64,000 nt of DNA from Thuidium tamariscinum (Eukaryota; Streptophyta; Bryopsida; Hypnales; Thuidiaceae): the NCBI GenBank assembly GCA_947034885.2, contig OX344750.2:33962821-34026820 (forward strand). The letters run 5' to 3'. The notes beneath the pieces are model-generated. The model made no database searches, was not told the DNA's origin, and saw only the letters and a list, made by a program, of their open reading frames with translations. Below, one piece after another: positions 1-64,000 of this stretch. The position numbers and the translations under genes are program-made. The stretch's first letter is position 1. Each line of letters opens with the position of its first letter.

Positions 1-257
1 GAGGGCATTAGGAGACTACGGGTTCTTAGACTGCAGGAACGTAGTTTTTGCCCTGTGAACTCAAATCCTATATGGTCACAACCCTGCCACATAATTAATT
101 AATTTTTTTCAAATTTCTTTTTTGGACTTATTTTCATATTTCAGGCCCCCTTTTTTTTTTTGATTAAAGCCAGCCTGACAACACCTAGCGGCATTGGGAG
201 CCATTTTGGGAATACACCTGAAACGGCCTTATAATGCCCTCAGATTTCTTCTAATGC
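1..257. mobile_element. MITE, family A, partly outside window
   Basis: The right end carries GAAATCTGAGGGCATTA read on the minus strand, and the window opens with GAGGGCATTAGGAGAC, a similar sequence, so the left terminus is at or just before base 1. The interior has the family pattern: a poly-T tract, then a block with CATTGGGAGCC and a CCTGAAACGGCC motif. The same layout recurs at 17883-18190 and 39041-39387. No coding sequence is visible, so it would be non-autonomous. Confidence 0.5.
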
Positions 258-1580
258 ATATGTTATTGTTTTGTTTTGTTTTTGTGATATACACATTTTA
301 ATACAATCTTCTACGTAAGCCCTTTACAGAGTCTAAATTTCTTCTTATACTACCATTAAAGAATGATTTTATAAGATAAAATAAAATAATTGAAGATATA
401 AAAGTATTTATATTTTAATAATCTAAATGAATTGTAAGCTGCCTCTCAACCTTTTAAGTTTATATGAACAACCTTAATCACTACTTGATTAATTCTGAAA
501 AATTTGACTTGAATTTGGTTGAAGAAATAATTAGTGGGTTTTTAAAAAAAAACAAGTAGCCATACTTAGAGAGTAAAAATTCAAGAACTTTGATCTAAAA
601 ATGGACCAACATTCACTTCCAAAGTTCATATGACTTCTACTAATTAGTGTTAAGAGCACCTATAAATCAAGTAAAACATACTTCAATCTTGAAGAAAAAA
701 AATACAATATTGAATCTGTAGCATAGTGCATTCATATAATGACACATGATCAATGGATTCTCCTAATGACTTCTTCTTTAATAAGTATACTATGCATTCC
801 TTTACCATTCATGCTCACATTTTAGGTGTTAATATTTAAGCACAACCAATAATAGGGTGAATGACAATGGGGCCAAAAACCTTCAACAAGTTCAGCAAGC
901 ATATTATTCTATTACAAAGACTTTAGACAAGATTGTCAACAAACTTGTTAAAACAAATAACATGGAGAATAAAGTACTTGCTTTATACTAACTTCAAGTT
1001 TGGAAACAAAGTTTGTGGCTATTCCTTCTACTATAACTCTAAATAGTAAACACTCACACATTACAATAGTGTTAACCTTTGTAGACCAATGTCACACAAA
1101 GCAAAGAAATTTTGTATGCTACTTGTACACTTTTGAATAGTGGACACTATATTCAAAGTGAGAATTCACTCTACTAGAAAATGGTGTCCAAATTAACAAA
1201 AACATAACAAGTTTTGTTGAATTAGATACTAAATGGACTGTTTTTACAATTTTTTTTGGTGATTTGGCAAAAGTTAACAAAATGGTCATAAGTTTTTTGT
1301 TAATTTAGATAGTGCAATGTCCAAATCAACAAAAAAATTAACACTTTTTTGTTCATTTTGACTTACAAGAGTTTCAAATACGTTCTTTTTTTATTTCAAG
1401 AGCAATGTTTAAATCATCACATTTAGAATCCTGTCTACAATGAATTTTAAAAAAAATTAATCATTCACAATTTAGTGTTTTATAAACTCAGCAGACTTTG
1501 GAGGGCATTTTCGCATAGTAAATTAACTTTTTGAAAAAACTTTGAACTAAGAAATGTTGTTAAACCAAAATATATTTCTT
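258..1580. other. AT-rich intergenic DNA
   Basis: I see no gene. The stretch is AT-rich with frequent stops in all frames and no exon-like blocks. Confidence 0.6.
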
Positions 1581-1582
1581 CT

Positions 1583-1741
1583 CCAAAAATCCATTTGTGA
1601 TTTTGAGCTTCCAATAAAAAGTTATGGACAAAATTCAAAGAGGGTGTTTGACAATGCTTAAAAAAATGTTCCTAAGTACCTCTCTTTGAATTTTGTCTAT
1701 AACTTTTGATTGAAAGCTCAAAATTACAAATGGATTTTTGG
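1583..1741. repeat. Long inverted repeat (hairpin)
   Basis: Arms at 1583-1643 and 1679-1741 are reverse complements with only a few mismatches, separated by about 35 bases. A single strand could fold into a stem of about 60 bp. A more decayed version of the same sequence (AAAAGTTATG... with GACTCAAAATC) lies at 45030-45150, so it is a dispersed fold-back element rather than a unique structure. A miRNA-like or siRNA-producing hairpin is possible but not shown. Confidence 0.75.
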
Positions 1742-2869
1742 ATATTCAATTTGACTTGATTTATCAATTTACCTAGTTCAAAGTATTTTGGAAGAAGCTA
1801 AATTACTATGCCTAAATGGCTTCTAAAGTTTGTTGAGTTTCAAAATTACCAATTTGAAAATAGTTAATAAGTTAAAAGAAAACCTACATTGTACAATATT
1901 CTTAAGTAATGACATGGAATCCTTTGTTGCCATTCAAAAGAGTTTTTCATATTATAAAATATAATTGATTTTTTGTGTTTAGTGAATATTCAATTCTCAC
2001 TAAGATATCAAATTTTACAAAGATGCAAAATTTTAATTTTGGTGAAATATTACATTTGAAATTTCTAATTTTACATGATTATTCATTAAAAAACTTTGGT
2101 CATAAATTTTTTTGTAAATCAATTGTATAGATATGAAGGAAGGTTCCATTTTTTCCTTTAAAACAAGAATCTTTTTGTCAAATTTTACACATTTTGCTTA
2201 TATTATAATGCAAATATATCATTTATCTCAATTTCAACAAATTAGTCATTAAAGAAGGTTTGTCTTTTAAGAATTCATATGGTACTTTGGATGAATGAAA
2301 AATTATTTGGACAAAACATTGGATCGCACCACTTAGATCATCATCATTGTCTCTAAAATGGATTGCAAATTGCTTAGGCAATAAAATACTTTTGGACACA
2401 ATATAATAAACTATGAATTAAAAAAAAATTGATAATAAATTTAAGTTAAATAATTTATACATATTGAAATGTAATATACAACATTTTGGCTTTTTTTCAT
2501 TTGATGTCTACTATTTAGTATGGTAGTACCACCTTGAGCATTCTTTGTTCTAAGATGCATTGCCCCTTTTCATGCATATTGAATTGCAACAACTATATAT
2601 TCATATCTTTGGCTAACACTTGTTTTGAATATGGTCTTTCATAAATTTTCATAGACTCATGAGACTTAAATCTTAACAAGAGCTTAGTAGTCAATTTATC
2701 ATTATTTTGATCCAATGCAATGGTTTTTATTAGCTCATAGCTTACAATTTCTAAATGCTTGTGGCACCATTATTGGATTGTGAAAGAATCAAATTTAAAA
2801 TCACACCACTTATAATTCATCACCTCGGCAATCATGCACATAATGAGTTGTGTAAGTACAAATTTTTTT
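1742..2869. other. AT-rich intergenic DNA
   Basis: No gene or recognised element. The part around 2000-2170 resembles 47460-47600 loosely, so it is probably old repeat sequence. Confidence 0.5.
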
Positions 2870-3215
2870 TCATGTAGAAAGATAGAAATCATAGGGATTG
2901 CAAATTTTTTGGTACTTTTATTCCTAGAATTGAAATTACTAAAAATTTTGGAAGCCAAAAGTTGATTCAAGCTCATAACCAATATCTAGGGTGTATTTAG
3001 AGACTACTTCCTAATCACTTTGGCATGCAAAACCAAGGATATACGGTATGCCATGACACTTGTACCCACAATACTACCACTAACAACCAAAAAATTTGAT
3101 TTGAATTCAAGAACTAATGGTTGGAAATTAGTCCAAGCTTTGTTGAATTTTGGTACCCTATAGATTGTGGATGGGTCCTGGTTGGTAATGGAGTCTCTAC
3201 CTTAGTGTGTTTACG
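2870..3215. repeat. Dispersed repeat, family R (diverged copy)
   Basis: Contains the order of motifs also seen at 12935-13320 and 39905-40320: GATAGGGATTGCAAATTTT-like text, TTTTGGAAGCCAAAA, CCAATATCTAGG, a CCATGACA block and a final GGATGGGTCCTGGTTGG block. The copy is strongly diverged. No termini or target duplication could be fixed. Confidence 0.4.
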
Positions 3216-3617
3216 TCAAATTGACCAAGCAACATTGCGCATGAAAGGGTGCATTATTGTAGCGAAGTTCATAACATTGTCGCTGAGTACTGTACTGTAC
3301 ATTGAAGGGAAGAATATACAGGGTTCAGGTTTGCCACGCGGTCACAACTGTTAAGTGCGCTTACCTTACAGCATGCAGTACTGTTGGAAGAATGCATCCC
3401 ATGCAAAACCCCAACGCAGATCGTAAATTCAGGATCTTGGAAGTTTATCTCCGGTTTCAAATTGGTAGAGCAGTAGAAAAAGTCCTAAACCGCCGCTGAA
3501 GTCACGTTTTCTCCGAGTCCAGTGGAGAAGTTTTGCTTAACATATTTCAACAGTCACATAATAGATTTCTAAACAAAGGATTTTATGACACCACCTCTAC
3601 GAACAATTAGCCCTCGG

Positions 3618-5414
3618 TCAATACTTGTAATTCTTTGTGTAAGGGTTAGGTGCATTAGGATTATAGTTTGGATTCACACCAGCAGTTGGATTATGGCCCG
3701 GAGTCGATGATGAGGGAGATTGTTGCGCAGCCGTCCTCTTCATCGACAATCCAGCCCAGGGAGACTTCAGTCCACCAGTGGGATCAATCTCTCCGATGTG
3801 CTTGAGAGCCAATTGCATGTTCTTCACACCTTTGTCGTAGTTCACAAAACCCATGAACCAGAAGTCGTGACCATCTTGCGTCACGATCTGAATGTACCTC
3901 TCCTGGGGCTTGTTCTCGTTGAAAGATGGAACAACCTCCTTCACTTTGTCCAAAGGCACAACCATCTATGCACAAAAAGAGGCGAGCTTTCAGTACCTAA
4001 GAATAAGAAGTCAGATTCATTCTTGTGTGAAGGTGGGGAATAATCATGAATTAGTGTGAACTGTCATACGAAAAGACGATCCGTTTGAGCGAGGGGAAAC
4101 TAACCTTGTAGTAACTCCAGGCTTGCTGACCGGGCGTGGGTGCATATGAGAGGGGTCGATCGCTGCAGAATGAGAACTTTAAGTTCGAGATGTAAAGAGT
4201 GCCAGCCACGGGACCCGTCGAGGTGGACAGGTAACAAGCGTATGTCTTCCGAAGCTGCTCCCCTTCGGCCATTCCAAAAGTGGATTTATAGAGCCCTTCG
4301 AAGCCACCCTCTTGCACCAGCTTCATTCCTTGGCTCATCCTTCCTCGGGCTGCATCTGCAATTGATGGACCAGTCTTCACTGCAATCCATCCACAGTTGC
4401 AAAGTAAGCGACTGTACACTCAGTACATGTAAAATACATGTGATGGCTCTTTCATGAGCTCTAAAGTAAACCCACCCACCTACCCTCCCTCTCTCCCCTG
4501 AAAGGTTCACCTCTGGTACATAATCTCCATAGAACATACTGTAAAGTGTCCCCCGAGCAGCACACATCATAAAGTCAATATAAAACTCAAGAAGCGCATT
4601 AAAACTGCAGTGCATTAAACTTGAAAGGATTCTCCAATGTCACTTACTATGGGTCCAAATGTTCTCAGCAAATAACTCTGCTTTCCCCATGTACTTATTG
4701 AAATTCTCCACAATCGTGTTAATAGGACCTGAAAATCAAAGACAAAGAGCACATCAACACAAAAACAATCAAACATCTCGACCAGTCCTGTTGAAGGGAC
4801 ACTAACCCCATATTTTGGATCACATTCTAAAGAAAATTCCAATGATGGCAAACTCAAATATCAAACTTCAACTTGCAGGAGAGGTGTCGATAAAGACGCA
4901 AATACTAAGAATCTGCTACCTACTGCAGTTGCAGATACATACCGGTTCCTGCAGCTGGAACTGACTGCGTCTGAACATACGGGCTATCAGGCTGAACTCC
5001 CACGGGAACAGCGCCAGGCACACCCGGCTGTGAAGTAGTCTGCTGCCGGTAAGCGCTAGCTGTACTCGTATGCTGCGAGGCACCGTCGAAAAATCCATAA
5101 TCAGTCTTCGATGACTCATAAGCGCCACTATGTTGTCTGTTTAGGCCACCACCCGTCGCAAAACCGCTTGGTTGCTCGCGTACTCCACTTCCCGATGCCC
5201 CTGCAGTCTGCGTTGCAGCCGTTTTGTTGTCAGGGTGAGCACTAGGCTCGGATGGCTCTCCCATGGGAGGTGCTCCGAACGTGTTTGCGGGTGGCTGGTA
5301 AAAAGGGTTTCGCATGCTTGGCTGTCGATCCTCGGGTGGGGAGGTGAACAGGGGCTCGTCATCGTCGAAAGTGTATGGAGGGGGTGGCCCCTGGTGGTGA
5401 TACCCGTAACTCAT
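3618..5414 (-). CDS. GRAM-domain, GEM-like protein
   Basis: Four coding exons: 5414-4943, 4728-4648, 4379-4105 and 3965-3618, all with GT-AG borders and matching phase, giving 391 residues. Residues 1-157 are a low-complexity Pro/Gln/Ser/Gly-rich leader. Exon 2 encodes GPINTIVENFNKYMGKAE leading into WTHMKTGPSI across the exon 2/3 junction, the conserved lead-in of the GEM/ABA-responsive family. The GRAM domain follows (about 205-330): LRKTYACYLSTSTGPVAGTL, SNLKFSFCSDRPL, YYK then MVVPLDKVKEV. The C-terminus is Pro/Asn-rich. GRAM domains of this family are thought to bind phosphoinositide membranes; GEM itself affects root epidermal patterning and others respond to ABA. The exact role here is unknown. 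The start is the first ATG after a 5'-leader splice acceptor (CATTCGCAG) at 5434. The long disordered N-terminus is longer than usual. Confidence 0.88.
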
Positions 5415-5433
5415 CGTGGATGAGTCGAAATGC

Positions 5434-6203
5434 CTGCGAATGCACAGAAAATGAATCACTTGAATCGCACTCGAAACAAAGCCTGTAAAGGAGTCGACAT
5501 TTCTTGAAGCAAAGTCATAACCTAAAATTTGCTAAAAATAATAACGCGTTCCGGTTGAGGAAAATTCAAATTCTGGAGAAAGAACGTGAAATTGTGCTTC
5601 CAAGTATTCTAATCTAGAATTCTAATCTCATTACATATTGGAAACCGACAAAATTCCAAGATGGAAACAGCAGAGCGATCCTCCAGCGATCTACACATCG
5701 TTCTTTTCATCAGATCTATAGACCTATACAATTCGAAGTTTTGGTTACTACTCAAGTCATAACTTAAAATGCTTTAAAAAAATTACACATGTCGTTTCAG
5801 GCGATGCAAGCTCAAGTGAAAAAATTGTAAAATTGCGCTCTGAAGAATCTCAGGACGATCGGAGTCCAGAATTCAAAACTCATCTTGGAAAAAACAAATC
5901 CCAAAATGAAAACAGTGGAACAATGGAGCTGCCCTGCTGCTCCGTCGTTTGCATCAGACCTAAAGAGAGACAATGCATCATGTGGCAAAGCGTGGGCGAT
6001 GAGAGCAGACGAAATACCTCAGGCACAGCAAACTGAGCGAAATCTACAAAAGCAGGACACGCACCAAAAAAGCGAGAGAAAAGAGCAGAATTTGCAGAAG
6101 AGCTCACTTGTTTGAATCGTGCAAGAGCTGAGTCGCTACGACGAGAGCAATTCAGTACATTGCAGGCGTAGAAGAGGCAGGAGCGGAGGAAATAATAGCT
6201 TAC
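5434..6203 (-). other. Probable intron in 5' leader of GRAM gene
   Basis: Read on the minus strand, CTGCA|GTAAGC at 6204/6203 is a good donor and a pyrimidine-rich tract ending CATTCGCAG is the acceptor at 5434. Splicing would leave a 20-base leader segment before the ATG at 5414. The part above 6204 (to about 6400) is CT-rich on the minus strand, as expected of a first leader exon. Apparent ORFs here look incidental. Confidence 0.55.
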
Positions 6204-6399
6204 TGCAGCGAGAACGGCAGGAGATGCGAAGACCGAGGCTGGGGACGAAGATGGAAATGAGAACGAAGGCGCTACGGTGACGGGGTCGTTCGTGGAAAAG
6301 GGGTCGGTGAACGCCGCGTGGGTCGCAAGCCCAATGCCGTGGATGAAGCGTCCCGCCCTCTCTAATGTCACAGCCTTTTGAGGTCACTCCGGCCATGGC

Positions 6400-7385
6400 C
6401 GCACTGTATTGGAGCTTCGCGGAGCTTCGTTTCCTGTGCTCGCATGAACTTGCAACGCGTTTTCCCGCAGTATTCTTGTTCTAATATTCTACAATTGATC
6501 CCGATTTCTCAAGATCTTTCTGTGCTTTGTCGGAGCAAAAGCGATGCAGAAGCGAACAGGAGAAGTGCGATTCGAAGAAAAGGAAAAGGAGTTGGAATTA
6601 AATGAAGAGGATTGCAGGTAGAAGTTTTGATCACATGTTCTCAGTTATAAATTTTAGAATAAATACTATGCACGAGATTGGCAAAGAGAGGATAATACGG
6701 GCGGAGCGGAGCCCTGACAGATGGTCGATATCAAGTTTTACCAATGGCAAGGAGTTCGTCACAAGACGCTCGAGCAGCTTCTCGACTTGCCTAGACGATC
6801 ACCAAAAGGTACAATTCGTACATATTTGTGGATTTGAATGTCAATTATTATAATCAGGCTAGAGTCAGAGCAATTTCTCAGAATTTGAACAAATGACGGT
6901 GTTACTTCTTGGCAATCTGCTTGCGTATAGAATTGAGTAGCTGACTTCTTTGTGCAGATCCACATGCATGTATGGTCGTATTCGTAAAGATTGCTTATTT
7001 CAGAGCTTAGTTACCGAAAATGGACTGCTCCTTCTCTCTAAAGCTTTTCGATTGTGCATGCTATTTTTTTTTTCCGATTCTGGTTTCGAAGAGTGTCTTT
7101 TACCTGTAAGCACACTTATAAAGATTGAAAATCGTTGACAACGATCGAATTGTTGCAGGATTGGGAATCGGACAACAAAAAAATTATATTTTCCCGCAAA
7201 GAGGTATCAGAGTGCAATGATTTTGACATTTGATACCATTAAGCCCTGAAAACTAGAACTGGTCTAGACGATGTACTAAAATTTTGCCAATTTCTTTCAC
7301 AATGACGACTAGATGGGGGAATATTTAGAGCATATGTTCTATTTATCTGCGGTGTACGCACGGAGTTTGGTTTCTTTGTACCAGA
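6400..7385. other. Intergenic, no gene seen
   Basis: Presumably holds the promoter of the leftward GRAM gene at its left end. I could not identify a convincing TATA box or gene. Confidence 0.4.
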
Positions 7386-7419
7386 ACTACCAGCTTGAAG
7401 GCAGCACTTCGATCTTAGC

Positions 7420-7849
7420 GTTTTGGACTAGAATTCCCGTCTGACTTCCTCTACTTTGATGCTCCTGGTGGCCGATTTCATGAGCGCTTCGAAAGCTTCT
7501 AATCCATGCTTCTTGATAAGCACAGCAGCCGATTCGTTTGCGGCAGCGTTGATGTTCGTTGACTATTTCCGCTCTCCATTTGTGAAAGCGGCTTGGGTAG
7601 CAGCGGCGAAACAAGGGTGCACGACGTTCTCGTAAAGAACGATTCCACCTCGGTACTGCGGCAACACTAGCCACGCTGCGACCACCAGCTTGGCTGCGGG
7701 GTAGAATGGGATCCAGGCGATCTCAGGTGCGGCAGTCGGCTCCACAATCGAATACGATCGAGGCCACCAACGGATACCAGAACGTCATCACTCATCACGG
7801 GATCTGTCAAGGGGTATACCAGCAATGCTACCGCCCATAGCCATCCCAT
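7420..7849 (-). pseudogene. HVA22/REEP (TB2/DP1) family pseudogene
   Basis: HVA22/REEP proteins shape ER tubules and have hairpin membrane segments. Three frames each hold part of the family signature. The first has MGWLWAVALLVYPLTDP then, after a shift, WYPLVASIVFD. The second (7745-7563) has EIAWIPFYPAAKLVVAAWL and LVLPQYRGGIVLYENVVHP, the hallmark of the TB2/DP1/HVA22 domain. The third has KKHGLEAFEALMKSATRSIK, the typical C-terminal helix, ending in a stop near 7430. The middle block that normally carries QWLTYW is missing. The frames switch with no room for introns, so this is a decayed, probably processed copy. Less likely it is a real gene with sequence errors. Confidence 0.65.
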
Positions 7850-7859
7850 CTTGCCGCAG

Positions 7860-8219
7860 AATTAGAACTCTAAAAACAATTTTAGGAAGGACAAAATACT
7901 AACATTCGTCCAGCAATCTGGAGGTAAGTCCATCTACAGACCATCATGCCGCACGAGATGGAAGAAGCGTGGCAGCAATCGAATACGCTGGGAGGAGATG
8001 CTTCAAGGCTAAACTAATGAGTTTGAGCATATAAGTTATCTCCTCGCCATTTACGGAGTCATTCCCATGCTCATCTTGTTGGTTAGGCATCCCGACTCAG
8101 TCCTTGATGCGTTTTCGAGCGAAACTTTCTTATTGATTGTCACTGAAGGTCGATTTCATCTGTATTTTTGGTACAGTATTATACTTCGAGACTGGGCAAT
8201 GTTTGCACACGCTAAATAC
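7860..8219. other. Intergenic, no gene seen
   Basis: No feature recognised between the HVA22 remnant and the adjacent TIR element. Confidence 0.4.
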
Positions 8220-8221
8220 TA

Positions 8222-9259
8222 CTCCCTCTGTCCCTCTAAAAACCTCCAAAAATCTTTGGCATGAGGGATTCACTTCTTTTTTTGAGTTTGTTCCAATAAT
8301 ATGCATTCAAGAACAAGTAACCCATTTTTCAAATCTATGTCGAATCTCTAACTTAGGCATTGTTGTCAAGGCACCCAAATCTATGAGGAAAGTACAGAGT
8401 AACATATTTGAGCATAGATTGCAAATGTTACTAACTTGTTATTCTAGATGTTTTAAAGGTTGGTGACAACAATGGGATTCTGGAAATTTATGCCCCATTC
8501 TAAAAAACCGCAACAAAGAAACACGGCCTTCTTCAAGATCAAATCTTCATAGCACCCAATTAGTCACCAAACTCATCATGATAGATTAACCCCTAAACAC
8601 CTCAATCCTTTTTTGAATTTTTGCACATTTTTACTTCTAGCTTTGTATAGATGTATCATCTACCAAAATTTAATGAATTTGGTCACTGAGGAAGGTTGTC
8701 TTTCTAGATTCAAGTGTTACATTTGATAAATGAGATGTTAGTTGGATGAAACAGTGCCTTGAAGCCCTATGTTCATCATCCAGAATATGGACGTCAATAC
8801 ACTTCGAGGTAAATATTTTCATCAAGACTATTGTTTAAAGAGGATTATTGTTTGAGAAAGCAACAAGTACGAGGTACTTCATGTAGGCGAGGCCAAGTTT
8901 GTTAGGAAAGAAATGGTCTACCTTTATCGTTTCACTTGCCACCAAGGTTGTTGGAACACAATACACGCTTGCTTACTCAACAGTTGAACAAGCAAAGTCT
9001 GTTTTAGTGGGATGAAACTGTGCCTGATTTGAAAGTTTTAGAGGGACATAGGGAGTAGATGAAAATAAGTCCAAGGTGCTTCATGTAGGCAAGGCCAAGC
9101 TTGTTATGAAAGAAATGGTCTACCCTTATCGTTTCACTTGCCACCAAGGTTGTTGGAACACAGCACACGCTTGCTTACTCAACAGTTGAACAAGCAAACT
9201 GCGCTTTTGAGTGGGACGAAACTGTGCCTGATTTGAAAGTTTTAGAGGGACATAGGGAG
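8222..9259. mobile_element. TIR element, Stowaway/mariner-like, family B
   Basis: Starts with CTCCCTCTGTCCCTCTAAAA and ends with the inverted complement (TTTTAGAGGGACATAGGGAG), flanked by TA on both sides. That is the Tc1/mariner (Stowaway) signature and target dinucleotide. Length 1038 bp, unusually long for a MITE. It carries no transposase. A ~203-bp segment including the right terminus is tandemly duplicated (about 8860-9057 and 9058-9260). Its interior (GCTTTCTCAAA, AATAGTCTTGA on the minus strand) matches copies ending at 43325 and 47370. Confidence 0.75.
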
Positions 9260-9260
9260 T
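8860..9260. repeat. ~203-bp tandem duplication
   Basis: Two adjacent copies share ACTTCATGTAGGCGAGGCC-like text, GAAAGAAATGGTCTACC, TTGTTGGAACACA, TCAACAGTTGAACAAGCAAA and the right terminus GAGGGACATAGGGAGTAG. Divergence is small, so the duplication is fairly recent relative to the element. Confidence 0.85.
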
Positions 9261-10046
9261 AGATGAAAATCTGTTTTGGTGTCAGAGCACAGAACTTTCA
9301 CGAGATGACGATTCTCGTGAATATGCCAGGGTATGTGAATATACCCGAGGAATCATCTTCGAGGAATTGACGAATATTTAATTGTTAATGTTTTCGGCTT
9401 CTGGGGCACGAACATATAGTTGCTAACATTTTCAACTTGTGTAGAATTTTGCGTTGTTTTCACTGCATGTAACTTGAAAATTTTCATTCAAATCGTTGGA
9501 AATGCATAATATGATTGCGGCATGCTCAGAATGTCATTATACTGATGTCAAGGTCAGGAACTTATCGAGATTGGCACTATGGTGAGGAAGGTGGACACTT
9601 CTCCGTCAGCTGATATTTAGTTGATACGTAAGGTTTCAGATTGTTTCATCTGCTTCAATCATCAAATATTTCATAACATGTGATTGAAAATGATCCGCTA
9701 CGAAACTTTATACAGTAATTTGTATATTTCGTCATATTGCCGGGATTCTGGTCCCAAAAAATTTGTTCATACCCTAATGAGGATGTGGTAACATTCACAC
9801 CTGCATTTTCACCATTATCCTGTATTCTACACAATGAATGTGCCAACATAATTTCCTTTTAATTACCTGTGTCCTACAAAACACGGTCCATTGACCGGCA
9901 TACTACACTACAAAACTTGGTTTCAGCTATTGGCAAAATAACCTACGCAAAACCAGCGTGACACTGTACACGAAAACTCCAATTTGCCTGCAACTGAAGT
10001 GAGAAAAAAAAATTCAACCTTCACTCGTTGAAGCGAGGAAGAAAAT
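9261..10046. other. Intergenic, no gene seen
   Basis: Downstream side of the HMA gene. I recognise nothing coding here; a 64-codon open frame near 9655-9849 looks incidental. Confidence 0.4.
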
Positions 10047-11119
10047 CTAATCATACTCTGACTCAATATGTTTCATGTAGTGAGGATTCGTAACGGGAAC
10101 ACGGCTGAGCGACACCTGCGGCCGGAGGAGAGCGGGCCGCTGGTTGTGGTGCGGGACGTAGTGAGTCTCCGTCATGCCGGGCCGGAACTCATTTCCCATG
10201 GAAATATACTCCGCGTCGTGATAGCGATGATTCTTGAACGACGGCATGCGGCGCACGCCGTAGTATTCACGCTGCAGGTCCACAGGCGCAAGCGCAGGTC
10301 CCGGACGACCATCGTACCGCTGTACTCGCCCAAGCGAGGGTTGCTGGTTCATGCGTCTGTCGAACGAGTTCACACGTCGAAGCTGTTGGGGCACAATCGG
10401 TGCTTGCATCAAGGGCGCCTGCACAACGGGAGCACGCATCATGGGCGACATATGGCCCTCGTGAGGGAAGCGGCCGAAGCCACTAGAGTTCGCGCGAACA
10501 AGTGGGTTCGTCGTGTAGCGCGACTCGCTGAAGCCGTTAGCGTTAACGAGCGCGTTGTTGTTTCGGGCGCTCTCGATGGGGAGGCTGGATGCGTTAATAT
10601 AGGTGCTGTTGTTGAAGAAGGAGGATTTCTTCTTCACTTTCTTGACTTTACGGAGAGCTTTCAACGGATCCACGAAGCCAGTGACAGTCACGCGCTGGTT
10701 GTACTGGTCGCAGATAACGTCACGCACACCGTCCAGCTCCTCGAGCTCCTCCTTCACTTTCTCCTGGCACTTCTCGCAGCACATGGGCACTCTGAGCTCT
10801 AACACCGGGAGCTTCGTGTTAAGCCCATTGAGCACCTGGAAACCACGGTTCCGATCCAGGTACATGTTGGGGTAGTCTAGATCATCTTTGCTCGAGAAGA
10901 GCTGCATCATTGGAAAACAAATATGGAACACAGGGTCAAGAAACTAAAAATGGAACACAGAAAGTTGAACATATCTGGACCAGGAAACCCCTAGCACAAA
11001 ATTGACACGGAATACAAACAACCTTAACTAGTAATCAAAACATGCGAGCCCACAGCAACGTAGGGATGGAACAGGTGAAACAGTACCTCCTTAATTCCCT
11101 CTTTCAATCGACTCGCCAT
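10047..11119 (-). CDS. Heavy-metal-associated (HMA) domain protein
   Basis: Two exons: 11119-11087 encodes MASRLKEGIKE; 10901-10047 encodes the rest. Total 295 residues, junction in phase 0 with a GTACTG donor and ATGATGCAG acceptor. The HMA domain spans about residues 43-110: LPVLELRVPMCCEKC supplies the metal-binding CxxC (C53, C56), followed by VKEELEELDGVRDVICD and the second beta strand QRVTVTGFVDPLKALRKVKK. The rest is a basic, Asn/Pro/Arg-rich tail with PVVQAPLMQAPIVPQQ-like repeats. The protein ends IESEYD with no CaaX box, so it is an HPP-type metallochaperone-like protein rather than a prenylated HIPP. The tail is probably disordered. The upstream ATG inside the intron (10931) gives a longer open frame but lacks a good context; splicing explains the data better. 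Confidence 0.85.
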
Positions 11120-11682
11120 TTAATTCGTCTTCGCAAACCTCTATTTCTTCCAAACAAAATCCTCCAAATAGCAACAATTGCAGATATCCTTCACCAGTAG
11201 TTGTAACTACTCTGTGCCCTTCAGTTCCAAGCTCTGCGTTTCAAATACTCGTCTCAGTGAAGATATCCAAACTTGAAACCAACCTTCCAAGCTCTCTGTT
11301 ACACGCACTCGACAGTATAAATACCCTAAACTTAACCTACTGATAACTCCTCAAGAAGGAAACGTTCAACACACAACAGCGCTCTCTACGAAGTCCGAAG
11401 CCCTCTCAGAAGCACACGAGCCGCTTCTAACGTAGTCGTCACTCCACAACCGAAACTCGAGGGTCCACGCGAAGCCAAGGCTTACTTTCAAAGTTCACTA
11501 GCGACGTCCTCAGCAACCGACCCACTGGAAAACGTCTCAAATTCTCAAGTCCGCCACCACTCACCTCCAAAACCCAACAACAATTCTAAGTCTGAGAGCA
11601 AAGGAAACAGCTTGTCCGTTGCGAAATGACCATTAACCCACTCGGTGTAAGGAAAGCCTAATTCTCAACCCCAGAGTTGCCG

Positions 11683-11693
11683 CGCACTATATA
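11683..11693 (-). promoter_or_regulatory. Candidate TATA box for HMA gene
   Basis: CTTATATAG on the minus strand lies about 570 bp before the ATG, which would give a 5' leader near 530 bp. The core is nearly symmetric, so it could also serve plus-strand transcription. Position is the only other support. Confidence 0.35.
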
Positions 11694-11739
11694 AGAGAGG
11701 AGGAAGAGCCAGCTACTTCTGTGCAGAACGCAACACGTG

Positions 11740-12934
11740 GCGAGAGGTCGAAATATCCAAGTCGCTATCAGTAGGCGAGCCCTAAAACTGAGACTCACCT
11801 TGTCATCACTGCTATGCTACACTGCTACAAGACAGTCAAGTGGGGTAAGCTGCTGTAAGCCGGGGAACTTACCTGGTAGACTCGCTCGCCGTCTTTTAAA
11901 TTTTTTAGGGGGGAGTCCAATTAAAACGCTCTGAGCACCGACCTTAGCCATTAGGACACTAAACCCTCCATTCGAAGTGGGGGCAGCAGGGTAAATTTTT
12001 GGTTCTCTGGGGTAAAAGTTTAAAAACAAACAAACTATGTTGTGCCATGTTTAGGGTATATTCAAGACCTATCCTTGCTCATGTCAAGTCTATGATGAGT
12101 TCAAAGTTTGCAAATAAAACTGTTTGGGGAAAAAAATCTTGCATTTTCTCTGGAGGTAAATCCACTTTGCTAAAGGATTGAGAACAAGTCGAAGATTTTT
12201 ACCCAAATGTTCATTTTTGAAAGTTTTTTAAAAATTTGAATATAATAGAAACACCCAAAATCGTGCAAATAAGGAATTCAACATAGTTGGAGGCAATGTT
12301 TTCTAAAAATGACATTTTTCTAGTATTAGCGAGTGAAAATCATGAATATTCAAAAAAAAAATTCTGATACAATATGTAATTTCTACAAATTTTCAAAGTG
12401 TTGGCTCACTAGACTTGTGAAACCATCCAATAGATGCCTCCAAAACTGAACCCTAGGAAAATCAACATTCAGCCAATCAGATTCTCCTATGTGTTCTTCA
12501 ACTGTGTCAGCTAATTGTAATTACACATCTGGAAAACACATTAAGAAAAGTCTACTTACACAATTGGGTGAATCTATGGTCCATCCCAAGGAACATGCAT
12601 GGGAATGGATGTTTTGCCCTTATAGAGCATAATGTGGCTAGGCCTACCGAGCCAGCTTGGTATCCTCCTTGCAAGCATAGAGTATGGTATTTGTTCCTGT
12701 GGTTCGCGTTCATTCATGTACGTTCGCATTCATTTACGTACGTTCGTATTTATTCCTGTATGTTCGTGGAAGCTCTTTCCAGAACCCTCTTGAAGAACTC
12801 GAAGCCGTGCTGTCAAGCTGCCGTGTTGCACTGGTCAAATCAACCCTCACTCAAAGTCTCAAACTTCGGAGCCAGCCGCCCCAGCGGGGGGGCAACTGGG
12901 CATTGCACGTATTAAGGAAGAGGTCGCCATAGGC
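11740..12934. other. Intergenic, degenerate sequence
   Basis: Mixed composition with no confident gene. 12568-12915 holds an open frame of 115 codons, but it runs through imperfect ~24-bp repeats (TACGTTCG/ATTCAT text at 12705-12775) and resembles no family I know. Confidence 0.35.
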
Positions 12935-13320
12935 GATCACTTGAGCGATTTCCAGGCAGATTGTGAGCGGTAGGAGGCAACTGAAATTTTTGGCAAGTAG
13001 GAAGGTAGGAATTATGGTGCGTGCTAAATTTTCAAATTTTTATTTCCAAAATTGAAATTAATGTGATTTTTGGAAGCCAAAAAAGTTGTCTGCACTAATA
13101 GCCAATGTCTAGGCTCTTCCAATTCCAATCGTAGACTCACTACCTCCTACTTTCTTGCTCACTAATTTAAGACATATGTCATGATTTATTGGGTTCAACC
13201 TTTTTAAGAAGAAAAAATGTATTCCAAATTTCCGTTGGGAATATATTCTAGGCTTGGTTGGAGATAGTTGCACTCTACACGTTGGGTATGGGTCCCTAGT
13301 CAAGAATGGATACCTCTACC
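12935..13320. repeat. Dispersed repeat, family R
   Basis: Closely parallels 39905-40320: CAGATTGTGAGCGGTAGGAG, TTTTTGGCAAGTAGGAAGGTAG (split over several lines), GTGATTTTTGGAAGCC, AGCCAATGTCTAGGCTCTTC, CCTACTTTCTTGCTCA and GGTCCCTAGTCAAGAATGG appear in the same order. Shorter or more diverged copies lie at 2870-3215 and 37310-37570. No coding capacity is visible; class unknown. Confidence 0.65.
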
Positions 13321-13341
13321 TTTAGTGATATTAGGGCCTCT

Positions 13342-13811
13342 ACAATGATGCCCTAGTATATGGCTCAAAACCTATATAACTAACTATTGAATGATAAATA
13401 ATTAGGACTTGAAAATTGTCTCATTGGAAGCACACAGGAAAGAACTTGGAGAAGGTACAAGAAAATTCAAAATTAGACATTGGACAAGTAATTCAAAAAT
13501 AAGATAACCATCTGAAATTTTAAAGTCATAACAAATCTCAGTTACCAAAGTAAAATTTGGCCAATGACTTTCTAATTGTAGAAGGTCAATGACCAAATTT
13601 TGCTTTGGTAACCTTAATCTACTAAGACCTTTGTAATTTTTTTTTTTTACCTTACTTTTGAAGTACTTGACTAGTGTCTAATTTTAAATTTTCTTGTACC
13701 TTCTCTAAGTTTTTTGTGATGTGCTTCCAATAAGACAATTTTCTAGTTCTAATTATTTACCATTCAAAAGTTAGTTATATAGGTACGAGGCCATATCTCG
13801 AGACAACATTG
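13342..13811. repeat. ~470-bp fold-back element
   Basis: The two halves are imperfect reverse complements around a centre near 13571 with almost no loop. Matching pairs include CAATGATGCCC with the complement of 13801-13811, ACCTATATAACTAACT with AGTTAGTTATATAGGT, TTGGAAGCACA with TGTGCTTCCAA, and ACCAAAGTAAAATTTGG with CCAAATTTTGCTTTGGT. No ORF is conserved. It is a fold-back transposable element or large MITE; transcription would give a long double-stranded RNA. Confidence 0.85.
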
Positions 13812-13819
13812 CAAATACT

Positions 13820-16800
13820 TCTTAGAGCTTTTCCAATGCAACACGGAACAACATACAAGAATCACATTATGATGTGGTTCCCAAAAAAATCCACCCTAAT
13901 GCAATCCTCATGAGCCATTCTTTATTTGTGGGTCCATTACTTTCAAACCTAAATCAACATTTTGAGAAAATATGAAGAGCCCAAGAGGTAACACTAAATA
14001 TTGAAAGTCAACACCTTTTCAACTTTGCTTTTGGTTGTCGTGATGTGAATTGTATATTCATTGAAAGTAGATATCTATACATTTTTGGAATAGTTCTATA
14101 ATTGTGAGTTAGTTAATTCAAAGGTTGATTAGAAACTACTTTTAAGTTAGCTTTACTTTAGCTTATAGTTTTCTAATTGTTCTTACTTTAATAGAAGGCT
14201 TAATAGCAATACATAAAGGAAATAGAAAATGCTTTGTTGTATGGGGGGAAGGAATGATTATCATTATTTTGGTAGGAGAGATGAGAAATAAAGAGAGATA
14301 GAGAGAGAGGGGAGGGAAGGATGAGAAGAGGTAATAAACAAACTACCTAGGATTACATGAGGGTTTTACCTTAAAGTTTGTCATGAAGGAGTGGCCAAAC
14401 TTGAGAGGGATTCAAGTACTACCATATATTGTTCAAGTTTTGAGGGTTTAATGCTTACTGTAAGAATTTTGAAAGGTTGACATTTCATATTTGGATTCTT
14501 GATTGTAAATATACAAACATCTACCATGGACTAAGAGTCACATGCTTTTCTAGATAGACATCAATCATTAGAATATTGTGTTAATGGATTCAAGATCTCC
14601 TTTTTTACATGAAAGATCTATATTTAATGTAAATTTTTTATTTTATTTCTATTTATAATGTGATAAAGGTGCATTTGAGGTCTGCATTTTTGGCTTTGCA
14701 GTAGGGCAATGTTTTTCAAAAGTTGCTGGAATAGAATGATGTCTGCCTACCTCCTTTTCAAGATTGTGATATTGTACTTGTAATAGTCTGTGTATTGGAA
14801 GTGCTCTTTGATGACTATAGGAGGCAATCCTATTTTCTATGTATGATCAACTTTGCAAATTTAGAATTCATATTTGCAATCTGAGACCTCAAAATTAATC
14901 TTATGAGGTGTAAAGAGATAAATTAATCAAGCACAAAATATGGGGCTTTCTTCCTTACCTACCCCCCTAGAGTGACTTAGGAAGATGAAAGAGGGAAGTA
15001 GGATTGCTTTACATCTCAAGGCTAGGCCAATTACTATTTAAGCCAATTGCACAAACTTTCAACCCCTTTTGAACTAAATGCTAGAATCAACTACACATTA
15101 GGATATAATTACAAAAGAATCTTATTCTCTCATAGGTAAAGACCTTGAGGTCAAAAAGACAAGCTCGTTTAGAAAAAATTAAGAAAAAGAGAGAGAAGGG
15201 CAAAAATTTTAGAACAACTTTACAACTAGAGGCCATGCCAAATCTTCTTTATATCAATTGCACAAAATCCAATGAAATTTTTTATTGAATATAATAATAT
15301 TTTATGAGATAATTTTTTTTAATTGAAATCTAATATTGGCCCCTAGGCCAAAAATTGGCCTCCCAATTTTGGTGCATCCAAGTTAGTGAGCTTGAACTAT
15401 GTCAAATCATGTCTTTTTGGAATAAAAATTTTGACCACTAAATTGGCTTAGCTTCTAGGTATAAAGGTTTTGGAGTTGATTTCAAACTTTTACTCAATGA
15501 CAAATGAAGATTCTTAGTCTTTCACACAACGAATTAGCCTAGGTTATAAGTGTAAAGCAACCCTTAATTCACCTTGACCATTTCTAATCATCCCCTATTT
15601 TAAAAAGGTAGGTTGGTTTATTTCTAATCCCAATGATTCCATCAGACAAAATTTGAAGGCAACAAAGGGTCTTTTCAAGGCTATTCTCCTAGTTGTTCCC
15701 TATATTGTCTAGGACTTGTGAACTAGCCTTTGTTGCTTGATTTTTTCAATTTTTATTTAACTTTTTAAAAATTCTTTTAGAATTTTAGAATTTTTAATCT
15801 ATTTTAATGAAATTTGATTAAAAAAATTATACATTTTTCAAAAATAATTATAAAAATAATTAATTAACTACTATAATCTAATCTGGCATGGTCTATTGAT
15901 GTAGCAAGTTCCGACAATCCAAAAATAGTTTAGAAACTTGAAGGAACTCACATGCTTTTAACCTCTAAAAGACCACCTTGCTAAATTTGGCAACATAGCA
16001 ATTTTGGGCAAGGTTAGTAGGTGTGATTGGAGATTTCCATATTTTGAGCCCAAATTTTAAGAGAAGGTGAGGACAAGAAATATCTTTCATATGTACAAAA
16101 ATAAGGACAATTGGAAATACAAGTCAAAAGATATAGCCTAGTATGTTACATTTTTTTGTAACTGGGTAGTTCAAACAAATTGAAAAAAATCACGTGTGTC
16201 AAAAATCAAAATTTTAAATTACTTTTCTTCATTTACATATGCATGGGAAGCTTTGAATCAATCCATTTTTATCAACAAGTCAAAAGTTATGAGTTTTTTT
16301 TGTTTATCAGCAATTATAAATGCTCTATTCTAAATAAACTTTAAAGTCCATTATTTTATTTTATTTACAATATTTTTTGAAAAAAAATAAAACTATAGGA
16401 TAAAGATTGTTTATTACAACACTCCAACCATTGGGATTGGCATTTTTCAATTCCACAATTGAATTCTTAACAATTTTGTATTTTGAATCATTTATTACTT
16501 CTTTTTACTTACTATTTTTTTCCTATATGTTGTATAATTCTAAACAATTTGAAATTTTTTGGGCAAGTACCCTACTTGACGTCAACAATGAATCCAAAGA
16601 GGTACAACCATTTTGGACCATTTTTCATATGATTGTCATATGATTGTCACCATTTGAAGTGCAACTACCTTGTTTTCCACAGGGTGGGAAAAAATGATTT
16701 TTGAGCATTCAAATGCTAATATCTTGCAATCTATACGGTGAAACACTCTAAATTCTTTTGCACAATCCTCAAAACATTTTATTACAAGATCCTATGGTTA

Positions 16801-17880
16801 CAAATTTCAAATAATGTTTTGAAAAAAATTTGATATTGGTACTAGAAATGATAGTTTTTGACAATTTTTGGAGTAAACATAGTCAAAGAATTTAACAAGT
16901 TAATGCTTTGAAATTTCTTTTAATGATTATATTTGAAAATAGAACTCTTCCTTGGTAAAGTGGCACTTGGCAATGAAGTACTCTTGATTGATGTTACAAT
17001 TTACTATTGTAGTAATGAAGCATTCTTGATTTTATGACCAAATCCAGGTTGGAAATAAGATGACATATATGACTAATATAGGACCAAAAAAATAATTATC
17101 TTGAATTCATGATAATTTTTTAGCCAAAAAACAAAATTTTGAGCAAATACATAATGATTTTCAAATCCATTTTTGTATATAGGGAAAAATTTTCCCTCAA
17201 CATATCCACATTCCAAATATGTTTCATTGCTTAAGTAGTCAAAAATAGTTTGCCTCCCTTAAATAAAAAAATGGCACGAATAAACTTTGTAGCATAATGC
17301 ATATGAAAATGAAAAATAATTTTTGCACACTAATCAATAGCTCTTAATCGGAAAGCAAGTAGTTTCATGATTTTGGAAAGTATTGTTAGTTACTTATAAA
17401 TTTTTAGAGTTACAAGGTGTAGGCTAGAATTGTCATGGAAGTGAAGCCCAAATCTATTTGATGCATATTAAATATAAAACTAGTATAATGAATAGAGTAG
17501 TTAAAACAAAGAAAGTGTATCCAAAATCCATCACTTGTAGGGTCATCCCCTCTATTGTACTATAGATAGAGCTATTCACTATCCAAAATGATCTCCAACT
17601 CTACTTTACACTTATCCTTTTAGTCACCATTTTTAATATCATCCCTATTTAGTTTCCTTCAAATATAAAAGAGTGATCAATTTAGGTGTTGTCATTGAAT
17701 TTATAGCAATTTTTGTTTCCAATAAACTATGTCAATTGTTTCAAAGGATCAATTTCACACTATATATGTTATTGTAATATAAACATCAATACATTATCAA
17801 TATATAAGAGCAAAATTGGATATTGTACTAGGAAAACACAACTAGATTGGGGTGTATTTTAGATCTATGTACCTCTTAGC
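13820..17880. other. AT-rich desert
   Basis: About 4 kb with no gene. Contains simple sequence (GA-rich at 14285-14320) and AT-rich text with frequent stops in all frames. The open frame at 16407-16643 is of AT-rich low complexity and not convincing. Confidence 0.5.
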
Positions 17881-17882
17881 AT

Positions 17883-18190
17883 TAGGAGGGATTTGAGGGC
17901 TCCAACGGGCCGTTTCAGGATTGTTCTCGAAACTGGTATGGGGAACAGTTGGCCGCTTTCGGGCCATAATTTCTCAAAAAAAAAAAATTATTATTATTAT
18001 TATCATTATTATTTTTGGGTCCTGAAATATGAAAAAAAGTCCCAAAAAAAAATTTCAAAAAAGAAGAAGTTAATGACGTGGCAGTGGCTCGACCACGTAG
18101 GATTCCTTGCTGAACTGCATTCCCGCGGCTGATTACAGGATTTCAAGCTGTGGGAACTCACGAGCTCCTGGAGCCCTCAAATCTCTCCTA
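17883..18190. mobile_element. MITE, family A (best-preserved copy)
   Basis: Terminal inverted repeats are excellent: GGAGGGATTTGAGGGCTCCA at the left and its near-perfect complement at the right (one mismatch), flanked by TA. The interior carries a CGTTTCAGGATTGTTCTCG block, a poly-A/TTA microsatellite and GACGTGGCAGTGGCTCGACCAC. Non-coding, about 308 bp. Confidence 0.85.
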
Positions 18191-18194
18191 ATGG

Positions 18195-19200
18195 TCTACC
18201 TTACATGACTCCAACTCCAATAACATATAATACACTAATATCATGGTCCAAGCTTAGAAAATCAAAAAAATTGAACACTCTTGTTAGATAACCTTGAACA
18301 TCTCTAAGCTCTTGATCAATAAGAGAGTTTTTTTTTGTTTATAAGATTCAACGTGATCCTTATGATATGGTATTACACAGAACTATATCTTATCATCACA
18401 TTCATTTTTTGATGGCCTAATGGAGTTGGAAAAAAAATGGCTTAGAATCAAAACTTCTTCCTCCTCATAATCTCAATGCTAATAAAAGATCATTGTGAAA
18501 AAAGATTTAACTTAATTTAGTATTAAATTTTTTTTCTTAGTTACCAATAATTATTGATCCCTAGAAATCTTTAAATCAATAATTATAGACTTATTCCAAA
18601 TTGCCAAAATATTACCTTCTACAATTAGGTCTACAAATTAAAAAAATTTCATTTTTTGAAACTTGTAACAATATTAGATCGTAATGTTAACTTCTGCAAG
18701 AACCTTGCCTAAACAAATTGGGATTTGAAAGTTATGTATGTATGAGACATGATCAAGAAAAGAGCAATACAATGTTTATTTTGAGTTTTTCCTTGCTTTT
18801 GACAAAGTATCTTTTCCAAGTTTTGAGCTCTACAATTCAAATTCTATTTTGCAAAAAGATGAAAAGAATTGAGATTTGAGTAGGACTTTTAAGTTATGAA
18901 GAAGTAAACAAATTTTGAAACAAAATAATCTTGTGCTTGATTTATCCAAATTAAAGGTAAAAAACTAAGAAAAGTATAACTATTTGACCAATCATTGGAT
19001 CTTTGTAAATATAAGATGACCTAGAAGGTTGTTTGTTTTTCAAATATTAAGGAAAAAATCAAAGATCCTCCCTACATACTTCACTTTGGATGCTCAAAAC
19101 CTAATGACCATTTTGAGATTGAAAGAGCTTTTGGGATTAATTATATTTTCTTTATTTTTTCAAAATAATTCTTAGGTACTTTTGTTTTTTTTGTTCTTTC
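18195..19200. other. AT-rich intergenic DNA
   Basis: No gene or element recognised. Confidence 0.5.
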
Positions 19201-19215
19201 TATTTTTTTGACATT

Positions 19216-19990
19216 TTGGTAAGACTACAGAAGCAAAATCATAGCTTTGAGTTTGTCTTGATTAAGTTACTATTAAAGGTATGTTTCCATCCGGGCTTTA
19301 GTAGGATTGTGGTAAATACTGTAAGCACCACATACGGGCGAGGTGTACTTCTTTATTCTCAAAAGTGTATGTCGCATTTGGGAGTGTTGAGTCCTGCATT
19401 CCACTACTACATGACTTTGCACTCCCAATTAATGACATAGGCAACAATTGTATATGCTTCAATGACATGTTAACAACATCGACTGCTAATAACATCAAAC
19501 TTAACAATGTCGATATATTGTACACACTAACGCAAAAAAGGACCGCAAAACTACAATGTCTTCTTATACTATAGGTAGTTTTTACTAACCATTGCAACTA
19601 TCGATGTCTACAGGAATTTCGGATGAGAAAAGAAACAAGAAGACAGCAAGTCCGTATATAGGATGTGTCAAGCCCGTTCTCCAAAACTCATCTGGCTATT
19701 ACAAGATTGTAAATACTATACATATAGGCATGAGTCTCCTAGATGAGATTGCCACAAAACAACCCATCATTGTTGTGGTCCTTTTTTGACACTATGGAAT
19801 TTAGTGTTTGCCTCAATGCTAGTAGTGGTCATTGGGGTCGACAATTGTACCTCACACGACACCATTGGTGGCGGTGGAAGATGTTCATGCCGGAACAAGT
19901 GTCTATGGAGGTTTTGTAGAATGTATACAATTCCTCTGATGGAACTAGCGAAACCTCGTGCCAAGACACTAGTCAGCTACGCTAGACACT
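19216..19990 (-). other. Higher-GC island, unrecognised relic
   Basis: Composition changes sharply from the AT-rich flank and resembles the neighbouring Myb/SANT pseudogene. Open frames exist on both strands (for example 19298-19597 minus, 19786-20340 plus) but none matches a family I can name. I take it as part of one decayed gene or transposon continuing from 20000-21080. Confidence 0.35.
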
Positions 19991-20003
19991 TTACCATTTC
20001 TCC

Positions 20004-21080
20004 TTACTTGACAACTGATAATTGTACATTGTCATTGACTATAGTAGCTGTTTCATGTAGGTGGATGTTTCTTTCATGTTGGTACTCCATTTGCAACCCA
20101 AAGAAGTGTTCATGGGCCTCTATTTTTCTTCGTTCGACCTGTAGTGTAGCATTTACAATGCCTTTCATTTCAGTAGCCATTGCCACGTTCATGGCTTTGG
20201 TTGCCTCTTCGATGATAGTGGGTCCAGACATATTTTTTCAACACACCACTGTCTTTCCAATGCTCACTATACAATGTGACGTGCTTGCCATCAACGAAGT
20301 AGACAAGCTTATGAGTTGCATTACTACACCTGCAGGTTAGTTGGCCCGCGTACTCCTTCCGTTTTGGATTGCCAACATAAGAGCCAGACAACGGTGGCTT
20401 GCCTAAACGAGGTGCACTGTTACCTGTATTGTTTTTAGACGTCGTTTTTTTTCAAATGTCCATGAAGTCTACGTCTTCTTCATGTGTGGACAGACCTCCT
20501 TGGTAGTTCCCATTGTCCGCGGCCAACGGATCTTGGCTGTGTGGCGGTTAGATCTTCAAAATTCATATGTATGTCGAGCCATTCATGCATGCCCTTGAAA
20601 AATTTTGGAGGGAAATTTCGGGGAAGCAAAGTGGCCTTCCTCTCAACTATTGACTTATCCCAATACTCATGAACATCTTTTCTAGTGCGTTTTGCATAGA
20701 CTAATATGCGCTTGTAATTTGTATAAACTTGTTTCCACTTTGTATTGCATGTTTATGCATCTCGTACAAAAGTCTCGCATCTAGTTGACGTAACTTCCTA
20801 CACGATTAACTGCCACTTCGTCATTTCGGGGATCATGAGGTTGTGGCCGTCAATGGATCCGAGTTCCTGTATGTGTTGTTCTTTTTTGGCATGGATGAGA
20901 GCTAGCACTTCTCGTGGACTCTAGTTGGGTCCACGGTCCTTCCTCTGTCGTTTCATTGGGCTGCTTTTGCCATTGTTCCATTGAGGGATTTGCGGAGTCT
21001 GTGGTCTATATCCGCGGGTCTAATGGAAAGATGCCCCTCTAGCTGTACTTGTGCATGCCGAATTAGTCGCCACTACAGAA
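20004..21080 (-). pseudogene. Myb/SANT-like (trihelix-type) DNA-binding protein, decayed
   Basis: Reading the minus strand from about 21060 gives MKRQRKDRGPN, a stop, SPREVLALIHAKKEQ, then TKWQLIV, a stop, EVTSTRCETFVRDA, a stop, and NTKWKQVYTNYKRILVYAKR followed by HEYWDKSIVERKA. This is the layout of a Myb/SANT or trihelix domain: W-x-x-EV-LAL helix, KW..Y..Y+.I third helix, then a YW motif. After a frame change come WKDSGVLKKYV and a helical tail EEATKAMNVAMATEMKG to HETATIVNDNVQLSVVK. At least three in-frame stops (one where Trp is expected) and a frameshift mark it as dead. Such proteins occur as host trihelix factors and as partners of PIF/Harbinger transposases; which applies here is undecided. 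Confidence 0.55.
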
Positions 21081-22600
21081 AGTTGGTAGTGCACGTCAGA
21101 TGTACTCAACAAAGACGTAGCCAATAATGACAAGGAATGTCCTGGGATTCGGTCACTTTTCGAACTTACTTTGCAAACACATCCAGAGCATGCAATGTCG
21201 ATCGTAGAGGAGGTTCACGTTTGAACACTAAAATGGCAACAAAGTAGCCTCCTCGATTAAATAGGTGTGCATCAACTCAATTGTATATCAGTGATATCTA
21301 AAGGAAGTCCTAACCTAACATAGTCCTTGGTGTTGGACGCATTGGCATGCGTTGTGGACGACTTCGTTTAAGATTGTCCATCTCTCGTCACTTTGCTGAC
21401 ACCCACAAGTACACATCCCCGTTAATGTCAACAACCCCATACAAATATTGTGCCTCACCGCTACTCGTCGTAGACATTCATAAATATGACACATGCAATA
21501 TTTGCGAGTGTTTTCAAGAAACAGACATGACATACAACAAAACTGTTGACCCTCTATGGGCACATCAGTGAAGAATTTAATGACTGGATTTTCAATCTGT
21601 ATGACTTAGCTTCATTACTGGCAAAATGTTACACACCCAATCCGCTGATACGTGATGGCTATAACATGTGAATTCAGCACATCCAAGTTTAGGTGACAGG
21701 GCATTCAATGCCAATCTCACAATTCACTCATGCAAACTTACCGACCGGGATTTGTCGCTGAATAATGCTCTCAATCATCGTGCGTCAACACTTGCATCTG
21801 TTTCAACTCCACATACAACGTTGTTCTGTGATTACTACTAATTCTACGATTAGCACAACACTCGCAATTTGGGGGGATTCAAAGAGGAGGGAGTGACCAC
21901 CGAATCCTCTCCCTTTCTTCAACCGCTCCTTCGGGGAAAAATATTATTTTCCAAGCACAACACCTGATGGCTCTTAACCCCTAAGCGCCAGCAGTGCCAT
22001 TCTGTGGCTTATGAATGACTTCTCCACGCCACCTGAAGCCTAAACAATAGTTTTTTCATCCATTTTTTTTCCCAATGACCTTTCATGTTGAGTTATAAAG
22101 AGTGTCCAAGTGAATTTTTAGTGTAATTGATATTTCTTTTTATGTAGTTGAGAAGTAATTAAGAAAAACAGATGGCAAAATTTGTCATTTTAGTGTATTT
22201 TGAGAAATTGAGTAAATGTGAAATTTCTCCTTGAAAACGACATTTTTTGAATTTGAGCCCAACTAATGAAATGGAGGTCTTGTACTCTAGTTTCTTCTCC
22301 AATTGAAATTTTGGAAAAATTTGTAAAACTGAATATTTTATTGCAGTTTGAACTTTGGCTGTATTTTTAATGTCCACTGCGTTCTAATTATAGATGTACA
22401 CGGCAAATTAGTTTACACCATGATGATTTCCATCGTATTTTTCACACATGGTGAAATTTTCAGATTTTTTGAGAATTTTTTCTATTTTCTATGATTTTTT
22501 CTTCAGTTTCTCTTCAAAAAAATCGGGAAATACAATTTTCCTCAAAAAAATCTGAAATTTCTGTAAAGTACAGAGAACATAACATTCTGTAGCCTTCCCC
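21081..22600. other. Continuation of GC island, then AT-rich DNA
   Basis: 21081-22020 keeps the composition of the pseudogene island, with an 82-codon minus frame at 21315-21563 that I cannot assign; a Harbinger-type transposase relic would fit the neighbour but I see no catalytic motif. 22020-22600 is AT-rich and empty. Confidence 0.35.
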
Positions 22601-22686
22601 GGCACTGCCTTTTCCTCCCAAGGCAACACATTGAACGAAATTCATCCCACTAGCTAACGTGCCAAACCTGTCGGGTCTGTCAGACA

Positions 22687-22702
22687 ATCAGTAGTTACTG
22701 AT
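22687..22702. repeat. 16-bp palindrome
   Basis: ATCAGTAGTTACTGAT is a 7-bp inverted repeat around GT. The identical palindrome occurs again at 22983-22998. Confidence 0.8.
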
Positions 22703-22982
22703 GGTGCCGAATATTCAGGTTTGTGTGGATGAAAAAAAATCAGCGTTTTCTTAGGTGGTCCAATGACTGACAAACAAAACACCCACCAACTAAGTCCATA
22801 CTAAAAACTTCAATTACTGACTACAACGGATAATCAGTCCATTAACATCACTCACATTAGTTCACTGCATGCAGTGACTCAGTAAGTACTACTTGTACAC
22901 AGGGTCCTAAATATTTTTCTGACGAAGCCTGCCTACCCTCCCAACCTACTGATCCTGACATCCTACCTACCAGCACTGTAAA

Positions 22983-23020
22983 ATCAGTAGTTACTGATAT
23001 GGTGTGGAATATTCCACACC
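22983..23020. repeat. Paired palindromes
   Basis: The 16-bp palindrome is followed two bases later by GGTGTGGAATATTCCACACC, a perfect 20-bp palindrome (23001-23020). The first site (22687) is likewise followed by a shorter GAATATTC core. The pair lies about 0.9 kb beyond the stop of the AAA ATPase gene. Confidence 0.8.
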
Positions 23021-23926
23021 ATTTCATCCATGGGAAGGCAGCTCTTCTCACTGCTACTGAATGTTATGAACATGCAGTTTCATCTCTGCAAAATAAAAAT
23101 AAAAATTACCATATACATCTGGTTACAAAATGGTAACAAAATGAGTGACAGAGTACAGCCTGAAACCAGTGGTCACAGCCCGGCGTTTCAGGGTTAATTT
23201 CTGGCGTCTGCTACGTAATGGGCCAACCAAGCCTAGACTACGTAACACCCATCTACTTACCCTGACATCTTCATTTTCGCTTGATTCTGTACAACGGTGC
23301 CACGCACGGTGTTTGGGGAAACTCTCCTCATTACTATCCATAGTACTGACTCTAATGGAAACCCCTGGTGTGAATCGGTTATTGCTTTTTCCCAGGTTTC
23401 CACCTAAGGACGACCCGCTTAAGCCCGGGTGGGAACATACCGTAAGACAGTAAAAACGTTGAACACGTTCAAAAGTAAGCCCTTGAGTTTAAATGAATAA
23501 TATACAGTTACAAATGTGAGCAACCATTTCCATTACCAATTACTCCATAAATTAAAAAACAGCCAATTCCTCAAACAAGTCTCTTGCACCTTCAGACCTT
23601 AAAACCCATTCACAAGTCAAACTGTACATAACACTCATAAGACGGGTGGATTGATCCCAGAGCAAGTGTAAGTTAATGAGCCTCTGTCAGTGGCAAATAA
23701 TTCGACAAGCAAGTCTTTCCACGTAAGAGGAACTCGTTCTTGCAGGTTCTGAAAGTCAAAGGCTAACTCGGAAGGAGAAAAGAAAACGGGTAGTCGGTTG
23801 AATCATGATTTGGTGCATCATAGCAACAAAATGAACTACACCCAAACCTTCCAAAGCCACCCTGAATGGCTGAATAATGTCATGTGGCAGACCAAAGGAA
23901 ACCAAAATATATAGTACAAAAAAAAA
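23021..23926. other. 3' flank of the AAA ATPase gene
   Basis: Probably includes the 3' untranslated region next to 23927. The open frame at 23145-23453 (plus) is not recognised and is probably incidental. Confidence 0.4.
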
Positions 23927-26900
23927 TTACATAAAATAACTCAAAGTGGTCTTCTTGCGTGTGCCACCCTCTCCGTACTGCTCATTCCATTGCTGAAGCT
24001 CCATCATGCTTCCTGCATCGGAAGCCACGCTGGACCGCACCTACAAACAGCACAAGAACATTCAGACCAGCGACCGTCGGCAAGCACGGTCGGCAGACTG
24101 AACTTGAAACATCACCACAACGAGATCGAAAGCACCGATACACGCAGATACAATTGGTATGTACAAGATCATAGATCTACCATACCTTCTCCATAGCCTG
24201 GCGCATATCAGCATTAGTCAAGGGACGCAGATACGGCGTCACTCCAGCTTCGGCTTCAGGTGGATCCAAACCCTTCGCTTTGGCCGACTCTTTATCCTGA
24301 ATGGCGTTCACAAACAAAAGCACGAGAATCAAAAATCCACTCAGAAGGGACACCAAAATAGGAAAAGGAAAGATTCAGCACATCCGTCTTCGACAGACAA
24401 TACAGCAATCGCACCAGATATTGGGGATCCTCAACTGCACTGGGTGTGAACTTCGTGCGGGTCACAAAACAAGTGGAAACAAAAGATGTAAACTACTTGG
24501 CAGCATTGCAGACTCCCAAATCCCAACACTGTATTTGAAAACTACTCCCTCCGTCCCGTTTGTCAAGTTTTATAAGGTTGTTTTGAGAAGGTCAAAAAAA
24601 TACTTTCTTATGGCTAATTTTATTAAGGTTGCAATGAACACATGCAATGCTCTTCACATGACTCTAGTGATATAATTATGTTCTTCCCAATATGGTCAAT
24701 GACATTGCCTCAAAAAAGTATCAAAAAAATTGTGGACAATCATTTCGGGAGTATATATCACTGTGGACGGTCGTAATTTTTCTGGTCCACAAGATAAGGA
24801 GTGATTGAATCAAGTCGCCATTTGCAAACGAAACAGACGAAAACCGACAGATGTAGCAGGCTGCATTAAAAATGGACTGGGGCTATGATGAAACACTTCA
24901 CCTTCTTCTCCTGATCGAGCAATTCCCTTATGCGGCTATACGCAGCAGTTGTGCATAAACTCTGCCATGCGATAAACACCATTCAGCACAGGAATCCATA
25001 CAGAATTAGAATCACAGTCCCTGCCCTATACTATATCTGGCTGAACATAAAAACTTCTCAAATACAACAAACGACTTGAGGAGTGATGTGCGTCGAAAAA
25101 ACCTTCAAGTCACTGCCTGAGTATCCATCCGTCGCAGCAGCCAACTCCTCCAAATGGAAATCGGGGGCTAAATCTTCCTCTGCCAAGATCACTTTCATAA
25201 TTTTCGTACGGTTGTCTGCGTCCGGCAGATCGATCATCAACCTGCAAACGAGCACTACATCATATCAAACCAGAAGCGGGAACGTGCAGCGTTTGAGAGC
25301 AAATTGGACGGACCTAAACCTCACATCAAGAGATGACCGTAAAAACGTAAAAACGGTATTTTACATTTCACTAGGAGAAAAGACGATCACAAATCAAAAC
25401 AGAAAGCTCGTGACTGACCCCGGAACTAAGCGAAAAACAAGCTCAACCCAAGACGGTACATACTGCAGCAGATCGATCCAGGGCTTTCTGCTTCAGACGT
25501 CCATGGACGGGACAACTTACACCGTGACGGTAACAAAAACTCAACCCATCTCACTTCGGACAAAAGCATCTGCACGAACTTGTCAAGCACCGATTTCAGA
25601 TCAAATCAGACACACCTCACTGCACACAGAGAAACCAGTACCTGCGAGGAAACCTGCGGATTACAGCTTCATCCAGATCAAACGGTCGATTGGTCGCCGC
25701 CAAAACCAGCACGCGCTCCCTCTCCCTAGTGCGCAACCCATCCCAACTGGCCATGAACTCATTCTTCAACTTCCGCATAGCCGAGTGCTCAGTGTCTTTT
25801 CCTCGGCGACCAAGCATACTATCCACCTGCTCATGACAAGATAATCAACTCAGAGACACTCAACATGCGAAATTTCCAGAGATGCACACAAACAACGAGT
25901 CCACGAATCTACATTCCTAGACCCTAAAACACATCAGATAAGCTGACCACGACACACAGCAATCAACAACTGCACCAACAACTCCAGACTGAAGAAAAGC
26001 AACCCCAGCACGTGCCGAGACACGAGAAATGGCCACAAGCATCGGACCAGTTCCACAACCCCAACCACCGTACCTCGTCGATGAAGATCACACTGGGCGA
26101 AATCTTGCTCGCTAAGGTGAACACAGCTTTCACATACTTCTCAGCTTCTCCGAACCACTGCACATACAAATCAACTCCTCGGTAAGAAAAAGAAAAAGTT
26201 CAAAAGTCTGCGGAAACTACCGAGCAACTCACATGCCAAGAGAACCACATGCCACGCACGGATTCCGCTTAACGTCCATCGAGAGCGAATGAATGGATCG
26301 ACGTGATCTCTTTGCAGAAATTGGCGACCACAAGCATTCCCTGAGTACGCTGACTTCGGAGAAAGGAGGAACAGGAACCTTGGAAGCAATCGTGGACATG
26401 GAAATGTTGATAAAGTTAGCCCCGGCTTCGGTCGCAACGGCCTTGGCTAACATAGTCTTGCCGGTGCCTGGTGGTCCAAACAGTAAGAGGCCCCTGCATG
26501 GCTGCGCACAACAGGCACAAAACTCGGTCAAACAAATTCACTTCCTCGCATCATCGGAAACCAGGACGAAAACAACCATCTTTATCCAAAAGAAAATCGG
26601 GGCCCAAGTCAAATACACCACAGACTTCGACCACACCTCTGAACATGCAGGACTGGAGCTGGAAGGGAGGGAGGAAACTCCTACAGTCCCTAAGTCACGT
26701 TCCCAACTACGCAACCATCCAGAGATTGCCTACGGCATTGTGCCCATGAGAAAGACACGACGAGAAGCTGAACTCACAAAACTCACCTTTGTCAGCTGCC
26801 CCTTCACAAACAGCTCCGGGCGCTGCAACGGAAGCATTACCAATTCGCGCAGAGTCTCTTTCACGTTGTCCAGGGCACCTATATGGTCGAACGTGACCCC

Positions 26901-29900
26901 GAGCTCGTCAGGAGGAATCACCTCCGGCAACAGCATCTTCTCAAACTCATTATCGGTGACAACATCCTGATCCACACGACAATGTCAAAAGTCACCTTCG
27001 GGACAACAAGATCGTGTTACTTCTGCAATGGAAAAACAGCGAAGCACACAGCAAGCAAAGAAGCAAGAACGGAGATCGACAGGCGACAATACAAGATTAC
27101 GCGTTCTGCAACGACCACAATCTCGGACCCACAGTTATTCACGAGGACGCACTCCGAGGCCAAATACCTTCAAACTCTTCTTCCGAGACGACGGACTCCG
27201 CTGCACAGACTGCAGCTCGGCCAAACTGTGTTGCAAACTGACGCCAGAATGCACAGCCAACGATGTTAGGGGTCGGTACGAACGGAAGCACGTGAAAAAT
27301 CGGAGAGTAGGGAGAAAGTCTTCAGAACTTCTAACGTTTCTGCTCAGACTCATTCTTGAACACGGTAAACTCGTTGTCCTTGCAAACTTCTCAAGACCAG
27401 TGAAGGTAATGCTGGAAACTCAAAGAGACCAGTGGACTCAAACGAAGCACGAAAATCAACGAACCTCTCTGCTTCGATAACAAGTTTATTGCTCCGGAGA
27501 ACAGGCTCAGACTTCCGCTGCAAGTGGTGGCTGATACCCCACCCAACAACCTTCTCCGACACTGCAGACACTCGAAAGGAAGAACGATGCGTGAATACCA
27601 CTGCAGAAACTCTTCCAAGAGACCGAAAACGAAGGACCTCAAATACATACGGAAACAAAACAAGAGTTGCACCAAGAATGATAAACAAAGAATTAAACGA
27701 TCAAAATGAAGATCAAGGCTAGTCCACACTCCGCGAAAAAAGAAAGGAACAGGTTGTACTCAGGCCAAAGGGTTTGACATACTTTCTTTCGTGAGAAGAT
27801 AAGTCCGAACATCAATGCTCGCGAGGTCGTCACATTCGACATTCGAAGCTCCCATAACCTGGTCACAAAACGGTGGACACCGGTTGGGTTTTGATACTTG
27901 TACTAAAGATCCTTACCAATCATCCAGGAGCGGACTATCTCCAGTCTCACAGCAAGTACCGAACTCATCTCCAGGGATATGAAGGACACTGAGATAAGCG
28001 AGGTCTGACTGCCATTACTTCGAGAATGTTGTGCACTACGACCTAACAGGTCGATAAAAATTTGAATGAAAATTGAAAATTGAAAAATTAGTTCATTGTA
28101 AGATTGTGAATTAGAGATGTCCATGTAATGTTTCTGGTACGAGTCGTACAGGAAGTAATCAAACTATGATTAGTCTTAAGGGACGTTTATAAAACAGGTT
28201 CACTGAAGTAATGTTTACAGGGCTGTCAATTGGATCGGCAAACCTTTTTTTTAATGGATCGTAGTCGAAATCTTTGCAGTATGTATTATTGTTTTAGAGG
28301 AGAGTATTTGCAGCAGAGTAGGAATTTAGGTAATGGAAAATGAAAAATAGGATGAATTCAATTGCAAAGGTCTGCTACACATTAGCATTACAGAATCAAG
28401 AAGCAAGTGCAGAATCATGCTATGAAAGGGAGTCAAACCATGCGAAGTTGCTGTCTGTTCGCCTCTGCTTTTAGCAATTCCGTGTCCTGCTCCAATTGCC
28501 GATTCCAATCTGCCAATTGAGGCTCTTCCTGCACAGAACGAAATTGCGGTTCAATACTCGTTGTGCGAGAAACAGACTGTAAAACAAACGATACCACCAG
28601 TCCTGCACATAGAGCTTAATAACTGCTCTTACACGACTCTAACGACATCACATGTCTCGCATGCAAAATTCATAATGCTCATACACCTCAAACCCACTAA
28701 AGTTAATAGCCTAGCTAGCTAGTGAGTGAAACAGATTTGGAGAGGTCCACTAGCCATCCGCTTCTAACCACTTGCAGTGAAGTACTTAAACTCCCTAAAC
28801 TACTTCAAAGTCTCGGAAGTAATATTTCTACGGAAACTTGCCTACGAGGTCCTCAAAGTGTGCTGAAAGCATACGAGGACGTTATGGGAGAGGGAGGTCC
28901 CATTAATAAATTGCATAACTAGTCGAGGGACTCATACTGATTACTTGCAAAAGAGTAAAAGAAACAAAGTATCAATCCATCCCACTTGGGATCCAGCCTT
29001 ATCAATCCGTAAATCCAGTTTGAATAATCATCACTGCGCCCGAGATAGCATGAGTTGAACAGTGAAAGCTTACTTGAGGTTGCTGCAGATGAATTTTAGT
29101 GGGAAATAACTTGACAAGCATTTTCGAAGCTTTGGGACCGTCCATTTTGTAGTCTTCCATGCGGGACGCTAAATGATCCTAAATTGATGCGTACAGATTG
29201 ATCAACACACAGCTGGTTCGGTCATATACTAAAAGATAAAGCAAGGATACTTAGAAATCCACAAAGTAAGAGGACGATTCACATATCAGTGGAACTGGTC
29301 GATACATCAGACGTTACTAAAGCCAATGACTCCTCTTCAAGGAAAGATAAATGCTTCAGGTAATCCAATAAGGAAACATAACTCCCGTGCAAGACTGACT
29401 TATCAATGCGGGTCCCACTACGATTAAAACCCAACAATAACATCACGGGTAGTAAGAAACTCAATCTAGAACACCCTGTCTCGTAAAGTTCCTTCCAGAT
29501 ATCATGTTCATGACTAAAGATTTACCACAAAGAACGAAATCTTTAAGTCAGTTAGTTGCAACTGCGCTCTCAAATTAGTCTCAACCAGGGAAGGAAAAAT
29601 TGCCTCACTGTAGACATGTCGGAGTTAAAAGACACAAAACATACCAAAAAAGAAAGATCCAACAGGGCAGTCACGTTATTCCCAACTTTTGAAGAGCTCG
29701 ACGAACCCCCGTTACCCTGCAAAACATCAACGAACAACCCAATCAACAAAATGACCCAACGCGTTCAAAGGCAGGAAGACAAAGAACCTACACCGCCAAG
29801 ACTATGGTCACTTTCAGGAGACCAAGATAAAGAGAAGAACAAGACAATCCACGTCCTCAAATACAATGTCAAACGTAATGACTCAGACCCAGTCAGGGGG

Positions 29901-32900
29901 AACTGTCCGAAGAGAAGGCCACTATTCCTTGCGCACCTTCTCCTTTTGATGGTCGCTCGTGTGCGACCCAATCACAACCAACCGGACATCTTTCAAAGTC
30001 TCCAGCTTCATGTACCGCTCAAAGTTTCCCAAAATCGACTTCTCAACATTCCGAATAAACAGAATCAATGGATCCTTTTGAGCCTCCGCCTTCAAAACCT
30101 GGATCAGATTCAAGTCCAACACAAATTCATACAGTTACAATAAATAATCTCCGCATAGAACCGTAACCTAGCGCACATCAACTTCACCTCATTGCGGAAT
30201 TCCAGAGCAAAACCCAAACTCGAAAACCCTGTAGATCGAATAACCACTACAACCGTCCTACTCTTAAAAGCACAGAAGAGAGTTAAAGAAATATCCTCCA
30301 CGCACTTTCCCCGCAGAACACACATTTCCAGACTGACACATAAAGTGATACAAAAATGAAAATCGATTTACTATGCACGCTTACAGTCAACAACATAAAT
30401 ATCTCGAACGACATGTACTCTAATCGGTGTTGTAAGGAGATAATTGGACAGATAATACCACTCCACACGATCATCCTTCCCCAACAGCACTTACCTCGAA
30501 AAGTGACTCCAATACTAGCTTGTCTACATCCTCTCCAGGGGGCTCCATCCTCAGTTCCGTCACTGCATAAGAGATGCGTTCGCAGCTGTCAAACAGACAC
30601 CAGTGAAGATCCTGAGAACAGCATTGACATGCTGCCTCCGACACTCATGCTCCGAACCCTACTTGGTATCATCGCAACGCACATCACAACACCTTCAAGG
30701 ATCTACTCCAGGACAAACTAATATCGATACGGCATGGAATCACACGAACACGGTCCGCCAACACGGGAATCCATTAACAACATGCCACAGCGACTGATTC
30801 AGGCATGCAACTCAACACGGAAAAGCACTCCACCCACCGTTGCAAAAATACCCATGGCCTTCCTCACACAGATCAACCAGGTTATTGCCACCGTACACAG
30901 GCTTGTCAAACCGGACCCCAACTTTATTAGGATTGTCTTCTAAAACCATCAGAACACGACCTTTAGTTCCAATTGAGGGTCCCCTGCTTCAGGAACAAAC
31001 ATCAAGAATTGTGAGCACGAACTCAGGAAAGAAACCAGTAGGCTTTTCGCCGATTAGCACACACCCGTTTGACCCATTCAACCAAATGTGTCTCTCCATT
31101 ACAACGAACCAGTACAAAGCCGCCGGTTGTTTACAAATCATAGAGCGGAACGAGATGGGAGAACTTGTTCGTACCCAGAAGTCGAAGCATGGCTAACTTG
31201 GGAATGACCTCCAGCCAAACCTGAACTGGACGCTCCAACATACTTCACTCGATCACCTTCAACCATGCCATCGTTCCGAAATCAAGCCATGTAAAAACTA
31301 CAGTAAAATCTAAGAAAACTAGGAGATCAAGAAAAACAAAGACAGTGAGAAAGTCATAATCCTGCAGCAATAGAACACGATAAAAAACGAAGTCGTAAAA
31401 GAACATGGCACGAATAGAACGTCCAAGCGTGACCAACCAGACGGAACGGGCTATCACCATATCCCCTGCTTGCACACGTGCCTTACAAGTCGATGGACCA
31501 CAAAATGTAAGTATTGTAACTATCTAGCATATACTTTAGCAGTGATTGGACGCACTTATTCAACTCACCCTTCCTTAGAGATCGACGAGATTCAACAGAA
31601 GTAGCGGAAGCAGCAGTGGCTGCCGCTACAGCATTCGCCAAAATCTCAGCATCTACATTTGGATCCCCTTTTGTTTTGAACCGGGCCAACTGGGCCAACT
31701 GTCCCAACCCAGAACTCTCTGATCCTGAATCTTTCGAACGAGCACTGGAAGATGTCGTTCTTGAGACTTTGGGGGCTTCTGAAGGTCGTGATTCTTGCAT
31801 GGCAGGTCGGGTAGGCGCACCAGTCTGTAAAATCTCAGAATGAAAGACAGAATTTATTTTTTAACGCATAAACATCATATTCCCGAACAAGACGACAATA
31901 GAGAACAATATTCAGCCTGCAAAGGACCTGCACAAAGGAAATAGAGCATATCCTTTCCGCACAAGACATATAGTATTGCAGAAGGAAAACCCGGGGAACA
32001 AATTTCTCACATCAGGTACAGTAGCCAACTCTCTTAAACGAGGGACGAACGTGCTTCCCTACCAGAAATTTGCATTCCTAATTGGCACAAAAGAAATTTC
32101 TGAAAACAGAACCACTCAGGAACATATACAAAACCATTTCTTCCGCGTGCAAATCGAAATACTCGAAGATCACATACCACTTCTTTCACATCACCATTCA
32201 CACCATCCAATACTTGGACCGCGGGGGCATCTGTCGAATGCTCACTTGCAGCAGCGGAATCTTCGGACACCCTCTCCAAAACATCAGGAGTGGCTTCACT
32301 TGCCTACGCTCATCAAACAGCAGTTAAGGTGGAATCCAAAACTATAACCGATGAATGCATTTTCTACGATATTCGGTTCATTTAGCCCTCACTTCGATAA
32401 ATATCCCGCAGGACCAACGAACCCAAAAAGTAAGAATAGCTACTCTACACCATCTGCTGGCGAAAACCGTGAGGATGATCAAGGGAATACAAATTTGCGA
32501 TGTCCATTCACATAGCCTGTGCCCGCTTCCTCAAACCTCACAACCAAATCCACAAGACCCCATGCATCACGAATGCTCGAACTCTCTTTAGTCTTAAGGA
32601 GCTACTCCCCCCGCCTCCTGAACTTCACATTTGGTGATCAGAAGAGTGGTAGGAGCGATAGAATATTCTGACACACGAGACAGAGGCAGAGGACTGCACC
32701 TCCAAAAAAACACGTGTGCTGTCAAAGACGAGAAGGTTGACTTGCAGATGCTGTGCCAAACCCATAACCAGCTTTTCCTGATAAATCTCTGAACCTGCAC
32801 GACGTCCACAGATTTGGTGATGGTGAGTGAAGACTCAGAAATATTAGGAGACGCTCTGGACATGAAACAACTCTTTTAACCAATGAAAACACTAACACTC

Positions 32901-33698
32901 ACTCCTGCAACGAGCAGGAAAAATAAAAGTTCTGCAATACTTCACATGAAGAATACGGCAGTGTACAAGTGATGTTGGACAGTCGAGTGTAATGAGGTGC
33001 GCAATACTCTCAAGCATTCCACACAAGCGGCCACCTCGGCAAAGACAACTTACCTAGCGGACCAGTCAATAAGATTCGCGAGCTCACACTTCCCAGTTCA
33101 TCGGTGTACTTCGAGAACTCGGGCCTCTTAAGAAATACATACATGGAATCCAGTAACGCAGTCTTCGTGCTCTCACTGCATTCAACCAGAAAGATCGACT
33201 CTTCAGCATCAAAGACAGTAGAAGCCAAAGTAAAGACACCTCACACCTAAGAACTGCAAGATGAGTCCAGGACCAGTCGAACAATCCCACAGGTCCACTT
33301 CAGCAAATACCAAATCATTGGGACACATCGACCATCCACCCCGCAAACGGACGAGGGACGGAAGAGGGGAGAGTGGGGAGGAAATACTTTATGAAGTACG
33401 GGAAGGAGTCCAGAGAAACGTCGATACTCTTCCATTCCAATAAGCACCGGCGGACGGCTTCCCTGTAAGCATGATCTTCCTTCGGTTTACCAGACGACCT
33501 CTTACTTTTGTCGGACTTAGAGCGATGACGGTGCTCCCGTTGATCCTTCTTTCTCTTAGACTTCAAAGCAGTGAAAGCCGCACCGAATGCATAGGGAAAC
33601 GCACTGGCGGTCACCGCTGCCGCTGTTCCAGCTGCAACACCAGCCGATACGGCCAAGGCCACCCACAGAGCGCGATCGAAAGTAGTGTTCCCCTCCAT
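23927..33698 (-). CDS. AAA-type ATPase, DAA1/At4g02480-like
   Basis: Twenty-four coding exons, all phase-consistent (2844 nt, 947 aa): 33698-33388, 33175-33054, 32794-32712, 32303-32178, 31824-31569, 31256-31175, 30983-30838, 30562-30495, 30098-29937, 29716-29645, 29178-29074, 28528-28439, 27858-27783, 27561-27465, 27411-27388, 27195-27168, 26966-26787, 26501-26379, 26157-26074, 25826-25642, 25241-25103, 24961-24902, 24296-24186, 24040-23927. Residues about 10-40 are hydrophobic Ala/Val-rich (possible membrane anchor), then a Lys/Arg/Ser-rich linker. A family block reads SFPYFINESTK to [20 protein letters not shown] (about 300) and VGVRFDKP are plant-family motifs. The AAA module has Walker A GPPGTGKT (685-692), Walker B VIFIDE (740-745), sensor [19 protein letters not shown] and C-terminal [13 protein letters not shown]. 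It resembles the meiotic/MSP1-like clade; substrates are unknown. The borders of the third exon and of exons 15-16 are the least certain. Confidence 0.9.
24545..24751. mobile_element. Stowaway-like MITE in intron
   Basis: Begins CTCCCTCCGTCCCGTTTGTC and ends ATCATTTCGGGAG, inverted complements at the outer bases, with TA on each side. About 207 bp, no coding sequence. It sits inside the intron between the 22nd and 23rd coding exons of the AAA ATPase gene, so it is tolerated there. Confidence 0.75.
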
Positions 33699-35392
33699 GT
33701 TTCAATCCTGCACTCACCGATCGATAGTTCAGTCAATCAGAACCGCCACGAGAATTCAGTGGAAAAGGAAATGGGCATGGCTTCTGAGAAGAAGTGCAAT
33801 GGAGAAAGTGAACTCCTCGTAATAGAAGGACAAAGAAAACGATCACATAATCACATAATCTGAATGATAATGAACGGCCATGGCCACTTTAACACTTGCA
33901 ACTGGACTATATGTTTTCAGAACGGTACGGATAGCTAATGCCATCCAAAAAATTGAGGAGAAGTTGGGCACTTGAAATTACAAATAAAGTATAGAAACTC
34001 TCCAATAAAAAGAGCATCCCATATTATAACCTTTCATAGTACACAGGCCCAAGCACATGGCGAGGTTTTTATTGCAACAATTCTTCACACACCGTACCGA
34101 AGTTCGTCTGGTAGATGTATGTTTCAGAACCTAATCTCAGTGAGCACAAGGGTTTAGGGACGATAGAAAATGGAATTGATCCTATTACCTGAGAGTTTCT
34201 TGGAGTCGGTGCTTCCATTTACGATCCTACTTCGCTCTCTGCACAAACCTGTTCACCTCTCAGAATAGAAAACAAGCGGATTCAGATTCCAAAAGTAAGA
34301 CAGGTGACCCGCAGAGTCATAACTTTGTTAACCAGCGGGGGGGCTTCCCTGACAGAGAAGGGATAATTCCCCCCGAGACCCCTGGCCAAGTCTTCAGTTA
34401 TAGTTCAAATGAAATTATTGGTTGAGGCGATGCTGAGCTACTCGCCTTGCAGCCAGACACCTGTTGCGAACAACTATTTGGGTGATTTAATTGGGTGATG
34501 GTGCAGTGACTTGGGAAGTTGCATTGCTGGGGGGCTCTCGCTTCTACAGGAAGCTCACCAGCAATGGTTAACAATGTTATGTTAGCAGAAGGACGTAGCT
34601 TTCAGTCCCTAATTAACCTTCACAAGTATTCAACCCGTCGGGAGTAATAAACAGATCAAATAGAACTTCTTGATCCCAAATTAGACTTTCACTAGCTGAG
34701 CAATTTGCCCTAAAACCGGAAGAGTTCAATGAAATGACGTAGAATCAAACCAAAAGCGTCAATGCGAGTATTAAGCCACGCCACGATTAGAATGTGTCAA
34801 CCAGGATGCCAAGTAAATAGGAGCAGTCTGCACGCTACAGAGGCCTCACACAAAGTTCTTAACTTGGGTAAACTCGTTCACTTAAGTCCACAAATAACAG
34901 GACATCGGCTCAACTCATTTTCACCCTAAGATCTACCTATAGCTCAATTGCAGAAAAGTTCCCCGGGACCCCCTACAAACGAAGATACAGCATCTATAGT
35001 CTCAATCACTACCCGTGATACCGCAATTCCTCAAAAGCACCCGGTGTGTGCTGGAAATAACCAAACCGAACAGTAGAAAATTCACGAGAACACCACAAGC
35101 CACGACTTTAACAAAGAGCAACTACGTAGCCAAAGAGACTGTACTCTCAATGCCACTAACAATCCAAGTGCGATCGAACCAAAACCCTAACCTTAACAAA
35201 CACGACAATCCTCCAGCACCTGACAGTTCAAATCAGTGCAAGCTTCCAACTCCATCCCCTCACCCTACCAATCCCATTTCAACCATCACTCCATTCCCAG
35301 GACAGCCAATTCTCCACCTCGCGACCTGACACACAAAATCCACTACCAAAACTCCGAAACGACCTCAACGCATTAAAAGAGCCTCGATTTAC
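33699..35392 (-). other. 5'-leader intron region of AAA ATPase gene
   Basis: A leader exon is likely at about 35690-35393, ending GTGAG|GTAAAT, and the coding exon follows an acceptor GTGAGTGCAG about 10 bases before the ATG at 33698. The 1.7 kb between would be one or more leader introns. No other gene is seen here; 34320-34440 contains a G-run/C-run inverted segment of unknown meaning. Confidence 0.45.
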
Positions 35393-35690
35393 CTCACTGT
35401 TCAGGAAAAGAGCCAAGAGCCACACCGATACAGACGAGTCCTCGAAGCACGATGCGATTCGAACCAATCGCATGACCTGGAGCAGTTGCCCTAGATCACC
35501 ATCGCTGGTGCACCAGTAGTGCCGACGATGCGAGAGACCTAGAGAGGATGACGAATCTGGAGAGGAGTCGAGTAACTTAATGAGAATTGCGGAAGAGTGC
35601 CAGCGATGACGGACGTGGTGTGGAGGTGTCCGCTGGGCTGCCACGGTGAGCCGGACAGACAAGGAGACTACGGTGGAGCCCTTAAACTAA
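35393..35690 (-). other. Probable non-coding first exon of AAA ATPase gene
   Basis: CT-rich on the minus strand, GC higher than the flank, and ends at a consensus donor. It contains open frames (for example 35279-35662 minus) that I take to be incidental. A (GACA)n-type microsatellite borders it at 35693-35716. Confidence 0.45.
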
Positions 35691-35804
35691 CACAGACAGA
35701 TAGACAGACAGACAGGGGACGAGAACGTCGACGGAGACGACGTCGGACGCCGCATTTCATAGACCGCATCCATCTGGTTTGGCTCTGTTCGTCAGACTGG
35801 AAAG

Positions 35805-35925
35805 GTCTGTTTTGTGGGACGATTTGGTAGGTCTGTTCGTGGGACGATTTGGTAGGTCTGTTCGTGGGACGACCTGGTAGGTCTGTTTGGGTAGGTCTGC
35901 CCGTGTACGACTTGGTACGTCTCTC
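35805..35925. repeat. 25-bp minisatellite
   Basis: Three nearly identical units of GTCTGTTCGTGGGACGATTT-GGTAG (35805-35830, 35831-35855, 35856-35880), then a truncated unit and a diverged fifth. It lies just upstream of the presumed first exon of the AAA ATPase gene. A decayed unit (GACTTGGTAGGT) also appears near 37655. Confidence 0.85.
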
Positions 35926-36104
35926 TTTCGTTTTGGCGGTGCTCAGGGAGGCCTGCCGTGTGTGCCTTAACTTATAGTATCTCCTGCACCCCTCCAATTT
36001 TCTCAGCCCCTTAAATTGAGATCGGTCCAGTTCAGAGCAGCCCTTTTTTCTGGGGCACCATGGACCAGATTGCACCATTTCAAAATAAATGTTTTGTTTT
36101 GTTT

Positions 36105-36326
36105 TTTTACAGTCCGAGATGACCATAAACTACCGGATGATGGCGGAAAGGTGCCCAATCCGAATGGTGTGGTTGCGGGTTCGATTCCTGGTGGCGCCAG
36201 GTGGTTTATCCGACGTAAAAACAACCTTTCTTCTTGACGGGAACCCTCGCAGTGTGTTTTCAACACATCTGTTACACTGCAACCCTTACAGGTTGTATGT
36301 TTCAAAAAATAAATAAATAAATAAAT
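36105..36326 (+). mobile_element. tRNA-derived SINE
   Basis: The pol III promoter pair is plain: an A-box-like TGGCGGAAAGG at 36141-36151 and a perfect B box GGTTCGATTCC at 36178-36188. The body has no ORF of its own and ends in an (AAAT)n tail at 36306-36326. AAATAAATGTTTT occurs both just before the element (about 36085-36097) and at the end of the tail, which looks like a target-site duplication. The minus-strand reading PPGIEPATTPFGLG is the usual artefact of translating a SINE B box. Length about 220 bp. Confidence 0.8.
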
Positions 36327-36354
36327 GTTTTTTTAATCCTAATTTTCTAATCCT

Positions 36355-36647
36355 CCTATGAAGATACGCTGTTTGTTTGTTTGTTTGTTTGTTTGTTTGT
36401 TTGTTTGTTTGTTTGTATGTTTGTTACGTTGAGATCTCCCGGACCGTGAGTCCCCCGGGTGCGTGTGTGGTACCATCGAAAAGCCCTCGGCGAGGAGGGG
36501 TGCACGGGCTTTGATTTATGGTGTTCCAACCTACGGCATGAAAGTTATTGAATTTTGAAGTTTCCATACATTAAAAAAATTAGAAAATTATTTATTCTAT
36601 TGTTTTTCTTTTCTTTTAGACCGTGGCAACAAGACGGGGCACCCTAG
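36355..36647 (+). mobile_element. Helitron-like non-autonomous element, copy 1
   Basis: Shares its whole length with the minus-strand copy at 46417-46677. The right end is ACCCTAG followed by T, and a hairpin lies about ten bases upstream (CCGT, loop, ACGG). CTRR at the 3' end, a preceding hairpin and a T target are Helitron signatures. It starts near CCTATGAAGATACG and includes a (GTTT)n microsatellite at 36370-36412. There is no Rep/helicase coding sequence. The 5' TC end is unclear. Confidence 0.65.
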
Positions 36648-36659
36648 TTATCTTTAAAA

Positions 36660-37309
36660 TATGGATGAAGTCGCCAAGTTTGGATGAAAAAGTGTATGAA
36701 TGTGATAAAAAAGTGTTTTTAAGTCCAAAAGATGGATGAATGTAGAAATACAATGCTTCACCAAATTTGAAGTGATCACCATTTTGACACTTTTTTAAAT
36801 AGTAAAAAAAAAGGGCTAGTTTAAAGGGGATGGCCACTTGTATCCCTTACTATACAACTTGCTAAAATATACTTCCAACCAATCACAAGTTAAAGAACTT
36901 CCAAAAGCAATAAGTATTCTATCATTGATTACGGTGAGTGACTAATCTCAAGACAATATGTAGTGTGTAGAGGGGTTAGTGATTCCTTCAAATATGGATT
37001 ATTTGGTGTATCATTTTGAAGGTAGATGCTGACACATGCTATAATTGATTGCTTATCATCCAAATATTAGAGGCTTTGAGTTGATTGGAGGGTTGCATGA
37101 GATGGTCTTATACAATTGGCACAACCAAAATAAAAGTGAAAGTAATTTTTTAAGTTTTAATCCACAAAACAAAATTTGGGTACCTATCGTTGTCGAGAAC
37201 TTTCTACAGTATCAAGAACTCAGCTAAGGGGAAGCCATCCATAGCCGATGAAATATACAATTCTAGACACAATCTTGCATAGTATATGGTAAAGCAAATA
37301 TTTTCAAAG
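36660..37309. other. AT-rich intergenic DNA
   Basis: No gene recognised. Confidence 0.45.
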
Positions 37310-37570
37310 GTACAATGATAGAAATGATAGGGATTGTAAAAACTTTGGTAATTTTATTGCTTGAATTCTAATCATTCAAGAACTGCTTTCCCACTCACTA
37401 CTTTCTACTTTCTTACTAACTACTTTGGGGCATGTCCCATGAACTTATAAGTCTCAATCTTGGAATGGAGGAAAAAAACATTTTAGCCTTGGTTGGAAAT
37501 AAATTAATCTATTGGTTGGTTATGGGGCATTGGTCAAGAATTGATGGCTTCACCTTAAGAACATACAATT
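37310..37570. repeat. Dispersed repeat, family R (diverged copy)
   Basis: Shows the second half of the family order: CTACTTTCTTACTAACTACTTT, CATGTCCCATGA, AATGGAGGAAAAAAACATT, TTGGTTGGAAATAA and GGTCAAGAATTGATGGC. Shorter and more diverged than 39905-40320. Confidence 0.5.
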
Positions 37571-39040
37571 CCAAAAAAAAATTCTAAAATAAACAAAACA
37601 AAACAAACAACCTGATTTTCATGAAACAACTTAGTAGGTTTGTTCTATATGATGACTTGGTAGGTCACTCTTACATTTAAATGATGCTCCAAAATGGTTG
37701 TTGTTGTTACATCATGAGTTAACTTACCACTCTATGGGGGAAGGTAGGAATCTTGCACAAAGGAACTAAGCTTTGAATGCATTTTGTAATAAAGAATTAT
37801 ATATTTCATTCTTCAATGTACCAATTGCATTTGTCAATGTACCTTAAGGGGATGTATAGGGTGATTGCAAGAAATACCTACCGATTTTGTTGCATTTGGC
37901 TGATTTTTTCGGGAGTACTTTAAAATTAGAAAATTAATTTTAAATTTAAAAAATATATATAAATAGTTTATATACCTCTAAGATGAAGGTTTTCACCGAA
38001 GGAAATGGATAGAAAAATTCTCTAAGTAGGAGAACTTGAAAAGTGCCAAACCTCCAGAAAATACATATCTTCATGTTTTAATTAGGTAAAAATAGTAAAA
38101 TAGATATTTTCAAAAAAGTGGCCATTTGCAACAACTTTATGGAGATGGTCATTCACAAAAAAACCCACCAAAATAATATTTTATATGTTTCAAAATACAA
38201 GCAGAAGGGAGCTCATTTTGTAGACCTCCACACCACATAAAATTAACTATTTTTTAAAATCCTTTCCTAGAGAGCTAGAAGTCTATTAGAAGACCATTTC
38301 ATCCAAATATCATCTTAAAATCATTAAAAAAAGGTACTCCATAGTACTAAAAACCCCTAAATTGCAAAGTGTGACATCCAATTGGGGTCTATTTTTGGAT
38401 AGTAAATTATTTTTTAAAATTATGAAAAAATTAGGGAAGGTTTAAGATAGTTATGAGTACCTTCCCTACAATTCTTGAGTCAATCAGAGCCAAAACACAA
38501 AAGTTATGGCCAAAAAACAGATCAGCACACGTAGTGTGACACAAAATAGGACAAGTGTTTCTTGCAATCACTCTATAAAGAGGTGGATGCTTTTGTAATT
38601 GCAACATGAAGAAGAGACTTTGAATTTTTAATAGAAAACAACTTAAAATATTTTAATTCAAGTACATTCACGTCTAATATTTTATTATTTGGTTGTTCTA
38701 CAATTTATAGATATATAGATATAATCAAGTTACGAACTTCAAGGAATTAGTGAAGACTTTCTTTGGATATGAAATCATTTTATTTGATATTCAATCTTGT
38801 AGTATTTCTAATGACCTAACAAAGTGTTTTCAACTACAAAATTCAGTAACTAATTCCAAAAAGTTTCAAGAAATAGAAAATGACTTGTGTCAAATGCCAA
38901 TAAATTCATTTGTCATTCCAAAAAAATTTACTCAAGAATATTTCAAGCTTTCCTAAAATGCAATTAGCTTTGAAAGGGACACATCACAAGATTGAATTTT
39001 AAATTTTAAATTTTGGAACTCCTAAGAGCCAACACTTCCT
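37571..39040. other. AT-rich intergenic DNA
   Basis: No gene or recognised element. Confidence 0.45.
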
Positions 39041-39387
39041 CATAAGAGGATTTTCAGCTGGTTTACAAGATTGCGAGTTCCCAAAAGCTAGGAATGCATT
39101 GGGAACGTTGAGAACGCAGTGCTGATGTGGTCGAGCGACTGCCACATCAAAAAATACAAATTAATTAATTATTTAATATTTTAAAAATAATTTCTTGAAA
39201 AAAAATATTTTTTAAAATCATTTTCTTTCTTATTTAAACATTCTGAAATTTTTTGAAATTTTTTTTTGAATTTTTTTTTTCAAAATTCAAAAATTCAGAG
39301 CAACAGGGGGCTGGTCTGCAGCAATGGGAACAGTTTCTGGAAACACCCCTGAAATAGTCTTCTTGGGGGCCAGAAATCCTCTTGTGA
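39041..39387. mobile_element. MITE, family A (third copy)
   Basis: Left end ATAAGAGGATTTTCAGCTGG and the right end, complemented, ACAAGAGGATTTCTGGCC are inverted repeats. The interior repeats family features: GATGTGGTCGAGCGACTGCC, an A/T-rich middle, then CAATGGGAACAGTTTCTGG and CCCCTGAAATAG. More diverged than the copy at 17883. Confidence 0.65.
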
Positions 39388-39904
39388 TCGGGACTGTAAA
39401 TGTTTCAAGAGCTTATTGAAAGAGCTACATGAAACGGACAATGTACATAAAAGGATTTTGAAAAAATAATAATAATTTTTTTAAACAATCCAACTAGAAA
39501 AGTCAGTAGGTGCTTCATGATTATTGTATAGAGTTTAGAATGAATATATGAAGGAATGGAAAAATATATAAACTTGCAAATATAAAGATCCAACATTGTC
39601 TAAATTCCACTTTTATTGTAATCAATTTTGCCGCCACTTAAACACCCACCATATTGCCACTCATACCCTAGACAACCACTTGTCACTACCCTTGCATAGT
39701 TTGCATCATTGCCTAGTCAAAGCATCTGCTCCTTGCTTAGTATATGTTTCCTTCTATCTACATATACATCTAAATAATGACATTGTCATTTTATAAATTA
39801 ACACCAAAAAAAATATGTTGCCTCTCACATCCATACATTCATGCCTAAACAATTTAAATTGTTTCATGCTTGAATTTGTACCACAACAAACTAAAGTAGA
39901 GGTA
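39388..39904. other. AT-rich intergenic DNA
   Basis: No gene recognised. Confidence 0.4.
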
Positions 39905-40320
39905 CTCATAGTCAATTACTTAAGCAATTTTCAAGCAGATTGTGTGTAGAAGGAGCCAAGTGAGATTTTTGCCAAGTAGGAAGATAGGAAATATAAAAAC
40001 TACAAAATTTTCAAAATTTTAATCCCAAGATTAAAGTTATTGTGATTTTTGAAAGCCGAAAACTTGTCTAGACTAGTAGCCAATGTTTAGACTCTTCTAA
40101 TTGCAATCATAGAGTAAATACTTTCCCGCTCATTATTTCCTACTTTCTTGCTCAATATTTTGGGACATGTGCCATGACTTTATTGGGCCCAACTTTGAAA
40201 TGGAGGAAAAAACACATTCCAAGCTTTAGTTGAAGATATATTTTAGCTTTAGTTGGAAATAATGGCACTCTACAAATTGGTTGTAGGTCCCTAGTCAAGA
40301 ATGGGTGCTTCTACCTTACA
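39905..40320. repeat. Dispersed repeat, family R
   Basis: Fullest copy with 12935-13320: CAAGCAGATTGTGTGTAGAA, TTTGCCAAGTAGGAAGATAG, GTGATTTTTGAAAGCC, AGCCAATGTTTAGACTCTTC, TTTTGGGACATGTGCCATGA, GGTCCCTAGTCAAGAATGG. The last 100 bases contain a short internal duplication (AAGCTTTAGTTGAAGATATA / TTTTAGCTTTAGTTGGAAATA). Confidence 0.65.
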
Positions 40321-40329
40321 TTCCTATCC

Positions 40330-41280
40330 TCATCCATCTATTTGCACCCATACAATTTTCATTGTCCCCTATAACCATATATGGGCACCTCCATAACTTT
40401 CATCCCAACCTGAGGTCACTATTTCTATTGTCTACATCCAAACTCCAACATAGGAAGTCACTTCTACAAATCCCCTACTATGTCATTCAATAAAGGTAAA
40501 TTACAATCATTTTTTTTACTTTTCAACGTATTATTCTAAAAATATCAAGTGAATCCTCAAGTTGATTTATCCGTCCACTTGAAATGTTTGGTGAGCCTAA
40601 GTCACCTAATGTGGCAAGCCTATTTTCAAACCTCTAAAGGCAATGAACCCCTCACTGGTGATTTATAACACCAATAGAGTATATGGTTGTTGATGTAACT
40701 ACTTTTTTTTATAGCCCCTTGGAGTCAAGCTTTCAAAATTGACAATGCAAGTCAAGTTGGTGAAAAAATGTGTACTCTTGAAGCTACTTACAATTCCATT
40801 TGTGGATCTTAAAATTTACTCATGAGGCAAAGCATGCAAAAAATTCAATAAATTTGTAATTACTTAAGCAACAAAGCTGAAAAACTCTAGCATCAAATTA
40901 GGTGGAGTTGATGAGCCTTGTGCACAATGTCTTACAAGAAGAAATGTTTATACCTTCCTAACTAAAAGAATAATATATGATGATAAGATTTCCTTCATTT
41001 GAAACATAAAAAAGTATGAGTTGAATACCATTGTTTTTGGTTTTGTGTTTAGTGAATATATTTTCCTTATGACTAATCTCATTCAAGTTCTTGAAGATTT
41101 GTATTTCCTCATCAAGAGCAATATGATTGAAATTGTTGTAGAAATAAAGGATTAGAAATGAAGGTAGCTCTAAAAGAAAATATATTTGAAATTTCAAAAC
41201 CACCATAGAATCAAACCACACTCCAAGGTATCGCAAAAGGGATTAAACAATATAAAAATTGCACATTTATTAACTTCTTT
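40330..41280. other. AT-rich intergenic DNA
   Basis: No gene recognised. Confidence 0.4.
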
Positions 41281-41284
41281 TTAG

Positions 41285-41573
<289 letters not shown>

Positions 41574-41579
41574 AATTTA

Positions 41580-42900
41580 GTTCTTATATATTGACTAGTA
41601 TTTCAAGCCAAATTAAGACTAACATGATTTTTTTCTTCAAAAAAATATAATTTCTTAATTAGAGTTCTAATTGAAGTTTGGATATCAAGTTGTCAATTTT
41701 TTCAACAGTAGAAAAAATGTCTAACACCTAACAAATATAAAGGTAATTGAGTCCAAAAAAATAGTGTAAATTTATAATCACATGATAGAGTAAGAAAAGA
41801 CTCTTCTACTACAATTTGAATATGTTTTCATTTCTACAAAATTCAAAATTCAAAATATTTGAATGTCCCTTTTAATACAAAAAACAACCCAAATATTGAT
41901 TATGTCAAAACAAAAAATGAACATACTATTCATCTTAGGTTGTTTTGAGACAAAAATGGTAAGTTTTTCTTGCAACAATCCCTAAATGTTAAACTCAAAA
42001 GAAAATGAAAATTTAAATACAATAAATGGGAACAACCAAGTCCAAACTAAGACTTTTTACCCTCAATTACAATCCAAATGCTAATATGAGCAATGCCTTC
42101 ATTTATGAGTTTCTCAATCATTGTCATTGTTAAGAGCCTTGATAGTCTTCTACTTTAAAATAGGACTATAGTCTTAAGTGAAAGTTATATATTTCATTAT
42201 TGTTTAATGTTTGTTCATATTTGATGGTAGGAGTATCTAGACAAACATTTTCAAAAATGAAATTCTTAGACTTTGACTATATACCAATAAATCATTTGTC
42301 ATACCAAGTCCAAACATACTCTAATTTATAATTCTTTGTTGGAAATTTACTTCAAAATCTTTGCTTGTATATTTAATTATACAAATGAAAATCAAAAGGT
42401 AACACATTTGCCTCCAATTAGCTACCTAAGTGCAAGCTTTTGAACTCGTTACAAATTGTTTGTCACTTAAAATCTTGTTATGCACTTGATTATTCTTGAA
42501 AGTACTAAGATGCTTAAGATTGATGAGAAGCTAAAGCAACACTAATGTTGAACAAAAGGATGATGATTGAAAGCAACAATTTATTGCAATTGGCAAGCTA
42601 TTGGACTATATCAAATTGTCAAACAACTTGAAGTTGTAATCTTAGTCTTGTACAGTGTTGAAGACAAATGGACATTCAATACTTTGGCATGTATGAAGGG
42701 TAAATTAAACAATCAATTGACCACTCACTTGCTAGTTGTAGTTTCCAAGCATGCTCAATCATTCTATTTATTGGAGAATTTTCAATTGTTGAGGCATACT
42801 ATCACCATTAGAAGAAGGAACAAAAATAAGATGTAAGACTACTTTTATAGGATTGAATATTTATAAGGCTATTTTTATAGAATGTCAACATTCTATAATT
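41580..42900. other. AT-rich intergenic DNA
   Basis: No gene recognised. The open frame at 42567-42836 has AT-rich composition and no family motif. Confidence 0.4.
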
Positions 42901-42904
42901 GATC

Positions 42905-43325
42905 CTAGCAAGTTTGGCCTTGCCAATATAAGGCACCTTGAACTAATTGCTTTCTCAAATAATAGTCTTGACAATATGTTTAGTGACCACTCCAATGCTA
43001 TGAAGAATTATTCATAAAGTGGGCTAGGTTTCTTTATTGATAATATGTAGATTAGAGAATATATTTTTGAAATTCCATTAACTCCACTACCCTTTAAATT
43101 ATCTAAAATAATAAAGTTGGTAGCATTCATAAATTACGCTCAAATATCATATTTTCTACATAGATTTTGGGCACCTAGATGATAGTGCCTAACTAAGAGA
43201 TTTTGTATTGATCTAGGAGATGGGTTGCTCATTCTTGAATGCATGCATTGTTGGCACTATGACTAAAAAGACAATTAATCCCTTATAGGAAAGATTTTTG
43301 GAGGTTTTTAGTGGGACGAAGGAAG
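42905..43325. mobile_element. TIR element family B, 5'-truncated
   Basis: Aligns throughout with the right three quarters of 46799-47370: GCAAGTTTGGCCTTGCC, AGTGACCACT, ATTCATAAAGTGG, TTGTTGGCACTATGACTAAAA and the terminus TTTTTAGTGGGACGAAGGAAG followed by TA. The left terminus is missing. Confidence 0.65.
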
Positions 43326-43329
43326 TATT

Positions 43330-44520
43330 AATTAGTATTGTGCTTGTTTAGATGGGTAGAAGTGAAAAATTGACAATGCTTGCAATAGCCTAGGTATATG
43401 AAGAAATCAAGATTTACTTATTAGACTTTCTTATCAAGGTCTTTTCTTTTACAATAGTGAGTCTAAGTTGCTTTCAACTTGCTTTGTTTGTTCTTTTGGT
43501 ACTTCGAGATCATCCATTGTGAGTACCTTGTGTGCTTCCTTTGCATGTTATAAACAATTGTGATGCTTGATGTTAAGTTTTATTATCAACTCTTTGGTCA
43601 AATATAAGCTTTGGAACAGTATTTGTGCCAACTTATATATGTTCTATATCTTAAAAGGAATCTTCTCTATCTTTTTAGCAAGCCGTTACACTTATTGGAG
43701 TTATAGAAGATGGAATTTATATCCACAATACCAATGAACAGCTCCCACATGGATGTTGTAACCATAGGTAACTAGAAGTTTTATTTTAAATTCTACATTG
43801 TTAGCATGCATTCATATTTTGTTTTTAAGAGACTGTCACTTTTACATGATTTTGGACTAAATTTTATACTTCCATATGTGCAGAAGATGTTGAAGTACAA
43901 TGGTTTGCTTTAAATTAGTTTGTTAGCTACAAACATATGCTCCGCCTCAATAAAGATGTGGAAGCAAATGATTTGGAATATTTTATATAGAAAGTGTTTA
44001 TATATATACAAACCTTCCTACACGTTTCACTATAGAAATAGCAATGTGGACTCTTTTATTGGGAAAATCTAGATAGATGTGAATCAAAGGCTACAAAACT
44101 TGTTATTGCAATGCAATATAGATTAGTAGGAGACAAATGAGTTGATTTTTAAAATGTAGTTGTGGATGATTCAAATGCTACATTAGCACACTATGGTTTT
44201 CAAAATAGGGTGATCAATTGGACTAATGAACAAATCAAACGTGCATTGGCTTTAGATGTACTCTTCTTGGCTACTATTATTGTTATGCAATTTTCAAGCA
44301 ATGAAAGGCAATTGTAGACATGCAACATGTTGCCATCTCATTTTAATGCAAACAATGCATTTTATGCAAGATATGGTGTTGGTTTGATACAATTTGTCTT
44401 GAAAAAAGGTGTAGTTTTTTATTGCAATTAATTTCAATTTAATACTTATGTGAACTCTACTTGATATTCTTCAATGTTTTTCATAAATTTAAGAATCAAC
44501 AAAACAAATATAAGATGTTG
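43330..44520. other. AT-rich intergenic DNA
   Basis: No gene or element recognised. Confidence 0.4.
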
Positions 44521-46410
44521 TACATATAATAATAATAATAATAAAATATACACCAAAACAACTAAAGTATAAATTTATGCATGTTGTTTTGGTTGCATTG
44601 TTTTGACCAAAGTTTCATTGAGATCTATTGATTTCTTCTATTGATTTAATTTAATTCAAAGATAAATTAATGAATAAATAAAAATCAATTCTTTTCATTG
44701 TCCAAAATTATTGGCAACCAAAACAATGATTCTCCTGCTTGAAATTTTGAGATAGTTACATAATCAGCCATGGGTGCCATCCAAGTTTTATCTCAAGACT
44801 TTGTCTCTACAAGAATAAGGTTCTAACCACCACACCACCATTCGAATTCAATGTACTCTACAATGCCAATATTTTCTTCTTGTTTAATCATCTACAATTT
44901 GACAATATTTTGTAAACTCAACAAACTTTGGTAAACATTTTATCATAATTAAATATCTTTTTTCAAAAATCTTTGAACAATGAAAGGATGGAAAATGAAG
45001 GTAACTTTCATCCTTTTAAATTTGTTTTAGATTTTGAGTCTCCAATTAAAAGTTATGAACAAACTTCAAAGAGAGGTTGGATGAACATTTTTTTGGATAT
45101 TTTTAAACATTGTGGCTATTGTTTTTGATTTGAGACTCAAAATCAAAAATAGGTATTTGAAGACAAAAGTTCATTTGATTTTTCAACTTTTCTTGGATCA
45201 ACTTTTAAAAAAAAATATTATATTATGCCAAAATTCCTACCAAAGTTTGCAAAGATATTAGATTGTAAATGATTAAGTAAAAAAATAATTTCTATGGTAT
45301 ATAGATTTCTAATTGTAGTATTTTAAATCTTGTTTGATTGAAGAAAACTTATTTAAAATGCCTATAGGTCAAAATTGTGTGCTTGTATGCCTTTCAACTT
45401 TTGGAATTATGTTAAAAATCTTATTAAGATATGTTAAAAGAATTTTAAAGCAATTGGATCTATTTTATTATTGCTTGAAATTGTTAACAATTATAAAAAT
45501 GACCACTGTCTAGAGTCATAATTTTTTAATTGCAATTTGCATTGGTGTAAAATGATTTGGGCATTGAACTAATAGTAAGACATAATTTTAGTAAAAGTAT
45601 CATATAAATTGTATCCAATAGATATTGCATTAAAAAAAGCTTGGGCCCCAAAGAAGAAAATGGCTTGAAATCATGCCTTAGGGCTTTGAGGCGACTAAAT
45701 AACTATATATTTGGCATCAATGTGCCATCCTTGTACTATTGCTTCAATACAAGAACATTCCAAAATATTTCAAAATATTATGAATGAACTAAATAGAGTT
45801 CAAAGATTCTAAAAGATTCCAAAAAGATTGTAAAAAAACTTTAAATTCCCTAAAATTTATTGATTTTGTCATTGCTTCATTCAAATCAAATAGAAAGTGA
45901 GTGGCCATTTTGCTACCTTTAACAAAAAGTTCCAAAAACAAACATCATAGTGCTCCAAACAACAAAAATTAGTTGATTTTTCTCTTGATTTGGTCATGAT
46001 TTTCTAGTTGATTTATTATATCTATGTGTATAGTGGATCCACGCATGTATATATCTTCATATAAAATACATATAAAAGGACAATATTTGAAATCTATAGA
46101 ATATTTGTGTATGTATGTATCTATATCTATATATACATTTCATGACCATGTATACAAGGCTTGCCATATATTGTATTATAAACTTCTAAAATCATATACA
46201 ACCTTTAAAAATATACACAATATATAATTACGTGCCATGGTTGTATAAAGATTTTAAATTAAGTGCATCATTAATGCCTCTTCAAAAAGCTAACAAAATG
46301 TACCCTTAATCTTCAAAATCTCAAATACAAATCAGTTACAATTTGTGTTTTATATATAGACAAAGTCTACTCTCAAAAATACAATTGTTGTCATTGCTTC
46401 TTCATTTTAG
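44521..46410. other. AT-rich DNA with decayed hairpin
   Basis: Contains a (TAA)n microsatellite near 44528-44543 and, at about 45030-45150, a decayed relative of the hairpin at 1583-1741. No gene. Confidence 0.4.
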
Positions 46411-46416
46411 AATACA

Positions 46417-46677
46417 CTAGGGCGGCCCGTGCTGTTGCCACGGTCTAAAAGAAAAGAAAAACAACAGAATAAATAATTTTCTAATTTTTTTAATGTATAG
46501 AAACTTCAAAATTCAATAACTTTCATGCCGTAGGTTGGAACACCATGAATCAAAGCCCGTGCACCCCTCCTTGCCTAGGGCTTTCCGACGGTACCAAACA
46601 TGCACCCGGGGGACTCACAATCCGGGAGATCTCAACGTAACAAACAAACAAACAAACAAACAACGTATCTTCATAGG
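46417..46677 (-). mobile_element. Helitron-like non-autonomous element, copy 2
   Basis: Read on the minus strand the 3' end is CCGTG-GCAACAG-CACGG, a perfect 5-bp-stem hairpin, then GCCGCCCTAG and a T. This is the intact form of the terminus that is degraded in the 36355-36647 copy. The body is near-identical to that copy apart from a shorter (GTTT)n tract. Its minus-strand ORF (RIVSPPGACLVPSESP) is incidental. Confidence 0.7.
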
Positions 46678-46798
46678 GGGGTAGAAGTTGCAAAAAGCTT
46701 TGGATTGATATTTGATCTAAGTTGTATGAACTATAGCTATTTTGAAAGTTGATTTTATCCATGTCTCCTTCTCTAAGACTTTTAGGTGTGAAGAAATG

Positions 46799-47370
46799 CT
46801 CCCTCTATTCCACTAAAAACCTTCAAATCATGTAGAATTGTTGTTCTACTAAAAAGCTCCATTTTTAAAATTTCAACCATTTATAAAATGTTGGTTGTAA
46901 TGAATGACCTTGTAGGGGCAAATGAAACAATCTTGAAGCATTTGATTAGATTTGCAAGCTTGTCCTTGCCTATATGAAGCACATTGTATTTAAACACTAG
47001 TATTGACAATGCATTTAGTCATTTAGTGACCACTTTCACTACTATGAAAATTTGATTATAAAGTGGACTAGATTCTTTTATTGTAGATATTTAGATTAGG
47101 GAATATGTTTTTAGAATCCTAGTGCTGCCACCACCCTTTAAACAATTTAAAATCACAGAATCAATAGCATTTACAAACTATGCTCAAAAATCTTACTTTG
47201 TATATGGATTTTGAATGTCCAAATGACAATTCCTGAACTAGAGATTTTGCATAGATTTAAGTAATGGGAATCTTGTTTTTGAATGCATATATTGTTGGCA
47301 CTACGACTAAAATTATAGTTAATCCCTCAAGGAGAAAATTTAAGGAGTTTTCTTAGTGGAACAAAGGGAG
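46799..47370. mobile_element. TIR element family B (about 570 bp)
   Basis: Left end CTCCCTCTATTCCACTAAAA, right end TTAGTGGAACAAAGGGAG followed by TA, inverted complements of each other. No coding sequence. Same family as 8222-9259 and 42905-43325. Confidence 0.75.
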
Positions 47371-47512
47371 TATATATTATGATTGGCATTTTTGTCTTCT
47401 ACAATCAACATTCAAATCTTATGTAATTTCAATTAAGCATACCAAAATTTGGGTTTCAAAAAAGTAAAATTCCATTTTTGGTAAACTATTTCATTCAAAA
47501 TACATAGTTGTA

Positions 47513-47976
47513 CATGATAATTCATTAAAAAAAATTGACGAAGAATTTTAAAATTCAATTGTGCTAATATGTTGGAAACATCCACATGCATATCTTTCCT
47601 TCAATAAGTATTTCCAAAAAGGTTTTGAATTTCTTCTAAAAGGCTTCAAAAGGTGGGTTAATAATGTTCAAATTTTGGAAAATTCATATTTCTATTGTAA
47701 TTAGAATTCTCTATTTGATCTTTAGATTTTCAATTATTTTGCACATTTGACCATGATGGTATACTTGCCTTGCTAAAATCTAATTACAATAAAGAAATAT
47801 CAATTTTCCAAAATTTGGACATAGTCATCCCAACTTTAGAAGCCTTTGTGTAAAAATTCAAAACCTTTTTCGAGATGCTTATTGAAAGAAAGATGTACAA
47901 GTGGATGTTTTCAACATATTGTTATAATCAAAATTAAAAAAATTCATCATCAATGTTTTTTTAGAGAATTATCATA
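47513..47976. repeat. ~460-bp fold-back next to CACTA element
   Basis: Arms 47513-47713 and 47773-47976 are imperfect reverse complements: ATGTTGGAAACATCCAC pairs with GTGGATGTTTTCAACAT, AAAAAGGTTTTGAAT with ATTCAAAACCTTTTT, and CAAATTTTGGAAAATT with AATTTTCCAAAATTTG. The loop is about 60 bases. It ends about 30 bp before the left end of the CACTA element and is not part of it. Confidence 0.8.
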
Positions 47977-48043
47977 TAAAATCCTTAAAATTTAATGATA
48001 TAATCACTACTACAGGAGGGGGTGCTTTCAATAATTTTTTCAG

Positions 48044-48943
48044 TTAAAAATCGCATATTGGAAGGTCATGACTTTTAAGGAAATTTTACTGAAAAACATG
48101 TGTCTAGGACACGATTGAAAAGACATTACTGAAAATGCACCCATGGACTTTTTAGTACAATGGGTAATGTCTTTTAAAATTACCCGTCTGGACATGAAAA
48201 CTTATTCAAGCATCTTTGCTGAATAATAAGAGTTTCCTCCATGACGACACCTGTCAATTTCTGAACATTTGCACCCGTTGATTTAAATTGAATTCTTTAC
48301 AGATGCTTGACACATGTTCTCTGCTTATTGTGTAACTGACGAAATTGTGCTCTAGATTCGCTTCCATTTATTCCTATCAGGGTTTAGGAAATTCTTTTTG
48401 ATCATGCACGTCATGCGCATGCAATCTCCGTCACTGTATTTCTGAAACAGTGACGTCCCTCAGTTTCCGATCACAGGCTCAAGATAAGCACGAAACACAA
48501 AGGAATATTAAATAACACTTTATTTCTTCATGCACTCGTGAGTGCATGAAGAGGAAAATACAAAGCCACCTGAGATTCCAGTAAGGCGGTTCTACACATA
48601 CTGTGCTATGGAGGAAGAACTGGTTTGCAATATCCCATATGCTCCAATTCACAAAGCATAAGTCTCCTGACTCATATGCCTCATGACCACGAATACCTCG
48701 ATGTCTGCAATACGGAGTTCATCCTCTGACACTCTTATGCGAACACAAATAACATGACATGCACACATTCATACATGGATTGAGAAAGTGATCGAGCTTC
48801 CACATTCTCTCGCACACCTACATAGAATTTGAACAGCACGCACAGGACATTGCCCTGAAAGCTCACTTCCGTTCGTCCAAACTACCGCAAGCACACCCTT
48901 CCAATGACACGCGGGAGCTGCGAACAGGGATTCACTTGAGTAG
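48044..48943. other. Left subterminal region of CACTA element
   Basis: About 0.9 kb between terminus and the end of the TnpA-like gene. Short motifs recur (ACTGAAAA, GTAATGTCTTTT/AAAAGACATTAC), as expected for TnpA-binding subterminal repeats. It also carries the 26-bp palindrome at 48526. Confidence 0.5.
48526..48551. repeat. 26-bp palindrome
   Basis: CTTCATGCACTC and GAGTGCATGAAG flank GT: perfect 12-bp arms. It lies inside the left subterminal region of the CACTA element, beyond the stop of the TnpA-like gene. It could be a protein-binding site or an RNA hairpin near the transcript end. Confidence 0.85.
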
Positions 48944-51900
48944 TCACATGCGAAGAAGAATCTCCGGCCACACAATCATGCACCCTTCGGCATCCTTAAT
49001 TGTTTTCTCCTTGACGTGATCCTTCCAACCCGATGGAAACGGACAGGACTGTGCTCCACCATTCGCACTGCAGGAGGTCACTTTAATCGTACACCAACCC
49101 TTCGGGACTATTTTCTTGCAAATTTAGAACCAGTGAACCCCATGAGGACGCACTCACCAACATTGACTTCCTCTCCTTCTACGTTTACCACCATCTTCAT
49201 TGCATCACCACATTCCATGCTCTGCACAGGAATATATATATCTCACGGTTCAGTTATGAAGCTATTTACTCCGCAATAATCATTGAAAACCTAACTCCTA
49301 TTCTTCAGATAGACGTCAAAGGAATACCATGGTTTCTATCGATCATGTCAGTACTCCTGTATTTTCAAACCTACTGTGACTACATTTCATTACTGAAAAT
49401 CATGTAAGTGATAAAACGGGAAAATAGGGAATCCCTTAGTCATGTCAAGCATTCAACCAGCCATGCCGTTCACTGCTGAAGGATCCTTCATTACGATATT
49501 TGAGATGGAAACTAGACGGCCACCTCGGCACGTGATGAAACACAGCAAGAAATTTGGCTATGGAGCATAGATCATGGATCAGAAATCTCGAGAACGTCTG
49601 AGTCCACAAACTGAAATCCTCCTTAGTCATGAATATGGAACATACTCCACATAGAAATCACCGAAGTGCTTTTCTTATGGACATCGAAAGCAAGCACAGA
49701 AGTCCACAGTCGTGAAAACCTTAAAGAGCGATCCAGAATTCTCATGAGCGCTTCCTGATCATCAAATTGTTATGACATAACAATAGCAAGAGACGCTGAT
49801 GTGCGGCAACTACCAGCAACCACACCTCTCACAAATGTGTGCATTTGAGTGACATAAATATTTTTATCATAACCGTCTTGGAGCATTGCCTCTTGTCTTC
49901 ACTTACAACAGGACATTCTGAATATGCATACCTATGCACTCACGACTGTAAAACATGAATCAACACGAAGTCGTTCTTTCTCTTACCTCACAAGTATTTA
50001 CGTCAAATATTTCTTTCAGTGCAGTTCGGCCTAGCCTAGTGCGTGTCGAATTTGGCGGTGTCAACTTTTGAAATTCTTTTCCACGCTTCCAATTCACAGT
50101 TACGTCCGCGAAATTCTCACCGAGCCCTGACAACAAGGATGCTTTCTGTCCAAGAACTGAAGATGGTGCCGCATTCTGTTTTGTAGCCTGCGATGCTGGC
50201 AAAGTCCACCAGAAACCGTTAATTACCAGGATAATAAAACAGAAAAGAGCATTCCCATTAGCGGCTCTCCCCTTAAAAAGTAACATCATCGCATTTCACT
50301 AGTTACCTCGCCGGATGTCTTCGACGTTTCCCTTCCCATCAGTGACGTCCAGTCTCACCTCGGTGAATTTCCCCATCGAGTCCCCCTGAATCTGTACATT
50401 CATTTTCGTCAAGAACAGTTCTATCGCAACTGCTACTGGTCAAGAATTGCTCCTGTGCAGCACAATGTACCTGCGTTGCAGGCGCAAGCAGATGGCTTCC
50501 CATGCATGCGCTGGTTCTTCGAAATTTCTTTCACAGACTAAACGCTACTACTTTGATGTGTTCTCCATGTTTTACACGTACAAAACCCGCTACGGCTTTT
50601 CCCTCGCTATTAATTCAGAGTCCATCAAGCCAATAACATGAAACGTTTGTTCACAAGCAACTCCATGAGTTCTCTTAGAAGAAAACATTACCTTCTTCGA
50701 ATTTTCAAGCCACTCCAATTGACGTCGCAGGATTTTTATTTGATTGTCCGTACTCTCTTCCTCTGCGGACACACAGTCTTCCAGAAGCGGCAACTGCTTC
50801 TTCATTTTTGCAGAATTTCCAGACTCCCTTCCCTACGATTTCCAAAATTTTCAATGACTAAAACTTGGAAACAAAAAAAGGGACCGAAGCAGTTAACCTT
50901 CCAGAACTAAGGAATATTAAAACTCACCCTCGTTTTACGTGACCCACATGCCAACGCTGTCTCCTGTGATTGCTTTGCAAATCCGGGTTCATCCTCTTCA
51001 ATAGTATCGACATCAATTTCCTTTCCACTTGCAACCTAAATTGTACATGTCCAGGGCAGCACATGTCAGAGATTTCCGAACAACATTTCAGGAAGTTATG
51101 GAAACATACCAATTCATGCTGAGCCCCCCCCCAAAAGGGCTGCATCTCACTGTTTTGTCAACGAACCCCTCCAGTTTCACTATGTCATCGACCTGCTCCG
51201 CAATTTCGACTTGAAATTTCCCTGCTTTCAAATTCGACGTCGATACATGCTTGAGGTCGGCAATGCCTTCACTCATTTTCTTGATCTTTTTCCAGTGAGT
51301 CTCTCTTACGTCTTGCACTCTCTTACGTCTTGCACTTGTACTTGAGTTGCATTTTTCGATTGCGCATGAACTTAGTAGCTGACTTCTCAAACATCTCTCT
51401 GTCTTTGTGAGAAAACCCTTCGAACTCCCACTCCTTTTCTAAGGCATGCCACATACTGTCGACCACATTCCGTGGATGATGATTTATGTTGTCCATACTT
51501 GGGTCGAGACGGCTGCACTGCCCACGGATTGCTGCTTTCCACATCTGCCTATGAATGCCTCTTGGTTTGCTCGTACCGTCCACTGAAATGACGTACGGTG
51601 ACTTCTTCAATGCCTTCCGATTGTTGGTTAACGTCCGTGCCCTCTGCCATCGCCAACGGTTTAGTCTACGTGTTCGTAGAGCTCTTTGCTCAGGAGTGGC
51701 ATCCTCAAGCAGAGGGAAATCTTCCTGAGAGTCCGAATCCTCACCCGCGCTGGTCCTCGTCATTTCCGACTTCTTGTTGCGCTTAGCTTTCGCAAGGTGG
51801 AACGCTGATTCTTTCCACGTTCCGCCGGGAGCACTATCTTCAATTCCCATCGACGGGAAACCCACTGCCTCTTCTCCGAAAAAGTGCAGCAAACCTGATG

Positions 51901-52174
51901 ATGACCCGACCAATGAAGTCGTCGCTTGCATGAACGCACGCATGACTATTTCTTGAAGTTTTGTATTCGATTGGGAAGAACCAGGACTAGTTCCTTCTCC
52001 TCCGCCAACAGGAAATCCTACTGCACCGGAAATCATGGGAGTTGACCCCGTCACGTCAGTTAATCTTGGATGGCTTGTGCTCACTTGTAATGGATTCCGT
52101 GACTTATTGAAAAAGTTCGATTGAGAAGAAGCATCAGAGCTCGAGTCAGTGGTTCCTTGCACTCCATGCTCCAT
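48944..52174 (-). CDS. TnpA/TNP1-like protein of CACTA element
   Basis: The first exon (52174 to about 51327) is open for 280 codons: a Ser/Gly-rich start, the acidic/basic stretch EDSDSQEDFPLLEDATPEQ, then ISVDGTSKPRGIHRQMWKAA and HPRNVVDSMWHALEKEWEFEG, which resembles the plant En/Spm-family Transposase_24 region. Further exon-like blocks follow: WKKIKKMSEGIADLKH (about 51300-51140), VASGKEIDVDTIEEDE (about 51040-50937), a coiled coil QIKILRRQLEWLENSKK (about 50820-50692), QKASLLSGLGENFADV (about 50265-49987), MECGDAMKMVVNVEGEEVNV (about 49220-49153), and finally DAEGCMIVWPEILLRM with the stop at 48946-48944. The last block fits the C-terminal signature of TNP1/En/Spm proteins. It probably binds subterminal repeats and partners the transposase. 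Several exon borders are unsure; a 17-bp tandem duplication sits at the first donor. Confidence 0.6.
51303..51336. repeat. 17-bp tandem duplication at exon end
   Basis: CTCTTACGTCTTGCACT occurs twice in direct succession. Each copy contains a potential minus-strand donor (GAC|GTAAGA), so it duplicates the splice site of the first TnpA-like exon. The length is not a multiple of three. Confidence 0.8.
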
Positions 52175-53345
52175 GATTGGAGTCCTTCATCAATCATTCA
52201 TGAAAATCAGTACACAACAATTGACGTCACAATATAAAATGACATTGGAGAATCTCCGTGCAGTTCAAACTGATATTAAGACTCCTGTCACTTAGTACAG
52301 GTAACGTAGAAGCTCTCCGCGACAATCTCATGATTTAAGGAGACGGTGCAGTCTTTGAAAAATAACACTAGTACCAATCATGTCTGCCTCCTCCATCTAC
52401 TGAAATCATGCAAAGACAAACCTTGATTTAAGTTCTTTCAATGACACTCCGGTCACAGTTACGGACGTCACGCTCGACGGTAGCTTCTTTATGTCATAAA
52501 CAGTCTCAGTACACCTCCTCAAGATCTCACAACTCTCCGAAGTGTACGTCTTCAACAGAGCAACAACGCATGACTACTGCTTTTTCCCACACGGACCTCT
52601 GCGTATAGAAGGTAGTGAGGATAAGAAACAGAGAACTTGAACAATTCATCCTCATGTCTTGTCAACTGACCTTCACTTCATGAAGGAAGCATCGCCGTGT
52701 TTTTCCTCTCCGCTGTGAATAGACTTGTCCTGTTTCCATGCTCAGTTCCCATACATCATAGACGGCACCTTACCGTGTACGACGCTAATTATAGAGTTAG
52801 AATTAAATGCATGCCCGCCTGTCCATGGAAAGAGGTGGTGGAGAAATGCAAACTGTAGAGAACTTTCAACACGCTTGCAGATTCTTCTGCACTACATTCG
52901 CGTCTTTTCCTATAATGAATTCATGACTCGAGACCGATAATTTCCGAAAACAGTTGCTTCACTCTACTACCGTTTTTTAAGAAGCTTGCTTATATTCCAT
53001 AAGCTACGCTATCAGAATTTATCCAAACTTGACTACCTTTGGAACAAAATCCATAACAGGAAAATTATCTTTTTACTCTTGCACATGGAAAACAACCTGA
53101 ATTACTTCCTCATACCGAAATTTCAAGTAACAGTACTTTACATTCCACTTTCACAGATTCCTAGAAGTCAAGGTCGAAGGAGAAAACCGTGTAGATGATG
53201 GGGCTGGAAGTAAATCTTCTATCTAAGGCCACATCTACAGAAATGTCCGGGAATATGTACATGTCTACGTGTGCTTCAGTGCCACGTCCGTTAGCATTGC
53301 CACGTCTTTTCGTCCTCTTCGCTGAAAATCCTCATTAAAGACGGA
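52175..53345. promoter_or_regulatory. Shared intergenic region of divergent CACTA genes
   Basis: The TnpA-like gene starts at 52174 going left and the transposase start used here is 53346 going right. No conserved ORF lies between. Any promoter for either gene is therefore probably here; leader introns may also be present. I could not define TATA boxes with confidence. Confidence 0.45.
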
Positions 53346-56300
53346 ATGAAGAATGTACAGCCACAAGAGTCATTTCCATATCGCCAATTCTCTTCTCAAC
53401 TTCAGGTCTTCAGCACCTCCGTTTCCCGTAGTCTCATAAGTATGGCGCAATCTGTTCAAAACCCAGATACACAATCTCACTTGCTGTCAATGACACTCAA
53501 TGCTTTGGAACGCTCTCGAGCTGACCAACGGTTACTTGGAAGTTACAAATGTCCTTGCGTTATGTGCAAAGGTGGAGGGCGTTCGATTCTGAGGGAGACC
53601 ATCGATAGGCATCTCCGACAACATGGAAGAGATCCCATTCTTACGCACTCTATGATTGTAAGCTCCTACTTCACTATACTTCTACTGCTTTCAGATTTTA
53701 GTGAAATGGAATGATGGATGTACCCAATAGTATTAGGGTTTCGTTTTTGGAACACACGTCTCCCAGTTCTCTTCAAGGAACGCGCTTGACAGTCCACTCT
53801 ATAATTCATAAATACAAACGGGAAATCCTTTTACGTCAGACAATGAAAACTTGAAAACATTTTTGACCTACACTTTAAACACGTCTGTTTTATTTTGAAG
53901 CAGCATGGCACTTACGAAGGCATTGCTCTTGCCTTCTCAGACACCTATGACCTCCACGTATCACTGTTTAATTAGACATATTTCAATTTTTGCTTATTGG
54001 AATTTAATTACCTCTTAATGCACTTAATTATGCTAACAATATAAAACATTACTTACTGAAGACACTTTGCAGTCATTTACCTTTTCCTTAGTTCTCACTC
54101 TGTCCTCATACACTCTCTGAACCTGGTCTTCGTCTTTCAGTATGTTATATACTTCCGTTTGCAATGTGCTCTGAAGCAAAGATGACATCATTTCCGTACA
54201 AATTTACAGCCCGAAGACTCTGATAGCGACATGTCCGAAGGAGATAGTCTTCCTGAAAGAAGAACTGATGACAGGGAGGAAAGAAATGCTTCTCCTGAGG
54301 CAGAATTCGATCGAGGAATGGATTTCCAGCGCCTAACATCGGAATGGTTTCAGAGGATCGACGAGCGTAGAGAAGCCTTCCAAGGTAGCCCTGAAGATCA
54401 CGGAGAAGAGAATTACGTCGAGGAACAAGATCTTGCAGACGAAGGAGACCCGGACATGGACGAGTGGTTACAACGTACGCAGGTACCATTATACCACGGT
54501 TCTAAGATTTCCACACTTGCTTGTGTGCTTGTCCTCATGAATTTAGCGCACCTGCACAACGTCAGTAATTCATTCATGGATGAATTGCTATCTTTCATGA
54601 CATTAGATGTGCTTCCCATATCAAATGGATTACCTAAAACTCGACAGGAAGCTCGAAGATACATTGACCGCTTGGGGCTATCTTTCAATGTCATTCATTG
54701 CTGTCGAAATGGATGCACTCTCTTTTGGAAAGATAGAGCTAACCTACTGGAATGCCCAAAGTGCCACTTGTCTAGATATGTGTCTGGTAGCAATAGTGTT
54801 CCTGTCAAGGTCCTTCGTCATTTTCCCCTTATCCCGAGGTTGCTACGAATGTACCGTTGTTGAGATATTGCGTCGTTGATGAGATGGCATGAAAAAAATC
54901 CTTCCTCTGATGGAAAAATGCGATCACCTCTAGATAGCCCTGTATGGAAGAAAGTTGAGGAAATTGATTCATCATTTTATCATAACTCCCGGAATATTAA
55001 GCTAGGATTGGCCCTTGACGGTATGAATCCATTTGCTGATATGTCTACTAGACATTCAACTTGGCCAATTCTATTGTTGAATTACAATTTGCCCGGGTGG
55101 ATGGTCACAAAACGTTTTTTCATCATGCTATCCCTTATAATACCGGGCAAAGAGTCTGTGAAATCAGTCAACGTTGATGTATTTTTAGAACTTCTTTTGG
55201 ATGAGTTGCTCCAATTATGGGATGGAGTTCCTGCTATAGACATGTCTGAGAGCCCGCATCCTAAAAGATTCACATTGAGAGCAATGCTTCTATGGACCAT
55301 CCATGACTACCCGGGTTACGGCTTAATATCAGGATGTGCTACTAAAGGATATCAAGGCTGCCCCATTTGTGGTCCTAATGCAGAGTCACGATACTCGAAG
55401 AGTCTGAGGAAAAATTTGTTCCTAGGTCATCGGCGATATCTACCAGGTGGCCATCCTTTTAGATTTATGACTCAAGCATTTAATGGAAAAGAAGAACATC
55501 GCCAAAAACCTCCGAGAGTTTCTGGAGCCCAACATAGAAGAAGGGAAGAAGCTAGAGAAAGATGGCTTGCTGCTGGAGGAGTTCCTGGATCTGAAAGTGA
55601 CCCAGTTCGAAGACATGGAGTAAAAAGAAACTCCATACTATTCAAACTTCCATACTGGGAGGTAAGTTACTTTTTCACCTATATTAATGTGGTATCAGTT
55701 CTTAAGCTATGAGTTCATTAATGATAAGAAACTGCTTCTGTGAGAGCAGAATGTAATTTTGAAACTGTCCTTGTGAGAAAGGAGCTTAGAATTGTGCACT
55801 TTCCTCGTGATGCCTCTCCCCCAAGTTTGTGAATTTCTTTCAATTGTTTGATTCTCATATTGGTTTGTTTTTTCCAGAAATTATTGATCAGACATACTCT
55901 AGATACTATGCATGTTGAAAAAAATATTGAAGAGAATTTGGTAAAAACAGTGTTCGGGATGAAAGATGGCCCTGGTGTTCGAGAGGACATGAGAGAAGCG
56001 GGTTGCAAACAGAGGTTGCACTTACGTCCAGCTGAGCCAGCGGAGAGCGGTTTTTATGTGCCTACAGCTCTGTATATTTTGTCTGAGGAAGGGAAAAAAA
56101 TATTCATGGAGAGGTTATCCAATTTGAAGTCACCAACGGGGTACATGTCAAATATGAAAACACGAATATTTCTTGATGGAACACTTCACGGTCTGAAGAG
56201 TCATGACTATCATGTACTTATGCAACAGGTTTTCCCTGTATGTATCAGTGGCCTCCTTCCCCCTCGAGTTGAGAGAGCTATAATGCAACTAAGTTCAATT

Positions 56301-57883
56301 TTCAAAAAATTGTGTTCAAAATCCGTAGACCCAGCCTTCATGGATGAATTCATGGAAGAAGTGGCCTTCACTCTTTGCTTATTAGAACGTGAATTCCCTC
56401 CATCATTTTTTGACCCCATGACCCATTTGGTAGTACATTTGGCAGAAGAATTGTACTTGTGTGGTCCTGTGCAGAACCGTTGGATGTACCCTTTAGAGAG
56501 ATATATGAAGTATTTGAAATCATATGTTCGGAATAAGGCTAGACCAGAGGGATGTATGGCCACAGGAAATGCAATGGAAGTTGGTTTGGGACTTTGCACT
56601 GAGTACATTCTAGAGTGCGAGTCAACTCGTCAGAGAGTTTGGGATGCCAAAGAGGAACCAGGAGACAATGGGGAGGTTACTTGTTCTGCATTCACTCGAA
56701 GAACTCTCTCACAAGAAGAATGCTCCTGGGCACATTCATGCGTTCTTAGTAATTCCAGTTGCCTCGAAGATTTGAGGAAGTGAGTTATGGGAAGGGGGAA
56801 ACCTTCTATCTGATTATTTATGTAAGAAATAACAATTGGGTTTGTATATTTGAGAGCTCTCTAGAATTGTATGTGTGACTTTGACCTTCTTAATGTGCTT
56901 GTATTATTTGTGTATTCACATACTTCCTTTGGTTTTAATGCACTGATAAGTGTTTGTTGTTGTATTGGAACAGGACTCACGCAGACCTGTTAGCAGAGGT
57001 TGTGAGAAGGAGACATGCATACAAAATGGGAATTCATCCCAGACATAGAAGGCGCCTCCAGTACCCATTGAAGTTGCAATTAGTAGTGGATTTCCCGCAG
57101 TGGTTGGAGCAGTTTGTTCAAGGGGGAGAAATGAATGTCGAGGATGATGTTGTTGACTTATCAGTGCCACCAAGTGTGAGAGTTCGGTCATTCAAATCCA
57201 TGCAAGCATACGGCATGCACTTTCGTACCCTGCCATGTGAAACTAGATTAGTAACGGCTGACAGTGGGGTGACCGTGACTTGTGAAACCATTCAACAGAG
57301 TGGTCGTGTAGATAGAAATCCTGTAGTTGGTTCTGTCACGTACTATAGGAACATAATGGAGATTCTTGAATTGGACTATGGGCGCCTTAAACCTATTGTT
57401 TTGCTTTGCGACTGGGTCGAACCAATAACAAGAGGGACAACACCATGCATGAAAGAAGACAAGTATGGTTACACATCTGTGAAACTGAACAGACTCATGC
57501 GTAGATCATCCAATTCTCTCGTTTTTCCCTTGCAGGTGTCTCAAATTTTCTTCTGCCACAATTTCCATGACGAAGGGTGGTCTGCAGTACTTCATGCGAA
57601 TTCAAGGTTAGCCAGGGTTTCCTATTTACAAAGTGGGAATTGTGCCATATCGTCTTTTGACTTACATGGAAATGGTTCATTGCATCGGATACTTGAAGAG
57701 GACGACATGGACGAGGATGTCAACTTCAGTGTCGGCGATGTTGAGGGGGAGAGGGTAACAACTGATGACTTGGTTCGGGCTCAGCGAATTGTTGAAAATG
57801 AAGCTGAACGGATGGAGAACGAAGGTTCAGAGGATGACACTTTGCTGGAGTTTGAACCTAATGAAAGGAATGCGCACGATTAA
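53346..57883 (+). CDS. CACTA transposase (TNP2 type) with one in-frame stop
   Basis: Four exons with GT-AG borders and matching phase: 53346-53657, 54210-55661, 55878-56779, 56974-57883, 1191 codons plus stop. Exon 1 has a Cys-rich block CPCVMCKGGGRSILRETIDR with RHLRQHGRDP, like the transposase-associated zinc region. Exon 2 is the TNP2 core: RLGLSFNVIHCCRNGCTLFW, PKCHLSRY, LRHFPLIPRLLRMY, MRWHEK, LALDGMNPFADMS (catalytic-type Asp), NYNLPGWM, HDYPGYGLISG and CPICGPNAES. Exon 3 has LDTMHVEKNIEENL and then DUF4218 (HDYHVLMQQVFP to VRNKARPEGCMA, about residues 690-800). Exon 4 has DUF4216 (YGYTSVKLNRL, DEGWSAVLHAN) and an acidic tail. A TGA at 54861-54863 (codon 322) lies between MYRC and DIASLMRWHEK, which the family reads through as sense. 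The frame is otherwise intact, so it is a very recent pseudogene or uses readthrough. Confidence 0.87.
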
Positions 57884-58147
57884 TTTCGATAACCATGAGA
57901 TTACTTTTTGTTGTAAGGGTTCTGCTCTGTAGCACCTTCTTATTGTTGTTCTTTTGGTTTCTTAGGTAGTGATTGTTTTTTTCCTTCTCTAAAGGAATTT
58001 TTAATGTCACTACCAATCTAACTTGTGCATTTTATGTGAAGCATGTCACTGGCAATGACGTAAATGCCATCGAGCTTCTGAAATTCGGTGGAGAACTACT
58101 TTGAAAACAACGTAGCAGTCGCTTGATTGGAATTGACCGTGGATTGT

Positions 58148-58199
58148 GAAGAATAATACGCCTTTCTCTTTTTGAAGAATAATTCGCCTTTCTCTTTTT
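58148..58199. repeat. 26-bp tandem duplication
   Basis: Two adjacent copies of GAAGAATAATACGCCTTTCT-CTTTTT, differing at one base, just beyond the transposase 3' end. Confidence 0.85.
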
Positions 58200-59456
58200 G
58201 AAGTTAGTGTCGGTGCTGCAAGTGGTGTCGCCACGGAAGACTATGCTGGTGACTCGTTCGTTTCGACTTATTGCGATTCTCTCACCTTGAAAGAATAAGA
58301 GAGGGCAGGACGGATAAGGAAGTGAGTAGATGTGGTCAGCAGAACGCTTGAGGGAAGGTGCTGCTGAAAGAGTGGGCAATGAGTGGGATGAATGTAGTAG
58401 TTTGAAGGTCTGAAAGCGAAGTCCAAGAGGGTGGGAAATGATGCACGTGGATTTGTGATAGTCAGTGGTCGGGAGTAAGTAGGGGAGTTAATTTAGAAGA
58501 GGACTCACAGAGTTGGTTTGTTGATGTTAGCAATATTTAGCAGAGATAAGAGTTTATAGCACAGAAGCTTTCTACATAGAGTGATGTCGTCATTTGATTC
58601 AGAGGACCGTGGCTATCGTTGTATTCAGTCCCCAAGAATTTGGACAAAACGTTGGAAGTTCGATGTGGAAGCCGCATTTCAGGGAGGAGCAGGTTGACAA
58701 GTGGGAGTGCCAGGCAGATCTACTTCACTGGACCAGAAGCCGTGGAAATTGCACTCGTTTTGCCGCAGCAGGTATGCTTTGGGATCTAAATCCTAAAACA
58801 GAGCAATCCAAGGCTCTGCACTCACAGGTGCTCAATCTTTCATTTTCAAGTAGTTCCTTCGCAGTGTGATAATTAGATTGGAGTGCACTGTCTGTTGAGA
58901 GGTAATATCACGTCCTGCAGGAGGCGTCTGTTACTGTGTTTCTTCCTCGGATTCATAGCTTTTCCGGAGCACTGATTTTGAACTTCTCTAGTGAAGGTAC
59001 TTTTGTGAGTCGGCAATGTCTTCTAGAATTCCACCGATGACGTAATAGGAATTGGAATATATTTGTTGAAAGGAGTCGTCAGAAAACGTGAGTGAAAGTC
59101 GAATTGGAGAAATGGATGTCTCGGAACTTGGGTGAGTGGAATGAGGCTTCCCGTCTGCATGGAGTGAAGGAATTCTGGGATCCTTTTGTGCTTTTGCTTA
59201 ATCATGTGAAGTCCAGGTCTCTGCCATAGGTAGTAGTGAAGAACTCTTCAGGGGAAATTATGTTTTCGAGTACAGTGGAAGAGCTTGTGAGTGTCTCATT
59301 TTTGCAAGAGAGCTTGAATATGTAATGAGCAGTACTAGTTATGGGAATTGGTAAATGAAAATGTCATTTCCCTTGACGGCATGTGTCCTAGGTAAGTGAG
59401 TGCTTTAACATTTCTAGTTTTCAGAGAGAGTAGAAGCTATAGGGTGAAGCTTTAGT

Positions 59457-59484
59457 GAAAGATTTGGTGAGCACTAAATCTTTC
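59457..59484. repeat. 28-bp imperfect palindrome
   Basis: GAAAGATTT and AAATCTTTC arms enclose GGTGAGCACT, whose ends (GTG/CAC) also pair. A candidate binding site or hairpin in the right region of the CACTA element. Confidence 0.75.
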
Positions 59485-61563
59485 GTCATTTTCTTCCAAG
59501 AACTCATTGGAAGTGTCGAGTTATGGAAGTGGAAGTCCCCGCATTATGAAAATCGCTGAACATTTACTTGCGTTTAGCACATGCGAGGAATTCCTAATCA
59601 TAAAATTTGCCGTGACTCCTGCTGACCGTGCCACTTGTTGAACTCTTTTGACGTCAAGTTCATTTTACAGTGGAACCCACGTTTGAAGACAACGCTACTG
59701 CCCGCACAGGACTTCTGGTAGTGCACTGAATTCCTATTAGGTTTTCCCCACTTCGCCTGCAAGTAGAACCTGCGATTGACTACGTTTTCTTCCAAGAACT
59801 CACCGCATATTCGATGGTATGTGATCTGATGAGAATCCCATTGCTGTGCTGCGCAGAATAGCATTTTCAATGTTACTTGGAGAGCGGGACACTGTTGATT
59901 GTACTGTACAGCACCTGCGAAATGTATGGTTGTTTGACGTTAGAATAATGAGCACGGCAGAGTGGTTTCACAGTAGCAGTGACTGTGGGTCCTTGAAATG
60001 TTTTTTGTTTCCACCTTTGCAGCTTAACTACTGTACATAGTGATGGAATTCAGTCAGTCGTGAAGATGGTGACCTCGAAGACGGCAGCAGGGAATGGTGG
60101 GGGAATGTTACAAGAATTCAAGTCCGCAAATTACAGGAAAGGTAGTCATGTGTAGTGTCTGTTGTGTTGTATATTTGAATTCTCTTACTAAGGTAGTTAT
60201 CAGATTTGTTACTCTCATAGGTAGGTCTTCAAGGAAACTTCGAAAGCACTACCCACACGCTTTATTGTGTGTACTGTTTATAGACAGATGGCAAGATTGT
60301 TTCCCTTCACTGTTTTTCTATGAGTAATGGCGGTGGTACTTCATGTGGAATTTCCCATTGATGTTTGCCATCGTCGTAAGTTTTTATGACTAGCAAAGGA
60401 TGTGTGTGAAGTGCAGAAATTAGTAATCTATGTTCAGGAAACACGCATCATAGGTGGGCAATTGGAAGACAAAGCAGATCGGTGAGTAGGAGCGCTTGAA
60501 GTTTTCTGAGGATTCAATTTCAGTTGAGAACATCTGTACAGTAAGTCATTGAACTTTGCAACAGTCATTGCTTCTTTTAAACACGCATGCATGCCTATCT
60601 AGTATTGTAGTGCACATTTTCGAGGAACCCACTGTAGAAGAGCATGTGTATAAACTTTGTAAATGATAGAGTCCAATGTTTGGCATTGGTGAATTGACTT
60701 AGGTTGAGGGGCTGAAAACGTGAACACATGAGGAGAACTTGTCATTTCAGGAGAGCCGAATCTGTAGTAAGGTAGGTGCACCCAAAAGCGCCAATTTCTC
60801 TACTGTGCCTAGTTCGTGTTATTATGTTGTTCAAATGTTTTTACACTCTTGTTGGTGAGTGAAAGCATGTTCCAACGCACCAAAGAACAGTGGATTTGGA
60901 TACCGTATGCAAAAGTTATTAACAGTCAAAGTGTGTTTCTGAAAGCGCCATCTAAAGTCTGGGTGCATGACTGATTTTGAAAATCTATGCACATTGTACA
61001 GAGCGCTTTAAGGTTAGGAGCCATTTTGGTGTATCTACCTTACAGGAGATATTGAGAAGGGTCTGAAGCTGCGGACGTGTTTTTTTTTGGCAGTGATATT
61101 TATGCGTAGCAGGTACACGTTAGAGAACCACATCATGAAATTTTTGTAGCAGTCATCTGGGTTCATGAGAACAAAAAAGAGGTAGCAGAGTTTTGAGGTG
61201 CATCTGTGATGCAAGTCCGTAGCAGAGTGTCAGTTTCAGTGGAGCCAGTGATCTGTGGAAATTCATGTGCCAGCTGTACATAATTGCTCCGTTTTTCAAT
61301 AAGAAGATTGAATAGCGAATGTAGAAAATGGCAGTGTCTATATTTGACAGGCTTGCAAAGAACTATGTAGTAACTGTAGTCATCCTCTGTGCAAAGGCGG
61401 ACCGTGGAAACAGGAAGGAATATCAAGAGCCATGTACTAATTTCCTCGAATAATATGTTATGCGAACGTCTCAGTTACTGAGGTGAATTGGAAATCCTAT
61501 AGCATCATAGCGTACGAGGTGTCGTATTATGTTTTGTCCGTCACCAATACAGATCTGGGTGGA

Positions 61564-61777
61564 TTGGCCCCCTCGCTCGGCCTTACCATGTTTTACCAAA
61601 GGTGCAATCAAAACAAAAAAGCCCCCTAGTTTGGGCCGTGATCACCTTTACTTTCATCACCCCCTAGCTAATTTGTGGTCTCTGATCGCAAATATGAATT
61701 CAAAATTTGCAAAAAAAAATTCTGTGGAAAATAAAAAATTACAGTGTTTTACCCAAGTGGCCGAGTGAGGGGGTCAG
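61564..61777. mobile_element. Small TIR element nested in CACTA element
   Basis: Left terminus GGCCCCCTCGCTCGGCC and right terminus GGCCGAGTGAGGGGGTCA are inverted complements over about 17 bases with two mismatches. Length about 214 bp, non-coding, AT-rich interior. The target duplication is unclear. Partly similar text (G-run beside CCAATTAAAACGCTC) occurs near 11910 but is not a clear copy. Confidence 0.65.
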
Positions 61778-61779
61778 TT

Positions 61780-62135
61780 CTCCCTACCCCCATTACAGAG
61801 GTTCAGCCACCACTGTCTTCGAAGTCAGTTCTCGTAGTCACCGCGGGAATTTAACTGGAACTGCAAGCCACGGGAAACGGAAAAGTTCAGTTCAGTAAAA
61901 AAGGTCTTCTATACCCTTGTCGATGTTGTGTCTACAGTTTCGTCTAGAAAGTAACGCTAGTTTCTGTGCACGCGACTCCCTTTTCCAGAAAAAATGGGAG
62001 TGCTACACTGTACACATGGAGAAAATCCACAATTCCAGGTTCACTTGACCCTTCAAGCAATATCCGCTTCTGTTGCATTCATTCCACCGGTCCCGTGCGA
62101 CTTTTTAGAAAAGGTAATGGCTTTCCAGTAATTTA
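61780..62135. other. Right subterminal region of CACTA element
   Basis: Between the nested TIR element and the right terminus; no gene. Contains GGTAATGGCTTT, comparable with GGTAATGTCTTT in the left subterminal region. Confidence 0.45.
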
Positions 62136-62181
62136 GTACTGAAAACCCTGCTTGAAAAACACCCTTTTCCTTGTAGTGAAT

Positions 62182-64000
62182 CAACCAAAAATGGAATTTT
62201 TGTTTTTTGAAATCCAAATTTGGTATGCTTATTCAAAATTACTTAAGAATTGAATGTTAATTTTGCAAGATGAAGAATGTTAATCAAATGATGTTTTTTG
62301 CAATTTTCTTTTCAATGACAAAATGGGGTGGGCAATTGAAAGTTGTTGAGTTCTTTACAATACATTCATAATCAACAATGCCTTGGATGCAACACTTATA
62401 TTTGGTCCAAGAAACATTACAAAAATCTAATTATTGATTACACAATATATGTACAATTAATACATGAGATTCTATATAAATCTAGTGTTGGTATTTGAAA
62501 TATCTAAATTTAGAATTAAAAAAATTCATGACTTGTTCTTATGGATCTAAATAGTGCATACTTAAAAGCATTGGAATGCTCTCAATAAAAGTCCAAAAAA
62601 ATAATTTTCCTTAAAAAAAATAATAGTGATTTTTTTGTTGTAATTAGTAAAAATTATAGATGTGCAAGTTTTAATTAGATATTTTTAAGTTTTAAGTTTC
62701 TAAGAATTAACCTAACATTGTTATCAAAACAACCCCCCAAAGCTATTAAATAGTGCCATCTTTTGAGAGGATAGAATAATAAACAATTATTTTCTAAGAA
62801 AACCATACATGAATTACATGGTGGATACATATATCATGTTTCCATTGGTTGCAAAACTTTTTCACAAAATCTAAAAGGGCTACACATTGTTGGGTAGAGA
62901 AGAGCATGTTTAGTAGAACACATGGGATGTCTGGTTGCAAGTTGTTGAGTGAATGACAGGTAAGTGTTGAAAACTCAAATTTTTACTTCAATCTTCACTT
63001 GAATCTTCCATTGGCCCAATCTATGGTGGTTCTATAGAAATAAAAGTAAGAGTTTGTAATAAGAAATAAGCCTTCGGATAGGTAAAATAAAATGGTTAAA
63101 CTACAAGTTGACTGTCCAAAAGATTGACTCCTAAATTTCAAATCTATAATGATTACGAAACGCCTTTTACTAATGGAAAAAATATAGAAGATTCACTATG
63201 TATGTGATCAATCCTACTTTGTCTTCACAAATAAAAAATGGGATAATAATTGTCATAAAAATGATTCCATAGCCTGCAACAAAGTTTACAATGCAAAATT
63301 TTAACAACAACCAGTATCCAAAATAGACTGGGAATAATAAGAACATCACAACGAGCCTCCAAAACCGGCTAAGAAAAACAAATAACAAGTTACAACACAC
63401 GAGTCTTCAATTTCCTTTTTTTTTAATCTCAAATCTTTGATTTTGAGTCTTGAATCTTTTTTCATTCTCAAACTTGAAGAAATCCAACCAGAACTAAGAA
63501 AACTAAATGACATGTTAATTGCGACCTTAAATTTAGTATTATAGATAATTTAAGAATTCAAATGCTAAATGATTTAGCAATTTAGAAAGCTAATAGCATA
63601 ATCTAATCACTTACAAAATTTTAGCTTATGTTAAGATACTGTCCAAAAGTTATTGGAGAATAAAGTGGAGGTCTTCTTCTCTCTTGTTAAACAACCATTG
63701 CTTCTTTAATTTTTAATAACTTTTGATTGCAAACTTCAAATACTATGAGTGAAAGCAATTTTAAAATATTTTATCAATATCTTTAATTTTTGAAAATATT
63801 ACAATAATGTAAAATATTGTTTTAAAGTTGTGAGAGATAAAATCTCAACCTTCTCAAGCAAGAAGATATGAAATGCCTCAAACTTTCATACTAGACAATT
63901 TTTGCATCACAACTCCATTTTATACAAATAAATCCAATTTAAAATTAACATAATGATATAACAACTCTTAAAATTTCAACTTCATCAAAGAAATTGACTA
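62182..64000. other. AT-rich intergenic DNA
   Basis: Composition drops to the AT-rich background immediately outside the CACTA terminus. No gene or element is recognised to the end of the window. Confidence 0.5.

Follow-up and report, generated by a model that had tools for sequence, protein, structure and literature searches.

A 14.2-kb CACTA transposon with a divergent gene layout, inserted into a dispersed palindromic repeat of the moss Thuidium tamariscinum

Introduction

In En/Spm of maize, the founding CACTA element, alternative splicing of a single transcription unit yields both tnpA and tnpD, according to the available parts of two accounts (PMC2613891, PMC1636069). The first of these, again in the part available, gives its size as 8.3 kb and describes the soybean element Tgmt* as 20.5 kb long, with one 14.6-kb gene that carries both functions and a Ptta/PF03004 domain. 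A CACTA family of grapevine carries a fragment captured from a host gene, which lies in the opposite orientation, as far as the accessible text of that study goes. In the moss Ptychostomum knowltonii, CACTA elements form the largest share of the terminal-inverted-repeat transposons, as stated in the accessible part of the genome report (PMC11704416). The open-licence literature yielded no CACTA element with an opposite-strand second gene of the TNPA type.

The window analysed here is a stretch of 64,000 nucleotides of the T. tamariscinum genome. A CACTA (En/Spm) element occupies positions 48005-62178 (14,174 bp), with AAT on either flank. It shares with En/Spm the CACTA ends, the 3-bp target duplication, a tnp2/Transposase_21 gene, a second element-specific gene and subterminal motifs, but at 14.2 kb it is the larger of the two, and its second gene is encoded on the other strand, whereas the En/Spm genes, as described in the parts cited above, share a transcription unit. 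Like Tgmt*, so far as the available description of the latter goes, it is a large and potentially complete CACTA element with imperfect ends, a 3-bp duplication, a tnp2 domain and subterminal repeats; it differs from Tgmt* in that its genes are two and divergent, and in that the genome gave no PF03004 match, a comparison in which the control genomes were matchless too. With P. knowltonii the likeness is one of CACTA abundance and does not extend to element anatomy, within what the accessible part of that report covers. We consider it almost certain that 48005-62178 arose when a class II cut-and-paste CACTA transposon inserted once into a dispersed palindromic repeat older than itself, duplicating the target AAT.

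Results and Discussion

A candidate second gene on the opposite strand

The best candidate for the second gene lies upstream of the transposase gene and on the other strand. Three regions could be assigned to it:

51326-52186, minus strand: main exon of the divergent second gene, TNPA-like by position (open frame; relatives)
50593-50832, minus strand: further conserved coding segment (matches in 5 relatives)
48947-49242, minus strand: further conserved coding segments, 48947-49123 and 49111-49242 (relatives)

The segment at 48947-49123 matches eight relatives, the best with 66% at the amino acid level (E 8e-26). The frame of the main exon closes at its 3′ end where the relatives read on. Divergent pairing is found for 61 of 63 transposases of the family, the element's own included, and distant homologues of the second gene lie beside 23 of the 75 transposases that belong to a second lineage of this genome.

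By analogy with the established biology of CACTA elements, the tnp2-type transposase (TNPD) from the plus strand would cut at the CACTA termini, with a second element-encoded protein binding the ACTGAAAA-type subterminal motifs and drawing the ends together. In this family the divergent minus-strand gene most likely encodes that second protein, because the other side of the transposase is almost devoid of conserved coding sequence: between 57880 and 62178, with the nested repeat and the terminal region set aside, coding similarity came down to one weak match of 43 residues to a single relative. The minus-strand gene might instead have been captured from the host or be an accessory gene in its own right, with a fast-evolving TNPA located 3′ of the transposase as in En/Spm. 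Such an arrangement would agree with the rapid divergence of TNPA proteins between species, as reported in the available part of one study (PMC8195511), and with a second-gene protein that has no significant Pfam match, PF03004 included, and none in the PDB. We nevertheless consider it unlikely, roughly one chance among several, since it leaves unexplained the pairing with nearly all family transposases, and distantly with those of the second lineage, as well as the scarcity of coding similarity on the 3′ side.

Sequence searches of the PDB gave nothing meaningful (the sole hit, at E 0.56, was a cytochrome b6-f subunit). A structure model of the second-gene protein from the relative L053, with a mean pLDDT of 48.7 and about 72-88 for residues 211-290, found no PDB match with E below 1; a DNA-binding role received no support from Pfam, PDB or fold matches. 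An assignment to PF03004 was dropped, as neither the protein nor the genome gave a match, the genome search being weak evidence because a profile search of control genomes gave none either.

With the minus-strand gene taken as the TNPA counterpart, the tandem tnpA and tnpD from one transcript that define En/Spm proper appear to be lacking here. Tentatively, and with somewhat less than even confidence, we propose a CACTA lineage that, instead of splicing the transposase transcript alternatively, makes its second protein from a divergent gene of its own, probably driven from a two-way promoter region that both genes share. If true, such elements would be regulated in a fundamentally different way from that described by the one-transcription-unit model of En/Spm. 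The family-wide divergent pair bears on CACTA regulation in that it raises the question whether the second protein must derive from the transposase transcript, as it does in En/Spm.

The transposase gene and its interruption

The transposase is encoded on the plus strand, in frames taken as four exons:

53295-53714, plus strand: open frame with transposase exon 1 (PF13963 at E 0.12 only, under the cut-off)
54186-55712, plus strand: transposase exon 2 (PF02992 Transposase_21, E 1.5e-70, downstream of an in-frame TGA)
54861-54863, plus strand: in-frame TGA, upstream of the Transposase_21 match (comparison with 6 relatives)
55833-56783, plus strand: transposase exon 3 (PF13960 DUF4218, E 3.4e-36)
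56939-57883, plus strand: transposase exon 4 (PF13952 DUF4216, E 2.3e-7, 31.7 bits against a cut-off of 30.6)

The PF02992 match, at 237 bits against a cut-off of 28.6, identifies the tnp2-type transposase characteristic of the CACTA superfamily. The usual neighbourhoods of putative catalytic D, D and E motifs are visible in exons 2-3. The transposase is under purifying selection, with a dN/dS of 0.10 and 0.09 against two close copies. Dating by synonymous change was abandoned, the changes being saturated in three of six relatives, and a structure model of the transposase (pLDDT 34) was unusable.

Could the element nonetheless be intact and autonomous, an unseen intron or read-through bypassing the stop and likewise the interruption of the second gene? 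The frames taken as exons are open save for the single TGA and dN/dS is low; moreover, splice sites throughout the element were placed from similarity and open frames only, which leaves room for an intron at the second-gene interruption. However, the frame around the TGA is continuous and conserved, none of the six relatives read having a stop there and the neighbouring residues on both sides aligning without gaps; the minus-strand frame is interrupted as well. We therefore regard an intact element as very improbable. A conserved read-through codon was likewise rejected, the TGA being absent from the six relatives read.

An autonomous element has an uninterrupted transposase and second gene; in the 48005-62178 copy both are interrupted. 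Judged from its reading frames, this copy is probably no longer able to make either protein in full and is now non-autonomous, but it could still be mobilised in trans by relatives since both ends are kept. The sequence-only reading had placed both expected genes inside the element. A transposase gene is indeed present, but it is interrupted by a stop, and what stands for the second gene is a minus-strand, Pfam-unmatched gene with an interrupted frame.

Ends, target-site duplication and family copies

The element starts with CACTAC at 48005 and finishes with GTAGTG at 62178. Its terminal features are the following:

48002-48004: left copy of the AAT target-site duplication (sequence; paralogous empty sites)
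48005-48060, plus strand: left terminal inverted repeat (CACTACTACAGG...), imperfect (end alignment; genomic left-end matches)
48037-48135: left subterminal ACTGAAAA/TTTTCAGT motifs, candidate protein-binding sites, at 48037 (minus), 48088 (plus) and 48128 (plus) (exact-copy count)
48100-48113: conserved left subterminal block GTGTCTAGGACACG, with the core TCTAGGA
62123-62178, minus strand: right terminal inverted repeat (...CTTGTAGTG), imperfect (end alignment; recurs at 3 other places)
62138-62145, plus strand: right subterminal ACTGAAAA motif (exact-copy count)
62179-62181: right copy of the AAT target-site duplication (sequence; paralogous empty sites)

The first ~55 bp of both ends align as gapped, imperfect inverted repeats, and the element carries both the inverted CACTA termini and the 3-bp target-site duplication of the superfamily. 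Exact copies of ACTGAAAA/TTTTCAGT occur five times in the 64-kb window, always inside the element, and four of the five are no more than 140 bp from an end. Subterminal repeated motifs are accordingly present at both ends, as in other CACTA elements, though the copies are few and only one lies at the right end. The TCTAGGA core was found in all 31 distinct left ends fetched.

Within the window there are 1384 CACTA...TAGTG pairs, 23 of which share a 3-bp flank; among these the element's own end pair has the top score (26), while one pair without a matching flank reaches 27. Of 60 first-order Markov simulations of the window, one attained a flank-matched score of 26, and in at least 10 a pair with no matching flank scored above 26. 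The end match is therefore marginal from the window alone, and judging the ends in this way was dropped; it is the genome comparison that settles them.

Among 170 candidates, 40 places in the genome were scored as matches to the left 200 bp, and 38 of these start at query base 1; 29 of the 31 distinct left ends fetched begin with CACTA. The right 200 bp have four matches, self included, and each of the three others marks the opposite end of an element with an identified left end. Nine further copies have both ends identified, the longer ones measuring 14,144, 14,482, 14,767, 14,786 and about 14,900 bp and the shorter ones 1,926, 2,700, 4,050 and 4,327 bp. An exact 3-bp duplication is present in seven of the nine; in the two others the flanks read CTA/CCT and TAG/TAA. 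This bears out the earlier expectation that the two ends would co-occur in other copies. About 15-17 kb were scanned from two further left ends: C3_375409 showed no right end, and C9_224266 a candidate with a matching CAT, unlike the right end of the family. The closest relative by transposase (C4, 86% amino acid) has decayed ends and was rejected as an intact copy, with one stop within its exon 3 match. Dozens of its relatives are present in this genome, with agreeing family ends and gene order.

The insertion site and the order of events

The insertion lies inside a dispersed palindromic repeat of ~730 bp with 68 genomic matches:

47380-48004: left part of the host palindromic repeat (68 matches; joined flanks 75% self-complementary)
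62182-62286: right part of the host palindromic repeat (alignment of uninterrupted copies; self-complementarity)

All eight host-repeat copies fetched, out of the 68 matches, align uninterrupted through the junction, with a single AAT in seven and AAC in one. The empty site with a single AAT, which the sequence-only reading had proposed to look for in a related strain, was found in paralogous copies of the host repeat. A chance pairing of CACTA and TAGTG words beside an unrelated transposase fragment, which the one flank-matched simulation and the slightly higher unflanked pair might suggest, is refuted, its probability practically negligible, by other copies in which both ends recur together with matching spacing and orientation, and by host-repeat copies unbroken at exactly the insertion point.

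The element has exact ends and a duplicated target, its site is empty in paralogous repeats, and its family agrees in ends and gene order; it is a real, well-delimited and ordinary class II transposon, one of a large family in which the gene layout is divergent. Delimited to the base, at a site calibrated by empty paralogous copies, it provides a clean reference for this large CACTA family. The claim of a complete CACTA unit with intact ends and an AAT duplication is thereby confirmed, with exact boundaries. As to a complete 14.2-kb element, the outline, ends and duplication stand, but the coding is interrupted and the length includes a nested 238-bp repeat.

No captured genes or nested coding elements were detected in 57900-62178, where six frames gave no Pfam match up to E 1; 48005-54187 gave a single insignificant Pfam hit (SPRY, E 0.14), and within the window Rfam had no match at its gathering threshold. 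The nested repeat near the right end does not belong to the CACTA unit:

61552-61789, plus strand: nested 238-bp repeat (8-bp direct-repeat flanks, 7 of 8 bases matching)

The copy records an order of events: the palindromic repeat first, then the CACTA insertion, and later, in either order, insertion of the 238-bp repeat and loss of coding capacity. For the 238-bp repeat, 2122 candidates included 42 other matches of 91-97% identity; it has sharp borders, with exact 8-9-bp duplications at three of the four other copies read.

Boundaries of the element and its insertion site

The CACTA transposon measures 14,174 bp, from CACTAC at 48005 to GTAGTG ending at 62178, and has a G+C content of about 0.41–0.46 against 0.29 in the 2-kb stretches on each side. 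Over their first ~55 bases its two ends form an imperfect inverted repeat with gaps. Judged from the window alone this match is weak: of 1384 CACTA/TAGTG pairs, 23 have identical 3-bp flanks, and among these the element's own scores highest (26); one pair lacking such flanks scores 27, and one of 60 simulated windows produced a flank-matched pair scoring 26. The site comprises the following features.

48002-48004: left copy of the AAT target-site duplication, flanking the element start
62179-62181: right copy of the AAT target-site duplication, flanking the element end
47380-48004 plus 62182-62286: host repeat, a ~730-bp palindromic, dispersed fold-back repeat

The genome contains 68 matches to the 250 bp that adjoin the element's left end, its own site included and many of them as inverted pairs. 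When the flanks are joined without the transposon, keeping one AAT, they form a ~730-bp palindrome that is 75% self-complementary. Because all eight places of this repeat that we fetched align uninterrupted across the junction, with a single AAT in seven and AAC in one (better strand alignment), the CACTA element inserted into an older host repeat and duplicated AAT. The sequence-only reading, which had described a complete 14.2-kb unit with AAT flanks, proposed looking for an empty AAT site in a related strain; the empty sites read here are paralogous repeat copies in the same genome, not this locus in another strain. The ends it had placed are exact and recur together elsewhere.

Relatives across the genome

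In the 363 Mb searched (19 contigs), the left 200 bp of the element match at least 40 places (40 scored of 170 candidates), 38 of which start at its first base, and the right 200 bp gave four matches, self included. Thirty of the 40, and one further left end reached via its right end, were read; CACTA starts 29 of these 31 distinct ends, the exceptions being C5_118937 and C1_449921. Both ends were identified in nine of 11 regions fetched and compared with the element: five full-size relatives (14,144, 14,482, 14,767, 14,786 and about 14,900 bp) and four shorter ones (1,926, 2,700, 4,050 and 4,327 bp). As anticipated from the sequence, the co-occurring ends are flanked by exact 3-bp duplications in seven of the nine (TGT, ATA, TTT, TAC, AGA, ATT, CAT), with CTA/CCT and TAG/TAA at the other two; in four of these nine, similarity score put the right end first before any duplication was considered. 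No convincing right end was found in the region fetched at C3_375409, and a candidate at C9_224266 with a matching CAT, being unlike the family's right end, was left uncounted. A twelfth region, around the C4 transposase, has decayed ends and was left out of the duplication scoring.

The ~14.9-kb relative at G000:C1:44992156 to about 45007060 (L016, L017) carries CACAA where CACTA would be expected at each end, between exact TAC duplicates; its terminus may be a variant that was still mobile, or the two ends may have changed in parallel. Eighteen very similar left ends (L033, L035, L037-L052), listed at about 75-78% identity to the element, start CACTACAAG. The two copies of this group that were read through, C10_41722 (L033) and C2_344575, are short, at 2.7 and 4.3 kb, suggesting that non-autonomous copies multiplied in a recent burst. 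The transposon type and the genes nearby read as those of a plant; genome size, the AT-rich flanks and the richness in CACTA elements reported for one moss genome (PMC11704416) allow a guess at a moss.

The transposase gene

The transposase lies in four exon-like blocks with inferred boundaries; PMC4158355 likewise gives the ancestral gene four exons.

within 53295-53714, +: transposase exon-like block 1
54186-55712, +: transposase exon-like block 2
55833-56783, +: transposase exon-like block 3
56939-57883, +: transposase exon-like block 4

Pfam matches are to Transposase_21 (E 1.5e-70), DUF4218 (3.4e-36) and DUF4216 (2.3e-7). An in-frame TGA at 54861-54863 (+) lies upstream of the Transposase_21 match, and looks private to this copy since all six relatives read there have a sense codon. 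Among the relatives compared, C2_412253 at least is free of stops in its matched transposase exons; the others carry stops of their own, that of C4 being in its exon 3 match. Against two close copies dN/dS is 0.10 and 0.09 (1098 and 1115 codons), and against a third relative 0.07 with dS near-saturated; for three further relatives dS is saturated. Selection on a working transposase has long maintained the family, and the frame of this copy was most likely lost later than that selected phase.

A divergent second gene

Upstream of the transposase lies a conserved minus-strand gene, TNPA-like by position.

52186-51326, -: second gene, main exon
50593-50832, -: second gene, further conserved segment
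48947-49242, -: second gene, further conserved segment

Its core is strongly conserved among six copies, and it has no significant Pfam, PDB or fold match; a genome search with PF03004 gave no match, nor did the control genomes. Barring an unseen intron where the frame closes, the gene looks broken in this copy, because all five aligned relatives read past that point, the copy differs from C2_398930 by an 11-base gap there with similarity continuing in another frame, and two stops fall within this copy's match in the genome search. The C4 relative (G000:C4:23435900-23451600; L053, L054), the closest by transposase (86% amino acid identity) and with decayed ends, keeps its second gene open. On the 3′ side of the element, leaving aside the nested repeat and terminal region, a weak match of 43 residues to a single relative was found.

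The transposase exon has at least 138 matches genome-wide (624 candidates) and the second gene of the C4 relative at least 115 (244 candidates). We paired these within 25 kb, separating the element's family (63 transposases, itself included, 63-100% amino acid identity) from a second lineage (75, at 45-53%). The second gene lies upstream on the opposite strand for 61 of the 63, at a median gap of 3,950 bp; of the remaining two, one has no match and the other's nearest, 22 kb away, is otherwise arranged. Among the second-lineage transposases, 23 of 75 have a distant homologue (22-30% amino acid identity) in the same divergent position; one has another layout and none was detected for 51. This arrangement contrasts with En/Spm, for which PMC2613891, PMC1636069 and PMC8195511 describe both proteins as products of one transcription unit via alternative splicing. 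In the open-licence papers searched, no TNPA-type gene is described as divergent. The expectation that both genes would be inside holds in part: the transposase gene is present with an in-frame stop, and the best candidate for the second gene is divergent and looks interrupted.

Status of this copy

By analogy with CACTA biology, the tnp2 transposase would act by cut-and-paste and the second protein would bind subterminal motifs. The motif ACTGAAAA/TTTTCAGT occurs five times in the 64-kb window, each time inside the element and in four cases within 140 bp of an end, and every one of the 31 distinct left ends read contains the TCTAGGA core of a left subterminal block. Its two genes are interrupted but its two ends remain, so this copy is best described as non-autonomous and perhaps mobilisable in trans.

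Nested repeat and neighbouring genes

61552-61789: nested 238-bp repeat with sharp borders, within the element

This young, very abundant repeat landed in the CACTA element. It has at least 42 other matches at 91-97% identity (2122 candidates), and inspection by eye shows imperfect inverted ends. Four further copies were read; they are 97-99% alike, and exact 8-9-bp duplications flank three of them. At C6:12374678-12375161, two half-copies and one full copy stand in tandem. Elsewhere in the window, a heavy-metal-associated (HMA) domain protein (10047-10943, -) and a multi-exon AAA-type ATPase (about 24000-28000, -) are likely host genes.
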